The position numbers and the translations under genes are program-made. From Gammaproteobacteria bacterium (lineage in GTDB: Bacteria > Pseudomonadota > Gammaproteobacteria > Pseudomonadales > Azotimanducaceae): DNA of 64,000 nucleotides. The stretch covers positions 1-64,000 of the forward strand of contig JAJFKA010000131.1 in the NCBI GenBank assembly GCA_021773555.1, given 5' to 3'. Below, piece by piece: positions 1 to 64,000 of this stretch. The notes beneath the pieces are model-generated. The model saw nothing but the letters and a program-made list of their open reading frames with translations, was not told the DNA's origin and searched no databases. Position 1 is the stretch's first letter. Every line of letters begins with the position of its first letter.

Positions 1-1
1 G

Positions 2-361
2 ATCGAGAATAAGGTAGCGACACAAATCATGTTTGCGGTGCGTCGGGCCTTGAGTCAACCGGCTGCGCTCGTGGAAGTTGTCGATGGCTTGATTGGCAGC
101 GGCGAGCTTGAGGAGTCGCTGCTTGACCGCAAGGATCCACTTGGTTTTCTTGCCCGGCACGCGGAAGTCGAATCTGTGGTTCAGGCTGCGTATCGATTTT
201 GCAGGCACGAGCCAGGTGCGACCGTCGTGTTAACCGGTACAGGTGACCTGGCGCACCTGACAGAAAACGTTAACTCGATACTGGCGCCGCCACTACCGGG
301 TGAAATTCTCGCTGGTTTGAACGATATATTCGGTCGGATAGACTCGATTTCAGGAAACTGA
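2..361 (+). CDS. Aldo/keto reductase, C-terminal part (5' end outside window)
   Basis: The reading frame is open from the first bases of the window and ends at a TGA at 359-361, so only about the last 119 residues are present. The segment YRFCRHEPGATVVLTGTGD followed by HLTENVNSIL is the usual end of aldo/keto reductases, where the NADP phosphate-binding helix follows the last strand of the barrel. Members reduce aldehydes or ketones with NADPH in the cytoplasm. The substrate cannot be inferred because the catalytic Tyr/Lys/His region lies outside the window. An internal ATG at 29 exists but is not expected to be the true start. Confidence 0.8.
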   Translation: MENKVATQIMFAVRRALSQPAALVEVVDGLIGSGELEESLLDRKDPLGFLARHAEVESVVQAAYRFCRHEPGATVVLTGTGDLAHLTENVNSILAPPLPGEILAGLNDIFGRIDSISGN

Positions 362-409
362 AGTCTGCAAAACCGCGCTGATTCCCACTTGTGATCTAAG
401 GATAGTGAT

Positions 410-1594
410 ATGACATCAATTGGAACCCCTTTGTCTGACAGCCCCACCCGGGTGCTGCTTTGTGGAAGCGGTGAGCTTGGTAAAGAAGTGGTGATTGAAC
501 TGCAACGACTGGGAATCGAAGTGGTAGCTGTGGATCGCTATGCCAATGCACCCGCGATGCAGGTAGCGCACCGATCACATGTGATTTCCATGCTTGACGG
601 GGCTGCACTGCGTTCGGTGGTAGAAAGGGAAAATCCCGATTTTATTATTCCGGAAATAGAGGCGCTAAATACCGGGACGCTCGTTGAACTGGAAAATGAA
701 GGATACCGGGTTATTCCAAGCGCCAGGGCAGCGCAACTGACCATGAATCGCGAGGGTATTCGAAGACTGGTGGCCGAGGAACTGGGAATCAGGACCTCGC
801 CTTACCGTTTTGCTGACACTGAAACTGATTTCCTTGCGGCGGTTGAGCAGATCGGGCTGCCCTGTATCGTGAAACCGATTATGTCGTCTTCCGGCAAAGG
901 ACAATCCCTTGTAAAACAGAGCTCGGAGATAGGTGACGCCTGGGGATACGCCCAGCAGGGAGGAAGAGCCGGGGCGGGGAGCGTCATTGTTGAGGGATTC
1001 GTGGAATTTGATTTTGAAATCACTTTGCTCACAGTTCGACATCAGGCTGGGACTTCGTTCTGCCTGCCTATAGGACATCGTCAGGAAAACGGTGATTATG
1101 TTGAGTCCTGGCAGCCGCAACCCATGAGTGAATCTGCGATGCAGCGAGCCAGGGAAATCGCAACCCGGGTAACGGATGCGTTGGGGGGCTATGGAATATT
1201 TGGTGTTGAATTGTTCGTTAAGGATGACGAGATAATCTTCAGTGAGGTCTCCCCGCGGCCGCACGATACAGGTATGGTGACCATGGTTTCCCAGGATCTT
1301 ACCCAATTTGCGCTACATGTTCGCGCCATCCTGGGTTTGCCGATACTTAAGATACGATTCCTTGGTGCGTCAGCATCAAGTGTGCTGGCGGTTGATGGCG
1401 ATTCCAGCCACATTACTTACCATAATGTGGATAAAGCGCTGGCGGAACCTGATACAACACTGAGACTGTTTGGCAAACCCACCGTTGCGGGTCGAAGGCG
1501 AATGGGTGTTGCCCTTGCCAGAGGCGATAACATTCAGGATGCCAGGGACAAAGCTAATCGTGTCGTCGAAGCGATTAGCGTGCAACTGGGATGA
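410..1594 (+). CDS. purT: Formate-dependent phosphoribosylglycinamide formyltransferase (GAR transformylase 2)
   Basis: 394 residues, the normal length of PurT. The protein is an ATP-grasp enzyme that formylates glycinamide ribonucleotide using formate and ATP in de novo purine synthesis. Visible features are the N-terminal nucleotide-fold loop GSGELGKE (19-26), the PurT segment [10 protein letters not shown] (82-91), the ATP-grasp loop [13 protein letters not shown] (154-166) and the metal-binding strand [10 protein letters not shown]. The ATG at 410 is preceded by a purine-rich AAGGATAG. It converges with ppc, with about 80 bp between the two stops. No frameshift or missing motif was seen. 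Confidence 0.96.
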
Positions 1595-1674
1595 CACGGT
1601 GTGGATTTTTCCAACAGCAGCTTGGCGCTACCTGACAGTCCGTCAAATTGGCAGGCATTCAGTGGCGAGAAGCT

Positions 1675-4287
1675 CTATCCGGTATTACGCATCCCCGCCG
1701 CGATACCGGCGATGGTAACCAGCAACGCCTTTTTAACTTTTTCGTTGCTTTCCTCGCTGCGATATCTGGAAATCAGTTCGATCTGTAGAAAGTGTAGCGG
1801 GTCTGTATAAGGGTGACGGAGATCCAGGGTATGTTTAATCTCTGGAAGTTGTTCGAGTAGTTCGGACTGCCCCTTGATCTCGTTCAAGCGCTTGATCAGT
1901 TTTGCCAGACGCGTGCGAAAATCTTCGCCAAGGTGCGCAAGGCTCGGGTCCACGAGTACGTCATCATATTGTTTGGCAATGTCAGCATCGGTTTTGGCTA
2001 ATACCATCTCGAGCATATCCAACTGGGTCTGGAAAAAAGGCCATTCGTTGATCATTTCCTGAATGACGAAAAATTCCTTACCCGATAATTCCTGAGAAAG
2101 TGCTTCATCTGTTCCAAGCCACGCCGGAATCATGAGTCTTTTCTGGGTCCATGCGAACACCCAGGGAATGGCACGTAATTCACTGAGTGACCGACCGTCG
2201 GGGTCGCTGCGTCGGGCGGGCCTGCTGCCTAGTGCAAGCAGTGCCAGTTCGCGTTCAGGCGTACCCTCGACAAAGTAGTCTACGAACTGGGGGTCATTGA
2301 CGGTGTCGCGATAACTTTTGTGCGCAACATCAGCCAACTGATCCATCAGTGTTCTCCAGTTTTCCATTGGCTGGGGTGGCGGGCGGAGTGTCGCTTCAAC
2401 CGTTGCGCTCAGTATCAGATCAAGATTGGTTAATGCCAGAGGTGGTGATCCATACTTGAACCTGATCATTTCTCCTTGTTCTGTGACGCGCATGCTGTGA
2501 TTTACTGAGCCAGGTGGCTGCGACAGAATTGCCTGACGAGCCGGTGTTCCGCCACGTCCCGCGGCGCCGCCGCGCCCGTGGAAAAGCGTTAGATTAACGC
2601 TATATTTTTCCGCGACAATCACCAGTTCTTCCTGAGCGCGGTACTGCGCCCAGGCGGCTGCCATTTGACCTGCATCTTTGGCCGAGTCTGAATAACCGAT
2701 CATCACTTGCTGGTGGCCAGAGATGTAATTGGTATACCACTGAGTGCGCAGCAATCTTTCAAGCGTCCAGGCTGCATTGTCCAGATCATCGAGGGTCTCA
2801 AACAGCGGCACAACAGGTAGTGGCTTCTTTAACCCGCATTTACGCAGCAGCAGGACAACGGCAAGTACGTCGGAGGGATTTTTAGCCATGGAAATGATGT
2901 AGCTTGATATACCTTCTGCGTTATCCCTGGCAATAAACCGAAAAGTCTGCAGCACCTCAAGATTTTCGGCGCCGGGTTCCCAGCCGTCAGGTATCAGCGG
3001 GCGCTTTGTCGTTAGTTCCTGCAGGAGAAAATCGTTGCGTGCTTTTTCTGACCACTCCCGGTAACTACCGAGTTCGAGGAATTCTGTCAACTCATCGAGC
3101 AGGTCCACATGCCGGTCCGAGTTCTGCCGGATGTCCAGATCAACCAGCGTCACGCCGAATGTTGACACGCGAATCAGGGTTTCTTTCAGCAATCCATCGG
3201 CGATTATGCCCATTCCGCATGTGTGTAGTGATTCGAAGCAGACATGAAGGGGATCATATAAATCACTGCGGTAGAGGATCATGTTAGCGGTGGTTGGTCC
3301 GTCCCCGTCCGCCCAGGCCCTTGTGCTGTTCAGCTTTTGGCGCAGACTACGAAGAATAACGCGATAGGGTTCACTTGTGGGGGCAGGGCAAAGCGCTCTG
3401 ACCTGTTCGGTGCACTGTGACATGGATAGCTGTGAAAGCAGTTCTTCAACATCCCGAAGGTAAAGGTCGGCCGCCATCCAGCGAGCCAGTCTTGTGACCT
3501 CCTCAGTTACCGCGGCAGTCACATTCGGGTTGCCATCTCGGTCTCCCCCCATCCAGGAAGATATTCGGACCGGTGCAATATCAAGGGCCATGGCTTGACC
3601 GGTATGTTGCAGTAACAAGGCGTCAAGGCCCTGCCATAATTTTGGAATAGCGCTCCAGAATGAGTGTTCAATGACCGCGTAACCCCAGACAGCCTCTTCT
3701 CGGGGCGTTGGCCGTTCGGTTCGAATTTCATCGGTATACCACACCTCTGCAATGAGCCTTTCCAGTTCTATTTTTTCATCGCGATGCTGGATGACGTCCT
3801 CGCGGACATTGTGCAAGGCGCTGGCAATGCGGTTGTATTTTCGAATGAGTGTCCTGCGCGTGATTTCGGTTGGGTGAGCCGTCAGCACCAGGTCGCAATG
3901 GGTCTGTTGAACCGTGTCAAACAAAGTGGTTTTATCGACCCCATCGGCGAGCAAACCGGTGAATAAGTTACCCAACTCCGAATTTTCCGGGAAATGCATA
4001 TCTTCCATCTCACCGACTTCGGCCTGCTCAGCAATATTGGTGAGATTGAGAAACTGGTTGAATGCACGGGCAGTTGAAATGAGGTTGTCATCATCCAGTT
4101 CGCCCAATACCTCTCGAAGGGAGCTGTGATCGGTTGCATTGATCTGGCGTCTGGTTTTCGCCAGCTGGCGAATCTCCTCCTCCTTATCAACAAATGCCTG
4201 CCCGTGCTGGGCAGCCATGGTTTGTCCGAGGAGGTTACCTAACACGCGAACTCTGTGACGCAGTCGCCGGGAGATCAGTTCATCCAT
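1675..4287 (-). CDS. ppc: Phosphoenolpyruvate carboxylase
   Basis: 870 residues, close to the bacterial norm of about 880. It carboxylates PEP to oxaloacetate to refill the TCA cycle. Diagnostic motifs are AHPTEITRRT (His138), the glycine-rich catalytic loop FHGRGGAAGRGGTPAR near residue 568, and the C-terminal MRNTG, which in this family closes over the active site. It starts at an ATG at 4287 close behind a purine-rich AAAAGAG. Its upstream region holds the MITE-like element described at 4367-4617, so its promoter should lie in the roughly 80 bp between the element and the start, or inside the element. Confidence 0.97.
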   Translation of the reverse strand: MDELISRRLRHRVRVLGNLLGQTMAAQHGQAFVDKEEEIRQLAKTRRQINATDHSSLREVLGELDDDNLISTARAFNQFLNLTNIAEQAEVGEMEDMHFPENSELGNLFTGLLADGVDKTTLFDTVQQTHCDLVLTAHPTEITRRTLIRKYNRIASALHNVREDVIQHRDEKIELERLIAEVWYTDEIRTERPTPREEAVWGYAVIEHSFWSAIPKLWQGLDALLLQHTGQAMALDIAPVRISSWMGGDRDGNPNVTAAVTEEVTRLARWMAADLYLRDVEELLSQLSMSQCTEQVRALCPAPTSEPYRVILRSLRQKLNSTRAWADGDGPTTANMILYRSDLYDPLHVCFESLHTCGMGIIADGLLKETLIRVSTFGVTLVDLDIRQNSDRHVDLLDELTEFLELGSYREWSEKARNDFLLQELTTKRPLIPDGWEPGAENLEVLQTFRFIARDNAEGISSYIISMAKNPSDVLAVVLLLRKCGLKKPLPVVPLFETLDDLDNAAWTLERLLRTQWYTNYISGHQQVMIGYSDSAKDAGQMAAAWAQYRAQEELVIVAEKYSVNLTLFHGRGGAAGRGGTPARQAILSQPPGSVNHSMRVTEQGEMIRFKYGSPPLALTNLDLILSATVEATLRPPPQPMENWRTLMDQLADVAHKSYRDTVNDPQFVDYFVEGTPERELALLALGSRPARRSDPDGRSLSELRAIPWVFAWTQKRLMIPAWLGTDEALSQELSGKEFFVIQEMINEWPFFQTQLDMLEMVLAKTDADIAKQYDDVLVDPSLAHLGEDFRTRLAKLIKRLNEIKGQSELLEQLPEIKHTLDLRHPYTDPLHFLQIELISRYRSEESNEKVKKALLVTIAGIAAGMRNTG

Positions 4288-4366
4288 CTCTTTTACTTTT
4301 CGTCAGAAAGAGCAGTTACAGTAAATCATAAGAATGTTGCGTACAATAAGTGTGCAACTTATCCCA

Positions 4367-4617
4367 CTAGCCCGCATTATTCACGAAGGCGACACAGTGC
4401 AATCGTTTGGTTATTACATTTCAATAGGTTAGGCAAAAATGGAGGTCAATTCGTGAAATACAGTCTGTGTCTGAATGGTTTTCTGACAATTCTGCCTTCG
4501 AATCTTGAACAAAATCGATCAAGACATAGCTACGGCTATGCCTTTCACGATGTTTGTCCAACCTTCTTCGCCACAATTGCCATAAAATCCATTCCCTTCA
4601 TGAATAATGCGCGCTAG
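4367..4617. mobile_element. MITE-like element with 23-bp terminal inverted repeats
   Basis: The 251-bp segment begins with CTAGCCCGCATTATTCA (4367-4383) and ends with the inverted copy TGAATAATGCGCGCTAG (4601-4617). The match continues inward through GAAGG, giving 21 of 23 matching positions between 4367-4389 and the reverse complement of 4595-4617. The ends read CTAG on both sides, so a CTAG or TA target duplication is possible but cannot be told apart from the repeat itself. No transposase is encoded, so it would be non-autonomous. It fills nearly all of the 347-bp gap between ppc and the SDR gene. A 120-codon frame crossing it resembles no known protein. Confidence 0.65.
4487..4579. repeat. 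Long imperfect hairpin inside the MITE-like element
   Basis: The arms 4487-4530 and 4535-4579 are imperfect reverse complements around a perfect CATAGC-TACG-GCTATG tip (4525-4540). Matching blocks outward include CGAT, TTTGT, CAA, TTC and the terminal CAATT/AATTG. The predicted product is a single 93-nt stem-loop in either transcript direction, as is common in MITE interiors. Confidence 0.55.
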
Positions 4618-4634
4618 AGCTTTAAGGAGTCGAA

Positions 4635-5384
4635 GTGTTTGATTTTGGACTGGAGGACAAGGTCGTATTGATAACGGGTGGCAGCCGGGGCCTTGGCCGT
4701 GCCATGTCTCTTGGTTTTGCCAGTCAGGGGGCTCACATTGCTATCGTCAGCAGAAAGCTTGAAGCCTGCGAGGAAACCGCGCGCGAAGTGGCGGCGCTGG
4801 GCGTTCGTGCCTTTCCGTACGCTACCCACGTGGGGCACTGGGCTGAGCTCGATGAGATGGTTGATGCGGTTTACGATGAATTTGGCCGAATTGATGTGCT
4901 GATCAACAATGCGGGCATGTCACCTTTGTATCCATCACTTGATCAGGTCAGCGAGGACTTGTTCGATAAAATTGTCGCCGTGAACCTGAAAGGTCCGTTT
5001 CGTTTGAGCGCTAATGTCGGCAAACGCATGCAGGACGGGAATGGTGGTGTGATTATTAATATCAGCAGCACCGCGGCAGTCAGCGCGAGCCCCAATTCCG
5101 AACCCTATGGCGCTGCCAAGGCCGGGCTAAACGCACTGACCCGTTCGTTCGCCTACGCCTACGGTCCGAACGTACGGGTAAATTGCATCATGGCGGGTCC
5201 GTTTCTGACCGACATCAGTAAAGCGTGGGATCTTGAGGCATTCAAGCAGCGGGCCAGAGAGACTATTCCACTGCAAAGGGGCGGCGAACCCGACGAAGTA
5301 GTGGGAGCAGCCTTATATCTCGCCAGTGATGCCGCCAGCTTTACCACAGGTGCGATTCTCGCAGTTGATGGTGGTTCCCACTGA
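4635..5384 (+). CDS. SDR-family NAD(P)-dependent oxidoreductase
   Basis: 249 residues, a typical classical short-chain dehydrogenase/reductase. The cofactor loop TGGSRGLG is at 14-21, NNAG at 91-94, catalytic Ser145 and the YxxxK motif Y158-K162; the C-terminal AILAVDGGSH is typical of the FabG-like branch. It probably oxidises or reduces a hydroxyl or keto group on a small substrate, which cannot be named. The start is a GTG at 4635 behind a strong TTTAAGGAG. The Shine-Dalgarno lies only a few bases beyond the end of the MITE-like element, so its promoter must lie in or upstream of that element. Confidence 0.9.
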   Translation: MFDFGLEDKVVLITGGSRGLGRAMSLGFASQGAHIAIVSRKLEACEETAREVAALGVRAFPYATHVGHWAELDEMVDAVYDEFGRIDVLINNAGMSPLYPSLDQVSEDLFDKIVAVNLKGPFRLSANVGKRMQDGNGGVIINISSTAAVSASPNSEPYGAAKAGLNALTRSFAYAYGPNVRVNCIMAGPFLTDISKAWDLEAFKQRARETIPLQRGGEPDEVVGAALYLASDAASFTTGAILAVDGGSH

Positions 5385-5416
5385 CGGGCGATTGTTAGTC
5401 TGGCAAACAGCCCTGG

Positions 5417-5809
5417 TTACTGGGGGTTTTTCTTCATGGCGAAAACGAAGTCCCGGAAGATGTCCATCAGCGTCTCATACTTGTAGTCTTTAAATTCCCC
5501 GGCATCAAAATACATACCATGGTCCTGGCACGCTTCGTATTGGATATGTGTCTGCACTGGGTCTGACATCTGTACCATGCGCTTGCTGCAACGAGGGCAG
5601 TCGATATCGCGGATTTTGTTATGGGCCTTCCCAATAGTCGGGTCGCCGCTGTCAATGTGGTCACTCATCCACTTGTCTTTCAATGCTTCCGCCTCGCCCA
5701 CGTCAAACCAGAGACCCTTGCACCCCGTGCATCGATCGACGGTAACGCCGCCTTTTAGCGTGCTGAGCGTGTGCTCTTCCATCGGTGCTTTACATTTTGG
5801 ACATTCCAT
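5417..5809 (-). CDS. Double zinc-ribbon protein (zf-TFIIB family)
   Basis: 130 residues when started at the ATG at 5809, which follows GGGGAG; an upstream in-frame ATG would add 12 residues before the first zinc ligand and lacks support. Two zinc-ribbon units are visible: CPKC...CTGC (start to about residue 37) and CPRC...CQDH (about 75-110). Each is followed by the family signature GLWFD/GMYFDAGE. The second knuckle has CxxH where CxxC is usual. The function of these small cytoplasmic proteins is unknown. A paralogue lies at 52119-52484. Confidence 0.82.
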   Translation of the reverse strand: MECPKCKAPMEEHTLSTLKGGVTVDRCTGCKGLWFDVGEAEALKDKWMSDHIDSGDPTIGKAHNKIRDIDCPRCSKRMVQMSDPVQTHIQYEACQDHGMYFDAGEFKDYKYETLMDIFRDFVFAMKKNPQ

Positions 5810-5904
5810 TTTTATTCTCCCCAATCTGGTCGGCCTATTATCCATGCTTTAGGCGGAAAGGAAAATTGACCGTGTGTCTGACCGCAATATTTTTTCATTC
5901 ACCA

Positions 5905-6495
5905 TCAGGATGATACTGCTATGTCAAGCAGGTGACCTGCGAAGGATGCCAGGATTAGTGAATCACAGGACACATTTTTACCTCCGACCGTCAGTCTGGT
6001 GCCAAAGGGGGGCACATGGCAGAACAGTACTTCCTCTAACTCCGACTGAGTACTCTTAAGCGACTCCAGTGTGTACAGCATTTCCTCACACAGGAATTGT
6101 CCGGCATCACTCGAAATCCGGACGGGGAAACCCTGGTCAGTCAATCCTCGCTGGTACTTTGCAAGGTCACAGGTGCTGTGCCGGATGGCCGGTCCTGATG
6201 CCGAGATTGATGCCGGCTCCGGCAGGTTTCCGGCGTTGTCCAGTCGAGTCAGTCGACGATTTAACGCGACTGATTCGAAATCAAACCAGCCTTCGCGTCC
6301 CTCGCCGAGGCTGATGATGGTCGTTGGGCAATGCTGCGTGCAAAGTTTGCTCAGCTGATCAAATGGTGAGCCCCAGATGACCGGCACTTCATGAACACGC
6401 ACACCTCTTGTCACGAGCGATGCAGCTGCAATATAAGAGGCATTGCAAGCGCGCCCATCAAACGGGGTGAAACCTGTGACCAGGATGGATGCCAT
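5905..6495 (-). CDS. Pyroglutamyl-peptidase I family (C15) protein
   Basis: 196 residues from the ATG at 6495; a GTG three codons upstream is an alternative, and neither has a clear Shine-Dalgarno. The N-terminus ILVTGFTPFDG is the hallmark of pyrrolidone-carboxylate peptidases. The catalytic triad of the family can be placed: Glu74 (FESVALN), Cys136 (SDAGQFLCEE) and His160 (FCHVPP). Active members remove N-terminal pyroglutamate from peptides in the cytoplasm. The sequence is divergent but keeps all three catalytic residues, so activity is likely. The gene stands alone on the reverse strand. Confidence 0.83.
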   Translation of the reverse strand: MASILVTGFTPFDGRACNASYIAAASLVTRGVRVHEVPVIWGSPFDQLSKLCTQHCPTTIISLGEGREGWFDFESVALNRRLTRLDNAGNLPEPASISASGPAIRHSTCDLAKYQRGLTDQGFPVRISSDAGQFLCEEMLYTLESLKSTQSELEEVLFCHVPPFGTRLTVGGKNVSCDSLILASFAGHLLDIAVSS

Positions 6496-6632
6496 GGACG
6501 TCACAACGGTAGCGGATAATCCGCTCGATTCAATCAGAGCAGTTGCGTGAAATCAAACGGATTTCGAACTAGCTCTGGATTGCTGCACCAACTCTTGGCA
6601 TATTAGGCCTCGAGCAGAATCAGGAGCAGAAG

Positions 6633-7718
6633 ATGAAAGCAGCAGTATTCAGAGAGGTGGGACAACCGCTGGAAGTCGAAGAGATCTCTATTTCCAAACC
6701 AGGTCCAAGAGAAGTACTTATCCGAACGGCCGCAGCGGGTGTTTGCCACAGTGACCTGCATTTTGTGGAGGGACTCTATCCCGCGGTGACGCCAATGGTC
6801 CTTGGTCATGAGTCTGCTGGAATAGTTGAGCAGGTGGGTTCATCGGTAACTTATGTGAAACCGGGAGATCATGTCATTACCTGTTTATCGGTGTTTTGCG
6901 GTCACTGTGAACAATGCCTTACCGGGCACATGTCCCTATGCGCCAGCCCCGAAGTCAGACGTGGACCGGGTGATGAATCCCGGTTATCCCAGAACAGTGT
7001 CCCGGTGCAGCAGTTCGCCAATCTGTCATCTTTTGCGGAGCAAATGCTGGTTCATGAACATGCGATCGTCAAGATTCGCGAGGACATGCCACTTGACCGG
7101 GCAGCCCTCATCGGATGCGGTGTAACGACCGGAGTGGGTTCGGTATTCCACACCGCGAAAGTTGAACCCGGTAGTACCGTCGCAGTGATTGGTTGTGGCG
7201 GGGTCGGTTTGTCCTGCATTAATGGTGCTGCACTCGCGGGTGCAGGAAGAATAATTGCCATTGATATGGTCGCGAGCAAGCTGGAAATGGCCAAGGTCTT
7301 TGGTGCGACTGACGTGGTAAACGGTAATGATGGCGATCCCGTCGAACAGGTCCGTGAATTGACAGGCGGGGGAGTCAGCTATTCCTTTGAAGCCATCGGA
7401 TTGAAGCTAACTGCCGAGCAGGCGTTCAGTATGTTACGTCCTGGAGGTACTGCAACCATCATTGGTATGATCCCGGTCGGCGTAAAGATTGAATTGACTG
7501 GATCGGCATTCCTGCAGGAAAAGAAGATACAGGGTTCGATGATGGGATCGAATCGATTCCGCATTGATATGCCACGTTTTATTGATTTTTACCTGGCGGG
7601 TAAGCTGCATCTGGACGAAATGGTTTCGAAGCGGATATCACTGGGTGACATCAATACCGCGTTTGCGGATATGAAATCCGGATCGGTTGCGCGCAGCGTC
7701 ATCTTGTTTGATCAGTAG
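6633..7718 (+). CDS. Zinc-dependent alcohol dehydrogenase (class III-like MDR)
   Basis: 361 residues of a medium-chain zinc dehydrogenase. Catalytic zinc ligands are Cys38 (GVCHSD), His59 with Glu60 (GHE) and Cys162 (GCGVTTG). The structural zinc loop has Cys89, Cys92, Cys95 and Cys103. The NAD-binding loop GCGGVG is at 187-192, followed by an acidic residue (IAIDM) that favours NAD over NADP. It resembles the class III / formaldehyde-type branch, but the alcohol oxidised is not deducible. AGGAG precedes the ATG with good spacing. It converges with the TM2 gene. Confidence 0.92.
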   Translation: MKAAVFREVGQPLEVEEISISKPGPREVLIRTAAAGVCHSDLHFVEGLYPAVTPMVLGHESAGIVEQVGSSVTYVKPGDHVITCLSVFCGHCEQCLTGHMSLCASPEVRRGPGDESRLSQNSVPVQQFANLSSFAEQMLVHEHAIVKIREDMPLDRAALIGCGVTTGVGSVFHTAKVEPGSTVAVIGCGGVGLSCINGAALAGAGRIIAIDMVASKLEMAKVFGATDVVNGNDGDPVEQVRELTGGGVSYSFEAIGLKLTAEQAFSMLRPGGTATIIGMIPVGVKIELTGSAFLQEKKIQGSMMGSNRFRIDMPRFIDFYLAGKLHLDEMVSKRISLGDINTAFADMKSGSVARSVILFDQ

Positions 7719-7728
7719 CATCAGGCGA

Positions 7729-8013
7729 CTATTGCTTGCGGAGTTTTTGGTGTAACGCCTCGAACTCGTCTTCCAGATCATCAATGCGATCAAAGAGCTC
7801 AGATTCGTGCTCGTCGTAAATGTTGTCGTTACAGATATCGACCTGCTCGCGCAAGGTGAACAGGTCGATGATCCAGCCAACTACGAACAATCCAGCCGTG
7901 AACAAATACAACAGGGCTAGAAATGGCCGTCGCAAATAGAGCTTGTGTGCGCCAAGCAGGCCCAGGAAAAAACAGAGAATGTAGGCAACGAGCGTACTTT
8001 TTTGCGCAGCCAT
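7729..8013 (-). CDS. TM2-domain membrane protein
   Basis: 94 residues. The N-terminal half has the TM2 fold: a first membrane segment (about 8-22) with a GLLGAHKLYL loop, then a second segment (about 30-50) ending in an acidic WIIDLF. The C-terminal 35 residues are acidic and heptad-like, suggesting a short coiled coil (ELFDRIDDLEDEFEALHQKL). TM2 proteins sit in the inner membrane and have no general assigned role. The start is one base after the stop of the ferritin-like gene, so the two are co-translated. Confidence 0.85.
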   Translation of the reverse strand: MAAQKSTLVAYILCFFLGLLGAHKLYLRRPFLALLYLFTAGLFVVGWIIDLFTLREQVDICNDNIYDEHESELFDRIDDLEDEFEALHQKLRKQ

Positions 8014-8014
8014 A

Positions 8015-8638
8015 CTATTTTACCGCGCGTACTTTTGATTTCGGAACGCCCGCAGTCGCCTGCAAATCACTGACTATTTCGATTAACTTGTGAAGCTGTA
8101 ACTGGATGTCAGCCAGTGCTGGCAGCGAAGCATTTACCGTGGCCTGTTCGTCCAGATTTTTTGGGGCTGCGCCGGGCTCCGCTGTCTCAATCAGGGCCTG
8201 GGTAATCTGGTTCGCTTCACGCAGGATGCGGCCGGAATCTCGCTCTTCCGCGATGAACCTGCCGAGAAGCGCGGCAGTCTGGGGGTCGATTGATTGATCG
8301 GCCAGCAATTTCAGCAGTCGATCCTCACCTTCCTCGGGTGGCTGGCCGACACCGAGTTGTTCGAATTTGTCCTTATCGGTCAGATTCGAGCTGGCGATTT
8401 CCATCGTCGTCTTGAATTTTGGATCTTTTTTGCGCTCCAGGGGAAAGCCGAGTTCCCATAGTCGTTTTTCGAAGGTCGCGGCATGTTCTGCCTCGCGAAG
8501 CGCAACCATTTTTAACCGACTGGCGAGATCTGCGTTCGGGGTTACCTCGGACCAGGCATTCAGGAAAGCGTAACCCCGTCGTTCGCCATTCACGATGGCA
8601 TTCAGCGTGCCAAGATAAGTGGGTTTTTTCAGACTCAT
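8015..8638 (-). CDS. Ferritin-like domain protein
   Basis: 207 residues from the ATG at 8638, which has AGGAGA at good spacing; an in-frame TTG directly upstream is less likely. The helical N-terminal half carries metal-binding-type spacing: a Glu in NGERRGYAFLNAW, then REAEHAATFEKRL (ExxH), then AEERDSGRIL later. This is the pattern of ferritin-like or rubrerythrin-like four-helix proteins, although a full di-iron set cannot be proven by eye. The C-terminal 60 residues are low complexity and helical. It is probably cytoplasmic and co-transcribed with the TM2 gene. Confidence 0.6.
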   Translation of the reverse strand: MSLKKPTYLGTLNAIVNGERRGYAFLNAWSEVTPNADLASRLKMVALREAEHAATFEKRLWELGFPLERKKDPKFKTTMEIASSNLTDKDKFEQLGVGQPPEEGEDRLLKLLADQSIDPQTAALLGRFIAEERDSGRILREANQITQALIETAEPGAAPKNLDEQATVNASLPALADIQLQLHKLIEIVSDLQATAGVPKSKVRAVK

Positions 8639-8679
8639 CAACGTCTCCTGGATAGGAATGGCCCATCATAACGCCGATC

Positions 8680-9312
8680 TCAGGGGTTGGCATCCTCTTC
8701 CTTTAGTCGGATCAGACTCGTATTAGCGGGGAATTTGCCTGAAATGGGCTGGTAGAAAGCGCGAATACGGTCCATATCAGTCGCTGGATCACCTGAGGGT
8801 ACAAATGTCAGACCCAGTCCGGCAGTCTTCGTTTTGTAATCCAGGTACCCGCAAACCAGCGGTATACCTGTCTCAACGGCGATTCTGTAAAAACCAGACC
8901 GCCAGTGATCCGTCTTCCTGCGCGTACCGGCAGGCGGGATTACCAGTGCAATGTGATCCGAGTTGCGAATGGTCTCCGCGAGGTGCTGAACCATGTTGGT
9001 ACTCCGGGACCGATCGACTGGGACGCCGCCCAGGTATTTAAGGAAGGCACCAAACACCGGGAAAAACAGATTGTTCTTACCCAGCCAGTTAACGCTCAGG
9101 CGCAGGGAATAGGCAGCGCCCAGTAGAAATATAAAGTCCCAGTTACTGGTGTGTGGTGCGGCGATGATGACCATCCTGGTGCTGTCCGGTACTCGACCTT
9201 CCACGTTCCACCCGCATAGCTTCATCACGGTGAGTCCCAGCAGGTGGGCGAACAGGTTACAGCGTCCCCCGACGCGATTTGTCGGCAGATGTTGCGTATC
9301 AGGGGGCTTCAT
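8680..9312 (-). CDS. PlsC-type 1-acyl-glycerol-3-phosphate acyltransferase family protein
   Basis: 210 residues. The HX4D acyltransferase motif is HTSNWD (His54-Asp59). The substrate-binding block GGVPVDRS is at 95-102 and the third block is IPPAGTR (125-131). In most family members the third block is EGTR, so the Glu is replaced by Ala128 here. Such proteins transfer acyl chains to lysophospholipids or related acceptors at the inner membrane. The start overlaps the stop of the upstream flavoprotein gene by 4 bp (ATGA), which implies translational coupling. Confidence 0.8.
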   Translation of the reverse strand: MKPPDTQHLPTNRVGGRCNLFAHLLGLTVMKLCGWNVEGRVPDSTRMVIIAAPHTSNWDFIFLLGAAYSLRLSVNWLGKNNLFFPVFGAFLKYLGGVPVDRSRSTNMVQHLAETIRNSDHIALVIPPAGTRRKTDHWRSGFYRIAVETGIPLVCGYLDYKTKTAGLGLTFVPSGDPATDMDRIRAFYQPISGKFPANTSLIRLKEEDANP

Positions 9313-10799
9313 GCTGAGAGCGACCGGTAAGACGCTGCATGTTCACCGGCGATTTTTCCGAATACCGCACCGGAGGTTAATCCGGTTCCGCCGGGGTAGT
9401 TGAAATAGAACAATCCGCCCACCAGTTCACCCGCGGCGAACAATCCGGGAATGGGCGAGCCTTCTTCTGTCAGGACCTCGGCCGCTTCGTTGATCCGAAT
9501 ACCACCAAAGGTGAAGGTAATCCCGCAGGTGATCTGATAGGCGGCGAATGGTGGTGTATCCAGGGGATTGGCCCAGTTGGTCTTGTTGATGGGCAGACCG
9601 GTCGTGCCCCTGCCATCCTTGATGGCAGGATTAAAAACCACATCCGGGTTCACCGCGGCGTTGAATTCCATTAACGTCTGCAGGCATCGGGTTTGATCCA
9701 CACCTTCCATTTTCGCGACCAGTTCCGCTAATGTATCAGCTTGTACCCGGGTGACCTCCCTGATCCGGTACTCGTCGCGGAGCAGGTCAGCAACCCGGGC
9801 ATCGAACACCTGCCAGGCGAACTGCTCAGGCTGGTTGAGGATCTCCCTGCCATAACGCGCATAGGTATAATTTCGAAAGTCGGCGCCCTCATCGACAAAT
9901 CGTTCGCCACGGGCGTTGACCATCACTCCAAGGGGATAACTGTGTTTCTGAAATCCATCTCCGACTGAAAGGTCCCCGAATTCAGGCGCGTTCCGGTCCC
10001 AACCCACCGCGTGACAGCCCGACCAGTGGCCATAGGGGGCAGCACCTGCATTCAGCGCCATGCGGATACCATCGCCGGTGTTAAACCGTGTGCCGCGCAC
10101 TTTTGCGAGTTCCCAGCCGGGTCCGAGATATCGGGTTCGCCATTCAGGATTGGCTTCGAATCCACCGCTGGCAAGAACGATCGCGTCGCAGGAAAGGTTT
10201 TTTGTCTTGCCCGCATGTTTTACAGAAATGCCGTTAATCCCGGCGTCATCGACGTTTAACGCCAATGCCCGGCAATCACAAATAATATTGATTCCTGCCT
10301 TCGTGGCCAGGCTATGCAGGCTCTCGACCAATCCGGGACCTCCGCCCCAGGCCTCAACGGTAAGTCCACCCCAGAACTTGAAGCGACCGTCTACCTTGAA
10401 CGCCTGCCGACCGTACATGGGCATAAAACGAACACCCCGGTCATGCATCCAGCGAAGCGTCGGGTAACTCTGCTCCACCAGTATTTCCGTCAGCACCGGA
10501 TCACTCCGATATTGGGTCAGTCGACCCATGTCGTCATAAAAATTGTCCCGGGTGTAGCTGCCAAAATCCGTACTCCTGATCTCGTCGTCCCCAAGTTCAG
10601 GCATGAGCGCGATCAGGTCTTCGACGCCGTTGTAAACGAATCGCATGGCACCGGCGGTATACCTGGAGTTTCCGCCTTTTTCGGCATCGGGTGCGCGTTC
10701 CAGTATAGTTACACTGGCACCTTTATCTCTGGCAGCCAGCGCAGCGCAAAGCGCAGCATTCCCTGCGCCAACGACGATAACTTCGTGGGGTTGATTCAT
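9309..10799 (-). CDS. FAD-dependent oxidoreductase, tricarballylate dehydrogenase (TcuA)-like
   Basis: 496 residues from the ATG at 10799. An upstream in-frame start would add 66 residues of non-protein-like sequence ahead of the FAD-binding strand and is rejected. The N-terminus EVIVVGAGNAALCAALAARDKGA is the dinucleotide-binding fold. NSRYTAGAMRF and the C-terminal GELVGGLFYFNYPGGTGLTSGAVFG are typical of the fumarate reductase / succinate dehydrogenase flavoprotein branch that includes TcuA and 3-ketosteroid dehydrogenases. It should catalyse FAD-linked dehydrogenation of an organic acid or similar compound. It overlaps the acyltransferase gene and is divergent from the CHAT gene. Confidence 0.86.
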   Translation of the reverse strand: MNQPHEVIVVGAGNAALCAALAARDKGASVTILERAPDAEKGGNSRYTAGAMRFVYNGVEDLIALMPELGDDEIRSTDFGSYTRDNFYDDMGRLTQYRSDPVLTEILVEQSYPTLRWMHDRGVRFMPMYGRQAFKVDGRFKFWGGLTVEAWGGGPGLVESLHSLATKAGINIICDCRALALNVDDAGINGISVKHAGKTKNLSCDAIVLASGGFEANPEWRTRYLGPGWELAKVRGTRFNTGDGIRMALNAGAAPYGHWSGCHAVGWDRNAPEFGDLSVGDGFQKHSYPLGVMVNARGERFVDEGADFRNYTYARYGREILNQPEQFAWQVFDARVADLLRDEYRIREVTRVQADTLAELVAKMEGVDQTRCLQTLMEFNAAVNPDVVFNPAIKDGRGTTGLPINKTNWANPLDTPPFAAYQITCGITFTFGGIRINEAAEVLTEEGSPIPGLFAAGELVGGLFYFNYPGGTGLTSGAVFGKIAGEHAASYRSLSA

Positions 10800-10995
10800 T
10801 ACGTTGATGTTCTGCTGGCGCGTTGAAGGTGCAATGTAGCATTGCGAGAATGACTGAATCCAGTAGCCGTGTAAATGTGAGAAGATACAGCAGGTGCACC
10901 TGTTCAGACCGATAATCACACAGCGATTGATAAAGGCTGTGTAATGAGGTAGGAATAGACCCAAGAACAACTCAACTATCCGGGCCAGTGTCATC

Positions 10996-13900
10996 ATGAT
11001 TAAGCGATTCTTGACTCTCTATTTAATCACGCTCTCTTTGTTTTGCTGGAATCCGGTATCCGCCGATCAGATTCGTGATGCTGCTGACCAGGCACTAATG
11101 TCTGGCGATATGGATCTGGCACTTGAACTGTTTATGGAGGTTCTTGAGAGTGATCCTGAAAATATCGAAGTGATGCAGGTTATCGCGATGCTGGCGCAGG
11201 AATCCGGGATCCCCGAACTCGGTGTGCAGATGTTGCAGGGCCAGATCGAATTGCTTGTCAGTCGAGGTGATCGGGAAGCCATTGCGGTCGTCAACGATGA
11301 AGTCTCGGCATTAACGTCGGCATTACCCGACTGGGTGACGGAACGGCTGGCTGCCGCCAGCCGGATTGATTCGGATGGTGAGGAAATCATCGCTGGGTAC
11401 GATGAGATGCATCTTGAAGCCGAGTCGCTGATGACCGCGGGCGATTTCGAATCAGCATTGGCCGCGCAGGAAAGTGCGCTGGTACTCGTCACCGAAATGC
11501 TCGGTGGGGGGCACTGGTTGACCGCTGCGGCGACGCGTGATCTTGGTTTTATCTATCGACAGATGGGCGACGCCGAAGCGGCGGATGCCTTTTACAATGA
11601 GGCCATTGCACTGGCCACCGTGAGCCTGGGAGAGGAACACCCTGAGACCATCCAGATATATGAACTTCTGGCTGAGTTGTATCGTGCTGTGGGAGCAACG
11701 GATGAAGCGCTTGCGCTAAGCGATATGATTGTCGCGAGTCTCGCAGAGAGTTTTGGGCAGAGCCATGAACTAACAGTAAACGCACGCATGAATCAAATTG
11801 CCGGGCTTGAACAGAGCGGCCAGTTCGAAGATGCGCGAAACCTGATGGAAATGGTCTGTGAGCTTGTGGACCAGGATTATGGTTCATGGCATCCCGTCGT
11901 GATTGACTGTCTGTTGCAACAGGCGAGGCTCGCCAGCGCAGCCGATGACATTGCGGCAGCCGGCAGCTACTACCAGATTGCGATTCAGCGGATGGCGGAG
12001 TCGTATACGACTGTCAATAGTGAAGTCCTGCTCGCACTGACACAGTCTGCGGAAATCTATCGCGAACAGGGTGAATATCTCAAAGCCCGGCAACTTCTCG
12101 CTTCTGTTATTCAGACCGCATTGCAGATGGGGGATTCGGAACTTGGTTACCTGGCCCGATCCTATCTAGGTCGTGTTTTTAACAACGAGGGAGATCTGGT
12201 TCGCGCCCAGGCAATCACCGAGCAGGTTCTGGATTATGGTCTGGCTAACTGGCTGGATCGACCCATTGACATCTACAATACCCTGCTTGAGCTTGGTTCA
12301 GTCTATCAGCGCCAGGGTAAATTCGCGGAGGCCGAGGCCAGCTACCGGCAAGCACTTGAAGGTTTGATGGACGTAGCGGGTATGCAACACCCATCGACAC
12401 TGGTGGCGCTCAATAATCTGGGCCAGGTATTCGAAGAAGTCGGACTATATGACCAGGCAGAGCCTTTACTGAAGCAAGCACTCGGGAGCCTGGAAGAAAC
12501 GCTGGGTGTCGACAGCCAACAGACTTCCCGGGCGAGAAATAATCTTGCCCTGTTGTATGAGAGCCAGGGTAACTTTCGAGAGGCTGAGCCGCTCTATACA
12601 GAGAGCCTCGCGATACTCGGTGAGACCCGCGGTGATGATTACACGGACACCATCGCAGTAAAAAATAACCTGGCTTTTCTCTATATGCTCATGGAAGAGT
12701 ACGACCAGTCAGCAGAACTGTTTGAAGAAGTTCACGCTCAGTGGTCGCAACTGTTTGGTGATGAACATCAGTTCACGATGAAAGCCCTGAACAATCTGGG
12801 CAGAATCTACCAGAAACAACAAAAAGTTGATCAGGCTACTGAGATTTTTGTTCGTGCACTGGCCTCGCGGCGATCGGTGCTCGGTGAGTCGCACCCGGAT
12901 GTGATTCGATCGATGATTGACCTCGGATCTGCTTACGTTGATGCGGATAATCTGGTGCAGGCAAGGACAACCCTGACGGCAGCACTCGCGCTGGCTGAGA
13001 AAGTGCTGGGTGAACAACACCCCTACACATTCGAAGCGCTGAACAATCTGGCCAGGTTGTACAGGGTTGAAGGTAATTTGGATGCAGCAATCGAGTTGAG
13101 TGGCACAGGATTTCAACGACGCAGTCAGTTTCTCGATAGGATGTTGTGGGTTACGGGAGAAAATGCGCGAGAAGGTTACGTGCGCCTGCATCGACCTGAA
13201 TTTGACAATTACCTGGCGATGCTCACTAAAACTGATTCAAGTGCCGGTGGTCGGCGAGCGCTGGGTGCAAGTTTGCAACGCAAGGGATTGCTGTTGAAAG
13301 TTACCTCAGAGATTCAGCAGATTTCACAGCTTGCGGGTGACCCGGCATTGACGGCTGTCGCGAATGAACTGGAAACCGCACGAAAGGAATTGGCTGCGCT
13401 AACCCTGTCGGGGCCGACCATAGAGACTCAAGGCAGACACGCGGAGGCGCTCTACGATCTGGAACAATCCGTTAATGAATTGCAGGGCGAACTCGGCAGA
13501 GCCAGCGTTCGCTATCGAAGCTCAATCGCACAGATTGATGTCGATTCCCTCGCCTCTGTGTTGCCTCCGGGATCGGCACTAGTCGATTTTCTGGCCTACG
13601 AGGAGCAGGGTGCGCTCCGATACCTGGCGGGAGTTGTCATTAATGATGGCTCGTCGATTCGATTCGAGCTGGTTAAATTTTCGAACCGAGAGCAGATGGA
13701 AGCAGCGGTGCTTTACTACCGGCAAATCATCCAGGATGACCAGGCCGATGAGGATGAACTTGTGGAAGCGGGACAGACAGCGTATGAACTCGTCTGGCAG
13801 CCGGTCGCTGACCTGATTGAAGGCATTGAATACGTTTATCTGATTCCCGATGGGGTACTGAATATTTTGCCCTTTAATGCTCTGGTCGACCCGGATGAAA

Positions 13901-14823
13901 AATACCTTATCCAGACTCACGACATACATATACTGACTTCTGGTCGAGACCTGCTGCCGAACGAATACAAGGTGGCGAAGGGGGAATATGTAATTCTGGC
14001 CGGTCCCGACTACAATTCGGAAGACGTTGTCGACAAGCAGGTGCTGGCTGCGGCACGAGGTCGCAGATCGACGACACTGCAGATGGACATTCGTGGTGCA
14101 GGCGGCGGATTACGTGGTTTGAATTTTGCGCCCTTACCAGGCGCAGAACGGGAAGGCCGGATTATCACGAATCAGGTCCAGGAGACCGATTCACCGAGTG
14201 AGGTGTTTTTTGGGGCGGATGCTCAGGAACAGGTTTTGTCAAATCTGAAACAACCGCCGGAAATACTGCATATGGCGACCCACGGATTTTTCCTGAAAGC
14301 GGATGATTCCTTACGTAAAAGGTTACTGAAACTGCAACGGGGATCAGATGTGCATGTGCCGCCACCGGGAGACAATCCGCTCTTAAGAGCAGGACTCGCG
14401 TTTGCTGGCATCAATACTAATGCACAATTTCTAGGCGACATTGATACCGTCAATGACGGTGTGCTCACCGCCCTTGAAGTGCTCGACCTGAACCTGTCAG
14501 GCACCAAACTTGTGGTCCTTTCTGCCTGTGAAACGGGCCTGGGCGAAATTCACGAAGGCGAGGGTGTTTACGGTTTGCGTCGCTCCTTTCAGGAGGCAGG
14601 CGTGGCGGAGGTCATCAGTTCTTTGTGGGAGGTCAGTGACGCGGGAACCCAGGCGCTGATGACCAGTTTCTATGAGCGGGTACTCTCGGGCCAGCCAGCC
14701 CGGGAAGCGCTGCGCGACACACAGTTAGACCTCATGGATTCACCTGAATGGGGATATCCGTACATATGGTCAGCATTTATGATCGTCGGAAGTTATGAGT
14801 CTTCAGGCATCACAATTCAGTAA
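10996..14823 (+). CDS. Exported TPR-CHAT domain protein
   Basis: 1275 residues. A signal peptide is visible (MIKRFLTLYLITLSLFCW..SADQ). Residues of about 30-780 are mostly 42-residue kinesin-light-chain-type TPR repeats (recurring ALNNLG.IY.....QA). A helical linker follows, and the C-terminal 300 residues form a CHAT (caspase-like) domain. The expected dyad is His1096 in LHMATHGFF and Cys1178 in LSACETG. CHAT proteins are cysteine peptidases or peptidase-like modules, some activated by partner binding. The signal peptide suggests action in the periplasm or outside the cell. TolC-like and DyP genes follow in the same direction. The start ATG has only a weak Shine-Dalgarno. Confidence 0.9.
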   Translation: MIKRFLTLYLITLSLFCWNPVSADQIRDAADQALMSGDMDLALELFMEVLESDPENIEVMQVIAMLAQESGIPELGVQMLQGQIELLVSRGDREAIAVVNDEVSALTSALPDWVTERLAAASRIDSDGEEIIAGYDEMHLEAESLMTAGDFESALAAQESALVLVTEMLGGGHWLTAAATRDLGFIYRQMGDAEAADAFYNEAIALATVSLGEEHPETIQIYELLAELYRAVGATDEALALSDMIVASLAESFGQSHELTVNARMNQIAGLEQSGQFEDARNLMEMVCELVDQDYGSWHPVVIDCLLQQARLASAADDIAAAGSYYQIAIQRMAESYTTVNSEVLLALTQSAEIYREQGEYLKARQLLASVIQTALQMGDSELGYLARSYLGRVFNNEGDLVRAQAITEQVLDYGLANWLDRPIDIYNTLLELGSVYQRQGKFAEAEASYRQALEGLMDVAGMQHPSTLVALNNLGQVFEEVGLYDQAEPLLKQALGSLEETLGVDSQQTSRARNNLALLYESQGNFREAEPLYTESLAILGETRGDDYTDTIAVKNNLAFLYMLMEEYDQSAELFEEVHAQWSQLFGDEHQFTMKALNNLGRIYQKQQKVDQATEIFVRALASRRSVLGESHPDVIRSMIDLGSAYVDADNLVQARTTLTAALALAEKVLGEQHPYTFEALNNLARLYRVEGNLDAAIELSGTGFQRRSQFLDRMLWVTGENAREGYVRLHRPEFDNYLAMLTKTDSSAGGRRALGASLQRKGLLLKVTSEIQQISQLAGDPALTAVANELETARKELAALTLSGPTIETQGRHAEALYDLEQSVNELQGELGRASVRYRSSIAQIDVDSLASVLPPGSALVDFLAYEEQGALRYLAGVVINDGSSIRFELVKFSNREQMEAAVLYYRQIIQDDQADEDELVEAGQTAYELVWQPVADLIEGIEYVYLIPDGVLNILPFNALVDPDEKYLIQTHDIHILTSGRDLLPNEYKVAKGEYVILAGPDYNSEDVVDKQVLAAARGRRSTTLQMDIRGAGGGLRGLNFAPLPGAEREGRIITNQVQETDSPSEVFFGADAQEQVLSNLKQPPEILHMATHGFFLKADDSLRKRLLKLQRGSDVHVPPPGDNPLLRAGLAFAGINTNAQFLGDIDTVNDGVLTALEVLDLNLSGTKLVVLSACETGLGEIHEGEGVYGLRRSFQEAGVAEVISSLWEVSDAGTQALMTSFYERVLSGQPAREALRDTQLDLMDSPEWGYPYIWSAFMIVGSYESSGITIQ

Positions 14824-14905
14824 TGATTCTCTGGTAAACTGCTTCCGAAGGACGTGACAGAGCAGTTAAAATAACGTCAAAACGTAGGATAGCGGGGGTT
14901 CGTGG

Positions 14906-16204
14906 GTGAATTTTAGATTACTGGTGTTGTTACTCAGCGGGTGTTTGCTCACCCTCATCGTCAATGATACGGCCCGCGCACAATCGCTCATTGAAACTGT
15001 TGGAACGACGCTCAATACAAACCCGGACATTCATGTCGGGCAATATAATGTCGAAGCTGCTGACCAGTTAAGAAAGCAGGCGCGCGGCGGTTACTTCCCC
15101 GTGGTTGATATCGTGCTTGCGACGGGCAAGGAAAATTCGAATAACACGACAACCCGTGCGGCGAATCTCGATGATCTCCGTCTGACCCGGGACGATCGAT
15201 CCATTCGGGTAACCCAGCTTCTGTATGATGGATTTTCCACTCGCAATTTCGTCAAACAACAAACCGCTTTGCTGGACTCAGCGGTTGCGAGGCTGGGCAG
15301 CACTCGCGAAAACGTGAGTCTGCGCGCGATCCAGGTATATCTGGAGGTGTTGAAGCGTGATGCGGTGGTGTCGCTTGCCAGTGAAAATTTACGCCAGCAT
15401 GATTCCACGCTTGGCAAGATACGTGAACGTTTTGAGAGTGGGGTCGGCACCAAGGTTGATGTTGTGCAAACCCAGGGCAGGCGCGCCCAGGCTAAGTCAG
15501 CCGTGATGCTGACCGAACGAGATGCCAAAAATGGCAGGGCTGAATTTTATCGGGTTGTTGGCGAGAATGCGGTTGATCTAGACAATCCAGACCCCATCAC
15601 CGGTTTGCCAGGATCGCTGGGTGAAGCGCTGGAAATAGCCTATCGAAATAATCCGTCTTTGATAGCAGCAGAAGCGGAACTCCAGGCGGCGATCGCATCC
15701 AGAAAACAGGCGCGGGGCAGCTTTCATCCACGACTGGATATTGAACTTGGGGTAACTCGAAATGAGGATGTGGATGGATCCATAGGCGCGAATGATGACG
15801 AGACCGCTGTGGTGCGGATGACCTACAATGTGTTTCGCGGCGGTGCGGATCGTGCTCGCGTCAATGAAACTGAAGCGCGGGAGTTTGCCGCCCGCGAATC
15901 ACTGCGAAGCAATCGTTTGGCGGTTGAAGAAGACGTTACGCTGATCTGGAACGAACTGCAGGACATTCTGATTCGGCTGGAATACCTTAAGGCGCACGTG
16001 GAATCCACCGAGGAAGTTTTGAAAGTTTACAATGAGCAACTGGGCCTGGGTAAACGAACCTTGCTCGATTTGCTGGATGTTCAAAACGAACTGCTTCGAG
16101 CCAGAATCGCCTATCTTTCCGGACAATACACAGCCAGGCTGGCGAGGTACCGGGTTCTGGCCAGTGCTGGACGACTGCTTGATTCCCTGGGGCTCAATAC
16201 CTGA
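14906..16204 (+). CDS. TolC-family outer-membrane protein
   Basis: 432 residues, the usual length. A GTG start at 14906 is followed by a signal peptide (MNFRLLVLLLSGCLLTLIVNDTARAQS). Two repeated OEP-type halves with long alpha-helical hairpins are seen (for example VSLRAIQVYLEVLKRDAVVSLASENL and GKRTLLDLLDVQNELLRARIAYLSGQY), as in type I secretion and efflux channels. It begins 82 bp after the CHAT gene and ends 24 bp before the DyP gene. No adaptor or inner-membrane pump is adjacent, so its partner is either encoded elsewhere or the channel serves the CHAT protein directly, which is speculative. Confidence 0.93.
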   Translation: MNFRLLVLLLSGCLLTLIVNDTARAQSLIETVGTTLNTNPDIHVGQYNVEAADQLRKQARGGYFPVVDIVLATGKENSNNTTTRAANLDDLRLTRDDRSIRVTQLLYDGFSTRNFVKQQTALLDSAVARLGSTRENVSLRAIQVYLEVLKRDAVVSLASENLRQHDSTLGKIRERFESGVGTKVDVVQTQGRRAQAKSAVMLTERDAKNGRAEFYRVVGENAVDLDNPDPITGLPGSLGEALEIAYRNNPSLIAAEAELQAAIASRKQARGSFHPRLDIELGVTRNEDVDGSIGANDDETAVVRMTYNVFRGGADRARVNETEAREFAARESLRSNRLAVEEDVTLIWNELQDILIRLEYLKAHVESTEEVLKVYNEQLGLGKRTLLDLLDVQNELLRARIAYLSGQYTARLARYRVLASAGRLLDSLGLNT

Positions 16205-16228
16205 ACACGTTCTTGTAAGGAAAATATT

Positions 16229-17107
16229 GTGTCGTATCAGTCCGGTATTCTGGATGATGTGCCGGCTCAGGCCCGGTACCTCTATTTTTCATTGTCCAAT
16301 CGAGCCGATCCGACCGAACTTCTGGACGTTCTGCCCGATCTTGTCGACGGCAGGACTGTTGTGCTCGGCATCGGCAAGGCCTTCCTGGACTTAATCGAAA
16401 CTTCCGAGCAACTCATCACAAGTGCGCCGGTGTTTGAGAGCAAGGGTATTGCGATTCCATCCATCCCTTACGCGTTCTGGTTCTGGCTCCGCGGCGATGA
16501 TCGGGGTGAACTGGTAAGGACAACCCTGGCGATTGAGCAGGCCCTGGGTGAGAACGTGCAGCTTGAAGATGTTGTCGACGCATTCAAATTTGACATAGGT
16601 CGCGATCTGTCCGGTTATGTAGACGGAACTGAAAATCCAGAAGGTACCGCCGCTATTGAAGCTGCAATTGCACAAAGCGGATCAGCAGGTAACGGCAGTT
16701 TTGTTGCCGTTCAAAAGTGGTTGCATGATCTCGAAGGATTTTTCCAACTGGATGGCGAGGCGCAGGATGATATTATTGGTCGTCGTCTGGCGGACAATAC
16801 TGAGTTTGACCAAGCCCCTGAATCGGCGCACGTAAAAAGAGCCGCGCAGGAGCGTTTTCAACCGGAGGCATTCATGCTCAGACGCTCAATGCCCTGGGCA
16901 GACTATTCCGGCCAGGGTCTGGTTTTTGTGGCGTTTGGACATAGCTTTGCTGCGTTCGATACCGTGATGCAACATATGCTGGGTATTGATGATGGCGTCA
17001 TTGATGGAATCTTCCAGCTGAGTCGCCCACTGGGAACCAGCTACTTCTGGTGCCCGCCTGTCTTCGAGGGCAAGGTGGATTTGTCAACGATCGGTGCTGT
17101 GCGCTGA
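16229..17107 (+). CDS. DyP-type haem peroxidase
   Basis: 292 residues from a GTG at 16229 behind AAGGAAAA. The family signature GYVDGTENPEG (129-139) contains the distal Asp132. A proximal haem ligand His201 (SAHVKRA) and the distal Arg219 (MLRRSMPW) can be placed by comparison with class B DyPs. Dye-decolourising peroxidases use H2O2 to oxidise dyes, phenols or porphyrins. There is no Tat or Sec signal, so it is cytoplasmic unless carried as cargo, and no encapsulin gene is nearby. It is the last gene of the CHAT/TolC run and converges with an LLM gene 1 bp away. Confidence 0.92.
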   Translation: MSYQSGILDDVPAQARYLYFSLSNRADPTELLDVLPDLVDGRTVVLGIGKAFLDLIETSEQLITSAPVFESKGIAIPSIPYAFWFWLRGDDRGELVRTTLAIEQALGENVQLEDVVDAFKFDIGRDLSGYVDGTENPEGTAAIEAAIAQSGSAGNGSFVAVQKWLHDLEGFFQLDGEAQDDIIGRRLADNTEFDQAPESAHVKRAAQERFQPEAFMLRRSMPWADYSGQGLVFVAFGHSFAAFDTVMQHMLGIDDGVIDGIFQLSRPLGTSYFWCPPVFEGKVDLSTIGAVR

Positions 17108-17108
17108 T

Positions 17109-18020
17109 TCATGAGTTTAAGAACTCCCGGACCTGGGCAAGCCGGACCGTTGAGGCAATCGCTTTGTCGGGATCCCGATGCAGGTTGCGAATGATAATGT
17201 CAGTAAAACCCAATTCCCCGAATGCCTGAAATTGTGACGCGACATCCTCACTGGTGCCAATGATCAGTGCTTCAGGATCGAAGCCACGGTAGCCCTGACT
17301 TGTGATCAGCGCGAGTGTGTCTTGTGCATCTGCTGCTGATTCCGCAACGTATATATCTCGCCGGATCGCCACGGTCGTCGGATTGGCTCTACCGAATGCG
17401 GCGAGGGCAGTGTTGTACTGCTCAAGGGCACGGGCGGCCTGCTCCAGTGTCAGTCCTGGATCGGCGAGCCAGGCGTCTCCTATCCTGGCAGCGCGTTCAA
17501 TGGCGACTGGCGCAGACGCGCCGATCCAGATCTCGATGGGCAGTGGTGGCAGGGGGCAGATCCTGGCCCCTTCGAATGTCCATCGCCCGTCCATGGTGAC
17601 CGATTCACCTGCCCAGAGTGCCCGCATACATTCAATCGCCTGTTCAAATGAAGATGGACGGTGTTTGATGTTGGCACCCATGGCATTGAATTGCTGCCGG
17701 CCTGCACCGAGCCCGCACTGCATGATGAATTTACCCTGGGCGATACATGCCAGAGTGGCGATTTGTTCCGCCGCAAGGACCGGATTCCAGAGTGGCAGTA
17801 GAAATAATGCTCCGGCATCCCGGGAATCCCATTCCGCCAGCAGTCGACCCATCATCGGTGTGTTCTGGTAGTAAGGTGTCGGTACCACGTGGTGATCACC
17901 GACGAAGAGCGAGTCCAGGCCTGCCAGCGCCGCAGCATTGGCGCGATTGATCATCTGGCGTGCACCGTCGCGGACATCTTTTGTCTGGTATGAACTGGTG
18001 ATTGAGATGCCGATACGCAT
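17109..18020 (-). CDS. LLM-class flavin-dependent oxidoreductase
   Basis: 303 residues from the ATG at 18020, supported by AAGGGA; the longer frame begins 12 codons upstream. The N-terminus MRIGISITSSY, the segment FVGDHHVVPTPYYQNTP and the C-terminal GTSEDVASQFQAFGELGFTDIIIRN are characteristic of luciferase-like monooxygenases and F420-linked relatives. The protein forms a TIM barrel that binds FMN or F420. The substrate is unknown. It stands alone between the DyP gene and the Hsp70-like gene. Confidence 0.86.
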   Translation of the reverse strand: MRIGISITSSYQTKDVRDGARQMINRANAAALAGLDSLFVGDHHVVPTPYYQNTPMMGRLLAEWDSRDAGALFLLPLWNPVLAAEQIATLACIAQGKFIMQCGLGAGRQQFNAMGANIKHRPSSFEQAIECMRALWAGESVTMDGRWTFEGARICPLPPLPIEIWIGASAPVAIERAARIGDAWLADPGLTLEQAARALEQYNTALAAFGRANPTTVAIRRDIYVAESAADAQDTLALITSQGYRGFDPEALIIGTSEDVASQFQAFGELGFTDIIIRNLHRDPDKAIASTVRLAQVREFLNS

Positions 18021-18163
18021 TCTGCGTTCCCTTGAGTCAGGTGAATTGAGGATCATTGTAACAATCTCGAAATCGCGCTGGGAATAAACCGGCGAATGTG
18101 CGTTAATTGCAACCCCTTCGGGACTCTGAACTTCTTTAATAATTATATAAATCAGTAGCTTAT

Positions 18164-19570
18164 ATGATTGGTGTGGGTATAGATTTCGGAACTTCGAACT
18201 CGGCTGCTGCCTGGTACGATGGTCAGCGAGTGCATCTTGTTCAGCTTGAACAGGACGATACCATCATGCCTACTGCTACCCACCTGAATCGTGAGCTGGT
18301 AACACGCACGGGTCGTGAGGCGGTGCTGCAGTACATCACCGAGAATCAGGACCGGATAGTTGAACTCACTCCAGAGGTTATTGCGCGAAGTGCCATGGTG
18401 GTTGCCGATGCGCTCGCCGATGATCCACAAAGTGAGGCCGAGATCGCAACTTCCAGCGTCTATGGCCAGCCCTGGGTGGACAGGGGTATGCCGGGCCGCC
18501 TGTTTCGCGGCGTGAAACGTCTGTTAGGTAATCCCGCGATAAAACGCCTGCTTGTTTTTGACCATCCGTTTCGCGTTGTTGCGCTGATCACTCCGGTGTT
18601 GCTGCGCATCCGTCATTCAATTGAGGAGAACCTGAAGGATAGAATCGACGACGTTCATTTTGGCCATCCTGTATTGTTTGAAGGCAATTCACGGGAGCGA
18701 AATGAACTGGCGTTTTCCCGATTAACAGAGGCCTGCCATTATGCCGGAATCGATAAGGTCACTTTCTACCCGGAACCCGTTGCTGCGACGCTAAGTTTTC
18801 TGCATGAAGAAGCCTCAAAAGACAGCGGTCGGGTATTGACCCTGGATTTTGGTGGAGGCACGCTGGATTTAAGTGTCGTCGCGTACTCTGGCGTCGAATT
18901 CAAGGTGTTATCAACAGCTGGCTTGTCATTGGGCGGAGATCATATCGATCAGCTAATCTTTCGCGAACTGTTGTTCCCGCTGCTCGGAAAAGGCGAAATC
19001 TGGTCGAGAGTCAGTGATGGACGACTGATCGAAAATGTATTTCCGTTCGAAGAGTTCGAAGACAAGCTGTTGAACTGGGCGGTAACCTACATTTTGAATC
19101 AGAATCAATATCGTGCCAAGGTCGCTGACTGCATCAGAAAGGGCGGACCCGCGGCCGTAAAATTTGAACGCTTGGATGATCTCATCACCCATAATTACAG
19201 TTATCTGGTTTTTCAGGCGATCAAGGAAGCGAAAGCGCGCTTGTCCAATGATGAGGAGACCATGCTGGATATTCCTGAGCTGGATGTATCGGTGCTGTTC
19301 ACCCGTGACCACTTTGAACTCATGATGAGCGGTATGCTTCGCCAGATTGATGAAATCCTTGATAAGGTACTGCTTGATGCCGACTGTGAGTCCAGCGACA
19401 TCGATAAGGTGATCCGCACGGGGGGATCCAGCCAGATTGCTGCCGTGAAGCGTATCCTCGAAGATAAATTTCCTGGTCGGGTCACGGAGCATGATCCATT
19501 TACGAGCGTGGCGGCCGGACTCGCTATTGCCAGTTATTACCAATATGAGTTTCGTGAAGTCCGCAACTGA
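18164..19570 (+). CDS. Hsp70-family protein without substrate-binding domain (YegD-like)
   Basis: 468 residues. The actin-like ATPase motifs are clear: phosphate 1 DFGTSNS (7-13), phosphate 2 LDFGGGTLDLSV near residue 227, and the adenosine motif RTGGSSQIAAVKRIL near 420. Length and the absence of a beta-sandwich domain match YegD-type Hsp70 proteins, whose function is poorly known. The start ATG at 18164 lies in AT-rich sequence (TTAATAATTATATAAAT upstream) with no visible Shine-Dalgarno, so translation may be leaderless or weak. The gene is followed 25 bp later by an AhpD-like gene. Confidence 0.9.
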   Translation: MIGVGIDFGTSNSAAAWYDGQRVHLVQLEQDDTIMPTATHLNRELVTRTGREAVLQYITENQDRIVELTPEVIARSAMVVADALADDPQSEAEIATSSVYGQPWVDRGMPGRLFRGVKRLLGNPAIKRLLVFDHPFRVVALITPVLLRIRHSIEENLKDRIDDVHFGHPVLFEGNSRERNELAFSRLTEACHYAGIDKVTFYPEPVAATLSFLHEEASKDSGRVLTLDFGGGTLDLSVVAYSGVEFKVLSTAGLSLGGDHIDQLIFRELLFPLLGKGEIWSRVSDGRLIENVFPFEEFEDKLLNWAVTYILNQNQYRAKVADCIRKGGPAAVKFERLDDLITHNYSYLVFQAIKEAKARLSNDEETMLDIPELDVSVLFTRDHFELMMSGMLRQIDEILDKVLLDADCESSDIDKVIRTGGSSQIAAVKRILEDKFPGRVTEHDPFTSVAAGLAIASYYQYEFREVRN

Positions 19571-19595
19571 TATCAATGGAAAGGAAGGGAACAGG

Positions 19596-20177
19596 ATGGA
19601 AGAATTAGAGCGGCGAATCAGTCGGTTCGACTTGCCAGTGCTTGACGAGTTGCCAGGTGACATCAGAGAGAGAATCGAGTCTGTTCATTCGAAATCTGGC
19701 TTCATCCCGAATGTATTCCTGCTGCTGGCACGGCGACCGGCAGAGTTTCGCGCTTTTTTTGCCTACCACGACGCACTCATGGAGGGTAACTCCGGACTGT
19801 CAAAGGCCGAACGCGAGATGATCGTTGTCGCGACATCGGCAATGAACGACTGTCAGTATTGTGTGATTGCCCATGGCGCGGTCCTGCGTATTCGTGCGCG
19901 CAATCCATTAATTGCGGATCAGGTGGCGACCAATTATCACAAAGCAGACTTGACCGATCGTGAACAGGCGATGTTAAAACTGGCGCTGCGGATAGCATCC
20001 AGCGCGGCAGAGTTGAGTGATGCTGAGTTGCAGGAAGCACGGCAGGCCGGCTTTGATGAGGAGCAGCTCTGGGACATTGGGGCGATTGTTGCTTTTTTCG
20101 CGATGAGTAACCGCATTGCTAATTATTCAAGCTTGAGACCTAATGATCAGTTTTATGAGATGGGTAGATCGAGTTGA
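19596..20177 (+). CDS. Carboxymuconolactone decarboxylase / AhpD-like peroxidase-related protein
   Basis: 193 residues from the ATG at 19596, which follows AAGGAAGGGA; in-frame starts further upstream overlap the Hsp70 gene. The redox motif CQYCVIAHG has Cys86, Cys89 and His93, the same arrangement as the catalytic site of AhpD alkylhydroperoxidases. KSGFIPNVFLLLARRP at the N-terminus is typical of the peroxidase-related subgroup. It probably acts in peroxide or thiol redox chemistry in the cytoplasm. It is likely co-transcribed with the Hsp70-like gene. Confidence 0.87.
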   Translation: MEELERRISRFDLPVLDELPGDIRERIESVHSKSGFIPNVFLLLARRPAEFRAFFAYHDALMEGNSGLSKAEREMIVVATSAMNDCQYCVIAHGAVLRIRARNPLIADQVATNYHKADLTDREQAMLKLALRIASSAAELSDAELQEARQAGFDEEQLWDIGAIVAFFAMSNRIANYSSLRPNDQFYEMGRSS

Positions 20178-20225
20178 GCGTCGAACACTTTAAACCATTG
20201 GCGCGTGCCGAGCGTCTAATTGGCA

Positions 20226-20888
20226 ATGCAGGCAAGGTACCGTGGCTCGCGCGATAAAAGCGTTTCGCGGGGAATGGATTTGCCTAAACAGGCTTCTGTT
20301 CAGAGTCGAAGTAAACCTCCATCGAGAAAAAGCAGTTTTGTGGCAGAGTTGACACAGCCCGTGGACTACGACGAAAAACACCTCGTCGATCTGGCCCGAA
20401 AAAATGACTACAGTGCTTACGAGCAACTGTACAGGATTCATGTGGGCCGGGTTTTTGCTCAGTGTGTTCGCTTGTGTCGCGATCGCGATCTGGCTGAGGA
20501 TCTCGCTCAGGAAGCCTTTGTACAGGCCTGGTTGAAGCTTTCGAGCTTTCGTGGGGACAGTGCATTTGGCAGTTGGTTGTATCGAATTGCCACCAATATC
20601 ACGTTAAGCCATCTGCGCCGTCAAACTCCGTTCAAAAACAGCCTGGAACTCGAGGATGTGCCTGAGCTTGAATATCGAGAAACCACTGATGAACAAATCG
20701 GGCTCGAGCAGGCCATCTCGGAATTGCCTGACGGAGCCAGGGCGGTATTCGTGTTATACAGCCTTGAGGGTTACACCCATGACGAGATAGCCGGGATGCT
20801 GGGCATCGCGCAGGGCAGTAGTAAAGCGCAACTGCATCGGGCGCGACAACTGTTACAGCAGAAACTGTCCGTTGAACCGGGGGCATAA
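20226..20888 (+). CDS. ECF-type RNA polymerase sigma factor
   Basis: About 220 residues from the ATG at 20226; a TTG at 20220 and an ATG at 20274 are other possible starts, and the N-terminal 45 residues are low complexity, so the start is uncertain. Region 2 is YEQLYRIHVGRVFAQC through LAEDLAQEAFVQAWLKL and GSWLYRIATN. Region 4 is LPDGARAVFVLYSLEGYTHDEIAGMLGIAQGS with the helix-turn-helix. There is no accessory domain. It lies 50 bp ahead of a one-TM anti-sigma-like gene and a DUF4097 gene, an arrangement seen for envelope or stress sigma factors. Confidence 0.92.
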   Translation: MQARYRGSRDKSVSRGMDLPKQASVQSRSKPPSRKSSFVAELTQPVDYDEKHLVDLARKNDYSAYEQLYRIHVGRVFAQCVRLCRDRDLAEDLAQEAFVQAWLKLSSFRGDSAFGSWLYRIATNITLSHLRRQTPFKNSLELEDVPELEYRETTDEQIGLEQAISELPDGARAVFVLYSLEGYTHDEIAGMLGIAQGSSKAQLHRARQLLQQKLSVEPGA

Positions 20889-20938
20889 ACCAATTTCAGC
20901 CAGGGTGCGTCTAATCAGACAAATGAGGAATCTATGCA

Positions 20939-21487
20939 ATGAGCACTGAGATCCATCGGGAAAACAACGGCGAATCCGATGCCTTGTCGATGACACTGGC
21001 CCGTGAGATTCGAGCACTTGATGCTGAAATTCAGCCCTCGAGAGACCTGTGGCGAGGGATCGAGCGTCGCATGCTGGATCATCCGCAGAAGGCGCCTGGT
21101 GGCTTTAGTCTTAACTGGCTTTCCTACGGTGTCGCAGCAAGTCTTATAGTTGGCACGACGGCGTTGATGGTGAGCCTGTGGCAGCCAATCACGCAGGAGA
21201 CCCAGGTACTGACGGCAGACCGGTCGTTCAATCAGATGGAAGCCGAATATGTGCAGCTTCGTAATCCGCTGGTTAAGAAGTTTACCGAGTTGAACAGCGA
21301 CCTTGATGAACAGACACTTGATGAGCTGTATCGGAATCTTGATATCCTCGAATCAGCCCGGCGGGATATAGAGGCGCAGGTGCGGGAAGCTCCGTCGAAT
21401 CGTCGCCTAATCGAAACATTGATGCGAATACACGAACAGGAACTGGAACTTCTTAAACAGGACTTCACCAGGAACCGCATGATGTGA
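20939..21487 (+). CDS. Probable anti-sigma factor, single membrane segment
   Basis: 182 residues. The N-terminal 55 residues are cytoplasmic-type and acidic (SALSMTLAREIRALDAEIQPSRDLWRGIERRM), one membrane helix follows (about 62-82), and the rest is a charged helical periplasmic region ending in MM. This topology and the position directly after the sigma gene suggest the cognate anti-sigma factor. No HxxxCxxC zinc motif is visible, so it is not a classical ZAS protein. Function is inferred mainly from context. Confidence 0.7.
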   Translation: MSTEIHRENNGESDALSMTLAREIRALDAEIQPSRDLWRGIERRMLDHPQKAPGGFSLNWLSYGVAASLIVGTTALMVSLWQPITQETQVLTADRSFNQMEAEYVQLRNPLVKKFTELNSDLDEQTLDELYRNLDILESARRDIEAQVREAPSNRRLIETLMRIHEQELELLKQDFTRNRMM

Positions 21488-21554
21488 GGGCCTGGTGCAG
21501 GCACCGCAGGCGGTATCGATAAGACGCGTGAAAAGAGATGATTGAGGCAACAAC

Positions 21555-22493
21555 ATGAACAGAAATAGATTACTACTCTGCATTGTCTGTATGACAATGG
21601 CAGTCCCGGGTCTGGCGGCGCGGCAGGAAGTGAATCAGATCGAACCTGCATCGATGGATGGTTTGGTTCGTATTCAGATTGTTCGCGGTGAACTCGAAGT
21701 GATTGGCTGGGAGAAACCTTCTGTGCAGGTTACCGGCATGCTCGATGAACGCATGGAGGAATTTATCTTCAACGCGGACGGAGGCGCCACCAGAATAGAA
21801 GTAAAGTTACCCAGGGTGCATCGTGGCGGAAGCGAGGGATCGGATCTGCGTGTGTATATTCCATCGAGGAGTCGATTGAATATTTCCGGGGTCGCCACTG
21901 ATGTTTCTGCCAGGGGTGTTGATGGCAGCATTGAGGTTGGCGTGGTAAGTGGGGACATCGAGCTAAAAGGAGGTACGGATCGAGTTATCCTGCAGACAGT
22001 CAATGGCGACATTGATATTCGCGACTCGTCAGGTCGGATCCGCGTCAAGACAGTAAGTGGGGATATTGAATCCTATAACACCGAGGGTGATAGCAGGTAC
22101 GGCAGTGTCAGCGGGGATTTGCTGGTGGAAAACGGGGGCAGTGATCTGGACCTCGAATCGGTTTCCGGGAATGTCGAGGTTGAACGGACCAGATTTTCAC
22201 GCATCAATGGTCATTCAGTTTCAGGTGATATAAGAATCAACGGCGGTCTCATGCAGGGCGGTTCTCTTGAGTTTGATAATGTCAGCGGGTCGATCCGTGT
22301 AGAACTCGGAGGCGAAATAGACGCACGATTTGATCTGGAATCCGGGTCTGGGAGCATCCGTAACCGGCTGACTGATGATAAACCAGAGTCTTCAAAATAT
22401 ATTCGTGACAAGACCCTGCGATTTTCAGTGGGAGACGGGTCCGGTGTTGTGATACTCAATACGCGCTCTGGTGATATCTCGATTTCAAAATAA
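21555..22493 (+). CDS. Exported DUF4097-family beta-strand repeat protein
   Basis: 312 residues with a signal peptide (MNRNRLLLCIVCMTMAVPGLAARQ). The mature part is made of short repeated strands with S(V/T)SGDI-type turns about every 20 residues (VVSGDIEL, VNGDIDIR, TVSGDIES, SVSGDLLV, SVSGNVEV, SVSGDIRI, NVSGSIRV), forming a beta-helix-like solenoid. This is DUF4097/YvlB-type sequence, often linked to envelope-stress operons. It is the third gene of the sigma/anti-sigma set and is likely its output or sensor. Its molecular role is unknown. Confidence 0.85.
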   Translation: MNRNRLLLCIVCMTMAVPGLAARQEVNQIEPASMDGLVRIQIVRGELEVIGWEKPSVQVTGMLDERMEEFIFNADGGATRIEVKLPRVHRGGSEGSDLRVYIPSRSRLNISGVATDVSARGVDGSIEVGVVSGDIELKGGTDRVILQTVNGDIDIRDSSGRIRVKTVSGDIESYNTEGDSRYGSVSGDLLVENGGSDLDLESVSGNVEVERTRFSRINGHSVSGDIRINGGLMQGGSLEFDNVSGSIRVELGGEIDARFDLESGSGSIRNRLTDDKPESSKYIRDKTLRFSVGDGSGVVILNTRSGDISISK

Positions 22494-22567
22494 AATTAGC
22501 AGCGAAGAATAGCCTTCACTTCCCCGAGTCTGTATAAAACAGTCTGACTTTCTGCCTCGTTCCTTGT

Positions 22568-23497
22568 ATGTGCCTATTTCTGCAACCGTGTCTGGTAAGG
22601 ATTATTTCTCTAACACTGTTGTATGTCACTTTGATGTCGTCTGCATCTGCCTATGAAACGGACCAGTACAGCAATCGTACACTGAACGTTGCAGATTCAT
22701 TACCGCTACTGAACGCGCGGGTGAACAAGGCAATTGCCGATATCGCAGCAGGGTGGAAAAAACCAGCGGATGATAAATCATTTGCTCGCGCAATTTATTA
22801 CGAACTGGGCGGTTGGTACTGGGCGGATAAAATTGAGCGCTGGGCCGCCGCATCGCCGGAAATCGAAAAATATCCACAAACCCGATATCACAGTATTTAC
22901 CGCGGCATGCCAGTGTGGGCGACGCGCGTCACCTACCTGTTTGGTGTTGGCAGAACCTTCCGTGTCAACGGCGTTATGGTAGGTTCCGATAAGTTCGGTC
23001 ACTTTTTCTCCCAGGGCTTCAAATACTACAAACGCGGCCTAAAAGGCTGGGACCAACCGAGATTGTTAGCGCGGGGCGCATTTGCAGAACGGTGGATTTT
23101 TGGTCAGTGGACCACCGGCAATTATGCCAATGCAGATCTGGTGGCCAATTACGAAGGCATGCGATTCTATATGAATCTTTTTGCGGATGATGAGGTGACA
23201 GGTAAATCATCGATCCTTAAATGGCGCGACGGAAAACCCGTGCAGATGAGGCAGTTTAGCTGGGCAGATCATATTAATGACTACTGGGATGAAGCTTTGA
23301 ATCCCTCGTACCTGATCGATTCGCTTAATGAACAACTACGACCGAGAATCTCTGCCCTTTGCTATCTGTATGACCTGCACCCGGCACGATATGTTTCTGA
23401 CAACGATGCGATTCTGTGGCGAACTTATGAGCACATTGGTCTAAAAGATATGCGCGCAAATCAGTTTCAACACATTTGCTCCAAAGGAATCGATTAA
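22568..23497 (+). CDS. Exported protein of unknown function
   Basis: 309 residues. A hydrophobic N-terminus (LVRIISLTLLYVTLMSSASA) reads as a signal peptide with a cleavage site after ASA. The mature protein is rich in Tyr, Trp and Phe and contains VGSDKFGHFFSQGFKYY (about 138-154) and NADLVANYEGMRFYMNLF. The D-K-x-x-H-F type motif recalls membrane-associated enzymes, but no family could be assigned. It is in the same direction as DUF4097 with a 74-bp gap that may hold its own promoter. Confidence 0.7.
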   Translation: MCLFLQPCLVRIISLTLLYVTLMSSASAYETDQYSNRTLNVADSLPLLNARVNKAIADIAAGWKKPADDKSFARAIYYELGGWYWADKIERWAAASPEIEKYPQTRYHSIYRGMPVWATRVTYLFGVGRTFRVNGVMVGSDKFGHFFSQGFKYYKRGLKGWDQPRLLARGAFAERWIFGQWTTGNYANADLVANYEGMRFYMNLFADDEVTGKSSILKWRDGKPVQMRQFSWADHINDYWDEALNPSYLIDSLNEQLRPRISALCYLYDLHPARYVSDNDAILWRTYEHIGLKDMRANQFQHICSKGID

Positions 23498-23522
23498 TTC
23501 TATGCAGCCTGCAACCGCCAAC

Positions 23523-23546
23523 TGATCTACGCAGGTGCGTAGATCA
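23523..23546. terminator. Perfect hairpin between convergent genes
   Basis: TGATCTACGC-AGGT-GCGTAGATCA is a perfect 10-bp stem with a 4-nt loop, 25 bp after the unknown exported gene and 24 bp before the stop of the regulator gene. There is no T-run on either side, so a simple intrinsic terminator is not certain. A bidirectional transcript-end structure is the plainest reading. Confidence 0.4.
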
Positions 23547-23569
23547 AGGTCTGGTAGCAATCGACATGA

Positions 23570-24205
23570 TCATGCCAGCGCTTTGATGCGATAACTGCAC
23601 CGGCCGGCCCCGAGCATAATGTGATCTTCCCTGTTCACCTGTGCTATGTCCGCCAGTAAGAGCCGAAACACCTCAAGTTCTGACTGACAGAATCCCTGGC
23701 AGGATTCAGCGGCGACGCAAATAGGACAATGATGTTCGAGCAGGATGAAATCCTTGCCATCTTTGACGACTTCAGCCATGTAACCTTCCTCAGTTCGCAA
23801 GCGCGCGAGTTGGGTAACTTTTGCAGACAGGGATTTGCTCTTACTTAAAGCGGCCTGGTAGTGACGGGTAGTCTCCTCGGTTCGATTCTGAATAATTTTG
23901 TCCAGTGCGGACTCACCCAGTACGTCTCTGACTGAGGCAATCAGATCAACCGTAACCTGTGCATGACTATCGGGAAATCGCTTGTGACCCAGCCCGGTCA
24001 GCTTCCACGGTTTCAAGGGTCTTCCCCTTGGCTGAGCAACTTCCGGCAAGGCGGTAATCAGACCGGCTTCCTCCAACTGGGCGATATGCTGACGGATTCC
24101 CATGGTGGTGACATTCAATGCCGTGGCAAGTGACTTAACACTTTGCGGACCTGATTGTTTAATCTGGTAGAGGATTTTGTCCTGGCTGGTGTTTTCCTGC
24201 GGCAT
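23570..24205 (-). CDS. SufR/ArsR-like winged-helix regulator with C-terminal cysteines
   Basis: 211 residues from the ATG at 24205; an in-frame TTG at 24229 is the longer option. The N-terminal winged helix is SVKSLATALNVTTMGIRQHIAQLEEAGLI plus the wing RGRPLKPWKLT. The C-terminal half carries Cys160, Cys163, Cys169, Cys173 and Cys203 (HHCPICVAAESCQGFCQ and GRCSYRI), as in SufR-type Fe-S-sensing repressors. It probably represses transcription according to Fe-S status. A perfect 8-bp inverted repeat 30 bp upstream (24235-24258) is a likely autoregulatory operator. No suf genes are nearby. Confidence 0.82.
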   Translation of the reverse strand: MPQENTSQDKILYQIKQSGPQSVKSLATALNVTTMGIRQHIAQLEEAGLITALPEVAQPRGRPLKPWKLTGLGHKRFPDSHAQVTVDLIASVRDVLGESALDKIIQNRTEETTRHYQAALSKSKSLSAKVTQLARLRTEEGYMAEVVKDGKDFILLEHHCPICVAAESCQGFCQSELEVFRLLLADIAQVNREDHIMLGAGRCSYRIKALA

Positions 24206-24234
24206 GGCTTCGCATCTTGCCGAACACAACCCAT

Positions 24235-24258
24235 TAAGTAAACATTGAACTTTACTTA
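24235..24258. promoter_or_regulatory. Candidate operator of the SufR-like regulator
   Basis: TAAGTAAA-N8-TTTACTTA is a perfect inverted repeat with an 8-bp spacer, 30 bp upstream of the regulator start codon, a spacing suited to a dimeric winged-helix repressor. It overlaps by 5 bp the first stem of the structured repeat at 24254. Confidence 0.45.
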
Positions 24259-24466
24259 GTTCCTGCCCGAAGGGCAGGAACTAAGTGCCGTACAGGTAGG
24301 TACGGCCATTTTTCGCAGAAAAATGCGAGCCGCAACGCGGCGACAAGGAGTGTGGCAGGAGCCACGCTCCGCAAGAAACAAAGAAGTTCCTGCCCGAAGG
24401 GCAGGAACTAAGTGCCGTACAGGAAGGTACGGCCATTTTGCGCAGAAAAATGCGAGCCGCAACGTC
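24254..24466. repeat. Two tandem copies of a multi-hairpin intergenic repeat
   Basis: Copy 1 begins at 24254 and copy 2 at about 24385, with a 127-bp offset. Each contains three successive hairpins: a 15-bp (copy 1) or 11-bp (copy 2) stem around GTTCCTGCCC-GAA-GGGCAGGAAC, a 7-bp stem GCCGTAC/GTACGGC, and a stem around CATTTTT/AAAAATG. The 52 bp between the copies contains further stems, such as GCCGC-AAC-GCGGC. The similarity runs through the GAGCCGCAACG end. No coding function is apparent, although short frames cross it. Confidence 0.65.
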
Positions 24467-24477
24467 GCTACCCCAGC

Positions 24478-25716
24478 CTAGCTGACCTTGGACTCGGGCC
24501 TGCCGACTGTGCCAGCTACCATGTCCCGGTTTTGTGTTTCCTTGCTGGATTTGATCGTGGGTGCACCCCGGGCCTTGAAGTTAAATGGATCGGTGTCAAT
24601 CTCTTCGAGTGTGATTTCCTTGTTCAGGACTGCCTGTTTCCAGGCCTGATGTTCAGGTTCACGTGCATGGAACTCCGGCATCAGCTCGTCTGCGAACAAC
24701 TGCAGGCTCGCACAAATGTCTTCATGAGTATTTTTTCCAGCCTGGTTGAGCAGGATCACCTGATCGACATTACCCGCTTCAAGTTCCAGCAACTTTTCAC
24801 GGATGGTAGCGGGGGAGCCGATAAGTTCACTCCCTGATCGCTTTTGCCCTGCCGGTGTCTGCTTCCATTCCTGGTATCTGTCCCAGAAATTCACAGTGCC
24901 AGGTTCGAATGGTCCTTCCTTACTGTAGAGTTGCAGCGCGAACTGAAAGAACGTCCAGCCGTCGGCTTTTTGCCAGGCTTCTTCATCAGTTTCACAGCAC
25001 ATAAAACCTGAAACCACGGCAATGTTGGGATTCGCCTGATAGTCAGTCAGCTTTTCCTGATCATTGACGAAGGTATTGTAGTAAGCATTGACCCAGGCGC
25101 GTGAGGCTTCGATGTCGACGAATTTGAACGACAGGGCACCCATGCCGCGATGAGCTGCATACCGGATGGTGTCCAGTTGCGAGCAGGCCACCCACAAAGG
25201 TGGATGAGGCTTCTGCATCGGCTTTGGCACAACCGCGCGCAGTGGGAAATTAAAAAACTCGCCCTGGTATTGCCAGGCATGGTTGTAGAACATGGGCAGC
25301 ACGCACTTCACGCCGTCCTCCCAGACGTCGCGTTTGTCCCGAAAGCGGAGATTGAATGGATGTAGTTCAGTAACCGAAGAACCTTCCCCAAGCCCGAGTT
25401 CAACGCGTCCATCGGAAATAAGATCCAGAGTGGATACTTTCTCTGCAACCCGTGCGGGATGATTCGTTGTCAGCTGAATGATGCCATGCCCCAGGCGAAT
25501 ATTTTTGGTTCGCTGGCTGGCGGCGGCAAGAAATACTTCGGGTGCAGAGGAATGTGAATATTCTTCGAGAAAGTGATGCTCGACTTCCCAGGCGTAGTCG
25601 TAGCCAATTGAATCTGCCAGTTGAATCTGATCCAGCGACTGTTTGAGCAGTTTATGCTCACTGTCTTCATTCCAGGGTCGTGGTAACTGATGTTCGTAGA
25701 ATATTCCAAATTTCAT
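24478..25716 (-). CDS. LLM-class flavin-dependent oxidoreductase (luciferase-like)
   Basis: 412 residues from the ATG at 25716, supported by AGGGGG; the longer frame starts 12 codons earlier. The N-terminus MKFGIFYEHQLPRPW, then VEHHFLEEYSHSSAPEVFLAAAS and LGHGIIQL, are typical of the alkanal-monooxygenase-like branch. The C-terminal tail of about 40 residues (from about 370) is charged and not conserved. It likely uses FMN and O2 on an unidentified substrate. It precedes no close partner, as the CaiB gene upstream ends 73 bp away on the same strand and may be co-transcribed. Confidence 0.87.
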   Translation of the reverse strand: MKFGIFYEHQLPRPWNEDSEHKLLKQSLDQIQLADSIGYDYAWEVEHHFLEEYSHSSAPEVFLAAASQRTKNIRLGHGIIQLTTNHPARVAEKVSTLDLISDGRVELGLGEGSSVTELHPFNLRFRDKRDVWEDGVKCVLPMFYNHAWQYQGEFFNFPLRAVVPKPMQKPHPPLWVACSQLDTIRYAAHRGMGALSFKFVDIEASRAWVNAYYNTFVNDQEKLTDYQANPNIAVVSGFMCCETDEEAWQKADGWTFFQFALQLYSKEGPFEPGTVNFWDRYQEWKQTPAGQKRSGSELIGSPATIREKLLELEAGNVDQVILLNQAGKNTHEDICASLQLFADELMPEFHAREPEHQAWKQAVLNKEITLEEIDTDPFNFKARGAPTIKSSKETQNRDMVAGTVGRPESKVS

Positions 25717-25789
25717 GTGCTTGTGCCCCCTCTTGTCTATTCCAGCCAGCATACCGCGAATAATATCTTGTTAGCCAGTAGCCGTCAGA

Positions 25790-28087
25790 TCAGGTTGATT
25801 CCCAGAGTATGCCGTTGTCGAACAGTAAACTGATTTCCTCCTGCTGATAACCGAGCTCCGTCAACAGCGTAACGCCATGTTCCCCGGCGATAACTCCGCC
25901 CCGTAAATTGCTCTGGGTGGCACTGAACTGCAGCATGGGATTATGCCGATAGTAGGGGCCAATCTGCCGGTGATGAACCTGGCTCATCAGCGTTGAATCA
26001 GGACTACACTGACGATAGAAGAACCCCGGCAGATTATCATGGTCAGCCGTCACCAGCGGAACGCCTGTACCGGCGAACTGTGTCTGCCACTGGATGGCTG
26101 ACTTCGTAAGAAACAGCGTTTCGAGTGCTGAATCCAGCTCTGGGTCATCACCTGGGTTCAACCCGAACTTGTTAACCAGTTCCGGTTCGCTCAACCGGCA
26201 GAATCCCTGCCATTCCCCGGGTGTTTGCAGCCCGAGAAATATCCAGCCTGCGGACGTCTGATAAAGTCGATAGAGAGGTTGTGGGCCGTTCAGCGATGGA
26301 CCGAGCCCCGGGCGTTGCGGTTTACCCGAATATTCCAGCATGTCGTCAAAATTTGCGTAGGCGTTTGCGATAAACATATCCACGAACACCTGCTGCCCGT
26401 GACCGCTGCGTTCACGCGCCAGCAGGGCAAGCAGACTGGTAGCACTAATTACCAGCGCAGTGTTCGGATCAGGATTGACTTCATTCGCGCGCATTAACCG
26501 ACGCGCTGTTTCGCGTAATCCCGGGAGGTCCAGCAACGATTCTGGCAGGCCGCCTGCCTGATGACCGGCTCCCCCCATTGCAGCTCCCGGGATGGGGTGA
26601 GTGGAAGGGCGTAGTGCGCCGGGTCCGCCGGGTCCGTAGCCATTGGCCGAGATATGGATCAGGCCTGGATTCGTTTTGCATAGGTGTTCATAACTGATGC
26701 CGAGCCTTTCCGGGACGCCCGGTCGGAAGTTGTGAATAAGGATATCGGCCTTGTCTGCCAGCTGTTGCACGATTAGCTGTCCCTGGGGCGTCTTGAGGTC
26801 GACACTGATACTTTCTTTGCCCTGGTTGCAGCGGATCGCACCGATACCACCGGCCATGTGTCGATAAGGGTCACCTCCAATGGCTTCTACCTTGATCACT
26901 CTGGCACCGAGATCAGCCAGGAATGACGCACCGAGCGGTGCTGCGATAATGGTGGCCAGTTCCAGTACGACGACACCGCTCAAGGGACCAGGTTGTAACT
27001 GCCCGGCTTGCTCTGAAGGTGGACGCAGTGCGTCTCGATCAGCAGATTGTGACCAGTCGAAGCCCTGGTCCTGCTTCGCTTCGAAGGTTATCCTCGCCGG
27101 GGTTTTAGTCAGATTTGCCAGGGGTCCGAGTTGCCTTACACCGTCGAGTGTGGCGACATGATTATTCAGCGTCATGTCCGGATCGTGCAGCGCATCCGCT
27201 GCAGACTGGTAGGCGTGTGCGGCGATACTGCCGTCATTGACAAATACTTCCATCCATTCTGAGGATGTGCGGGTTTGCATGGTCGTTAGAATCTGATCAC
27301 GCACTTGTTCGATTTCATCGGGTAGCCCGGCGATCAGGTGCGCGAGACCAATGGCTGTCATAAAATGTTGGAACAGGTGAGGTAAAAGGTTACCGAGCTG
27401 CAACCACTTACCATCCGCGCATTGCACCGGGTGATAGTTAAGTGTGGGCATGATGTTGACGGGGTCAATCTGTGGTAAATGCGGATTGATTTGCATGGCA
27501 AGTGAGGGACCCTGATCGTAGGGTATCAGGCCATGAAGCAAGCTGGTGCGGATCACGCTGCCAGCCCCGCTGTTGCGACGCTTATACACGGCCGCCAGAA
27601 CACCGGATACAATATTCTGACTGGTCGCATGACTGGCTACCGGTACCGCAGCAAAATTTGGCCCCGCCTTGCGGATAATGCCTTCCATGGATTTCATGCG
27701 TCCGGCAACAGCCGCCGCGAGCCCCTCCGATAGTGGCGGTCCATCAGGCGTGCCGAGGCAGGAAATCTCGCAGTAGATCACTTGAGGATTGACTGATAGA
27801 ACCTGTTGTTCACGCAGGGGTTGGTCTTCACCGGGAAATAGAAAGCCATTTGGTAAGGTGGTGATGACAATATCTGCCGAGCGAAGGCATGCATCGAGAT
27901 CGGTGCAGGCTGCTTTTCCTCGCATCCACATACGTGCGCAGGGAACCTGATTCAGATATTGGTACTGCGGATCAGTTATTCTGGAGACTGCCGCACCATA
28001 ATCCGCCAGGATCATCGTCGCCATTCCCCCGGCAGACCCGGAAGTCAGATCCAGGACCTTCAGCCCGGCCAGGGGTTCAGCTGTCAT
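25790..28087 (-). CDS. Tandem CaiB/BaiF-type CoA-transferase fusion
   Basis: 765 residues with two family III CoA-transferase units, about 1-370 and about 375-765. The second unit is complete: LSGVVVLELATIIAAPLGASFLADLGARVIKVE, NFRPGVPERLG, and DPNTALVISATSLLALLARERSGHGQ, where the Asp of DPNT aligns with the catalytic Asp of the family. The first unit has ASHATSQNIVSGVLAAVYKRRNSG at the same place, so Ser replaces Asp and that half is probably not catalytic. It moves CoA between carboxylic acids. Its start overlaps the M16 peptidase stop by 4 bp. Confidence 0.88.
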   Translation of the reverse strand: MTAEPLAGLKVLDLTSGSAGGMATMILADYGAAVSRITDPQYQYLNQVPCARMWMRGKAACTDLDACLRSADIVITTLPNGFLFPGEDQPLREQQVLSVNPQVIYCEISCLGTPDGPPLSEGLAAAVAGRMKSMEGIIRKAGPNFAAVPVASHATSQNIVSGVLAAVYKRRNSGAGSVIRTSLLHGLIPYDQGPSLAMQINPHLPQIDPVNIMPTLNYHPVQCADGKWLQLGNLLPHLFQHFMTAIGLAHLIAGLPDEIEQVRDQILTTMQTRTSSEWMEVFVNDGSIAAHAYQSAADALHDPDMTLNNHVATLDGVRQLGPLANLTKTPARITFEAKQDQGFDWSQSADRDALRPPSEQAGQLQPGPLSGVVVLELATIIAAPLGASFLADLGARVIKVEAIGGDPYRHMAGGIGAIRCNQGKESISVDLKTPQGQLIVQQLADKADILIHNFRPGVPERLGISYEHLCKTNPGLIHISANGYGPGGPGALRPSTHPIPGAAMGGAGHQAGGLPESLLDLPGLRETARRLMRANEVNPDPNTALVISATSLLALLARERSGHGQQVFVDMFIANAYANFDDMLEYSGKPQRPGLGPSLNGPQPLYRLYQTSAGWIFLGLQTPGEWQGFCRLSEPELVNKFGLNPGDDPELDSALETLFLTKSAIQWQTQFAGTGVPLVTADHDNLPGFFYRQCSPDSTLMSQVHHRQIGPYYRHNPMLQFSATQSNLRGGVIAGEHGVTLLTELGYQQEEISLLFDNGILWEST

Positions 28088-30822
28088 GGTGCAAGCGCAT
28101 TCCCATCGGAGTCAATCAGCTCGATGGTACCAAATCCCAGTTCCCTGAGCTTCGGCTCAATCACGGCACGGTCGCCGACAACAACCCAGGTTAGTTTTTC
28201 CGGTTGAATGATGCGCTTGCTGATCCGGCGGACCTCATCCAGGGTAAGTGCCTGCACTTCGGCAGCGTACTCATTGAAGTAACTATCCGGTAATGCGTAT
28301 TGGACAATCTGGGAAATAGATCCGAGGACTGCGCCTGAGGATTCCCAGCGACCTGAAAGTGACAGCGTGTTACTTGCCTTTGATTTGGCCAGTTCCTCTG
28401 CGAGTGCAGGGGAGGCACCGACATAGTCGTTCAACTCGCGCATGACCTCCCGAATTGAATCAGCTGTTTTATCGGTCTGCACGCTTGAGTAGACGAAGAA
28501 GATACGCTGTCCTTTGGCGTTGAATAGTCCGCTTTGTGCACCGTATGACCAGCCTTTGTCTTCGCGAAGATTCATGTTGATGCGGGATGTGGAAAGCCCC
28601 CCAATAATATCGTTCATTGCTTCCGTTGCAATTTCGTCAGGGTTGGCTTTCGGCGTTGCCAGAGAAGCGGCGAACAGAATTGACTGTTCCGAACCGGGTC
28701 GGTCAACCAGATACAGGCTGATGTGGTCCGGTTTCGAAACCTCGCTGATATTTTTTGTTGGGATTGGGCCTGGCTTCCACTTGCCGAAGGCTTGTTCCAA
28801 CTTTGGCAGCAGCAAGGCCAGGGTTGTGTCGCCGACCACCACCAGCGTGGCATGATCTGCTTTGAACCAGGTACTGTGAAAATCTCTGATCTCCGGCAAG
28901 GTGATAGTACTGACGGAAGCCGTGGTACCAGAGCCGGTTCGTGGGTTACCGTATGCATGCGCTTTACCATACAGGATCTGTGGTAATACCCGCTGGGCCA
29001 TCGCGATGGGACTCTGTTGTTCCCGGGTGATCGCGGTCAACATCTGCAATCTCAGGCGCTCGAGTTCTTTCTCGGGAAAGGAAGGATTTAGCACCACATC
29101 AGCGTACACTGCGAGGGAATCGTTGAGGGTACTACTCAAGGTGGATAAGGTAACAAACGATGTGTCCAGGTTTGATCCCGCACCAATGCTCGCACCCAGC
29201 ATGATCAGTTCTTCGTTGATGGTAAGTGCGTCACGGCGTGTGGTTCCCTCATCAAGCATGCTCATGGCGAGCTTGGCGGTGCCCGGCTTGCCGAACTGGT
29301 CTGATGCAAATCCGGCGTCGATGGATAGCTGCATTTTGACCACAGGAATGGTGTCTCGCCGGGCGAAAATAACGTTCAACCCGTTACTCAGTGCGGCGCG
29401 TTCGAAGCTATCAAACTTTGCCAGTGGCGGCTCCCCGGGTTCAGGAATGCCACTGCGATCGACTGTTGAATCCGCGGCCTGCATGGCAGGAAACGGACGA
29501 ATTTCGAGTTGATACTGGCCATCGGAAAGCCACTCAATTGCAGCGGACCTGAGGTCGTCCCGGGTTGCGGATTTAATCCATTCGAGTTCTTTTTTGTAAA
29601 AAGTTGGATCGCCGTTATAGATGTAATTGGAGGCAAGTAAATCAGATTTTCCACCGAAACCGCCGACGTTCTCCAGGGCCTGAACGAAACCGCTGATGTT
29701 TTGGATCTTGATGCGCGCCAGTTCTTTTTTGGTTAGTCCTTTACTGAGAAACCTGGCCAGTTCCTCATTGATGATTGCGTTGACGCGATCAACGTCGCCA
29801 CCGGGGTTCACCATTGCCGAGATTTCGAAGGTGCCTGCGATTTCGTACCCGGAAACGTATGCGCTGACGCTGGAGACCAGTTGTTCATCATAAACCAGCC
29901 GTTTGTACAGTCGGGAATTCTTACCGCTGGTTAATGCATCGCCCACCATGCTCAGATAATTGGACGCTCTGGTGCTGTGTCCCGGTATGTTCCAGGACTT
30001 CAGCAGCATGGTTTGCGGAACGCGATCAAAGGAGACCTGCTTCATGGTCCCGGTGAGCTTTGCCACGAAGGATTCGTGCCGGGTGATCGGCGGGCCTGGT
30101 TTGATTTCCCCGAAATAATGTTCAACCCGTGTAATCACCGAAGCCGTGTTGACGTCACCGGCAACCACAATCACGGTATTCGCTGCGCCGTAGTATTTGT
30201 TGAACCACTCATGAACATCTTCCAGACTGGCGGCATCCAGATCCTCCATTGAACCGATGGGTAACCACGAATATGGGTGACCAGCAGGGTAGATATTTTT
30301 ATACTGGATATCAGCGCCTTTGCCGTAGGGACCGTTCTCACCCTGGCGTTTTTCGTTTTTGACGACGTCGCGTTGTTCGTCCAGTTTCTCCTGGGTTATT
30401 GCGCCCAGGAGGTTGCCCATGCGATCGGATTCCAGCCATAAAATAGCGTCCAGGGCGTTGACCGGTACGTTTTGAAAGTAGTTGGTACGATCAAAACTGG
30501 TGGTGCCATTAAGCGTCGTGGCACCTAGTTTTTCGGTTGCCCTGAAGTAATCATCATCGTAATTTTCGCTGCCGTTAAACATCAAATGCTCGAACAAGTG
30601 GGCGAATCCCGTCTTCCCCTGAACTTCATTTTTAGAGCCCACGTGATACCAGACGTTTACAGCTGCAATGGGTGCCTTGTGATCTTCATGGACGATCAGC
30701 GTCAGCCCGTTATCGAGCGTATGCAGGGTGTAAGGGATATCGACGTCAATATCGAAAGGATCGGTAGCAGCCGATGCCGTTGCGTGAAGAATCAAAAGTA
30801 CGAACGTTAAAATAATGCGCAT
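28084..30822 (-). CDS. Exported M16-family zinc peptidase (pitrilysin-like)
   Basis: 912 residues from the ATG at 30822, which has AAGGCAG upstream; a longer frame adds 25 residues before the signal peptide. Signal peptide MRIILTFVLLILHATASA. The zinc motif HxxEH is HLFEH (His75, Glu78, His79) and Glu157 (VKNEKRQ) is the expected third ligand. The C-terminal half is a second, inactive M16 unit, as usual. These periplasmic peptidases degrade peptides and short proteins. The gene is the first of a two-gene unit with the CaiB/BaiF fusion, an unexplained pairing. Confidence 0.93.
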   Translation of the reverse strand: MRIILTFVLLILHATASAATDPFDIDVDIPYTLHTLDNGLTLIVHEDHKAPIAAVNVWYHVGSKNEVQGKTGFAHLFEHLMFNGSENYDDDYFRATEKLGATTLNGTTSFDRTNYFQNVPVNALDAILWLESDRMGNLLGAITQEKLDEQRDVVKNEKRQGENGPYGKGADIQYKNIYPAGHPYSWLPIGSMEDLDAASLEDVHEWFNKYYGAANTVIVVAGDVNTASVITRVEHYFGEIKPGPPITRHESFVAKLTGTMKQVSFDRVPQTMLLKSWNIPGHSTRASNYLSMVGDALTSGKNSRLYKRLVYDEQLVSSVSAYVSGYEIAGTFEISAMVNPGGDVDRVNAIINEELARFLSKGLTKKELARIKIQNISGFVQALENVGGFGGKSDLLASNYIYNGDPTFYKKELEWIKSATRDDLRSAAIEWLSDGQYQLEIRPFPAMQAADSTVDRSGIPEPGEPPLAKFDSFERAALSNGLNVIFARRDTIPVVKMQLSIDAGFASDQFGKPGTAKLAMSMLDEGTTRRDALTINEELIMLGASIGAGSNLDTSFVTLSTLSSTLNDSLAVYADVVLNPSFPEKELERLRLQMLTAITREQQSPIAMAQRVLPQILYGKAHAYGNPRTGSGTTASVSTITLPEIRDFHSTWFKADHATLVVVGDTTLALLLPKLEQAFGKWKPGPIPTKNISEVSKPDHISLYLVDRPGSEQSILFAASLATPKANPDEIATEAMNDIIGGLSTSRINMNLREDKGWSYGAQSGLFNAKGQRIFFVYSSVQTDKTADSIREVMRELNDYVGASPALAEELAKSKASNTLSLSGRWESSGAVLGSISQIVQYALPDSYFNEYAAEVQALTLDEVRRISKRIIQPEKLTWVVVGDRAVIEPKLRELGFGTIELIDSDGNALAP

Positions 30823-30990
30823 GGCGGAGTTGCTGCCTTTTTGGGAATCGTTGATTGTATAGCGTGTTACGCTCACGTGTAAGACGGAATGCAGCACCCC
30901 CTTTATGGTAACCGGATTTTATAAAAAGGTTCACCGCATCAAGGTTCGAATGATGCGGGGCACTAATCTTTGAAGAGTCACTACAACAAT

Positions 30991-31902
30991 ATGCTTGAAC
31001 GAACGTCTTTTTCCGGGGCGGGATGCCGCCTTTCAGCGATTAGCACGGATGAAGCCAATGACGGACCGGTGGCTATCGTCTTACATGGTATGCGTGATCA
31101 TGCACTCAGCATGTACCCACTGGTTCACGGCCTCGCTAACTACAGGGTAATTGCACCAGATTTGCGTGGCCATGGCATGAGCGACAAACCAGGGATATAC
31201 ACGCTGGCTCACTTTGTTGCGGACCTTGACTGCCTGTTCGAGGCCGCTCGAATCGATTCCGCCGTGTTGATCGGACACAGTCTGGGCGGGCATATCGTCA
31301 GCCGGTTTACCGCGACCTATCCCGAACGGGTCAGTCGGCTGGTGCTCATTGACGGTATGGGTCCGCCGGGCGAGGAAACGCAGTCCGGTCTTTCAGGGCA
31401 GGCGGCCACCTGGCAACGTAATATTGGGATGCTGCGTGCCACAAAGATGAAACGCGCAATGCCGGGAGTCGCTGACGCCCTGCAGCGACTCAGCAAGAAT
31501 AATCCGTTGTTGGATGAAGCCAGCGCCAGACGAATCGTTGAAAATGGCGTTGACGTCGAGGCGGACGGCAGCGTTTTCTGGAAATGGGATCCTGCAGTGG
31601 ATATGGTCTGGTCAACGTTTTCTCAGGATGAAGCCGCCGCTGCTTATGAGTTGATCACCTGTCCGGTTCAGGTGATCACCGGTGAAAATTCGCTGGACTA
31701 CTGGCAGATGAATCGAGAGGACCTGGCGGGCCGGCAGGATTTGCATGACCGGGAAATCGCTCGAAAATGCGCCTTGTTTACGGATGCAGAGCACGTGGTG
31801 ATCGGTGGCGCAGGACACATGATTCATTACGATGAACCCCGGATGCTGAGCAAGACCATCCTTGATTTTTTGGGGACAGCTAAAAGCGCCGGGGCGGCTT
31901 AG
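30991..31902 (+). CDS. Alpha/beta hydrolase
   Basis: 303 residues from the ATG at 30991; an in-frame TTG 21 bp upstream is less likely. The oxyanion strand is VLHGMRDHA, the nucleophile is Ser97 in GHSLGG, the acid is probably the Asp/Glu of VITGENS, and the catalytic His is in GGAGHMIHYDEP. It resembles cytoplasmic esterases or C-C hydrolases. The substrate is unknown. Its stop overlaps the stop of the RND permease by 3 bp on the opposite strand. Confidence 0.9.
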   Translation: MLERTSFSGAGCRLSAISTDEANDGPVAIVLHGMRDHALSMYPLVHGLANYRVIAPDLRGHGMSDKPGIYTLAHFVADLDCLFEAARIDSAVLIGHSLGGHIVSRFTATYPERVSRLVLIDGMGPPGEETQSGLSGQAATWQRNIGMLRATKMKRAMPGVADALQRLSKNNPLLDEASARRIVENGVDVEADGSVFWKWDPAVDMVWSTFSQDEAAAAYELITCPVQVITGENSLDYWQMNREDLAGRQDLHDREIARKCALFTDAEHVVIGGAGHMIHYDEPRMLSKTILDFLGTAKSAGAA

Positions 31903-34900
31903 CTACCAGCACTCGAATTCAGGGTCCTGGTTTTGGAATGATGTTCCACCAGCGCCGGATCGATTTCCGTATCGAGCCCGCAGAAGTGAAGCCAGTCCTC
32001 CAGCATGAGGTAAAGGCTCGGGACCAGGAACAAGGTGATGACCGTGGAGAACAGCACGCCGAATGCCAGCGAGATGGCCATGGGAATGAACATAAAGGTT
32101 TCCGGGTCGGTGTTAGTCATCAGCGGTACCAGCCCGACAAAGGTTGTCGCTGAAGTCAGTACGATGGGTCTGAATCTGACCACCCCCGCGTTGGAAACTG
32201 CCTCGAACATGGGTACACCCTGGCGACGTTGGCGATTAATGTAATCCACCAGCACGAGCGATGAGTTTACGACAACGCCGGACAGGGCAATGATGCCCAG
32301 CATCGAGAAGAAAATAAGATTCCATCCCATGATGTAATGGCCGACGATTGCACCTACTGCCCCAAAAGGAATCACGCTCATAATTACCAGCGGTTGCATG
32401 TAGCTTTTAAGCGGGACCGCCAGAAGGGCAAAAATGATCATCAGGGCGATGGGCACCGTGGCAGCGATACTACCCATGGCTTTGTCGCGCTCTTCCTGTT
32501 CACCACTTTTGGAATATCTGACACCGGGAAACAATGAATTACGGCAGCGATCCTTGCGATCGCCGAGGCTTGAGCCGGATTCGCAGATAGACTTTTCTAC
32601 TGCCCGAATCACCTCTTCAGGAGCAGCGGCACTCCGGTCGATGTCACCTTTGACTTCCACAACTCGCTGCTGGTCCTGGCGTCGAATGGAGGAATATCCG
32701 TTTCCGTAAGTGACTGCGGCGACGCTCGAAAAGGGCACTTCTATCCCGTCGCTGTTTCGAATCCGCATGTCTTCGAGATTGCCGAGTGATTTCCGTTCCG
32801 ATTCGGGGTAGCGCACCATGACCCGCACGTCGTCGGTACCCCGTTGGATCCTTTGTGCTTCCTCGCCATAGAATGACTGGCGAACCTGTCGGGCCAGATC
32901 GTTGAGCGTCAGACCCAGGGGTTTGGCCTCAGGCAGGATGTCCAGCTTGATTTCCTGCTTACCTGCGCGGAATGAATCAGACAGATCGAGCACGCCGGGG
33001 TACTTGCCCAGTTCACCGCGCAGATGAGCGGCGGCATCCCGAAGTTCTTCAACATTACGGCCACGCAGTTGCAGGGAAATAGGGTCACCAGCGCTGAATG
33101 AATTGGCGTTGAATTGCAGTTCGATAGCATCCGGAATCTTCCCGGCCAGCACTCGCCAGCGATCAGAAATCCGGGTTGAGGTCCAGCCTGGGCGCTCCTC
33201 AATGGGCACGAGATCGATGACCACTTCAGCCAGGTGGCTACCACCGGCAGTCCGGGTTGGCGGTCCATTGCTCCGTGCGGCGTTGATCCCGATGGACTCG
33301 AATACATGCCTGATCGCATGGCGATCGCCCATAAATCCCAGATCCTGGTCAATTTCATCCTTGAGTTTCAACGCCGCTTCCCGAATCTGATTTGCACCGT
33401 CAGCAGTGAGTTCAACATTGATACCCTCCGGCATGGTCAGGGTTGCGTACACCCGATCGCCGTCGATCGCAGGAAAGAACTGAAAGATCACGCGACCGCT
33501 GGCGATTAACGCGATCGCCATGATCAGCACGGCAGTCGCCACGGCCCAGGTAACCCATCGCCACTCAAGTGTTTTCATGAGGAGCGGTTTGTACGTCTGG
33601 TGGGCAATCGTTTCCAGCCCGTTGGCGAAGAATCCCTGGAACTTAATCCACTTTTTAACCGCGCTCGACTGGCTGAACAGATAACCTTCTGTTTTACGGT
33701 GTGCCAGGTGAGTCGGCAGAATCAGCAGGCACTCCAGCAAGCTGAATAACAGACAGATCACCACAACCCAGCCGATGATCGAGAAAAATGAACCCATGCG
33801 ACCCTCAATCAGCAGTATCGGGAGAAACGCTGCCATCGTGGTCAGTACCCCAAAGAACACCGGAACAAGTACTTCCTGGGTACCGGCAACGGCAGCGTCA
33901 CGATGATTGGTATCGGTGGATTCGTGGCTGTAAACACGCTCGCCGATAACGATGGCATCATCAACCACGATGCCGAGCACCAGGATAAACGCCAGCACTG
34001 TTAATGAACTGATGTTGATACCGGCGACTGGAAACATCCAGATGGCTCCAAGAATGGCGATCGGGATACCGGCAGCTACCCAGAGCGCAACCTTGAAGCG
34101 CAAAAACAGGGTAAGCACGATCAACACCAGTGCGAGTCCAGCCCAGGCATTCCGGGTAAGCGCGGATATTCTGCGATCCAGCGGGATAGATTCATCAATC
34201 CACACGGATAACTCGATACCCCTGGGCAGGTACGGGCGTTTGTTGTTGATATAGGTCTTAACTGCGTCCGCGGAGGTAACCGTGTCTTCTTCTCCGACGC
34301 GATAGACGGTCACCATTACTGCACGCTCGCCGTCGAATCTGGCGCGGAGATAGCCTTCCTCGAAGGCGTCCCTGACGTTAGCAATTTCGCCCAGGGTGAG
34401 TTTTGTCCCATCCGGTTGCGTTACCACAACGATATTTTCGTATTCGTAACCGCGGTACGCCTGGCCTTTGCTACGCAGCAACACTTCGCCACCGGCAGTT
34501 TTGATCGATCCGCCCGGCAGGTCCAGCGATGAGCGCCTGATCGCGTCGGCAATTGAAGTCATCGTCAGGTTGTATTGCCGCAGCATCTGCTCGCTGACTT
34601 CGATCGAAATCTCCCAGGGACGGGCGTAGTTAACGGCAACCTGGGAGATGCCATCCAGTGTGGCGATTTCATCACGAATCTCTTCGGCTAACAGCTTAAG
34701 GGTGGTTTCATCGGTTCTGCCGTTAAGCACCACGGAGATCGTCTGACCGCGAAACTGGAGCGACGAAACGATGGGTTTCTCGGTTTCTGCCGGAAATGTA
34801 GAGATGGCATCAACTTTACCCTTGATGTCGTTCAGCGCTGTTGTGATGACCGTATCCGGGAGCAGTTCCAGGGTGACGCTGCACATACCCTCATTGGAGG

Positions 34901-35150
34901 TAGAGCGCATTTTGTCGATGCCGTCGACTCCCTCTATTGCTTCTTCAATCCTGATACATACAGCTTGTTCTACCTCTTCGGGCGCCGCACCCAGATAGGG
35001 AACCTGCACCAGCACGATGCCCGGTTCGATGTTGGGAAATTCCTCTTTGTGCATTGTCAGGAGTGCGATCACTCCTCCGGCGATGAATATCCACATGAGT
35101 AGATTGGCCGCGACAGGATTATCGACGAACCACGCGATAGGTCGTCCCAT
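31899..35150 (-). CDS. RND efflux permease
   Basis: 1083 residues, with twelve predicted membrane helices and two large periplasmic loops. The N-terminus WFVDNPVAANLLMWIFIAGGV and the proton-relay Asp pair in TM4 (LGIVVDDAIVIGE) are those of HAE-type resistance-nodulation-division pumps. The branch resembles pumps of unknown substrate common in marine gammaproteobacteria. GGAG precedes the ATG at 35150. It is co-directional with the adaptor gene 18 bp upstream; no outer-membrane partner is adjacent. Confidence 0.94.
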   Translation of the reverse strand: MGRPIAWFVDNPVAANLLMWIFIAGGVIALLTMHKEEFPNIEPGIVLVQVPYLGAAPEEVEQAVCIRIEEAIEGVDGIDKMRSTSNEGMCSVTLELLPDTVITTALNDIKGKVDAISTFPAETEKPIVSSLQFRGQTISVVLNGRTDETTLKLLAEEIRDEIATLDGISQVAVNYARPWEISIEVSEQMLRQYNLTMTSIADAIRRSSLDLPGGSIKTAGGEVLLRSKGQAYRGYEYENIVVVTQPDGTKLTLGEIANVRDAFEEGYLRARFDGERAVMVTVYRVGEEDTVTSADAVKTYINNKRPYLPRGIELSVWIDESIPLDRRISALTRNAWAGLALVLIVLTLFLRFKVALWVAAGIPIAILGAIWMFPVAGINISSLTVLAFILVLGIVVDDAIVIGERVYSHESTDTNHRDAAVAGTQEVLVPVFFGVLTTMAAFLPILLIEGRMGSFFSIIGWVVVICLLFSLLECLLILPTHLAHRKTEGYLFSQSSAVKKWIKFQGFFANGLETIAHQTYKPLLMKTLEWRWVTWAVATAVLIMAIALIASGRVIFQFFPAIDGDRVYATLTMPEGINVELTADGANQIREAALKLKDEIDQDLGFMGDRHAIRHVFESIGINAARSNGPPTRTAGGSHLAEVVIDLVPIEERPGWTSTRISDRWRVLAGKIPDAIELQFNANSFSAGDPISLQLRGRNVEELRDAAAHLRGELGKYPGVLDLSDSFRAGKQEIKLDILPEAKPLGLTLNDLARQVRQSFYGEEAQRIQRGTDDVRVMVRYPESERKSLGNLEDMRIRNSDGIEVPFSSVAAVTYGNGYSSIRRQDQQRVVEVKGDIDRSAAAPEEVIRAVEKSICESGSSLGDRKDRCRNSLFPGVRYSKSGEQEERDKAMGSIAATVPIALMIIFALLAVPLKSYMQPLVIMSVIPFGAVGAIVGHYIMGWNLIFFSMLGIIALSGVVVNSSLVLVDYINRQRRQGVPMFEAVSNAGVVRFRPIVLTSATTFVGLVPLMTNTDPETFMFIPMAISLAFGVLFSTVITLFLVPSLYLMLEDWLHFCGLDTEIDPALVEHHSKTRTLNSSAGS

Positions 35151-35168
35151 GGTGTTTACTCCGAGAGG

Positions 35169-36326
35169 TTATGCCTGAGGGTAGATGGGGGTTACGCGCA
35201 TTCCATCAATGACAGTCTGGATGGGCGACACATTCACGATCTCACCATCCTCGAGACCGGCACTGATAATCACGTTGTCTTGCTCGAATCTCAAAACCTT
35301 CACCGGGCGAAATCGAAGACGATTGTCGGCATCGACCACCAGGACCTGTGCTTGATTGCGCAATGCCGCACGCGGCAGCGAGATGACATTGTCTACTAAT
35401 CTGCCCCGGATCGAGGCAGCGACAAACAGTCCAACCGGCAGGGGTGGTTGATTTCGATCGGTCGAATTTTCAACGCGAACCACGGCGTTTACCATTCGGC
35501 TCCTGGAATCTATTTCTGCTTCGGTCCTGACCAGTTTTCCAGTCCACTGGTATTGCTGACCGCCATACTCGGTGCTCAAAATCACTTCAGGTGCGAGCGC
35601 CGGATCGAGTTCTCCGCGATGTCCCAGCGGTAGATCCAGGTAGGCGAGTTGCCGGTCGGCAACCGGCAATCGAATTTCCACCGAGTCACTGGCGTAAATG
35701 GAAGCAACCGTCTGGCCACGGCTGATGAACTGGCCCAGGTCGACTTTTTCTGAACGGACCAGGCCATCGTAAGGCGCGCGAATCTCGGTTCGCCACAGAT
35801 CTCGTTGCGCCTGTTCCAGTGAAATTTGTGCGTCGAGGAGTGACGCTTCAGCGATGCGCTGGGTACGCAATGCGCTCTCCAGCGTTGATTGGCTGGTCAG
35901 TTTGTTTTTTACCAGTTCCTGCATACGAGTAAGTTCGAACCGGGCATGTTCATCCTCGGCACGCGCACGGGTCACACTGGCCCGATTTCTGGCGACCGCG
36001 GAACGATAGTCCCGGTCGTCGATGCTGAGCAGTATTTCATCGGCTTTGAAATATCCTCCAGGCACGAGGTTGGGCGACATCCACTTCACCCGACCCGTCA
36101 CTTCCGGGACCAGTTCACTCTGGGTTCTCGGCAGAACGCTGCCTTGTGACAATACCTCCAGGCGGGTACTGCCTTTGTGGACTTGAATCACTCTGATGGC
36201 GGTTGATACTTCCTCCGGCTCGATCATTTCCGGTTGTGGCGCGCTGACCACCAGTCCGTAGGCAACGATCACTGCGAAAAACAGCACGGAAACTGTCATT
36301 GCGGCTTTGATCAGATTATTACGCAT
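35169..36326 (-). CDS. RND periplasmic adaptor (membrane-fusion protein)
   Basis: 385 residues from the ATG at 36326, preceded by a perfect AAGGAG. An N-terminal membrane anchor (MRNNLIKAAMTVSVLFFAVIVAYGLVV) is followed by the lipoyl-like half (TGRVKWMSPNLVPGGYFKADEILLSIDD), a helical hairpin (RASVTRARAEDEHARFELTRM) and the second half APYDGLVRSEKVDLGQFIS. It links the RND pump to an outer-membrane channel. It overlaps the upstream regulator gene by 8 bp. Confidence 0.93.
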   Translation of the reverse strand: MRNNLIKAAMTVSVLFFAVIVAYGLVVSAPQPEMIEPEEVSTAIRVIQVHKGSTRLEVLSQGSVLPRTQSELVPEVTGRVKWMSPNLVPGGYFKADEILLSIDDRDYRSAVARNRASVTRARAEDEHARFELTRMQELVKNKLTSQSTLESALRTQRIAEASLLDAQISLEQAQRDLWRTEIRAPYDGLVRSEKVDLGQFISRGQTVASIYASDSVEIRLPVADRQLAYLDLPLGHRGELDPALAPEVILSTEYGGQQYQWTGKLVRTEAEIDSRSRMVNAVVRVENSTDRNQPPLPVGLFVAASIRGRLVDNVISLPRAALRNQAQVLVVDADNRLRFRPVKVLRFEQDNVIISAGLEDGEIVNVSPIQTVIDGMRVTPIYPQA

Positions 36327-37044
36327 AGCGGGGACTCCTTGATCCTGCACCTGTCTGTGGCTCTAGTGCATCCAGTACGGCTTGCTTGACCAGGCCGAAA
36401 TGTTCGATGAGCGCAGCGCTGGCAGCGCTTTGTTCGCGATTCCGGATACTGCTGGCAAGATTCTCCATCAGCACCTGATCGTGTTGCTGATTAATTGCGG
36501 GGTGCATACCGATGAGTTCCAGGCGACCAACAAACTGCGACTTCAGACCATTAAAAATGAGCCTCAATACCAGGTTTTTATTTACATCGACAAAACAGGA
36601 CCCTAATTCCTGCCATTTCTCGTGGTAGTCGGGGTGTTCAGGGGTGAGTCCGGTCAGGCTGGTCACGATTTCATGCATGATCAGCAACTCATCATCCGTC
36701 GCCTTCTCAATAGCAGATCTTGCGGACAAGGCCATCATTGAGCCGAGTACTTCGAGAAACTGCGCAATCAGCGCGGGCTTTGGTGTCTCTCCCAGATCGA
36801 GTAAATGACCCAGTACTTCGAGTGTCGCCTCGTGGATCGCGACGATTCGAACCCCGCCCGGTTTGACCGCGACGATGCCGAGTTGCTCGAGTTTCTTGAT
36901 CGCCTCGCGAATTGCGCCGCGATTGGCCTCGAATCGTGCGGCCAGGTCGCGCTCGGAAGGGAGTCGTTCACCTGCGCGATATTGCCCGCGCAGAATTTCT
37001 GATCGAAGGATAGTGGTAATTTCTTCCGCCTTGGAGAGGTTCAT
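36319..37044 (-). CDS. FadR/GntR-family transcriptional regulator
   Basis: 241 residues from the ATG at 37044, which follows AGGAAACC; an in-frame ATG at 37086 would overlap the operator and is rejected. The N-terminal winged helix is SERDLAARFEANRGAIREAIKKLEQLGIVAV with the wing KPGGVRI. The C-terminal 160 residues are the helical FCD ligand-binding domain. It most likely represses the RND operon and itself through the palindrome at 37085-37117, in response to an unknown acid or lipid-like ligand. Confidence 0.92.
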   Translation of the reverse strand: MNLSKAEEITTILRSEILRGQYRAGERLPSERDLAARFEANRGAIREAIKKLEQLGIVAVKPGGVRIVAIHEATLEVLGHLLDLGETPKPALIAQFLEVLGSMMALSARSAIEKATDDELLIMHEIVTSLTGLTPEHPDYHEKWQELGSCFVDVNKNLVLRLIFNGLKSQFVGRLELIGMHPAINQQHDQVLMENLASSIRNREQSAASAALIEHFGLVKQAVLDALEPQTGAGSRSPRYA

Positions 37045-37084
37045 TGGTTTCCTGGAGGATTTCGTGAATACGATTGGATAGACC

Positions 37085-37117
37085 ATAATGGTCAGACCAA
37101 TATGGTATGGCCATTAT
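37085..37117. promoter_or_regulatory. 33-bp palindromic operator for the FadR-type regulator
   Basis: A near-perfect 33-bp palindrome starts 41 bp upstream of the regulator ATG. Thirteen of sixteen pairs match. Inside it lies TGGTCAGACCA (37089-37099), a perfect 11-bp palindrome of the form TGGTnnnACCA that is the established core of PdhR/FadR-type operators, and an overlapping ACCAATATGGT. It should be the operator controlling the regulator-adaptor-permease unit. Confidence 0.65.
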
Positions 37118-37258
37118 AAGGATCAGTAAACCATGTGCAAGCCCCTGGGTCTGCCTGATTCCGGAGGTGTTTTTTATACTTCCAGATTCAGCTGTTGTTA
37201 AGCTAACTACCGGTACGCTTGGCCTGATTGGAAATTAATGTACTGAAGGGAGTGTGAA

Positions 37259-37612
37259 ATGCCGCGATATTGCCTGATCCCGTTATTTATGCTGGTGGCG
37301 GGCTGTGCCAGCGACCGGGTAATTGTTGATCAGCGGGGACTGGATTCGGAGAAATTTGAGCGTGACCTCGCAGAATGCCGCACCTACAAGGCGGAGGTTG
37401 ATGGCGTCGAAGATACCGCTGCTGGTGCGGCTGTGGGAGCCGTGATTGGAGGCTTGATTGGTGCAGCCGTTGGAGATTCTTCCCTCGTCGGTCGCGGTGC
37501 AGGAACAGGAGCCGTATCCGGAGGCAGCCGCAAAGCGATTGACTCATCGGAGGAAAAAGCCAGGGTCGTACGCAATTGTATGCGCGGTCGCGGATACAAA
37601 ATATTGAATTGA
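37259..37612 (+). CDS. Glycine-zipper lipoprotein
   Basis: 117 residues. The signal sequence ends in the lipobox LVAGC (Cys16), so a lipoprotein is predicted. Residues 53-80 are a glycine zipper (AAGAAVGAVIGGLIGAAVGDSS), as in outer-membrane-associated small lipoproteins. The C-terminus NCMRGRGYKILN is typical of the family. Function is unknown; it is probably an envelope structural protein. A purine-rich GAAGGGAG precedes the ATG. Confidence 0.85.
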   Translation: MPRYCLIPLFMLVAGCASDRVIVDQRGLDSEKFERDLAECRTYKAEVDGVEDTAAGAAVGAVIGGLIGAAVGDSSLVGRGAGTGAVSGGSRKAIDSSEEKARVVRNCMRGRGYKILN

Positions 37613-37723
37613 TCGGCTCGTCGCAATGCGGTGAGCGATGGCTGACGAAACGTGTTCCCTGGTACGTCACCCGGTGATGTATAAGTAGTTTCCCGGCGAA
37701 GGGTAAGTCGATATCATCCGGGC

Positions 37724-38875
37724 ATGTCAAATTCCAGCCAGGTTCTCGAAGCCGCACAACATTGGTCGCATAAACTGCCAGAACTGGCGCTGCAATTCGA
37801 GCAGGCCGGTCGGTTGCCCGCGGATATAGCTGATCAGTTTGCCGAGGCGGGTTTCTTTCATCTTCTCGTTCCCCAGAAATATGGTGGCCTGGAAGTCCAT
37901 CCCAAAGCGTTCATCGAAGTCCTGAAATCCATCGCCAAAGGAGATGGGTCGGCTGCCTGGAACGTCATGATCGGTGCAACCACAGGTTGTCTTGCCGCAT
38001 CCTTACCTGAAAATTTTGCCCGACAGATTTATGGACCCCGTACCTTGAGTGTTGGTGTTACTGCACCGCTCGGTCGGGCAGACATTGTTGCAGGTGGATA
38101 TCGGGTGACCGGCAGGTGGCCGTTTGCGAGTGGCTGTCAGAATGCGCAATGGATATGCGGTGGGTGTTTTGTATTCGAGAACGGCCAGCAGGTGAATAAT
38201 GAGAAAGGTGTGCCGGATGTTCATCTGATGATGTTCGAGGCCTCACAGGTTGAGATTGAAGATACCTGGCGGGTGTCTGGGCTTAAAGGCACCGGTAGCC
38301 ACCACATGAACGTCCAGGAACAATTCGTCCCCGATGGGCGTGGTGTGGTGCTTGGCGGGCGTGCGCTGGTGCGCACACCACTGTACCAGTTTCCCATGCT
38401 GGGGTTGCTGGCACTCGGTGTATCCAGTGTCAGCCTGGGAATCGGTTATGGCGCACTCGCAGCATTCAAGGCGCTGGCTGGCGTGAAGACTCCCACCGGG
38501 TCGCGTAAGCCACTTGTAGAACGAGCGCTCGTGCAGGCAGAGGTCGCACGTGCGGTGGCAGACTTGAAATCCGCCGAAGCCTTCATGAAGGAAGCAATCG
38601 ATCAGGCATGGGAGCAAGCGCTGAACGGCGAGCGATTGTCAGTTGAAAGCAAAGCCAATCTTCGCCTCAGTGCTGCTAATGCCACGCATAAGTCGGTTGC
38701 CGCGGTCGACAGACTCTATCAGGCCGGTGGTGGCAGTTCGATTTATGAAGATAGCCCATTACAGCGATGTTTTCGCGATGTTCATGTGACGACCCAACAC
38801 ATCATGGTCGCATCACCCATCTTTGAAGTAGTGGGTCGTGTGGAACTGGGCCTGGCGCCGAGATCGCCGCTCTAA
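37724..38875 (+). CDS. Acyl-CoA-dehydrogenase-fold flavoprotein / flavin-dependent monooxygenase
   Basis: 383 residues. The N-terminal helices with ADIADQFAEAGFFHLLVPQKYGGLEVHPK and the middle segment GGYRVTGRWPFASGC are characteristic of HsaA/DszC-type two-component flavin monooxygenases and their acyl-CoA-dehydrogenase relatives. The C-terminal helical domain has the end DVHVTTQHIMVASPIFEVVGRVELG. The first gene of a three-gene run: it ends 15 bp before an LLM gene. It probably oxygenates or dehydrogenates an organic substrate with reduced flavin. The start has only a weak Shine-Dalgarno. Confidence 0.88.
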   Translation: MSNSSQVLEAAQHWSHKLPELALQFEQAGRLPADIADQFAEAGFFHLLVPQKYGGLEVHPKAFIEVLKSIAKGDGSAAWNVMIGATTGCLAASLPENFARQIYGPRTLSVGVTAPLGRADIVAGGYRVTGRWPFASGCQNAQWICGGCFVFENGQQVNNEKGVPDVHLMMFEASQVEIEDTWRVSGLKGTGSHHMNVQEQFVPDGRGVVLGGRALVRTPLYQFPMLGLLALGVSSVSLGIGYGALAAFKALAGVKTPTGSRKPLVERALVQAEVARAVADLKSAEAFMKEAIDQAWEQALNGERLSVESKANLRLSAANATHKSVAAVDRLYQAGGGSSIYEDSPLQRCFRDVHVTTQHIMVASPIFEVVGRVELGLAPRSPL

Positions 38876-38890
38876 AGGACGAGAAAAACA

Positions 38891-39829
38891 GTGTCAGGAA
38901 ACGGAAGGATGGAATTGTCGATTGGCTCAATTGGTTCGCCCGGGTTACTTTCGGGTGACTTCAACGCCAGAAGTGCATTGATGCAAATGGTTAAGGACTC
39001 GCAGATAGATCACCTGTTTATTGCTGATCATGTGAGCTTTCATAATGGCCTCGGCATGGATGGTCTGATAAATGCAGCGACACTTAGCGCCATGAACCCT
39101 GACATCAAAATCATGATCGGTGTTTACCTGCTTGCCCTGCGGCACCCGGTAACTGTGGCGCGCCAGCTATCATCGTTGAGCCTGTCTGCCCCGGGAAGAA
39201 TTGTGCTGGGTGTTGGCATCGGTGGGGAGGATCGCAATGAAATGTCAGTATGTGGTGTTGATCCTGCGACGCGAGGACACCGTACTAACGAGTGTCTTAA
39301 GGCACTGAACGCATTGCTGACGGGGGAGCAGGTCAATCATGATTGTGACTACTTTCGATTTGAAAACGCGCTGATCAAACCGCCGCCCGACCCTGCTGTT
39401 CCGATAGTTATCGGTGGTCGGTCGAGTGCTGCGTTAAGGCGGACGGCACTTTATGGCGATGGCTGGCTGGGCGTCTGGTGTTCGCCGCGACGGTTTTCTG
39501 AGGCACTGGCTGAGGTTGATGATATTGCCGCCGGTAGAAAGGAAGGTGAGTGGCGCCATGGTCTGCAGATCTGGGTGGGGTTCGGCAGGGACCGGGCCAA
39601 AGCACGCGAGATTTTAGCTCGCGAGATGCAGGCGATGTATCACCTGCCATTTGAGGCATTCGAAAAATACAGTCCCTACGGCAGTGCTCAAGAAGTGGCT
39701 GAATTCCTTATGCCTTATGTGCAACGTGGCGCGAGGATTTTGAACATCAAACCCTGTGCTGAAAACGATGCGGAAGAAATTGAACAGGTTTCGGAAGTTT
39801 GTCGGCTAATTCGAGAAGAGGTGGCATAG
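38891..39829 (+). CDS. LLM-class flavin-dependent oxidoreductase
   Basis: 312 residues from the GTG at 38891 behind AGGACGAG; an ATG six codons later is an alternative. LFIADHVSFHNGLGMDGL, the segment PGRIVLGVGIGGEDRNEM and PIVIGGRSSAALRRTALYGDGWLG are diagnostic of luciferase-like F420- or FMN-linked oxidoreductases. It is the middle gene of a three-flavoprotein run, with 15 bp before it and 2 bp after it, so co-translation is likely. The substrate is unknown. Confidence 0.88.
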   Translation: MSGNGRMELSIGSIGSPGLLSGDFNARSALMQMVKDSQIDHLFIADHVSFHNGLGMDGLINAATLSAMNPDIKIMIGVYLLALRHPVTVARQLSSLSLSAPGRIVLGVGIGGEDRNEMSVCGVDPATRGHRTNECLKALNALLTGEQVNHDCDYFRFENALIKPPPDPAVPIVIGGRSSAALRRTALYGDGWLGVWCSPRRFSEALAEVDDIAAGRKEGEWRHGLQIWVGFGRDRAKAREILAREMQAMYHLPFEAFEKYSPYGSAQEVAEFLMPYVQRGARILNIKPCAENDAEEIEQVSEVCRLIREEVA

Positions 39830-39831
39830 CG

Positions 39832-40479
39832 GTGGTTGAACTATATGAAGCGATGAGCAGTTTACGGGCAGTTCGCCGGTTGAAATCTGATCCTATCCCG
39901 GCGGCGATAATGGCACGGGTGTTACAGGCGGCAGCATGGGCACCGACCGGCGGTAACGTCCAGCCATTCAGAATAGTCGTGGTAAAGAGTCGGGAAAAAC
40001 TCGAGAAGATCGAGGCGTGGTACCAACAGGAGTGGGCAAGATACACGGTTGGTATGCGTAGCGCTGTGGATCTTTCGGATAACGATAATCCGACGGTGAG
40101 AACATTGAAGGCCGGTGACTATCTCGCGAACCATCTGCACGATGTACCGGCGCTGCTGGTTTTCTGTTTTAATCCCGAGCACATGGCAATCACCGATGCA
40201 GGCCTTGATCGGCCTTCGGTGGTCGGCGGAGGTTCGGTGTACACAGCGGTACAGAACACCATGCTCGCCTGCCGGGCGGAGGGCCTCGGTTGTGTGCTCA
40301 CAACTTTGCTGTGCTTTCGTGAAGCAGAAATGAAATCACTGCTCGGGATTCCACCGGAATGGGGAACTTGCGCGCATATTCCTATTGGCTATCCCATCCT
40401 GCGGGGTCACGGACCAATATCACGGCGTCCCGTGAACAAGCTGGCTTATTTTGATTCCTGGGGTGACGCAGAAATATGA
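39832..40479 (+). CDS. Nitroreductase-family protein
   Basis: 215 residues from a GTG at 39832 with GAAGAGG just upstream; the first ATG in frame is at 39853. The FMN-binding N-terminus LRAVRRLKSDPIPAAIMARVLQAAAWAPTGGNVQPFRIVVV and the later GSVYTAVQNTMLACRAEGLGCVLTTL are typical of nitroreductases. It can act as an NAD(P)H-dependent FMN reductase or on nitro or quinone compounds. It may supply reduced flavin to the two enzymes upstream, which is inference from position. Last gene of the run. Confidence 0.87.
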   Translation: MVELYEAMSSLRAVRRLKSDPIPAAIMARVLQAAAWAPTGGNVQPFRIVVVKSREKLEKIEAWYQQEWARYTVGMRSAVDLSDNDNPTVRTLKAGDYLANHLHDVPALLVFCFNPEHMAITDAGLDRPSVVGGGSVYTAVQNTMLACRAEGLGCVLTTLLCFREAEMKSLLGIPPEWGTCAHIPIGYPILRGHGPISRRPVNKLAYFDSWGDAEI

Positions 40480-40693
40480 TGTGCGCCCGATTTTCCCGTC
40501 AGATTGCGGCCTGTACGATTATCAGTCTGCCGATTCAGAGATGGAAATGCTATGCTGCGGCTGCCCTCGCAGGCGAGTTAAGTGCAGCCAGATCTATCCA
40601 GCAGCCTGCGCATGGGACGTGTCTAAAATAATCGTGGTGTAAATACCGGCTGGCTCCCGGTCGTTGATCGCCTATCTCGGAATGTAGTTGTAG

Positions 40694-41458
40694 ATGAAAC
40701 TCCCTAATTTGTTGTACAAGGCTTATGAGCCGTTGCTGTGGTCCCAGATAAAAGGCGGACCCAGACCCCATCACATCGGACTGATTGTTGATGGTAACCG
40801 GCGTTTTGCGAAGGGTAAGGGACTGGCGCAAAATGACGGCCACAATGCCGGTTCAGAGAAGCTCGAAGACTTTCTGCGCTGGTGCTGGCGACTCGATATT
40901 AAAATTATCACTCTGTACGGCTTTTCCACCGAGAATTACTCTCGCAGCGATGATGAGATCGAGTACCTGATGGACCTGATTCTGGAAAAACTGAAGTACT
41001 TTCAGGTTGACCCTGTCATCAAGGAAGAGAAGGTTCGCATCAAGGTCATTGGGCGCAAGGAAAATCTCTCCGATGAGATGAACGAGGAAATTTGCAAAGT
41101 TGAAGAAATGACCCGCGACCATGATCGATTTCTGCTGAATATTGCGATCAGCTACGGGGGACGGGCGGAAATTGTGGACGCGGTGAAAAAAATCGCCACC
41201 GAAGTAAAATCGGGTGACCTGGACATTGATCTGATTGATGAGCAACTGTTTGGCAATTATCTCTACACAGAAGGTATCAGGGATCCAGATCTCATCATCC
41301 GAACATCCGGGGAAGAGCGGCTTTCAGGATTTTTGCTGTGGCAAAGTGCCTACTCGGAATTGTATTTTACCGAGGTCTACTGGCCGGCATTTCGCATGAT
41401 AGACTTTTGGAGAGCCATTCGCGTTTACCAGCAGCGGGAGCGAAGATATGGTCGTTAG
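40694..41458 (+). CDS. Cis-prenyltransferase (UppS family), DGNRRF-type
   Basis: 254 residues. Catalytic Asp33 is in IVDGNRRFAK; the segments GFSTENYSR and RTSGEERLSGFLLWQSAYSELYF cover the other diphosphate-binding and magnesium-binding regions. The canonical bacterial motif is DGNGRWA, so this protein resembles eukaryotic and archaeal DGNRRx-type enzymes at that point. It condenses isopentenyl diphosphate with an allylic diphosphate in the Z configuration. Product chain length cannot be told. A main-chain UppS presumably lies elsewhere in the genome. Confidence 0.88.
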   Translation: MKLPNLLYKAYEPLLWSQIKGGPRPHHIGLIVDGNRRFAKGKGLAQNDGHNAGSEKLEDFLRWCWRLDIKIITLYGFSTENYSRSDDEIEYLMDLILEKLKYFQVDPVIKEEKVRIKVIGRKENLSDEMNEEICKVEEMTRDHDRFLLNIAISYGGRAEIVDAVKKIATEVKSGDLDIDLIDEQLFGNYLYTEGIRDPDLIIRTSGEERLSGFLLWQSAYSELYFTEVYWPAFRMIDFWRAIRVYQQRERRYGR

Positions 41459-41581
41459 GATGGTGTTTGCGCTACCGGGTGCTCACGAATGTTATACTCG
41501 ATTTTGTCTGCGAGACACGCAGTAAAGCAGTTCTTGAACCGGGAGTGATTGAAATCGGGAATCTCTGGAGCAGTGGCGATC

Positions 41582-42496
41582 ATGTCTGACAATACCGAAT
41601 ACAAAGTCGGACCCGTTACCGCTGAAGAAGAGGAAACCAGCGAGAAACGACCCTGCCTGATCATGATCAAAGGAGACTTTATTGGTCAGGTCTATGAGCT
41701 GACCAATGACGTCACCATGATTGGACGAAGTGATGATGTTGATCTGGTCGTCTCAGACATCAGCATCAGCCGGAAACACGCGATGATAGTTGCCCGCGTC
41801 GATGGATTCCATCTTTCAGATCTCGGCAGCACAAATGGCTGCTGGGTTAACCGGGAGCGCGTGGTGGCGCCAACCAGTCTCGATGAAGGCGACAAGGTAA
41901 CGCTTGGAGAAGTCGTATTTAAGTTCAGCTTCCAGGATGAAGATGATACGCAATACCACATGATGTTGCGCAACATGGCGATTAAGGATGGCCTGACTCG
42001 AATCTACAATAAGCGGTACTTCAGTGAGATCCTTGCCAAGGAATTTGACTACAATCGTCGCAACCATGTTGGGTTATCCCTGATTCTGTTCGATATCGAT
42101 CACTTTAAGCAGGTTAACGATACCTGGGGCCATCCCGCCGGAGATTTTATTCTTAAACACCTGGCGCAACTCATCGAAAGCGATGCACGCGGTTATGACG
42201 TGTTTGCCCGATATGGGGGGGAAGAATTTATTTTCCTGCTCAGAGGTGCGCCCCTGAATGCGGCGGTCGCCATCGCGGAGCGGGTGCGTGCCGAAATTGA
42301 ACAACATATATTCAGTTACGACGGTCAGGACTTGCGTGTGACGGTCAGCCTGGGGGTCTCGTGGTGGTCCGGAGATGAATCGATGGTTAGCCCGGTATCG
42401 CTGGTTGAGGCGGCTGACAAACGACTCTATGAAGCCAAGCATGGCGGTCGGAATCGTGTATGTCATGATCCGTTAACGGGCAGTCCACCTGAATAG
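41582..42496 (+). CDS. FHA-GGDEF diguanylate cyclase
   Basis: 304 residues from the ATG at 41582. The FHA domain covers about 25-115 (GRS at 48-50, SRKH at 63-66, STNG at 83-86). The GGDEF domain follows, with active-site GGEEF at 212-216 and an RxxD inhibition site RGYD at 203-206, exactly five residues before it. The enzyme makes cyclic di-GMP from GTP and should be feedback-inhibited by its product. FHA domains bind phosphothreonine, so a kinase link is likely. The protein is cytoplasmic. Confidence 0.93.
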   Translation: MSDNTEYKVGPVTAEEEETSEKRPCLIMIKGDFIGQVYELTNDVTMIGRSDDVDLVVSDISISRKHAMIVARVDGFHLSDLGSTNGCWVNRERVVAPTSLDEGDKVTLGEVVFKFSFQDEDDTQYHMMLRNMAIKDGLTRIYNKRYFSEILAKEFDYNRRNHVGLSLILFDIDHFKQVNDTWGHPAGDFILKHLAQLIESDARGYDVFARYGGEEFIFLLRGAPLNAAVAIAERVRAEIEQHIFSYDGQDLRVTVSLGVSWWSGDESMVSPVSLVEAADKRLYEAKHGGRNRVCHDPLTGSPPE

Positions 42497-42524
42497 CACA
42501 GCCAGCATCAATTAGTTGGTGGGG

Positions 42525-43052
42525 CTAAGGTGTACCCTGGGATTTCCGGGGCGCCAGTTCATATAGCCAGGTATTGCCGGATTCTATGGATTCCGCGTCA
42601 ATCACCTGATTATACTTTCGTAAAAACTCATCCATCACACTTGTCGATAGCTGGTCTGCAGTCAGCCGAATCAGCTTTCGCTTGTAAATTTTGCCATCAA
42701 CGCGGAGCAGCGCACGATTGTCGAGTTCAGCGTGATGGGGCCAGTGTTTCCAGAGCTTTCCAAATCCGGTATTCATGTAACTGCTGATCACGAACAGGCG
42801 GTTATCGTCCACTGCCAGCCAGATGACCCTGGAACGTGGCGGGTCCATCAACTGAAATTCCACGGTTGCCTGATCCCGGAGAAAGGACCAGTCCGGCTCC
42901 GGTCCGGAGACCATCTCACCTGAAGTAAAGGCGCCGCCTGCGATAATTTCCATAGGTCCGTCATGAAACCGCATACTCACAAAAAAGGCGATGATTGCGA
43001 GCACAATCACAACGATGATGAGCAGGAACCATTTCAGTAAAGTTGATACCAT
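42525..43052 (-). CDS. Membrane-anchored protein of unknown function
   Basis: 175 residues. One N-terminal membrane helix (about 5-25) is followed by a soluble domain of about 145 residues with alternating strands (RVIWLAVDDNRLFVISSYMNTGFGKLWKHWPHHAELDNRALLRVDGKIYKRKLIRL). This looks like a small split-barrel-type fold, but no family is recognised. It is divergent from the 43198 gene. The start has no clear Shine-Dalgarno. Confidence 0.65.
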   Translation of the reverse strand: MVSTLLKWFLLIIVVIVLAIIAFFVSMRFHDGPMEIIAGGAFTSGEMVSGPEPDWSFLRDQATVEFQLMDPPRSRVIWLAVDDNRLFVISSYMNTGFGKLWKHWPHHAELDNRALLRVDGKIYKRKLIRLTADQLSTSVMDEFLRKYNQVIDAESIESGNTWLYELAPRKSQGTP

Positions 43053-43197
43053 GAGCTGATCGGATACGTTTATTACCCGGTCAACATAGCCATGTGGAAG
43101 CCATTTTGCAATGTTTCACGCACCCTAAAGTAGCGGATGAGAATTACTGCCACTCGTGCTAGGGTCGAGCAAATGTCCAGGCTGGAAAGTTCGTACT

Positions 43198-44226
43198 ATG
43201 GGTGAGTCGATCGATACTTCGACCAAGGTAGACCTTGTTCAGCCAACGCAGTTGGGCAGGTTGAGGTCGATTGCCTTCAGAATCTCCACCTGGCTGCTGG
43301 CCATCGGATGTTTTTACCTGGTGTACAACCGGACGGAAGCCGCAGCGCGCCGTGATGGCGTGAGTACCGTTGAGTACCTGGTTAACTTCTTTCAGGGAGC
43401 GGACTGGGGTCAGTGGTTGCTGCTGATGATTCCCTATTCAATTGTGTTTTTCCTGATTGATTCCCATGCCACCTGGCGGGTGGTGAAGTGGTTCAATACA
43501 CCCGATATCAAACTGGTTAATATCCTCCCGATCCGGGCAAGTGCCTACATCCTCTCGCTGGTAAACGAGCAGGTCGGTAAAGGCGCCATGTCCCTGTACC
43601 TCCTCAGGCGTTACCAGGTCCCTGGATGGAAGGCGGTGTCCAGTATGATCCTGTTGGGTATGGTCGAGATATATCAGTTGCTGATTTTCTCCGCCATCGG
43701 TATGTACTTTTATTACGATCTGGTGCTTGCGGCATCGACTTCCTTGCCGCTAACGACAATACTAGGTAGCGTTTATGCCGTTGCCTTCGTGTATTTTCCA
43801 TTCCACATTTTGTACTTCAAAGGTGTACTGTTTAAACAATCCCCGCTGCGGGATCGTCCATTGTTTCACGCCTTGCGTCGTGCCCGATTGCGTGACTATT
43901 TACTCATCCTGCTATTCAAGGCACCGAACCTGCTTGGCGCGGTTATTGTTTATTCATTTGCACTCGATTTGTTCAGTGTCAACGTGGTTTTCGGCCAGAT
44001 GATGGCGTTCCTGCCGGTTATTTTCATTGCTGCGGCGCTGCCGCTGCCATTTCATGCCGGAGCCCTGCTGCTCTGGACGGTATTGTTTCCTGAGTTTCCC
44101 GAGGTAGGGGCTTTTTCACTGGTGATGCATACTTTTTTTGTTTCATTCAATGCGATCATTGGCGTCTTGTTCCTGCCAAAAGCGAACAAGGAATTGTTCG
44201 TGCAGAATCTGGACAGCACTGACTAA
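43198..44226 (+). CDS. Polytopic membrane protein of unknown function
   Basis: 342 residues from the ATG at 43198; a longer frame starting at 43156 adds 14 doubtful residues. Eight or so membrane segments are predicted. The pattern NEQVGKGAMSLYLLRRYQVPGWKA is reminiscent of the UPF0104 / lysylphosphatidylglycerol-synthase membrane region, but no catalytic signature is visible. It is on the same side as the phosphatidyltransferase gene on the other strand, suggesting a lipid-linked role only by context. Confidence 0.65.
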   Translation: MGESIDTSTKVDLVQPTQLGRLRSIAFRISTWLLAIGCFYLVYNRTEAAARRDGVSTVEYLVNFFQGADWGQWLLLMIPYSIVFFLIDSHATWRVVKWFNTPDIKLVNILPIRASAYILSLVNEQVGKGAMSLYLLRRYQVPGWKAVSSMILLGMVEIYQLLIFSAIGMYFYYDLVLAASTSLPLTTILGSVYAVAFVYFPFHILYFKGVLFKQSPLRDRPLFHALRRARLRDYLLILLFKAPNLLGAVIVYSFALDLFSVNVVFGQMMAFLPVIFIAAALPLPFHAGALLLWTVLFPEFPEVGAFSLVMHTFFVSFNAIIGVLFLPKANKELFVQNLDSTD

Positions 44227-44248
44227 CCGGGTCGATGCAGGTCCGATT

Positions 44249-44797
44249 TTAGTCAGATGTTCCCTTGTTTTTACGCTTCAGATTCTGCAGCAATCCTGCG
44301 AGCCGATCAGCCATTGAGATCAAGGTGCTGATCAGGAGCCCACAGGAAATCCAGTAGATGTAGTTGTCTTCCAAAAGGAACAACCCGAAGGTGTGTTGCA
44401 TGACCGGGTAGCCGCCAAGCACGAAGTAGAAAATACCATTGTAGCGCCCCAGATGACTCGCCCTTAAGGGATGTCCTGCCAGTGCGTCAGAATCCAGCAT
44501 GTATTGGAGAAATGCGGCGACAACAAGTATGGGCAGGAGTAGCGTCACATAGCCACCTGATGCCAGCGCTGTCAGCAGGCAGGTGACAAAAAAGGCATCG
44601 GCGGAGTGATCAAGCAAGCCGCCGAGTGCACTGGTTTGATTGCGAACACGGGCAATGTAGCCGTCCATAACATCGGTTGCGATGGCGATCCATAAAATGA
44701 TGGCGGCCGGGAGCCAGCGATCCGTGATAACCAGCAAGGCCATGGGTGGACCCAGTAGAAATCGTGAACAACTCAACAGGTTAGGCAGTGTGATCAT
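44249..44797 (-). CDS. CDP-alcohol phosphatidyltransferase
   Basis: 182 residues from the ATG at 44797; a GTG at 44827 adds ten residues and is possible. The family motif D-x2-DG-x2-AR-x8-G-x3-D-x3-D is complete: Asp42, Asp45, Gly46, Ala49, Arg50, Gly59, Asp63, Asp67. Several membrane helices are predicted. It transfers a phosphatidyl group from CDP-diacylglycerol to an alcohol, such as glycerol phosphate, serine or inositol phosphate; the acceptor is unknown. Converges with the 43198 gene. Confidence 0.9.
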   Translation of the reverse strand: MITLPNLLSCSRFLLGPPMALLVITDRWLPAAIILWIAIATDVMDGYIARVRNQTSALGGLLDHSADAFFVTCLLTALASGGYVTLLLPILVVAAFLQYMLDSDALAGHPLRASHLGRYNGIFYFVLGGYPVMQHTFGLFLLEDNYIYWISCGLLISTLISMADRLAGLLQNLKRKNKGTSD

Positions 44798-44961
44798 TAT
44801 GGCTTGTGCGGCATACAGACTGGACACGAAAAAGCTTCATGATAAAGTGCTCAACGCCCGCATACCACCAATGCCTGGGAGAAAGCCCCCGGGCCTGTTG
44901 ATGTGAGTGGGTTACTGACCAGTCATCTGGAATCGTTTCGCTGCTGAACAAGAGAGCGTGA

Positions 44962-45846
44962 TTGTTGAAAATACTCATCACCGGAGCTAATGGACATCTG
45001 GGAGTTCGATTGATTGATCGACTCCAGCATGATCATGACGTCGTTGCCGTGGTCAGATCCGAATCCGCTGCCGATAAAATCAGATACCTGCGCTGTCAGG
45101 TCGAAGTTATTGACTATGAGGATACGCAACGACTCGCATCAGCGGGGCTCGGCTGCGCCTGCGCGATTCACCTGGTGGGAATCATCAAACGCAGTCGCCG
45201 AAACCGCTATGAGCAGGCCCATGAAAGACCCTCGATGAGTCTGCTGGCCGCGGCGAAACTGGCAAACATCAAGCACATTATCGGACTGAGTATCGTCGGC
45301 AGCGATGCAAACTCGGACAACGGCTGCTTTGCCTCCAGGGGGCTTGCGGACAGTATTCTGATGTCAGGAGGGCTTGCCGCGACAATATTGCGAATACCCA
45401 TGGTGCTTGGTGAAGGCGACTATGCGGCGCGGGCGCTGACACGGAAATACCAGCTGACGTTTCGCGCGTCGAGCCTGGAACAACCGATCTATTCGGGCGA
45501 CGTGATTGCGGCTATTTGTGCCCTGATTAATAATCCTGCGCTGACCGGCATTCTGGAACTGGCCGGGCCTGAATCCTTGTCACGACGGAAACTGTTCGGG
45601 CGCGCGGGCAAGGTATTGGGTTTTGCGCCCGTCGTGATCTCATTACCGGTATCGGTAGGGCGATTGTTAGGCAGGGTACTGGAACTGTTGATGGCAACTC
45701 CTCCGGTAACCCGGGATATGATTGATTTGCTTGACCATGACGATGCCATTGATACCCACGAGGCCACGACGCGGCTCGGCATCAGCCTGACGGGTCTCGA
45801 TGAGACCCTGGCCAGGGTACTTGAGAAATCAGCGGTAGTTGAGTGA
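44962..45846 (+). CDS. NAD(P)-binding epimerase-like protein (NDUFA9-type)
   Basis: 294 residues. The start is a TTG at 44962, because the upstream in-frame codon is a stop; AAGAGAG gives the ribosome site. The cofactor strand is KILITGANGHLGVRLIDRL. The rest, including AAKLANIKHIIGLSIVGSDA, fits atypical SDRs such as NmrA or the complex I NDUFA9-like group. It lacks an evident YxxxK, so it may bind NADPH without being an enzyme. The last 18 bp overlap the Sir2 gene on the other strand. Confidence 0.8.
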   Translation: MLKILITGANGHLGVRLIDRLQHDHDVVAVVRSESAADKIRYLRCQVEVIDYEDTQRLASAGLGCACAIHLVGIIKRSRRNRYEQAHERPSMSLLAAAKLANIKHIIGLSIVGSDANSDNGCFASRGLADSILMSGGLAATILRIPMVLGEGDYAARALTRKYQLTFRASSLEQPIYSGDVIAAICALINNPALTGILELAGPESLSRRKLFGRAGKVLGFAPVVISLPVSVGRLLGRVLELLMATPPVTRDMIDLLDHDDAIDTHEATTRLGISLTGLDETLARVLEKSAVVE

Positions 45847-46695
45847 TCTGGTCAATCCGCCCAGCGCACTCTCGCAGGATAGGGTGATCTTCAGGGCAGT
45901 AATGTCATCCGCGCGTGTCTTACCAGGGTTGATGCTCGCCACAGGTTTTCCCAGATGGTGCGCACGGCGACAAAACCTGAATCCGGAAAATACCATCAGT
46001 GAAGTGCCAATAGTCAGAACCGCATCGACTTGTTCAATGAGCGCGTAGATTCGGTCAACCAGAGATTTATCAACGCTGCCACCGAAGAAAACGACATTCG
46101 GTTTTAGCATCCCATCGCATTTCCTGCAGGTTGGCACAATAAAATTTTCCGGTGTCAAAACGTCAGCATCACCATCCGGAGCGGGAGCTGCGTTGACTGA
46201 TCCATGAGGATTCAGGGTCAACAGTGTTTCTTGCAGTTCCTGCCGCTGGCTCAGATCACCGCAATTCAGGCAAACCACCTGATCCAGTCTGCCGTGCAGG
46301 TCAATGACTCGCTCGTGACCGGCTTTCTGATGCAGACCGTCGACATTTTGAGTCACAAGCTGCTCAACAAATCCCAGCGATTCGAGGACAGCCAGATGCT
46401 GATGGGCGGGATTCGGCGTTGCCTCGGCCACCGCTGGCCAACCTGCAAGGCTTCTTGCCCAGTATCGCCTGCGGCTGCTGGCGTGCTGGATGAAATCGGC
46501 GTGTTGCACCGGGGTGCTGCGTTGCCAGATGCCCTCGGTGTCCCGGTAAGCAGGAATACCGGACGCAACACTGCAGCCCGCTCCGGTCAGCACCAGTAGT
46601 CGGGGATGAGTGCGGATGAAGTGTTCGAGCCTGTCGAGTTGTAAAGAGTCGGAGGCTGGTGTGTCCGGGTTAGCGATTTCGATAGATTTGACCAT
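45829..46695 (-). CDS. Sir2-family NAD-dependent deacylase (class II-like)
   Basis: 288 residues. NAD loop [15 protein letters not shown] (38-52), catalytic QNVDGLH (116-122) with His134 in LHGR, and zinc ligands Cys142, Cys145, Cys190, Cys193. The sequence pattern is closest to the SIRT4-like class II sirtuins. It would remove acyl groups from lysines using NAD. The start ATG lies 26 bp inside the end of the amidohydrolase gene. It is last of a three-gene run. Confidence 0.93.
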
Positions 46696-47953
46696 CCTTC
46701 ATCACAAACCGCATTTTGCCCATGGCTTGAATGTCATCCAGGGGATTTCCCGATACTGCGACGATATCGGCAAGTTTTCCCACCGTGATACTACCCAGCT
46801 CATCACTAACACCTAACAGTTTGGCTGCTTCGCGCGTTGCAGACTGGATAGTCGCCATGGCCGGCATACCGGCTTCCACCATGTATGTAAACTCCTTCCA
46901 GTTGTCTCCATGCGGAGACACACCAGTGTCCGTGCCGAACACAATCCAGACACCTGCCCGATACGCTTTAGCGAAAGTGGATTGAATTAATGGGCCGATG
47001 CTGGCAGCTTTAGGGCGCACCAGATCGCTGAAGTACCCGTCGATTTTGGCCTTGTCAGCAACGAATCGACCGGCGATGATTGTCGGCACATACGCAGTCC
47101 CCATTTTCTTCATCAGACGCATGGTTTCCGCGTCCATGTAGGTTCCATGTTCAATTGAGTCTATCCCGGCGCGAACGGCCCGTTTCATTCCTTCGGCGCC
47201 GTGCGCATGCGCCGCCACCTTGAATCCATAATCTTTTGCGATCGCCACGATAGCGATTAGTTCCTCATCCGTGAACTGTGCGTTCTGGCCGCTTGATGCC
47301 TGACTGAGGACCCCGCCGGTTGCGGTAATTTTGATCAGGTCCGCGCCGTCTTTATATCGTTGGCGAACCGCCTTTCTGATATCTGAAATACCATTGACGA
47401 CTCCTTCCCTGGGCCCGGGGTCTCCGGTAAGCGCCTGGTTTCTGCCGTTAGTCGGATCCGCGTGTCCACCGGTTGTCGCCAGGCTTTTGCCAGCAGTGTA
47501 GATCCTTGGCCCCTCGATAGTACCGGCGTTAATGGCGTTGCGTATCGAGATTGAAAGATTGTGAGCACTGCCGAGGTCACGTACGGTGGTGAATCCGGCC
47601 TGCAGCGTTCTTTCAGCGTAAGGGATCGAGGCATAGGCGTAGTCCTGTGGATCCAGGCGAAAACGGTCAATGTACCGATCAGGGCTTAATTCAGACGTGA
47701 TATGGACATGCATATCCATGAGCCCCGGCATGCAGGTCGCACCGGCAAGATCGATATGCTGATCTTTAGTGCCGGACCGTGTCCCTGTGTCTTTAATCGC
47801 GGTAATCCGGTTCTCGTCCACAGTGATTGTTTTGTGGGTTTGAACCTTGTCGCTGATGCCGTCGATAAGCTTGTCGCAGTGAATAAGCGTACTGGCAACT
47901 CCCGGAAAGGAGACCAGCAGCAGGAAAATCAACGGGGAATTTTTTATCATCAT
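46670..47953 (-). CDS. Exported amidohydrolase (imidazolonepropionase-like)
   Basis: 427 residues from the ATG at 47953, with AGGAGA at good spacing; a 91-residue longer frame overlaps the MFS gene in a wrong-looking sequence. Signal peptide [21 protein letters not shown]. Metal ligands His82 and His84 (DMHVHI), the probable carboxylated lysine in [11 protein letters not shown], His in AAHAHG and IEHGTYMD, and Asp in GTDTGV. Many exported members cleave Xaa-Pro or Xaa-Arg dipeptides or similar amides. The start shares one base with the MFS stop (TGATG). Confidence 0.9.
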
Positions 47954-49170
47954 CACACAAGTCTCCTGGTAGTTGGGTTTGTGTCCAGGCTCCACAGGTT
48001 TGAAACACCAGACACGACGAGCACGACCAGCAGCATCATCCCGGAGGCGATGGCCAGTGCCGCCACGGGACCAAGCCACTGCACGAGATAACCGCTCGCA
48101 ATCGCACCGAGTGGCCCGGAGCCCATAAAAGAGAATGAATAAAATGCCATCATCCTTGCCCTCTGATCCGGCGGTGCCTGCTCCTGCATGATGGTCCGCG
48201 ACATCGTCATTGCGATGCCACCACACAATCCCCAGCCAAACACCGAGAAAACCAATGGGAAAAATCCCAGACCCAGCGCGGCGGATGCGAGTAACATTGC
48301 TCCCAGTCCCTGGGCGATGAGTAGTGAGCGCCCCTGGCGGTGAACGTCACCGAAGCGTAGCAGCATAAAGACGGTGATGACCAGTCCCAGAGAATTTGCG
48401 GCATTCATGAAAGAAAGCTCCGCACTGGAGCCTTGATACAACTCCCTGACCAGAATCGGCAGTGTGACCATGTAGGAGCCCATGAAGAACAGGCCCATGG
48501 CGCAGTTCTGTAATACCACCATGCGCATTGGCGGGGATGCCATCACGCTGTGATAACCCTCAATGATCGAACGGCTGATATGGGTTGCCAGGTTCAGGCG
48601 TCGGGGTGCAACAGTGGTTATGCCGAGGTCGAGCCGGTGATAGGCCATCGCACCGGAAAACAAAACAGCTGACTGGATCAATAGAATGAGAACGGCGCCC
48701 ATCTGGTCCGCGAAGGAAGCGATTACGAAGCCCAGCATCTGGACACCGAATTGCACCATGCTTGCCTGGACAACCTTTCGCTGGATCTGACCATCGGCGA
48801 CTTGCGCAAGCAAGCCATCCCTTGCCGGTGTCACCAGCGCCTGGGCACATCCCATCATCACCGCAAAAACTAAAATGGTGTTGTAGCTGAATTGATCCAG
48901 CACGATCATCAGCGTGAGGAACATAGGTGCCGCGGCTGCAGCCAGTTGCCCCCAGAAAGCGACACGGCGTCCGCCATATTGGTCTGCGAGGCTGCCGCCG
49001 ACCAGCATCAGGATAGTCGCCGGTAACAGGAAGCACATTTGCGCAAGCCCTACCTTGTCGGGAGACTCGTTTAACTTGATGGTGACCAGCCACGCGAAAG
49101 TAACGGTGTGGATACCGTAGGCGAGAAACCAACTGCCGGTTCCGATAAAGTAAATGCTAAGCGGCTTCAT
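47953..49170 (-). CDS. MFS transporter (first of the Sir2-amidohydrolase unit)
   Basis: 405 residues from the ATG at 49170; an in-frame TTG at 49209 adds 13 residues. About twelve membrane helices; the MFS loop [17 protein letters not shown] lies after TM2. Close to the EntS-type branch of exporters. It probably exports or imports a small molecule linked to the amidohydrolase substrate. Its stop and the next start share one base (TGATG), so the two are translationally coupled. Confidence 0.9.
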
Positions 49171-49367
49171 GACATCCAGTTGCTGTGCTCTTGCGCTTGT
49201 TGTAGACAAGCAAATCGCATAGTGTAACGTTCAGGTTGGTGTGGCTGAGGTTGAACTACCGGGCTCTACAGTGGAATCTGGGTCGAAGCACCAGACCAGG
49301 AAAACAAGGAAGGCCAGCGTCGACCATAAAACAAATTCAGTATTCCGGGTATACAGTTAAAAAGTCA

Positions 49368-50417
49368 ATGGAGACCGCGCCGATTCATGATGCAGACCAC
49401 CCTGTCGCGACTGTTGCCGATGAGATGACACCAGGGCTCAGCCACACCAGGATTTTGATGTGGCTGGATAAAACCGGTTTGCCCAGTTGGTCACTGGGAC
49501 TGATTTGTTTTTTCTCGCTGACGTTGCTGGCGTTCGTGTTATTGATTGTCGAACGTATCCCCGATCCGGATATCTACAGGAACAGTGTTGCTTTCATTGC
49601 GATCATCAGCTTTTTCCTGATTTTTTATTTCAAGATGGGCAGGGGCTGGCACGGCGACATCCTCAAGTTGCTGGTGTTTGACAAGAATCTGACCGGTAGT
49701 TTGGATATCCTTGAGCCGAGCCGGAAAATTGTGACGCTTGAACTCCTGCTGGCATCGATCGCTGCGAGTATTAATGTCTTCTTCAGCGGCCTGGTGAACG
49801 ATGGGGACGTGATATTTGCTATCACTATTTCCTTATTTTTTTTCCTGGAATACGCAACGATTTTGTTTTCTATCGATATCATTTTCCGGCAATTGTATTC
49901 GCTGACGCAGATTGTGCGAAAGATCCGGGTGGATTTGCTGGACACGGAGGCTTATTCAACGCTGGCCAACGCAATGATTCGCTTTGTCGGGCTCTACATT
50001 TTCGGTGTCTGTGTGATTACCATGAGTTACCTGGTGTTTACTGAAGGTGAAACTGGCGCTGCAGAGATGCTGCTGATCATGATGCCCTGGTATTTGCCTG
50101 GGTTCGTCCTGATGAGTATTTATTTCGTGCCGTACAGCATATTCCGGAAGCGGATTGCAGTGGTGAAAGCACTCGAACTCAACAGAGTAGCGCTTGCGTT
50201 AAAAGGTGATAGAACGCTGCTGCAGGATTCACTGATAAGTGCAGATAGCAGGGAACTGAACGTGATCGACCTGCTCTATTATCAGAGCCTGATCAGGAAC
50301 ATCCGCGAGTGGCCATTCACGACACGAATACGCAGTCTGATACTCTTTGGAGTGCTGCCGCCATTAACCTGGGTTGTCGCGGCACTGATCGAAATTCTCA
50401 TCGAAGGGGCTCTTTAA
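49368..50417 (+). CDS. Polytopic membrane protein of unknown function
   Basis: 349 residues from the ATG at 49368; upstream in-frame starts add 44 doubtful residues. Six to seven membrane helices are visible (for example LGLICFFSLTLLAFVLLIV, SVAFIAIISFFLIFYF, VIFAITISLFFFLEYATILF). The C-terminal 100 residues include a charged helical stretch ahead of a final helix. No family is recognised. Its last 20 bp overlap the end of the next, convergent MFS gene. Confidence 0.65.
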   Translation: METAPIHDADHPVATVADEMTPGLSHTRILMWLDKTGLPSWSLGLICFFSLTLLAFVLLIVERIPDPDIYRNSVAFIAIISFFLIFYFKMGRGWHGDILKLLVFDKNLTGSLDILEPSRKIVTLELLLASIAASINVFFSGLVNDGDVIFAITISLFFFLEYATILFSIDIIFRQLYSLTQIVRKIRVDLLDTEAYSTLANAMIRFVGLYIFGVCVITMSYLVFTEGETGAAEMLLIMMPWYLPGFVLMSIYFVPYSIFRKRIAVVKALELNRVALALKGDRTLLQDSLISADSRELNVIDLLYYQSLIRNIREWPFTTRIRSLILFGVLPPLTWVVAALIEILIEGAL

Positions 50418-51612
50418 CCTTTTTCTGCAGTGTTTCCCTCACTGTCAGGGCCATGATCAATACACCGACCATGCCCAGACCCGCCGTGAGGGTAAAGGCT
50501 GCTGATAACGCAAACGCAACGGCTATCTGACCCATCGCGATGGGGCCGAGAAATGAACCGGCGTCACCCATCAGGCGCCAGACGCCAAGGAACTCACCAC
50601 GCTCGTTCGTCGGCGCGAAATCGGCACCCAGTGTCATGTTGATGCCACTACCGAGACCGTTACCCAAACCGGTGAACATGGCGATTGCAGCGAGTGTCCA
50701 GAATGTTGTACTGAAAGGTACCAGTAGGATGCCGATCGAGAGGATTGAGAGGCAAGCCACCGCAGACGTTTTTCGACCCCTGTTGTCCATAAGATAACCT
50801 GCTAACGGGAACATCGTCATGTCCACCGCTGCGGCCATACCCATAATAAGCCCGATATCAGAAGCGTTCAGGTTAATTGACTCACCCCAGAGCGGAATTA
50901 GCAGCGAACGACCTGCACGCAGGACTGTCAGGAACAGGATGGCGATTCCTGCGGTCATAAATATTTTGAAGTGTCCTGTGATGATGTGCGGAATCAGCTT
51001 CAGAAGATTGGGAGAGTCGTCATGACGGCTCGTCTTGTTGGCGGGCACGACGAATATCACCAACAGAAAAGCGACGCCCGCAATCACTGCGATACCAGTG
51101 AAAACAAACTCGAATCCGTATTGCACCGCGACAACTCCACTGACAACCGGACCGATGAGATTGCCAAATCTTTGCAGGCCGGCCATGGTTGAGATTGCCT
51201 TACCGCGTTGGTGGGAAGGCACCGCTTCGCTGATATAGGTCAGCCTGGCGAGAAGCCAGGTGGCCATGGACGCGCCAAAGAAAAATGCCGAGAGTGCCAG
51301 TTGGGCAGGTGTGCTGGACTGGCTGGCAAGGATGCCGGTGACGGACATCAAACCGACACCAACGAGCATGGTGTACTTGTCACCCAGCCTCGCGGCAGCA
51401 AAGCCGGCAGGTACATCGAATGTCATGTTGCCGAGACCGCGTAGCGCGAACACCAGCGCTGCGATACCGACACTTGCACCCAGGTCAAGAGCGAAAAGTG
51501 GGATCACCAGCAGGACACTGCCCTGACAAACAGACATGAGAAACGAGGGCAGGTAAACCGAGAACAACAACGAACGGTACATCTGCCAGGTTGTCAGTTC
51601 TTCAGTTTGCAA
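50398..51612 (-). CDS. MFS transporter
   Basis: 404 residues. The first in-frame start is a TTG at 51612 with GAGAAG upstream; the ATG at 51582 is the alternative. Twelve membrane helices; the cytoplasmic loop GFAAARLGDKYTMLVG after TM2 and AGYLMDNRGRKTS in the second half are MFS features. The substrate is unknown. It stands alone and converges with the gene at 49368. Confidence 0.9.
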   Translation of the reverse strand: MQTEELTTWQMYRSLLFSVYLPSFLMSVCQGSVLLVIPLFALDLGASVGIAALVFALRGLGNMTFDVPAGFAAARLGDKYTMLVGVGLMSVTGILASQSSTPAQLALSAFFFGASMATWLLARLTYISEAVPSHQRGKAISTMAGLQRFGNLIGPVVSGVVAVQYGFEFVFTGIAVIAGVAFLLVIFVVPANKTSRHDDSPNLLKLIPHIITGHFKIFMTAGIAILFLTVLRAGRSLLIPLWGESINLNASDIGLIMGMAAAVDMTMFPLAGYLMDNRGRKTSAVACLSILSIGILLVPFSTTFWTLAAIAMFTGLGNGLGSGINMTLGADFAPTNERGEFLGVWRLMGDAGSFLGPIAMGQIAVAFALSAAFTLTAGLGMVGVLIMALTVRETLQKKVKEPLR

Positions 51613-52118
51613 TTACTTCTCAGTTTCAACCGATATGGGCCTGGATTGAGATCGTAATTCGTCAGTCAGGCACGTGGATCAGGAATAATGAGCTACCGGC
51701 TGAGGGCAGGCAACCGATTTATGCGGCTTTTTGAGAATCCCGGTCATCATCCTTTGATCTTAGTGGTACGACATTCTGGCTAAGAGATTTGCTCCGAGGT
51801 TGTCTCGAATCGAGCTCCCGACGCAGCATTTCAAATGCGAAAGGGTCTATTGTACCGACCCGATGGGGAGCGAAATGGAAGGCAAGGGCAATCATTTTAA
51901 ACACGTGGAATAACTCCGTTTTTGTAGCTGCGAGATCAATGTGGGATCGCGGCTCGAAAATTCAAGGGGTGGAAAGATCGCGCATTTTACTGTTCCGACG
52001 TTGAAACGCACCCTGCATTTCCCGTGCTTATGGCGCGGTCCAAGCCTGATTGATTGAAGACAATGTTATACAAATACGTTAAGGTCTCGGCTGGAAAAGC
52101 GGTGGGGGATTACAAGCG
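51613..52118. other. 506-bp intergenic stretch
   Basis: The gap between the MFS gene and the second zinc-ribbon gene. It contains one weak small frame (51719-51904, reverse) and no repeat, hairpin or RNA gene that could be supported by reading. Upstream of 52119 the sequence GGTGGGGGATTA is a fair ribosome site. Confidence 0.5.
51719..51904 (-). CDS. Possible small protein (61 residues)
   Basis: A GTG at 51904 behind GGAG at good spacing opens a 61-codon frame; an ATG lies three codons later. The product is basic, with a short hydrophobic start (FKMIALAFHFAP) and a charged, disordered tail. It has no recognised family. It is included because the start signal is good, but it may be chance. 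Confidence 0.25.
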   Translation of the reverse strand: MFKMIALAFHFAPHRVGTIDPFAFEMLRRELDSRQPRSKSLSQNVVPLRSKDDDRDSQKAA

Positions 52119-52484
52119 ATGTTATGTCCAAAATGTGATGGCGAGATGAATCAGGTCAACACGGATCCAGTAAGCATTCACCGTTGTAACGACTGCCAGG
52201 GTCTGTACTTTGAACAGCTGACTCAGAATATGGTCGATTCGCTGGTGACGTGTACCGGCGTTGACACCGGTGATGCGGAGAAAGGTGCAGAGTACGATGA
52301 TGTGGTCTTTGTGGACTGTCCGAACTGTTTCAGAATGATGGATCAACGCGTTGCAGATGAACCCCATCGAATTCGCTTCGAAGTGTGTCCATCCTGCTAC
52401 GCAACTTTTCTGGATGCCGGTGAGTTTCGTCACTACATGACAACAGCAGTCGACGCGTTCCGGGCGCTCCTGCCGGGCGACTGA
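52119..52484 (+). CDS. Double zinc-ribbon protein (zf-TFIIB family), second copy
   Basis: 121 residues. Ribbon 1 is CPKC...CNDC (3-30) and ribbon 2 is CPNC...CPSC (about 70-96), each followed by GLYFEQ or ATFLDAGEF. Unlike the paralogue at 5417-5809, all eight zinc ligands are cysteines. The role of such proteins is unknown. It begins a co-directional run with the YkvI-like, TldD and TldE genes, each separated by a short gap. Confidence 0.82.
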   Translation: MLCPKCDGEMNQVNTDPVSIHRCNDCQGLYFEQLTQNMVDSLVTCTGVDTGDAEKGAEYDDVVFVDCPNCFRMMDQRVADEPHRIRFEVCPSCYATFLDAGEFRHYMTTAVDAFRALLPGD

Positions 52485-52527
52485 GGTAGTTTGATCAACG
52501 CCTGGTTCGCACAGCGCACTTTAAAAC

Positions 52528-53619
52528 ATGCTTAATTTTGCACGGATATACCTGATCCCAGGTGCGGTGCTGCAATCGGTGATGATTGGCGGTGGCTACG
52601 GCACGGGTCGGGAGGTCGTCGAGTATTTCACGCACTACGGTACGCTCGGCGGTGTCTATGCGATTCTCGTCGCGACCCTTAGTATAGCGGTCGTTTTTTC
52701 GATGTCCCTCGAACTGGCCAGAGTCTACAAGGTTTACGACTACCGGAATTTTTTCAAGGTTTTGCTGGGCAGATTCTGGTTCCTCTATGAAATACTCGGG
52801 GTGATGCTGTTTATGCTGGTCATTGCGGTTATCGGATCCGCAGCCGGGCAGATCTTACGCACCGAACTCGGAATCCCTGCTTACATGGGCAGCATTTTAA
52901 TGTTGATAGCGGTGGTGTTGCTGACTTTCTATGGTCGCGCGCTCATCGTACTGGTACTCGCCTACTGGAGTATTTTTCTTTATGTGGTTTTCGCCATCTA
53001 TCTGCTGGCGGTTTTTGTCTTTTTTGGCAGTGAGCTCTCACACGCGGAAGCTACCGTGACTGATGGCTGGTTTATAAGTGGTATGCAGTACTCTTTTTAT
53101 AATATTACAGCCGCGCCCATCATTTTGTATTCAGCAAGAGCGATTAAGACACGCCGGCAGGCGTTGTTGGCGGGCATTGCCGGGGCGATGATCGCAATCG
53201 TTCCTGCATTAATGTTACACGTGAGTTTCGTGACTCAATTTCCGATGATCCTGTCAGCGGAACTTCCGGTCTATGAAATTTTTACGCTTCTGGATATGGA
53301 CTGGTTAAAGCTGGTCTACCTCGTGGTGCTGTTTGGTACCTTCATTGAAACCGGGGCAGGGAATATCCAGGGATTTATAGAGCGCCTGGATGGCTGGTGG
53401 ATGGAAAAAACCGGCCGGGTGCTTGCAAGGCCTGTGCATGCGTTGATCGCGGGTCTGTTGGTCGCGCTCGCTGGCACCCTCGCACAGGTTGGCATTGTGT
53501 CGCTAATCGCAGATGGTTACGGCACGCTGGCCTGGGGATTTATGATTATCTATATTTTACCGTTACTAACGGTTGGAGTCTGGCGCCTGGTGCGACCTTT
53601 ACCCGCAGCTGATAGATAG
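52528..53619 (+). CDS. YkvI-like membrane carrier (LeuT-fold)
   Basis: 363 residues with ten to twelve membrane helices. The N-terminal unwound helix segment GAVLQSVMIGGGYGTGREVVEYF and the later helices match the YkvI / APC-superfamily group. A small solute or ion is likely to be moved, but the substrate is unknown. It sits 43 bp after the zinc-ribbon gene and 35 bp before tldD. Confidence 0.78.
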   Translation: MLNFARIYLIPGAVLQSVMIGGGYGTGREVVEYFTHYGTLGGVYAILVATLSIAVVFSMSLELARVYKVYDYRNFFKVLLGRFWFLYEILGVMLFMLVIAVIGSAAGQILRTELGIPAYMGSILMLIAVVLLTFYGRALIVLVLAYWSIFLYVVFAIYLLAVFVFFGSELSHAEATVTDGWFISGMQYSFYNITAAPIILYSARAIKTRRQALLAGIAGAMIAIVPALMLHVSFVTQFPMILSAELPVYEIFTLLDMDWLKLVYLVVLFGTFIETGAGNIQGFIERLDGWWMEKTGRVLARPVHALIAGLLVALAGTLAQVGIVSLIADGYGTLAWGFMIIYILPLLTVGVWRLVRPLPAADR

Positions 53620-53654
53620 CTCGACGACCAACACCGGAACTATTAGGAGAAACC

Positions 53655-55043
53655 ATGCAGATAAGTGAAATTGACCTGGAACGATTTTCGAACCACTTTT
53701 CCGCTTACACGGAACTTCGGCTGCATGAAAATACCACTCAACAGATTTCGCTGCTGAATGGTGACGTTGTGAGCAATGCCCGGGATACCAGCGGGGGCGT
53801 GTCGTCTCGTGTCTTTGACCAGGGATCATGGGGTTTCAGTTCGAATGCCAATTTCACAGATGATGCGATCCTGTCGACAATCGAAGCTTCCACCCGAAAT
53901 GCCGCGTTTCTGGCGACCCGTAAAGGCGATAGTGAGGCGAGACTGCCCGCTGCAAAAGCGCAGGCGAGCAGTGATTTTCGTACCGGCAAGCCGCGTATGA
54001 GCCAGGATGAGATCATTGCGTTCCTGCGCGCCTGTGATCAGTACGTGGTGGAAACCTGCCCGGAGATAGTGTCAAGGCAGGTTGGTTTCAGCGCGCTGGA
54101 CATGGAGAAGAAGCTTTACACTTCTGATGGATCATGCGGACACAATGTCAACACCCGAAGCCTTATCAGCATCAAGTTGACTACCCGGAATCCGCAGGGC
54201 GAACCCATTGAACTCGGTGAAGGGTTTGGCAGCCGTGGGCAGTTTGAGGATGTGTTCCCGGATATGGTGGAAGTCAAACGTAAGGTCGATGAATTGTATC
54301 GGCATCTGATGAACAAGAAAGATGCGGTTAAACCGGTATCAGGTTATCACGATGTGATTCTGGCGTCGGACCTGGCCGGTATTCTCGCCCACGAAGCGAT
54401 TGGACATACAACGGAAGGCGACCTGGTTAAGGCAGGGTCTGTAGCCGGTGATTTCCTTGGCCAGCGAGTAGCCAGCGAAATGGTGACGCTCGTTGACTAT
54501 GCCCACACTTATGAGGGGGAGACACTCCCGGTGCCTGTCTATCTCGATGACGAAGGGGTTGCCAGCCGTGACTGCGTCATCATCGAAAAGGGAATCCTGA
54601 AAAACTTTATGCACAATAAGGATACCGCACAGCATTTTAATATGGCGTTAACCGGCAATGCACGGGCGTTCAGTTATACCGATGAGCCGTTAGTGCGGAT
54701 GCGAAACACTGCAATATTACCTGGCAAGGATAAATTTGAAGATATGGTTGCCTCCATCGAATCCGGGTACCTCTTAATGCGCTGGACGAATGGTCAGGCC
54801 GATAGTACCAGCGAGTTCATGTTTGGCGTTCAAATGGGATACGAGATCCGTGACGGTAAGCTGGGCAAAGCGATCACCGACACTACAATCTCCGGGGTCG
54901 CGTTTGACATGCTCAAGGAGATAACCATGCTCTCAGATGAGATGACCTGGAACTGCTCGGGCATGTGCGGGAAAAAGCAACCGATGCCGGTGGGTATGGG
55001 TGGCCCTGCGGTGAAGACGAAAATGTTCATAGGCGGGGAGTGA
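53655..55043 (+). CDS. tldD: TldD metallopeptidase subunit
   Basis: 462 residues. The HExxxH zinc motif is HEAIGH (His246, Glu247, His250) followed by TTEGD, the TldD signature. ISKLTTRNPQGEPIELGEGFGSRG and the C-terminal GMGGPAVKTKMFIGG are typical. With TldE it forms a heterodimer that degrades unfolded or antitoxin peptides and can cut leader peptides. AGGAG precedes the ATG. It is followed by pmbA after 3 bp. Confidence 0.93.
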   Translation: MQISEIDLERFSNHFSAYTELRLHENTTQQISLLNGDVVSNARDTSGGVSSRVFDQGSWGFSSNANFTDDAILSTIEASTRNAAFLATRKGDSEARLPAAKAQASSDFRTGKPRMSQDEIIAFLRACDQYVVETCPEIVSRQVGFSALDMEKKLYTSDGSCGHNVNTRSLISIKLTTRNPQGEPIELGEGFGSRGQFEDVFPDMVEVKRKVDELYRHLMNKKDAVKPVSGYHDVILASDLAGILAHEAIGHTTEGDLVKAGSVAGDFLGQRVASEMVTLVDYAHTYEGETLPVPVYLDDEGVASRDCVIIEKGILKNFMHNKDTAQHFNMALTGNARAFSYTDEPLVRMRNTAILPGKDKFEDMVASIESGYLLMRWTNGQADSTSEFMFGVQMGYEIRDGKLGKAITDTTISGVAFDMLKEITMLSDEMTWNCSGMCGKKQPMPVGMGGPAVKTKMFIGGE

Positions 55044-55045
55044 TC

Positions 55046-56332
55046 ATGTCGGAAAAGCAACTTGCCTCAGAAATACTTACCGGCCTACAGGCCGCCGGGT
55101 TCGAGCGGGGCACTGCCCGGGTCAGTAATGATGAACTGCATGAACTGCAGGCTGAAAATGGAGATTTGAATCTGTTCCGGACAAATTTCGAAACGGAAAT
55201 TGGGATGTCGGGTATTTTGGATCAGTCCCGGGCTTCACTCAGCATCAACAAGATAGAAAAATCAGTCGTTGGCGAAGCTATTGACAATCTCAAACTGATG
55301 GCACTCAGTGGAACTCCTGATCCAGCCTTTGATATTGCCGGGAATCAGCCTGCGGAGACTTTTTCGGCGGGGCCGAAACAGCCTGACTATGAGTTGATGT
55401 ACGATCGAATTAATGAGGTCGAAGCGCATGCAAAAGCGAATTATCCAATCCTCAACCTGCGTAGTGCTGGCATCACCTACTTCAAACGCCAGAGTGCTGT
55501 CCTCAACACCAACGGTGTCGAGTTTCAGTCCGTCCGGGGTCAATACAATGTCTCGGTATCGTTTTCGTCAAAACAGGAACTGGCCACTTCCTCAATGATG
55601 TACACAGGCTTCAGCAGTTTTGATCTGGACAAGCCCATACATGAGTACACGAACGTGGATGCACTTTTCCGGCAATCCACTGAACAGGTTCTAACGGAAC
55701 ATCTGCCCGGAAAATTTGTTGGCGATATGGTCATCGCACCCTCCTGTTTGCCGAGTTTTCTCGGCTTCCTCACGGCGCGCCTTGGAGATGCGGCGATGGT
55801 CTCGGGTACCTCCGTTTATAAGGACAAACTGGGCGCCGAAGTGGCGAGCCCGCTGCTTAACCTGCACAGTCAGCCGGTCGGCGGTGAGCTGTGCAGCGGC
55901 TACTGGATAACCGGGGATGGCTACAAGGCGGAAAATTCAGTCATCGTTGAAAATGGCATTCTGAAGACTTACCTGCTTGGGATTTATGGGGCCAACAAAA
56001 CCGGAATGAATCGTGCAGTGAACGGTGGCGGCTGTTACGTGGTCGCACCAGGCGAGACGTCCTACGAAGCGCTGATCGGGCAGGTTGAAAACGGTATTTT
56101 GATCAACCGGTTTTCGGGTGGCCGGCCCAATGATCGTGGAGATTTTTCCGGGATCGCAAAAAACAGCTACTACGTCAGGGATGGCAAGGTGCAGTTTCCG
56201 ATCAAGGAGACCACTGTCAGTGGAAATCTCATTGAATTGCTTAAGAGTATCCAGGCAATATCCCGGGAATGCCTCAACAATGGATCGAGTAGTTACCCCT
56301 GGATTCGGGTCGGAGGAATTACCGCATCCTGA
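55046..56332 (+). CDS. pmbA: TldE/PmbA partner subunit
   Basis: 428 residues from the ATG at 55046, behind GGCGGGGAG; a longer frame begins inside tldD and is rejected. It lacks HExxxH, as PmbA/TldE does. The C-terminal VSGNLIELLKSIQAIS and SYPWIRVGGITAS are typical. It completes the TldD active site. The pair is normally housekeeping; no peptide precursor is adjacent. Confidence 0.92.
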   Translation: MSEKQLASEILTGLQAAGFERGTARVSNDELHELQAENGDLNLFRTNFETEIGMSGILDQSRASLSINKIEKSVVGEAIDNLKLMALSGTPDPAFDIAGNQPAETFSAGPKQPDYELMYDRINEVEAHAKANYPILNLRSAGITYFKRQSAVLNTNGVEFQSVRGQYNVSVSFSSKQELATSSMMYTGFSSFDLDKPIHEYTNVDALFRQSTEQVLTEHLPGKFVGDMVIAPSCLPSFLGFLTARLGDAAMVSGTSVYKDKLGAEVASPLLNLHSQPVGGELCSGYWITGDGYKAENSVIVENGILKTYLLGIYGANKTGMNRAVNGGGCYVVAPGETSYEALIGQVENGILINRFSGGRPNDRGDFSGIAKNSYYVRDGKVQFPIKETTVSGNLIELLKSIQAISRECLNNGSSSYPWIRVGGITAS

Positions 56333-56489
56333 ATCGCGGTGTGCAAAAATTGACCGTTAGCGACTGATTTTTGACTGTTATCCGGGATTCGGCTAAACCG
56401 GCTGCAAGCTAAGTGCTTGAATTAATTGAACTTACAAATTGGCATGACTTTTGTATTACTTCCTTCACCACCAGCAAAGGTCAAGTCAA

Positions 56490-57116
56490 ATGGAAGTGAT
56501 GGAAATGCAGTCAGCCGCGCTCAGCGATTCAGTCGATTTTTTCAACACCGCGGAATTTGCGTGTCTCGAAGAGGCCTGCCAATTTGCGACCGACCATCTT
56601 GATTCGGATCGGCAGCTTTTATCGGAACGGGTCGCCGAACGATGTGTTGCCATTGGCGAACAACTCGGATTGTCGGGTACCGATCTGGTCAGGCTGGAGG
56701 TTGCAGCGATGGTGCACCGGGTCGGTGAGTTGTTTCTCAGCGAAACCTTGCGTGATAAAAGCTTTCTCGAAATGGATGGGGTCGAGATTCTCATCTATCG
56801 TCGTTACCCTGTTTTATCGGCTCTGCGCATCAGCCAGCATGTCAGCCGGGAGTTCTACGAGATCATCCTGAACCATCGGGAGTACTATGCCGGTATCGGC
56901 TTCCTGAATGTGTTACGTGGTGAACAGATACCGCTCGGTGCGCGGATTCTCTGTGCGGCGACGGAGTACGAGGAACTGGCCATGTATCATGGTCAGGACC
57001 CGGTGCGGCTGGATACTATTCAGCGGCGCATGGCGAAGAATGCCATTGGCAAGTATGACCCTGCTGTTGTGGATGCATTAATGATTACCATCGCTGGTGA
57101 GAATGTCTGTCACTAG
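56490..57116 (+). CDS. Degenerate HD-GYP domain protein
   Basis: 208 residues from the ATG at 56490. The fold follows the HD-GYP pattern (SERVAERCVAIGEQLGL, then AAMVHRVGELFLS, then HREYYAGIGFLNVLRGEQIPLGARILCAATEYEELA), but the HD pair reads His76-Arg77, the second conserved HP is YP, and HHE..DG.GYP is NHREYYAGIGFL. The metal ligands needed for c-di-GMP hydrolysis are lost, so it is probably a receptor or scaffold. The stop TAG lies inside the repeat end described at 57113. It is 157 bp after pmbA. Confidence 0.75.
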   Translation: MEVMEMQSAALSDSVDFFNTAEFACLEEACQFATDHLDSDRQLLSERVAERCVAIGEQLGLSGTDLVRLEVAAMVHRVGELFLSETLRDKSFLEMDGVEILIYRRYPVLSALRISQHVSREFYEIILNHREYYAGIGFLNVLRGEQIPLGARILCAATEYEELAMYHGQDPVRLDTIQRRMAKNAIGKYDPAVVDALMITIAGENVCH

Positions 57117-57234
57117 CCCCGCATTGATCAGGTGACAGATGGTTGGGCAAGAAATCACGCAACACGGTTTACCCGATTGATTTCCCTGGCTCTGACGATC
57201 GAACCAAACCGCCTTCATGGACAATGCGGGCCGG
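57113..57234. repeat. Short inverted repeat with MITE-like ends
   Basis: CTAGCCCCGCATTG (57113-57126) and CAATGCGGG (57222-57230) are inverted copies of a 9-bp core, CCCGCATTG. The right end, 57212-57234, matches the terminal repeat of the 4367 element at 18 of 23 positions. It lies between two convergent stops and could be a shortened element or a transcript end. Confidence 0.4.
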
Positions 57235-57235
57235 A

Positions 57236-58285
57236 TTACATTTTTGCCAACAGGTTGCTGAGGGCGTCGCAGTTTCGAATTCTTTCTTCTGATGTGGTTC
57301 CAAGATAACTCACGTTAAGTGATGTGACCCCCGCTTCCTTGAGAACCTGGAGCCGGTCTCTAACAAAACTTTCTGATCCGACCAGAGAGGTAGCATCCAG
57401 ATAAGACTGGGGAATAGCTGCCTCGGCTTCTGATTTTCTTCCCGAGAGGTATAGATTCTGAATGGTTTCCGCTTCAGTTTCATATCCGTATTTTCTGAAC
57501 ACCTGATTGTAGAAATTTTTCTCTTTTGCACCCATACCACCCACGTAGAGTGCGATGCCGGGACGTGACATGTCGCGGTAGGACTCTAGCCCCTCGCCAA
57601 TAGCAACCGCACCACCGGCATAAATATCGAGTGGCGGACGCCCTGGATCGCGCTTTGCGGCTCCCCGTGCCAGTGCATCACCCCAGACTTTATCCGCACC
57701 TTCTGCCATATAAAACGCGGGCAACCAGGCATCGGCGATTTCGGCGGTCATTTCCACGCTTTTCTCGCCCAGAGTCGCCAGGGCAATGGGTATCTCGTCA
57801 CGATAGGGATGATTGATTATTTTTAGTGGGATACCCAGACCAGTACCCTGGTCGGCAGGTAAGGGTATCTGGTATTTTTTTCCGTCGTGGGTGAGTTTCT
57901 CTTCCCGTTTCCAGACCTTGCGGCATATTTCCACAACCTCACGAATTCGCGTCATCGGTGCATCGTAAGGGACACCGTGAAATCCCTCGATCACCTGCGG
58001 TCCTGATGCCCCGAGCCCCAACATGCAACGGCCTTCCGACAGCGAGTCGATACCCGCGGCGGTCATCGCCATTAAGGTCGGCGTACGGCTGTATATATTG
58101 AGTATGCCACTGGCGATCGTCACTCGCTCGGTCCTGGCGGCAAGGTACCCCATGGCGCTGACGCCATCAAAAGAGTACGCCTCCGGAACCCAGACCACAT
58201 CGAGTCCGGCTTTCTCCATCTCGACAATTTCCCGGGAGGCCCCAGCAAATCCCTGCGCATAACTCATCAATGTGGATGTTTTCAT
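57236..58285 (-). CDS. LLM-class flavin/F420-dependent oxidoreductase
   Basis: 349 residues from the ATG at 58285 with GGGAGCAGAC upstream. VVWVPEAYSFDGVSAMGYLAARTERVTIASGILNIYSRTPTLMAMTAAGIDSLSEGRCMLGLGASGPQVIEGFHG is diagnostic of LLM oxidoreductases; the sequence resembles the mycobacterial F420-type group. The substrate is unknown. The fourth LLM gene of the window. It is 72 bp downstream of the MATE gene on the same strand. Confidence 0.9.
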   Translation of the reverse strand: MKTSTLMSYAQGFAGASREIVEMEKAGLDVVWVPEAYSFDGVSAMGYLAARTERVTIASGILNIYSRTPTLMAMTAAGIDSLSEGRCMLGLGASGPQVIEGFHGVPYDAPMTRIREVVEICRKVWKREEKLTHDGKKYQIPLPADQGTGLGIPLKIINHPYRDEIPIALATLGEKSVEMTAEIADAWLPAFYMAEGADKVWGDALARGAAKRDPGRPPLDIYAGGAVAIGEGLESYRDMSRPGIALYVGGMGAKEKNFYNQVFRKYGYETEAETIQNLYLSGRKSEAEAAIPQSYLDATSLVGSESFVRDRLQVLKEAGVTSLNVSYLGTTSEERIRNCDALSNLLAKM

Positions 58286-58357
58286 TTGTCTGCTCCCGGC
58301 TTAATTTCCCTGAGTCTAATGCCAGTGTGCCCTCCAGGGCAATGCGAGCACGAATAG

Positions 58358-59680
58358 CTACAAAGGCCCGGGCCGCTCGACAATTTTTACGCGTGGCAGG
58401 TAGTAGTAAAGTGAGACAGCCCTGGCTACAAAGTAGAGCATCAGAGCGGCCCACAAACCGTGATTGTCAAAATAGGTACTCAGTACTTTCCATCCGGCAA
58501 GGTAGACCAGTAATGAAATGAGCATTGCATTGCGCATTTCCTGGGTCCGGGTTGCTCCGATAAATACACCGTCAAGCAGGTAACACCAGACGGAGACCAC
58601 CGGCGCAGCAATCGCCCAGACAAGATATTCTCGTGCGGTACTTTGCACCTCACTAACATTGGTGAGCAGATCAATCGCAAGATTTCCGAACAGCAGCAGG
58701 ATCAAACTCACCAACAAGGCAGTGATAAATGCCAGTTGCGCACTGTACCTGATACCTCTGTCAAGTCTGTCTTTGCGTCCACTGCCAATGGCATTACCCA
58801 CCAGACTCTCGGCTGCCAGCGCGAAACCATCTAGAAAAAACGCGGAAAAGCTGACGAACTGCATGAGAATTGCGTTAGCAGCCAGCAATACATCACCGGA
58901 CCTGGCGCCTTCATTCGTGAACCAGGCGAATGCGAAAATCAGGCAGAGCGTGCGAATCATGATATCGCGGTTCACCACGAACATCCGCTTCAGGTCGCCG
59001 ATGTTCAAGAGCACTCTGAGGCCTATAGGAGTGTTGTTTTTCATCTTTCTGCCGATGATGAACAAACCCACGTTCAGTGCCAGGCACTCTGAGATCACGG
59101 TAGCTGCAGCGACACCTTCTACGCCCCAATGAAAGCCCAGGACAAATAATAGATCGAGCAGGATGTTAGTCAGATTGAGAACCAGCTGGGTAATGAGAAT
59201 AGCTCGCGTGTCCTGGCTGCCTAACAGATATCCGGAAACAGCAAGGTAAGTGAGGCTGAGTGGTGCACCCCAGATTCTGATATGAAAGTAAGTGGATGCG
59301 GCAGCCTCGACCTGTTCACTTCCGTTGATTAGCGAGAAGGCGAGCGTTGCGATGGGGTATTGCAAAAGCAACAAGGCTGACCCTATGGCAAGGCCAACAA
59401 TCAGTGCGCGATAGAAAGCGGCCCGGGCTGCATTATTTTGTCCTGCGCCCAGGGCCTGTGCCACGAGTCCTGTGGTACCCATGCGCAAAAAACCAAATCC
59501 CCAGTAAAGGAAGCTGAACAACATCCCGCCGATGGCGATTGCCCCGAGAAGTGCGGCATCACCAAGATTGCCAATGACTGCGGTATCGACAAGCCCGAGT
59601 AAAGGCGTCGAGGTGTTTGACAGAATGATCGGCCAGGCAAGGTGGAAGACGCGGAATCTTGATATTTCCTGATTTTGCAA
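58358..59680 (-). CDS. MATE-family efflux transporter (DinF-like)
   Basis: 440 residues with about twelve helices. The N-terminus FRVFHLAWPIILSNTSTPLLGLVDTAVIGNLGDAALLGAIAIGG is the DinF/NorM branch. The start is a TTG at 59680, immediately against the stop of the bL12-like gene, because no ATG or GTG precedes the first helix. It exports cationic drugs or similar compounds using Na+ or H+. Translation likely depends on the preceding gene. Confidence 0.92.
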   Translation of the reverse strand: MQNQEISRFRVFHLAWPIILSNTSTPLLGLVDTAVIGNLGDAALLGAIAIGGMLFSFLYWGFGFLRMGTTGLVAQALGAGQNNAARAAFYRALIVGLAIGSALLLLQYPIATLAFSLINGSEQVEAAASTYFHIRIWGAPLSLTYLAVSGYLLGSQDTRAILITQLVLNLTNILLDLLFVLGFHWGVEGVAAATVISECLALNVGLFIIGRKMKNNTPIGLRVLLNIGDLKRMFVVNRDIMIRTLCLIFAFAWFTNEGARSGDVLLAANAILMQFVSFSAFFLDGFALAAESLVGNAIGSGRKDRLDRGIRYSAQLAFITALLVSLILLLFGNLAIDLLTNVSEVQSTAREYLVWAIAAPVVSVWCYLLDGVFIGATRTQEMRNAMLISLLVYLAGWKVLSTYFDNHGLWAALMLYFVARAVSLYYYLPRVKIVERPGPL

Positions 59681-60106
59681 TCAATGGTTTCCGGCGATGT
59701 AGGCGATGCTAAAGGCAACGCCAATAACAATGAGCCATCGGAAAATACGCTTTAGCTGCGCTGCATTGGCGGCTTGCATTGTGGAAGCGATATGGGGATT
59801 GGTGGCGATATACTCTTCCACCAGTGCCTTTGCAGTTTTAAGATCCGTTCGCTGGGCCTCACGCACGGCCTTGATTGCGTCTATTTTGCTGCCTTGCTGG
59901 AGTGCCACGATAGCTTGTGTTGGTATTGTCGTAGTGGCATGTGCATGCCTGTCTGGTTCACCGAGTTCATGCTGTCCGATCATTTCCATTGCCTGATCCA
60001 GGCTGACATTATGGGTGAGTCGGATGGACTTTACTGCGGCAACCTTGTTGCCCTTCTGCAGCGCTTCAATTGTCTCGCGTGACAATTCAATTTTCTGTGT
60101 GCTCAT
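59681..60106 (-). CDS. Duplicated bL12-C-terminal-like protein with membrane tail
   Basis: 141 residues from the ATG at 60106; another ATG two codons earlier is equally possible. Two related units are present: IEALQKGNKVAAVKSIRLTHNVSLDQAMEMI and IVALQQGSKIDAIKAVREAQRTDLKTAKALVEEYI. Both follow the KIxxIKxVRexTxLxLkeAKxLVe pattern of the ribosomal protein L7/L12 C-terminal domain. A single C-terminal helix (about 118-137) would anchor it in the membrane. The function is unknown. It abuts the MATE start. Confidence 0.7.
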   Translation of the reverse strand: MSTQKIELSRETIEALQKGNKVAAVKSIRLTHNVSLDQAMEMIGQHELGEPDRHAHATTTIPTQAIVALQQGSKIDAIKAVREAQRTDLKTAKALVEEYIATNPHIASTMQAANAAQLKRIFRWLIVIGVAFSIAYIAGNH

Positions 60107-60223
60107 CAGCATTCCAGCCTGCTTGTATTTGCTTGGTTATGACTGCAGCACCCATTGTTGTCATCACTACGGCTTTTACAACAACTATTGCTACAATCTG
60201 GGTATCGCCCGAAGGACAACAAA

Positions 60224-61726
60224 GTGAATAGAAATCTGCCCGTTATCATTGGACAAGGTCAACTGGTTGACCGGGACGCCAGTATAGAACGTCACATGGA
60301 GCCTCTGGAGATGCTGGCGAAAGTGTCTATAAACGCTACTGTAGATGCAGGGATCAGCGAAAGTGTTCTGGCAGAGCTGGATACCATTGCGCTGGTCGGT
60401 ACCGCCGGTTGGCATCCTGATAATGCACCAAATTTGCTCGCCACCCGGCTTGGTGCTCACCCTGGCCATGAGTATGTTACCGGCACCGGCGGCCAGGTTG
60501 GCATTTCACTTTTAAATTTCGTTGCCTCAGAAATAATCGCCGGACGTTCCGAATTCACGTTAGTCGCAGGTTGTAACAATCTAAAAGTGTTGATGAAATC
60601 AATTTCAACCGGTGTGCGTCTTAACTGGCAGCGTGGCGGGATTGGAAAACCAGTGATGGTCGGAGGCGACGAACCGGGGAGTAACGACATCGAGGCGCAG
60701 TATGGACTTAAACTCCCACCAGACATTTATCCGCTGTTTGAGAACGCGTTGCGTGCATCCCAGGGCCTCAGTCTGGACGAGCACAGCGCGGTGATGGGAA
60801 GCCTGTTCAGTCCGTTTACAGAGGTTGCCGCCGAGAATCCCTATGCATGGTTTCCAACCCGGAGGTCTGCACAGGAACTGTGCACGGTCACAGCGAACAA
60901 CAGGATGATTTCATTCCCTTACCCGAAGTACCTGAATGCGGTCTTAAACACAGAACAAGCGGCCGGGCTCATCGTCTGTAGCGAAGAAAAAGCACGGTCC
61001 CTGGGCGTCCCGGAACAATCCTGGGTCTATTGGCTGGGCGGGGCGGCCTCCCAGGAGCAGGCATGGTGGGCGAGTGAGCGACCTCAATTCAGCGAGTGTC
61101 CGTCAATGAAGGATGCGCAAACAAGTGCGCTGTCTAATGCAGGTCTTGATATTGCTGAAGTTGATCGTTTTGACTTTTACAGCTGCTTTCCGGTTGCTGT
61201 GGAGATGGCCTGTAAAAATCTGGACCTGGCGCTTGATGATCCGCGCGGCTTTACCGTAACCGGTGGGCTTCCTTACGCCGGAGGTCCGGCAAGCGCCTAT
61301 ACGCTTCACTCGATTGCCGAGATGAGCCAGGAATTGCGCGCCGGACGTGGTCAATCGGGTCTGGTTACCGGAAATGGCTGGTACCTGACTAAACATTCCT
61401 GCGCTGTCCTGGGTATGGGACGACCGGAGCGCCTTCCCCGGGACGGTTTAACAGCCGAGCTTCCGTCGGCTGAAATGGCCACTAAACCGGAAAGGGTTGA
61501 TCCAGAGGCTAGCGGAGCTGCGCGGATCGAGGCCTACACGGTTGCCTATGATCGGGAGGGCAAACCCGAGCGCGGCATTGTCCTCGGGCGAACAGAGCAG
61601 CAGCGCCGTTTTATCGCTAATACCCCAAATACCAAGGACTTTCTCGAGCATTTTGTAGCCAGCGAACAGGTAGGCACCACCGGTACCTTGACGGTACGGA
61701 ACCAGCAGTCATTGTTTGATCTCTAG
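60224..61726 (+). CDS. Thiolase-fold acetyl-CoA acetyltransferase-like protein
   Basis: 500 residues from the GTG at 60224 with AAGGA upstream; an earlier frame adds 23 residues. It belongs to the acetyl-CoA acetyltransferase / SCP-x-like group. The usual nucleophile region Cys-x-Ser-Gly is TGTGGQVG here and the His region GHP is PYAGGPASA. Classical thiolysis is therefore unlikely, as in other divergent family members. It may carry out a modified acyl-CoA reaction. A divergent promoter region separates it from the bL12-like gene. Confidence 0.82.
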   Translation: MNRNLPVIIGQGQLVDRDASIERHMEPLEMLAKVSINATVDAGISESVLAELDTIALVGTAGWHPDNAPNLLATRLGAHPGHEYVTGTGGQVGISLLNFVASEIIAGRSEFTLVAGCNNLKVLMKSISTGVRLNWQRGGIGKPVMVGGDEPGSNDIEAQYGLKLPPDIYPLFENALRASQGLSLDEHSAVMGSLFSPFTEVAAENPYAWFPTRRSAQELCTVTANNRMISFPYPKYLNAVLNTEQAAGLIVCSEEKARSLGVPEQSWVYWLGGAASQEQAWWASERPQFSECPSMKDAQTSALSNAGLDIAEVDRFDFYSCFPVAVEMACKNLDLALDDPRGFTVTGGLPYAGGPASAYTLHSIAEMSQELRAGRGQSGLVTGNGWYLTKHSCAVLGMGRPERLPRDGLTAELPSAEMATKPERVDPEASGAARIEAYTVAYDREGKPERGIVLGRTEQQRRFIANTPNTKDFLEHFVASEQVGTTGTLTVRNQQSLFDL

Positions 61727-61760
61727 CAGGATGGCGCTTACCTAACATTGAACCGGGTTG

Positions 61761-61924
61761 TTTCGCAGAAGGTGCAGCGGTTCCTTCCCTACGCGGCTTG
61801 CGGCTCTCCGAGCTCCCCTCACTTGGTCGAAAGCCCCTACGGGTCCGATGGCGGCCCCCTCTCTCCACGCGCTCGGCGCCTCGCCTGAAGGCTGCGGAAA
61901 GGAACCACCGCACCTTCCGCTAAA
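61761..61924. repeat. Large imperfect palindrome
   Basis: The arms 61761-61786 and 61899-61924 pair at about 22 of 26 positions, with the core GAAGGTGCAGCGGTTCCTT against its near-complement (17 of 19). The roughly 112-bp interior is GC-rich and has more small stems. No open frame through it is supported. It fills much of the 396-bp gap between the thiolase-like gene and the RHH gene. Confidence 0.55.
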
Positions 61925-62061
61925 ATCTTCGAAAGGGCACTTCGAACGACGGAATTTGCTTAAGTAGTGCCAATCATATCTAGCAGGATTTCCAGGCGGC
62001 TGGAGTGACAAATTTCCAGGTAATGTAAGTTGCAACTCACAACTCGGCGGGTTCGTTTACG

Positions 62062-62067
62062 TATAAT
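62062..62067 (+). promoter_or_regulatory. TATAAT -10 hexamer upstream of the RHH gene
   Basis: A perfect TATAAT lies 56 bp before the RHH start codon. No -35 element at ordinary spacing is convincing, so this is a weak promoter call. Confidence 0.3.
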
Positions 62068-62122
62068 TGCACAACAGTACTACTCCAAGAGTTTTTACAG
62101 CTGACAGAAAGGAGAGCAGCTC

Positions 62123-62323
62123 ATGCCGGAAATCGAACAGGTAAAGTTTGTATTACGTCTTCCACCCAGCCTGCACAAGAAAATCAAACGTCGTGCCAGG
62201 CAAAACAATACGTCGATGAACAAAGAAATTACCAATATCCTCGACGATTCGTTTCGTGCATCGACCGTCGACAAAATGTTGGCCGACCTGATTGTTCGAC
62301 TGGAAAAAAAGAAAGTCATCTAG
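62123..62323 (+). CDS. Arc-type ribbon-helix-helix DNA-binding protein
   Basis: 66 residues. VKFVLRLPPSLHKKIKRRARQNNTSMNKEITNIL is the full Arc/CopG-type ribbon-helix-helix; a short helical tail follows. AAGGAGA precedes the ATG. It could repress itself or a toxin gene, but no toxin gene is adjacent. The stop TAG at 62321 falls inside a copy of the MITE end. Confidence 0.9.
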   Translation: MPEIEQVKFVLRLPPSLHKKIKRRARQNNTSMNKEITNILDDSFRASTVDKMLADLIVRLEKKKVI

Positions 62324-62337
62324 CCCGCATTATTTCA
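62320..62337. repeat. Solo copy of the MITE terminal repeat
   Basis: CTAGCCCGCATTATT here (62320-62334) is identical to 4367-4381, and the next bases, TCA, continue with one extra T. No inverted partner was found in the next 100 bp, so it is a remnant end or a coincidental use of the same motif. Confidence 0.4.
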
Positions 62338-62406
62338 TTGTCCTTGACCCTGGACAGTGGCTTGAAGCAAGATTCCTGCTTCTCCTGAATCACCGGCCGT
62401 TAGCCA

Positions 62407-63783
62407 ATGCGTCCAGAACCACACCCACTGGTGCAGAAGTACCAGGACTGGAGTCCGCGCTCCGCTGAGATCATGATCCGTGGAAAACAGGTTTTCCCCG
62501 GTGGGGATACGCGGGCCAGTGCCCACTTTGGTCCTTACCCGCTGGTCATGGAACGTGGGCACGAATGCTATCTGTATGATGTAGATGGGCATGAACTGCT
62601 TGATTTCATGAACAATTTCACGTCGCTCATCCACGGACATGCGCATCCGGCAACGGTGAAAGCGGTCATCGATCAGGCGCCGCGAGGCACTGCCTTCGCA
62701 GCGCCGAGTCGGTCCCAGATTGAACTGGCTGAACTCATTGTGTCTCGAATCCCATCAGTCGAACAAATGCGTTTTTGCAGTTCAGGCAGTGAAGCGACAT
62801 TGATGGCACTGCGCTGTGCGCGAGCGGTAACCGGACGACAGAAAATTATGAAAATGGAAGGCGGTTACCATGGCAGCTATGAGCTTGCCGAGGTGAGCCT
62901 GATTCCGTTTCCTGACCGGCGTGGTGATATCGCACATCCCAATGCTAACGCGGTTGATAACAGCTTCCCGCAAAGTGTGCTCTCCGACGTGGTCGTTTGT
63001 CCTTACAATGAGCCGGAGCTTGCGACCCGGCTTATTGCCGAACACGCCCATGAGCTGGCTGCAGTGATCGTTGAACCGATGCTGGGATCTATGGGAATGG
63101 TACCCGCAACAAGTGAATTCCTGCGAGCTTTGCGGGAGGCTGCCACCCGACATAACATCGTCCTGGTATTTGACGAGGTGATCACGTTACGACAATCAGC
63201 CGCAGGAGAGCAGGGGCGGCATGGAATACGACCGGACCTGACCTGCATGGGCAAAATAATCGGAGGTGGACTGCCGGTAGGTGCCCTCGGAGGAGATAGA
63301 AACCTAATGCAGGTTTTCAGTCCCGAATCAAAAGACCCGGTATTCCACGCCAGTACCTTCAGCGGCAATGCACTTACCATGGCGTCGGGATTGTCGACGT
63401 TATCCAATTTTGAAGAAAAGGATGCGCAGCGACTCAACGCGCTGGGTGATCAATTACGTGCCGGATTCAATCAGGTGTTGTCCCAGTTTGGTATTCGGGG
63501 AGCCGCGGTCGGGTCCGGGTCGTTATCCAATCTGGTACTGACGGATATCGATATTAAGAGTTCACGTGACGTGATGGAAGGCATGATTGCCGCCGGGCAC
63601 ATCGGCAGCTTACTGCACCTCTCAATGTTACGGCACGGTGTAGTTTCCGCCAGCCGTTTGATGTACTGCGTCTCTACCCCCATGCGGGAAGAACATGTCG
63701 ATCAGGCGATTACCGCCTTGTCGGAATCTTTAGCGGAACTCAGGCCCTACATTGAGGCCGAACGGCCATCACTACTGAAGTAG
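62407..63783 (+). CDS. Class III aminotransferase (glutamate-1-semialdehyde aminomutase-like)
   Basis: 458 residues. The substrate-side segment NFTSLIHGHAHP, the cofactor loop FCSSGSEATLMALRCARAVTGRQKIMKMEGGYHG, VFDEVITLR and the PLP lysine Lys283 (MGKIIGGGLPVGALGG) are those of class III PLP aminotransferases, nearest the HemL-like group. Such enzymes move amino groups of amino acids or isomerise aminoaldehydes. The native substrate is not deducible. It is the gene before the partial MFS, and the two frames overlap. Confidence 0.9.
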   Translation: MRPEPHPLVQKYQDWSPRSAEIMIRGKQVFPGGDTRASAHFGPYPLVMERGHECYLYDVDGHELLDFMNNFTSLIHGHAHPATVKAVIDQAPRGTAFAAPSRSQIELAELIVSRIPSVEQMRFCSSGSEATLMALRCARAVTGRQKIMKMEGGYHGSYELAEVSLIPFPDRRGDIAHPNANAVDNSFPQSVLSDVVVCPYNEPELATRLIAEHAHELAAVIVEPMLGSMGMVPATSEFLRALREAATRHNIVLVFDEVITLRQSAAGEQGRHGIRPDLTCMGKIIGGGLPVGALGGDRNLMQVFSPESKDPVFHASTFSGNALTMASGLSTLSNFEEKDAQRLNALGDQLRAGFNQVLSQFGIRGAAVGSGSLSNLVLTDIDIKSSRDVMEGMIAAGHIGSLLHLSMLRHGVVSASRLMYCVSTPMREEHVDQAITALSESLAELRPYIEAERPSLLK

Positions 63784-63839
63784 CACCAGCCTCCATTCGG
63801 GCACTCAGCACCCTGCGGCTGTTGCTCTTTCTGGTATCG

Positions 63840-64000
63840 ATGCCATTGTTCTTTATCACCTTTGCTATTCCGGTTCAGGCAAAGCAGCTTGGCGGAACCG
63901 CGGTGGAAATCGGAGCCCTGTTCAGTTTGTTTACGGTGTCGTTGTTGTTGCTTCGACCCATCGTAGGGCTCTCGCTTGATCGGTTTGGTCGCAAGCCTTT
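63840..64000 (+). CDS. MFS transporter, N-terminal part (3' end outside window)
   Basis: The frame is open from 63756 to the end of the window. LRLLLFLVSMPLFFITFAIPVQAKQLGGTAVEIGALFSLFTVSLLLLRPIVGLSLDRFGRKP is the start of an MFS transporter, with TM1-TM2 and the loop after TM2. The ATG at 63840 sits in the middle of TM1 and no ATG, GTG or TTG is well placed upstream; a TTG at 63822 is the only standard choice. The start is therefore unclear and may be non-standard or in the overlap with the aminotransferase gene. Confidence 0.7.
   Translation, partial: MPLFFITFAIPVQAKQLGGTAVEIGALFSLFTVSLLLLRPIVGLSLDRFGRKP

What the first reader, a model, noticed from the sequence alone, without database searches (positions are those of the whole stretch)
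10996..17107. Exported TPR-CHAT protein in a gene run with a TolC-like channel and a DyP peroxidase
Seen: three co-directional genes with gaps of 82 and 24 bp; a signal peptide on the CHAT protein; a His1096/Cys1178 dyad; no adaptor or pump gene beside the TolC homologue. Known: CHAT proteases are usually cytoplasmic, and TolC usually works with an adaptor and an inner-membrane pump. Inference: a periplasmic or surface-directed protease-peroxidase system, possibly defence- or stress-linked.
Basis: partly seen in the sequence, partly recalled or inferred. Interest (0 to 1): 0.65.

Follow-up and report, generated by a model that had tools for sequence, protein, structure and literature searches.

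The report
Exported caspase-like protease beside secretion channel
A bacterium carries the gene of an exported caspase-like protease next to the gene of the outer-membrane pore of a protein secretion machine whose other two parts lie elsewhere in its genome; the peroxidase gene that follows looks like an occasional passenger.

Summary
In detail: three same-strand genes (gaps 82 and 24 bp), a signal peptide, an intact His1096/Cys1178 dyad, no pump or adaptor beside the TolC homologue. The three-gene system does not: DyP lacks an export signal, is absent from the 4 same-genus genomes searched and is near CHAT in 5 of 40 related gammaproteobacterial loci. CHAT-then-TolC is conserved (34 of 40). 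The TolC is of the type I secretion subfamily, and its missing partners exist: an HlyB-HlyD pair stands alone on another contig. Of 151 family genomes, 31 of 32 with this TolC have that HlyB, against 5 of 119 without. In two genera TolC and the unlinked HlyB are missing together while CHAT stays. The CHAT half is predicted to fold like Craspase TPR-CHAT and separase. Best reading: a split type I secretion system whose channel gene is paired with an exported caspase-like protease, possibly doing a LapG-like job. That last step is inferred; five genomes keep a close CHAT without the channel. No defence link beyond a generic TPR match.

The parts
10996..14823 (+). gene of exported TPR-CHAT cysteine protease (1275 aa)
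   Evidence: predicted folds
10996..11064 (+). signal peptide of the CHAT protein (residues 1-23, cleavage site read by eye)
   Evidence: sequence; hydropathy across homologues with control
13765..14793 (+). CHAT domain (residues 924-1266)
   Evidence: Pfam PF12770, E 5.9e-76; position
14281..14283 (+). codon of catalytic His1096
   Evidence: invariant in 61 of 61 covering rows
14527..14529 (+). codon of catalytic Cys1178
   Evidence: invariant in 61 of 61 covering rows
14906..16204 (+). gene of TolC-family outer-membrane channel of the type I secretion subfamily (432 aa)
   Evidence: TIGR01844 286 vs 225 bits; co-occurrence with HlyB
16229..17107 (+). gene of DyP-type peroxidase without signal peptide (292 aa); adjacent but judged an accessory passenger
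   Evidence: TIGR01413 178 vs 100.5 bits; patchy presence
18164..19570 (+). Hsp70-like gene, conserved flank of the block, not claimed as part of the module
   Evidence: Pfam HSP70; present downstream in 32 of 40 related loci

Best explanation
The locus is a two-gene module: an exported TPR-CHAT cysteine protease and the outer-membrane channel of a split type I secretion system. The inner-membrane ATPase (HlyB, LssB type) and the adaptor (HlyD) are an isolated gene pair elsewhere in the genome. CHAT carries a Sec-type signal; its TPR superhelix would bind a partner or substrate, and its separase/Craspase-like domain would cut with an invariant His/Cys dyad. Inferred: in the periplasm it cuts or controls a protein that passes through, or stays lodged in, this channel, as LapG does to LapA-type adhesins (recalled). 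DyP is a cytoplasmic passenger. Shown by sequence: export signal, intact dyad, TolC subfamily, TolC-HlyB co-occurrence, DyP not conserved. Inferred only: periplasmic residence, assembly of this TolC with HlyBD (likely), and protease action on the secretion system (about 0.4).
For: CHAT-TolC order in 34 of 40 loci, always same strand with CHAT first. All 32 TolC+ genomes of 151 have CHAT. TolC scores as type I and groups with type I TolCs of the order, 87/95. HlyB in 31 of 32 TolC+ against 5 of 119 TolC- genomes. Within genus g2 (G005, G081, G112 have all three; G062, G097 CHAT only) and g25 (G074, G106 all three; G028, G091 CHAT only) TolC and the unlinked HlyB vary together. No TolC match beside HlyB-HlyD in 15 further HlyB loci. 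DUF4915, between CHAT and TolC in 6 of 34 loci, also lies in one run with an RTX/FG-GAP protein, HlyB and HlyD in G047. LapG absent in 9 of 10 TolC+ genomes. Fold: Craspase TPR-CHAT Z 27.2, separase Z 22.4.
Against: CHAT persists without this TolC in five genomes with a close CHAT (G028, G062, G091, G097, G119), so it does not need the channel. The whole block is syntenic (Hsp70-like gene in 32 of 40 loci), so adjacency is weak evidence. LapG is also absent from 35 of all 58 genomes, and present in one TolC+ genome, G005. No RTX or TIGR03661 cargo in the window's genome, so the cargo is unknown. G023 has TolC but no HlyB; G006, G149, G154 have HlyB but neither TolC nor CHAT at the thresholds used. 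Co-occurrence p-values ignore kinship. Active-site stretches of both models have low pLDDT.
Confidence: 0.45

Rival explanations
1. CHAT is a free-standing periplasmic signalling or stress protease. The type I channel gene is merely its neighbour in a slowly rearranging block and works with HlyBD independently of CHAT.
For: CHAT without TolC or the conserved HlyB in G028, G062, G091, G097. Diverged homologues near MtxA in 11 of 24 loci, with a CHASE2-cyclase in 8 of them. Block synteny. DdvA, titled a transmembrane anti-sigma factor in the PDB, holds a CHAT fold (Z 17.6).
Against: 0 of 32 TolC genes of this type occur in a genome without CHAT; same strand, median gap about 108 bp in 28 loci.
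Confidence: 0.37
2. The TolC is an efflux channel and CHAT a stress protease; HlyB co-occurrence is clade structure only.
For: TolC homologues serve many pumps (general knowledge); a distant match to efflux models; co-occurrence statistics ignore kinship.
Against: Type I cut-off passed, efflux models far below theirs; joint absence of TolC and HlyB within two genera.
Confidence: 0.08
3. A phage-defence module with CHAT as a suicide protease.
For: CHAT effectors occur in conflict systems (PMC10907252, passages); Craspase-like fold.
Against: PADLOC gave only a generic TPR match; conserved chromosomal block rather than a patchy island; export signal.
Confidence: 0.05
4. One reading: CHAT, TolC and DyP act together as a periplasmic or surface protease-peroxidase system.
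For: Three tight same-strand genes in the window; DyP near CHAT in 5 of 40 loci, twice without TolC.
Against: DyP has no signal peptide and is absent from the 4 same-genus genomes that keep CHAT-TolC.
Confidence: 0.03

Closest known systems
Lap-type system: LapEBC type I secretion with the periplasmic protease LapG (P. fluorescens)
   Same: TolC-family type I channel, LssB/LapB-type ATPase and HlyD adaptor in the genome, and an exported cysteine protease in play
   Different: Protease is a TPR-CHAT protein, not LapG family (PF06035 absent from the window's genome); channel and pump unlinked; no RTX cargo found
E. coli type: hlyB-hlyD with tolC encoded elsewhere
   Same: Outer-membrane factor encoded away from the pump, as reviewed in PMC8277102 (passages)
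   Different: Here the channel gene is paired with a protease gene, and no toxin gene lies with hlyB-hlyD
Craspase TPR-CHAT (Csx29)
   Same: TPR plus two-part CHAT protease fold, Z 27.2 for the CHAT half
   Different: Csx29 is an intracellular CRISPR partner (recalled); this one has a signal peptide and no CRISPR gene beside it in the ORF list
DdvA, CHAT-bearing transmembrane anti-sigma factor (PDB 8rot, 8rw5; titles only)
   Same: CHAT fold in a membrane-linked protein
   Different: No anti-sigma domain found in the window protein by Pfam
MtxA / CHASE2-cyclase loci of magnetotactic bacteria
   Same: Carry a TPR-CHAT homologue, mostly with a signal-like N-terminus
   Different: Partners are MtxA and a cyclase, not this TolC

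Membership tests
CHAT proteases (PF12770) | Pfam CHAT model over its cut-off | tested here: met
   256 vs 24 bits
CHAT proteases (PF12770) | catalytic His and Cys present | tested here: met
   61 of 61 covering rows
CHAT proteases (PF12770) | proteolytic activity | not testable with these tools
   needs a bench assay
Type I secretion outer-membrane channel (TIGR01844) | model over its cut-off | tested here: met
   286.1 vs 225.15 bits
Type I secretion system | ATPase and HlyD adaptor in the same genome | tested here: met
   TIGR03375 940.6 vs 693.1; TIGR01843 402 vs 208.65; in 31 of 32 TolC+ genomes for the ATPase
Type I secretion system | cargo with RTX repeats or VCA0849-type C-terminus (common, not universal) | tested here: not met
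   no match in the window's genome
Type I secretion system | physical assembly of the three parts and export of a cargo | not testable with these tools
   needs a bench assay
LapG-type release system | protease of family PF06035 | tested here: not met
   no match in the window's genome
LapG-type release system | periplasmic protease cutting a channel-retained adhesin | not tested
   functional analogy only; cargo unknown
Craspase (type III-E CRISPR) | TPR-CHAT fold | tested here: met
   Z 27.2, rmsd 4.5, 372 aligned
Craspase (type III-E CRISPR) | Cas7-11/gRAMP and CRISPR beside it | tested here: not met
   no such gene among the ORFs read at 5000-24000 and the Pfam hits of ten of them; rest of genome not searched for it
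DyP peroxidases | TIGR01413 over its cut-off | tested here: met
   177.9 vs 100.5 bits

The most novel reading that the evidence does not exclude
A caspase/separase-fold protease governs type I secretion at the outer-membrane pore, doing LapG's job in bacteria that have a stand-alone HlyB-HlyD pair and no recognisable RTX cargo. It would be a second, unrelated protease recruited to that job, with an unknown class of cargo.
Probability: 0.3. Interest if true: 0.75.

Novelty: new variant of a known kind. Interest (0 to 1): 0.5.

Why it matters
Exported caspase-like proteins of bacteria have few assigned roles. This locus gives one a concrete, testable partner, a type I secretion channel, and points to a secretion system whose cargo is unknown. 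Relatives of the same exported family sit with other envelope partners (MtxA and a CHASE2 cyclase; CHAT domains also occur in two-partner secretion exoproteins), which hints at a wider envelope role for caspase-fold proteases.

Tried and rejected
Three genes as one unit: rejected, DyP is patchy and has no signal peptide. Efflux channel: disfavoured. RTX cargo: none in the window's genome; weak single matches in G002, G003, G004, G025 and G031, 18 in G005. TIGR03661 cargo: none in the 37 genomes of the window's family among the 58. Cargo gene beside HlyB-HlyD: none recognised in 13 of 15 further loci; the 41% paralogues in L243 and L249 are followed by a large ORF. Promoter and terminator scan: counts at shuffle level and no terminator-like site in either gap, so co-transcription is open. 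Sequence search of the DUF4915 protein in the PDB: nothing useful. Papers on TIGR03032 or DUF4915: 0. Papers with both 'CHAT domain' and 'periplasmic': 3 listed, one of them seen in passages. DdvA: 569 papers held two of three terms, the 8 listed have no 'ddva', so DdvA is known here from PDB titles only. (whole model) is dominated by TPR proteins, hence the second model. No family absent from the list is excluded. A deeper test of the co-occurrence on a species tree was not run.

Full report
What is there. Three co-directional genes lie at the stated coordinates: a 1275-residue TPR-CHAT protein, a 432-residue TolC-family protein and a 292-residue DyP peroxidase, with gaps of 82 and 24 bp (families). 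The upstream FAD-dependent dehydrogenase gene runs the other way, so CHAT is the first gene on its strand. No terminator-like site lies in either gap. The window lies on contig C37 of a 5.2-Mb, 194-contig assembly, 99% complete. G+C of the three genes is 53%, as in the window.

The CHAT protein. It begins with a Sec-type signal peptide, read by eye. A hydropathy score finds a comparable stretch in 30 of 30 usable gammaproteobacterial homologues and 19 of 22 usable others (misses L138, L150, L168), against 38 of 1100 internal control stretches; 12 of 64 loci were left out because they begin at a contig edge or read under 1000 aa. His1096 and Cys1178 are invariant in 61 of 61 rows that cover them (4 of 65 rows do not). 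The TPR part resembles kinesin light chain. The CHAT half (residues 701-1275) was predicted at mean pLDDT 72.9 and matches Craspase TPR-CHAT (Z 27.2, rmsd 4.5, 372 aligned), separase (Z 22.4, rmsd 4.2, 384), DdvA (Z 17.6, rmsd 3.7, 318) and gingipain (Z 14.2, rmsd 3.9, 267). The active-site stretches have low pLDDT, so the geometry is not shown.

Gene order in relatives. A scan of named genome contigs gave 64 loci. By title and neighbours I sorted them into 40 gammaproteobacterial ones (OM182, K189A, Pseudomonadales and the like) and 24 others (19 Magnetococcales, 3 Magnetospirillum, 2 Rhodospirillaceae). Of the 40, 34 have this TolC downstream of CHAT; of the 6 without, L121 and L170 end at the contig edge, and L123, L124, L125 and L155 lack it in the sequence held. 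In the 28 with nothing recognised between them, the distance between tblastn ends is 27-273 bp, median 107.5. DUF4915 (TIGR03032) sits between CHAT and TolC in the other 6. DyP is near in 5 of 40 (L118, L123, L127, L155, L167), twice without TolC. In the 58 nearest genomes DyP matches in 9, and in none of the 4 of the same genus. The Hsp70-like gene downstream is present in 32 of 40, so the pair lies in a block of conserved order, and adjacency alone is weak evidence of joint function.

The channel and its partners. The TolC passes the type I secretion cut-off (TIGR01844, 286 vs 225 bits) and falls far below those of efflux models. In a tree of 33 rows it groups with type I TolCs of the order (87/95, not the program's highest grade), apart from other TolCs; long branches make deep joins unsure. 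The genome has a second, distant TolC-like protein on C17. On contig C103 HlyB (TIGR03375, 941 vs 693 bits) and HlyD (TIGR01843, 402 vs 209) stand side by side. In 15 further HlyB loci no ORF of 90 aa or more matches either TolC query beside the pair; two of the 15 (L243, L249) hold a 41% paralogue and L250 is a short contig with HlyB alone. A channel encoded away from its pump is known, as tolC of E. coli (PMC8277102, passages).

Co-occurrence. In 151 genomes of the family at 85% completeness or more, TolC (E<=1e-60) is in 32, HlyB (E<=1e-130) in 36 and CHAT (E<=1e-100) in 49. Both TolC and HlyB 31, TolC only 1 (G023), HlyB only 5 (G006, G117, G119, G149, G154), neither 114; Fisher p 7e-26, which ignores kinship. 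In G117 the CHAT gene runs to the contig edge, and the G119 HlyB is a 41% match. All 32 TolC genomes have CHAT. Of the 17 CHAT genomes without TolC, 6 have a close CHAT (G028, G062, G091, G097, G119, and G117 cut by the contig end) and 11 a diverged one; neighbours were read in 2 of those 11 (G013: MtxA and CHASE2-cyclase; G030: CHASE2-kinase and PP2C). In genus g2, G005, G081 and G112 have all three genes and G062 and G097 CHAT alone; in g25, G074 and G106 have all three and G028 and G091 CHAT alone. G091 and G097 are 86-87% complete, so an assembly gap is possible there; G062 is 99% complete and its locus (L124) runs straight from CHAT to the Hsp70-like gene. Since HlyB and TolC are unlinked, this joint absence is the best evidence that they work together. 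CHAT without them shows that CHAT can act alone. In the 58-genome search with the broader HlyD family, 25 pass the cut-off, including G006, G015, G016, G032 and G034 of this family without this TolC.

What CHAT may do. LapG (PF06035) is absent from 9 of 10 TolC+ genomes (present in G005), though 35 of all 58 lack it. DUF4915 also lies in one run with an RTX/FG-GAP protein, HlyB and HlyD in G047, which ties it to type I secretion. These facts suggest, without proof, that CHAT handles cargo of this system from the periplasm, as LapG does in Lap systems (recalled; only a search listing seen). The cargo is unknown. The rival, a free-standing periplasmic signalling protease, is nearly as likely; it rests on CHAT-only genomes and on the MtxA partnership, seen in 11 of 24 non-gammaproteobacterial loci. 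The MtxA paper (PMC4439547, passages) tells of mtxA and the cyclase gene and has no occurrence of 'CHAT'.

Verdict. Observation confirmed, interpretation partly supported. DyP drops out; CHAT-TolC stays; the pump is found elsewhere. The statement that the pair is undescribed rests on paper searches and 79 of an open-access library that lacks most subscription papers.

Noticed in passing
L052:448-5775 (-) and L051:4739-8470 (+): In two relatives a CHAT domain is the C-terminal part of a protein that begins with a two-partner secretion (TPS) domain; a gene clustering with ShlB lies beside it.
   Followed up: partly
L049:4188-13763 (window genome, contig C114): A second CHAT protein of the window's genome is followed by a ShlB-type transporter with a SPOR domain and a large TPS-domain protein.
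   Followed up: partly
L145, L150, L152, L156, L168; also L151, L161, L169: TPR-CHAT homologues form a same-strand run with MtxA and a CHASE2-cyclase: MtxA-cyclase-CHAT in five alphaproteobacterial loci, CHAT-MtxA-cyclase in three Magnetococcales loci.
   Followed up: partly
L195 (G047:C402), 2-6542: DUF4915/TIGR03032, a family of unknown function, lies in a run with an RTX/FG-GAP protein, HlyB and HlyD.
   Followed up: partly
L241, L247, L251 and similar HlyB loci: Genes with Sel1 repeats and a VWA/CoxE-like domain recur beside the stand-alone HlyB-HlyD pair.
   Followed up: no
L243:9341-19901 and L249:8385-16434: A second, 41% similar HlyB-HlyD pair in two genomes is followed by a large ORF whose N-terminus recalls LapA-type adhesins (recalled resemblance).
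   Followed up: no
window 20220-22493: ECF sigma factor gene, a likely anti-sigma gene and a DUF4097 gene follow the locus; the sigma gene recurs downstream of CHAT-TolC in other genomes.
   Followed up: no
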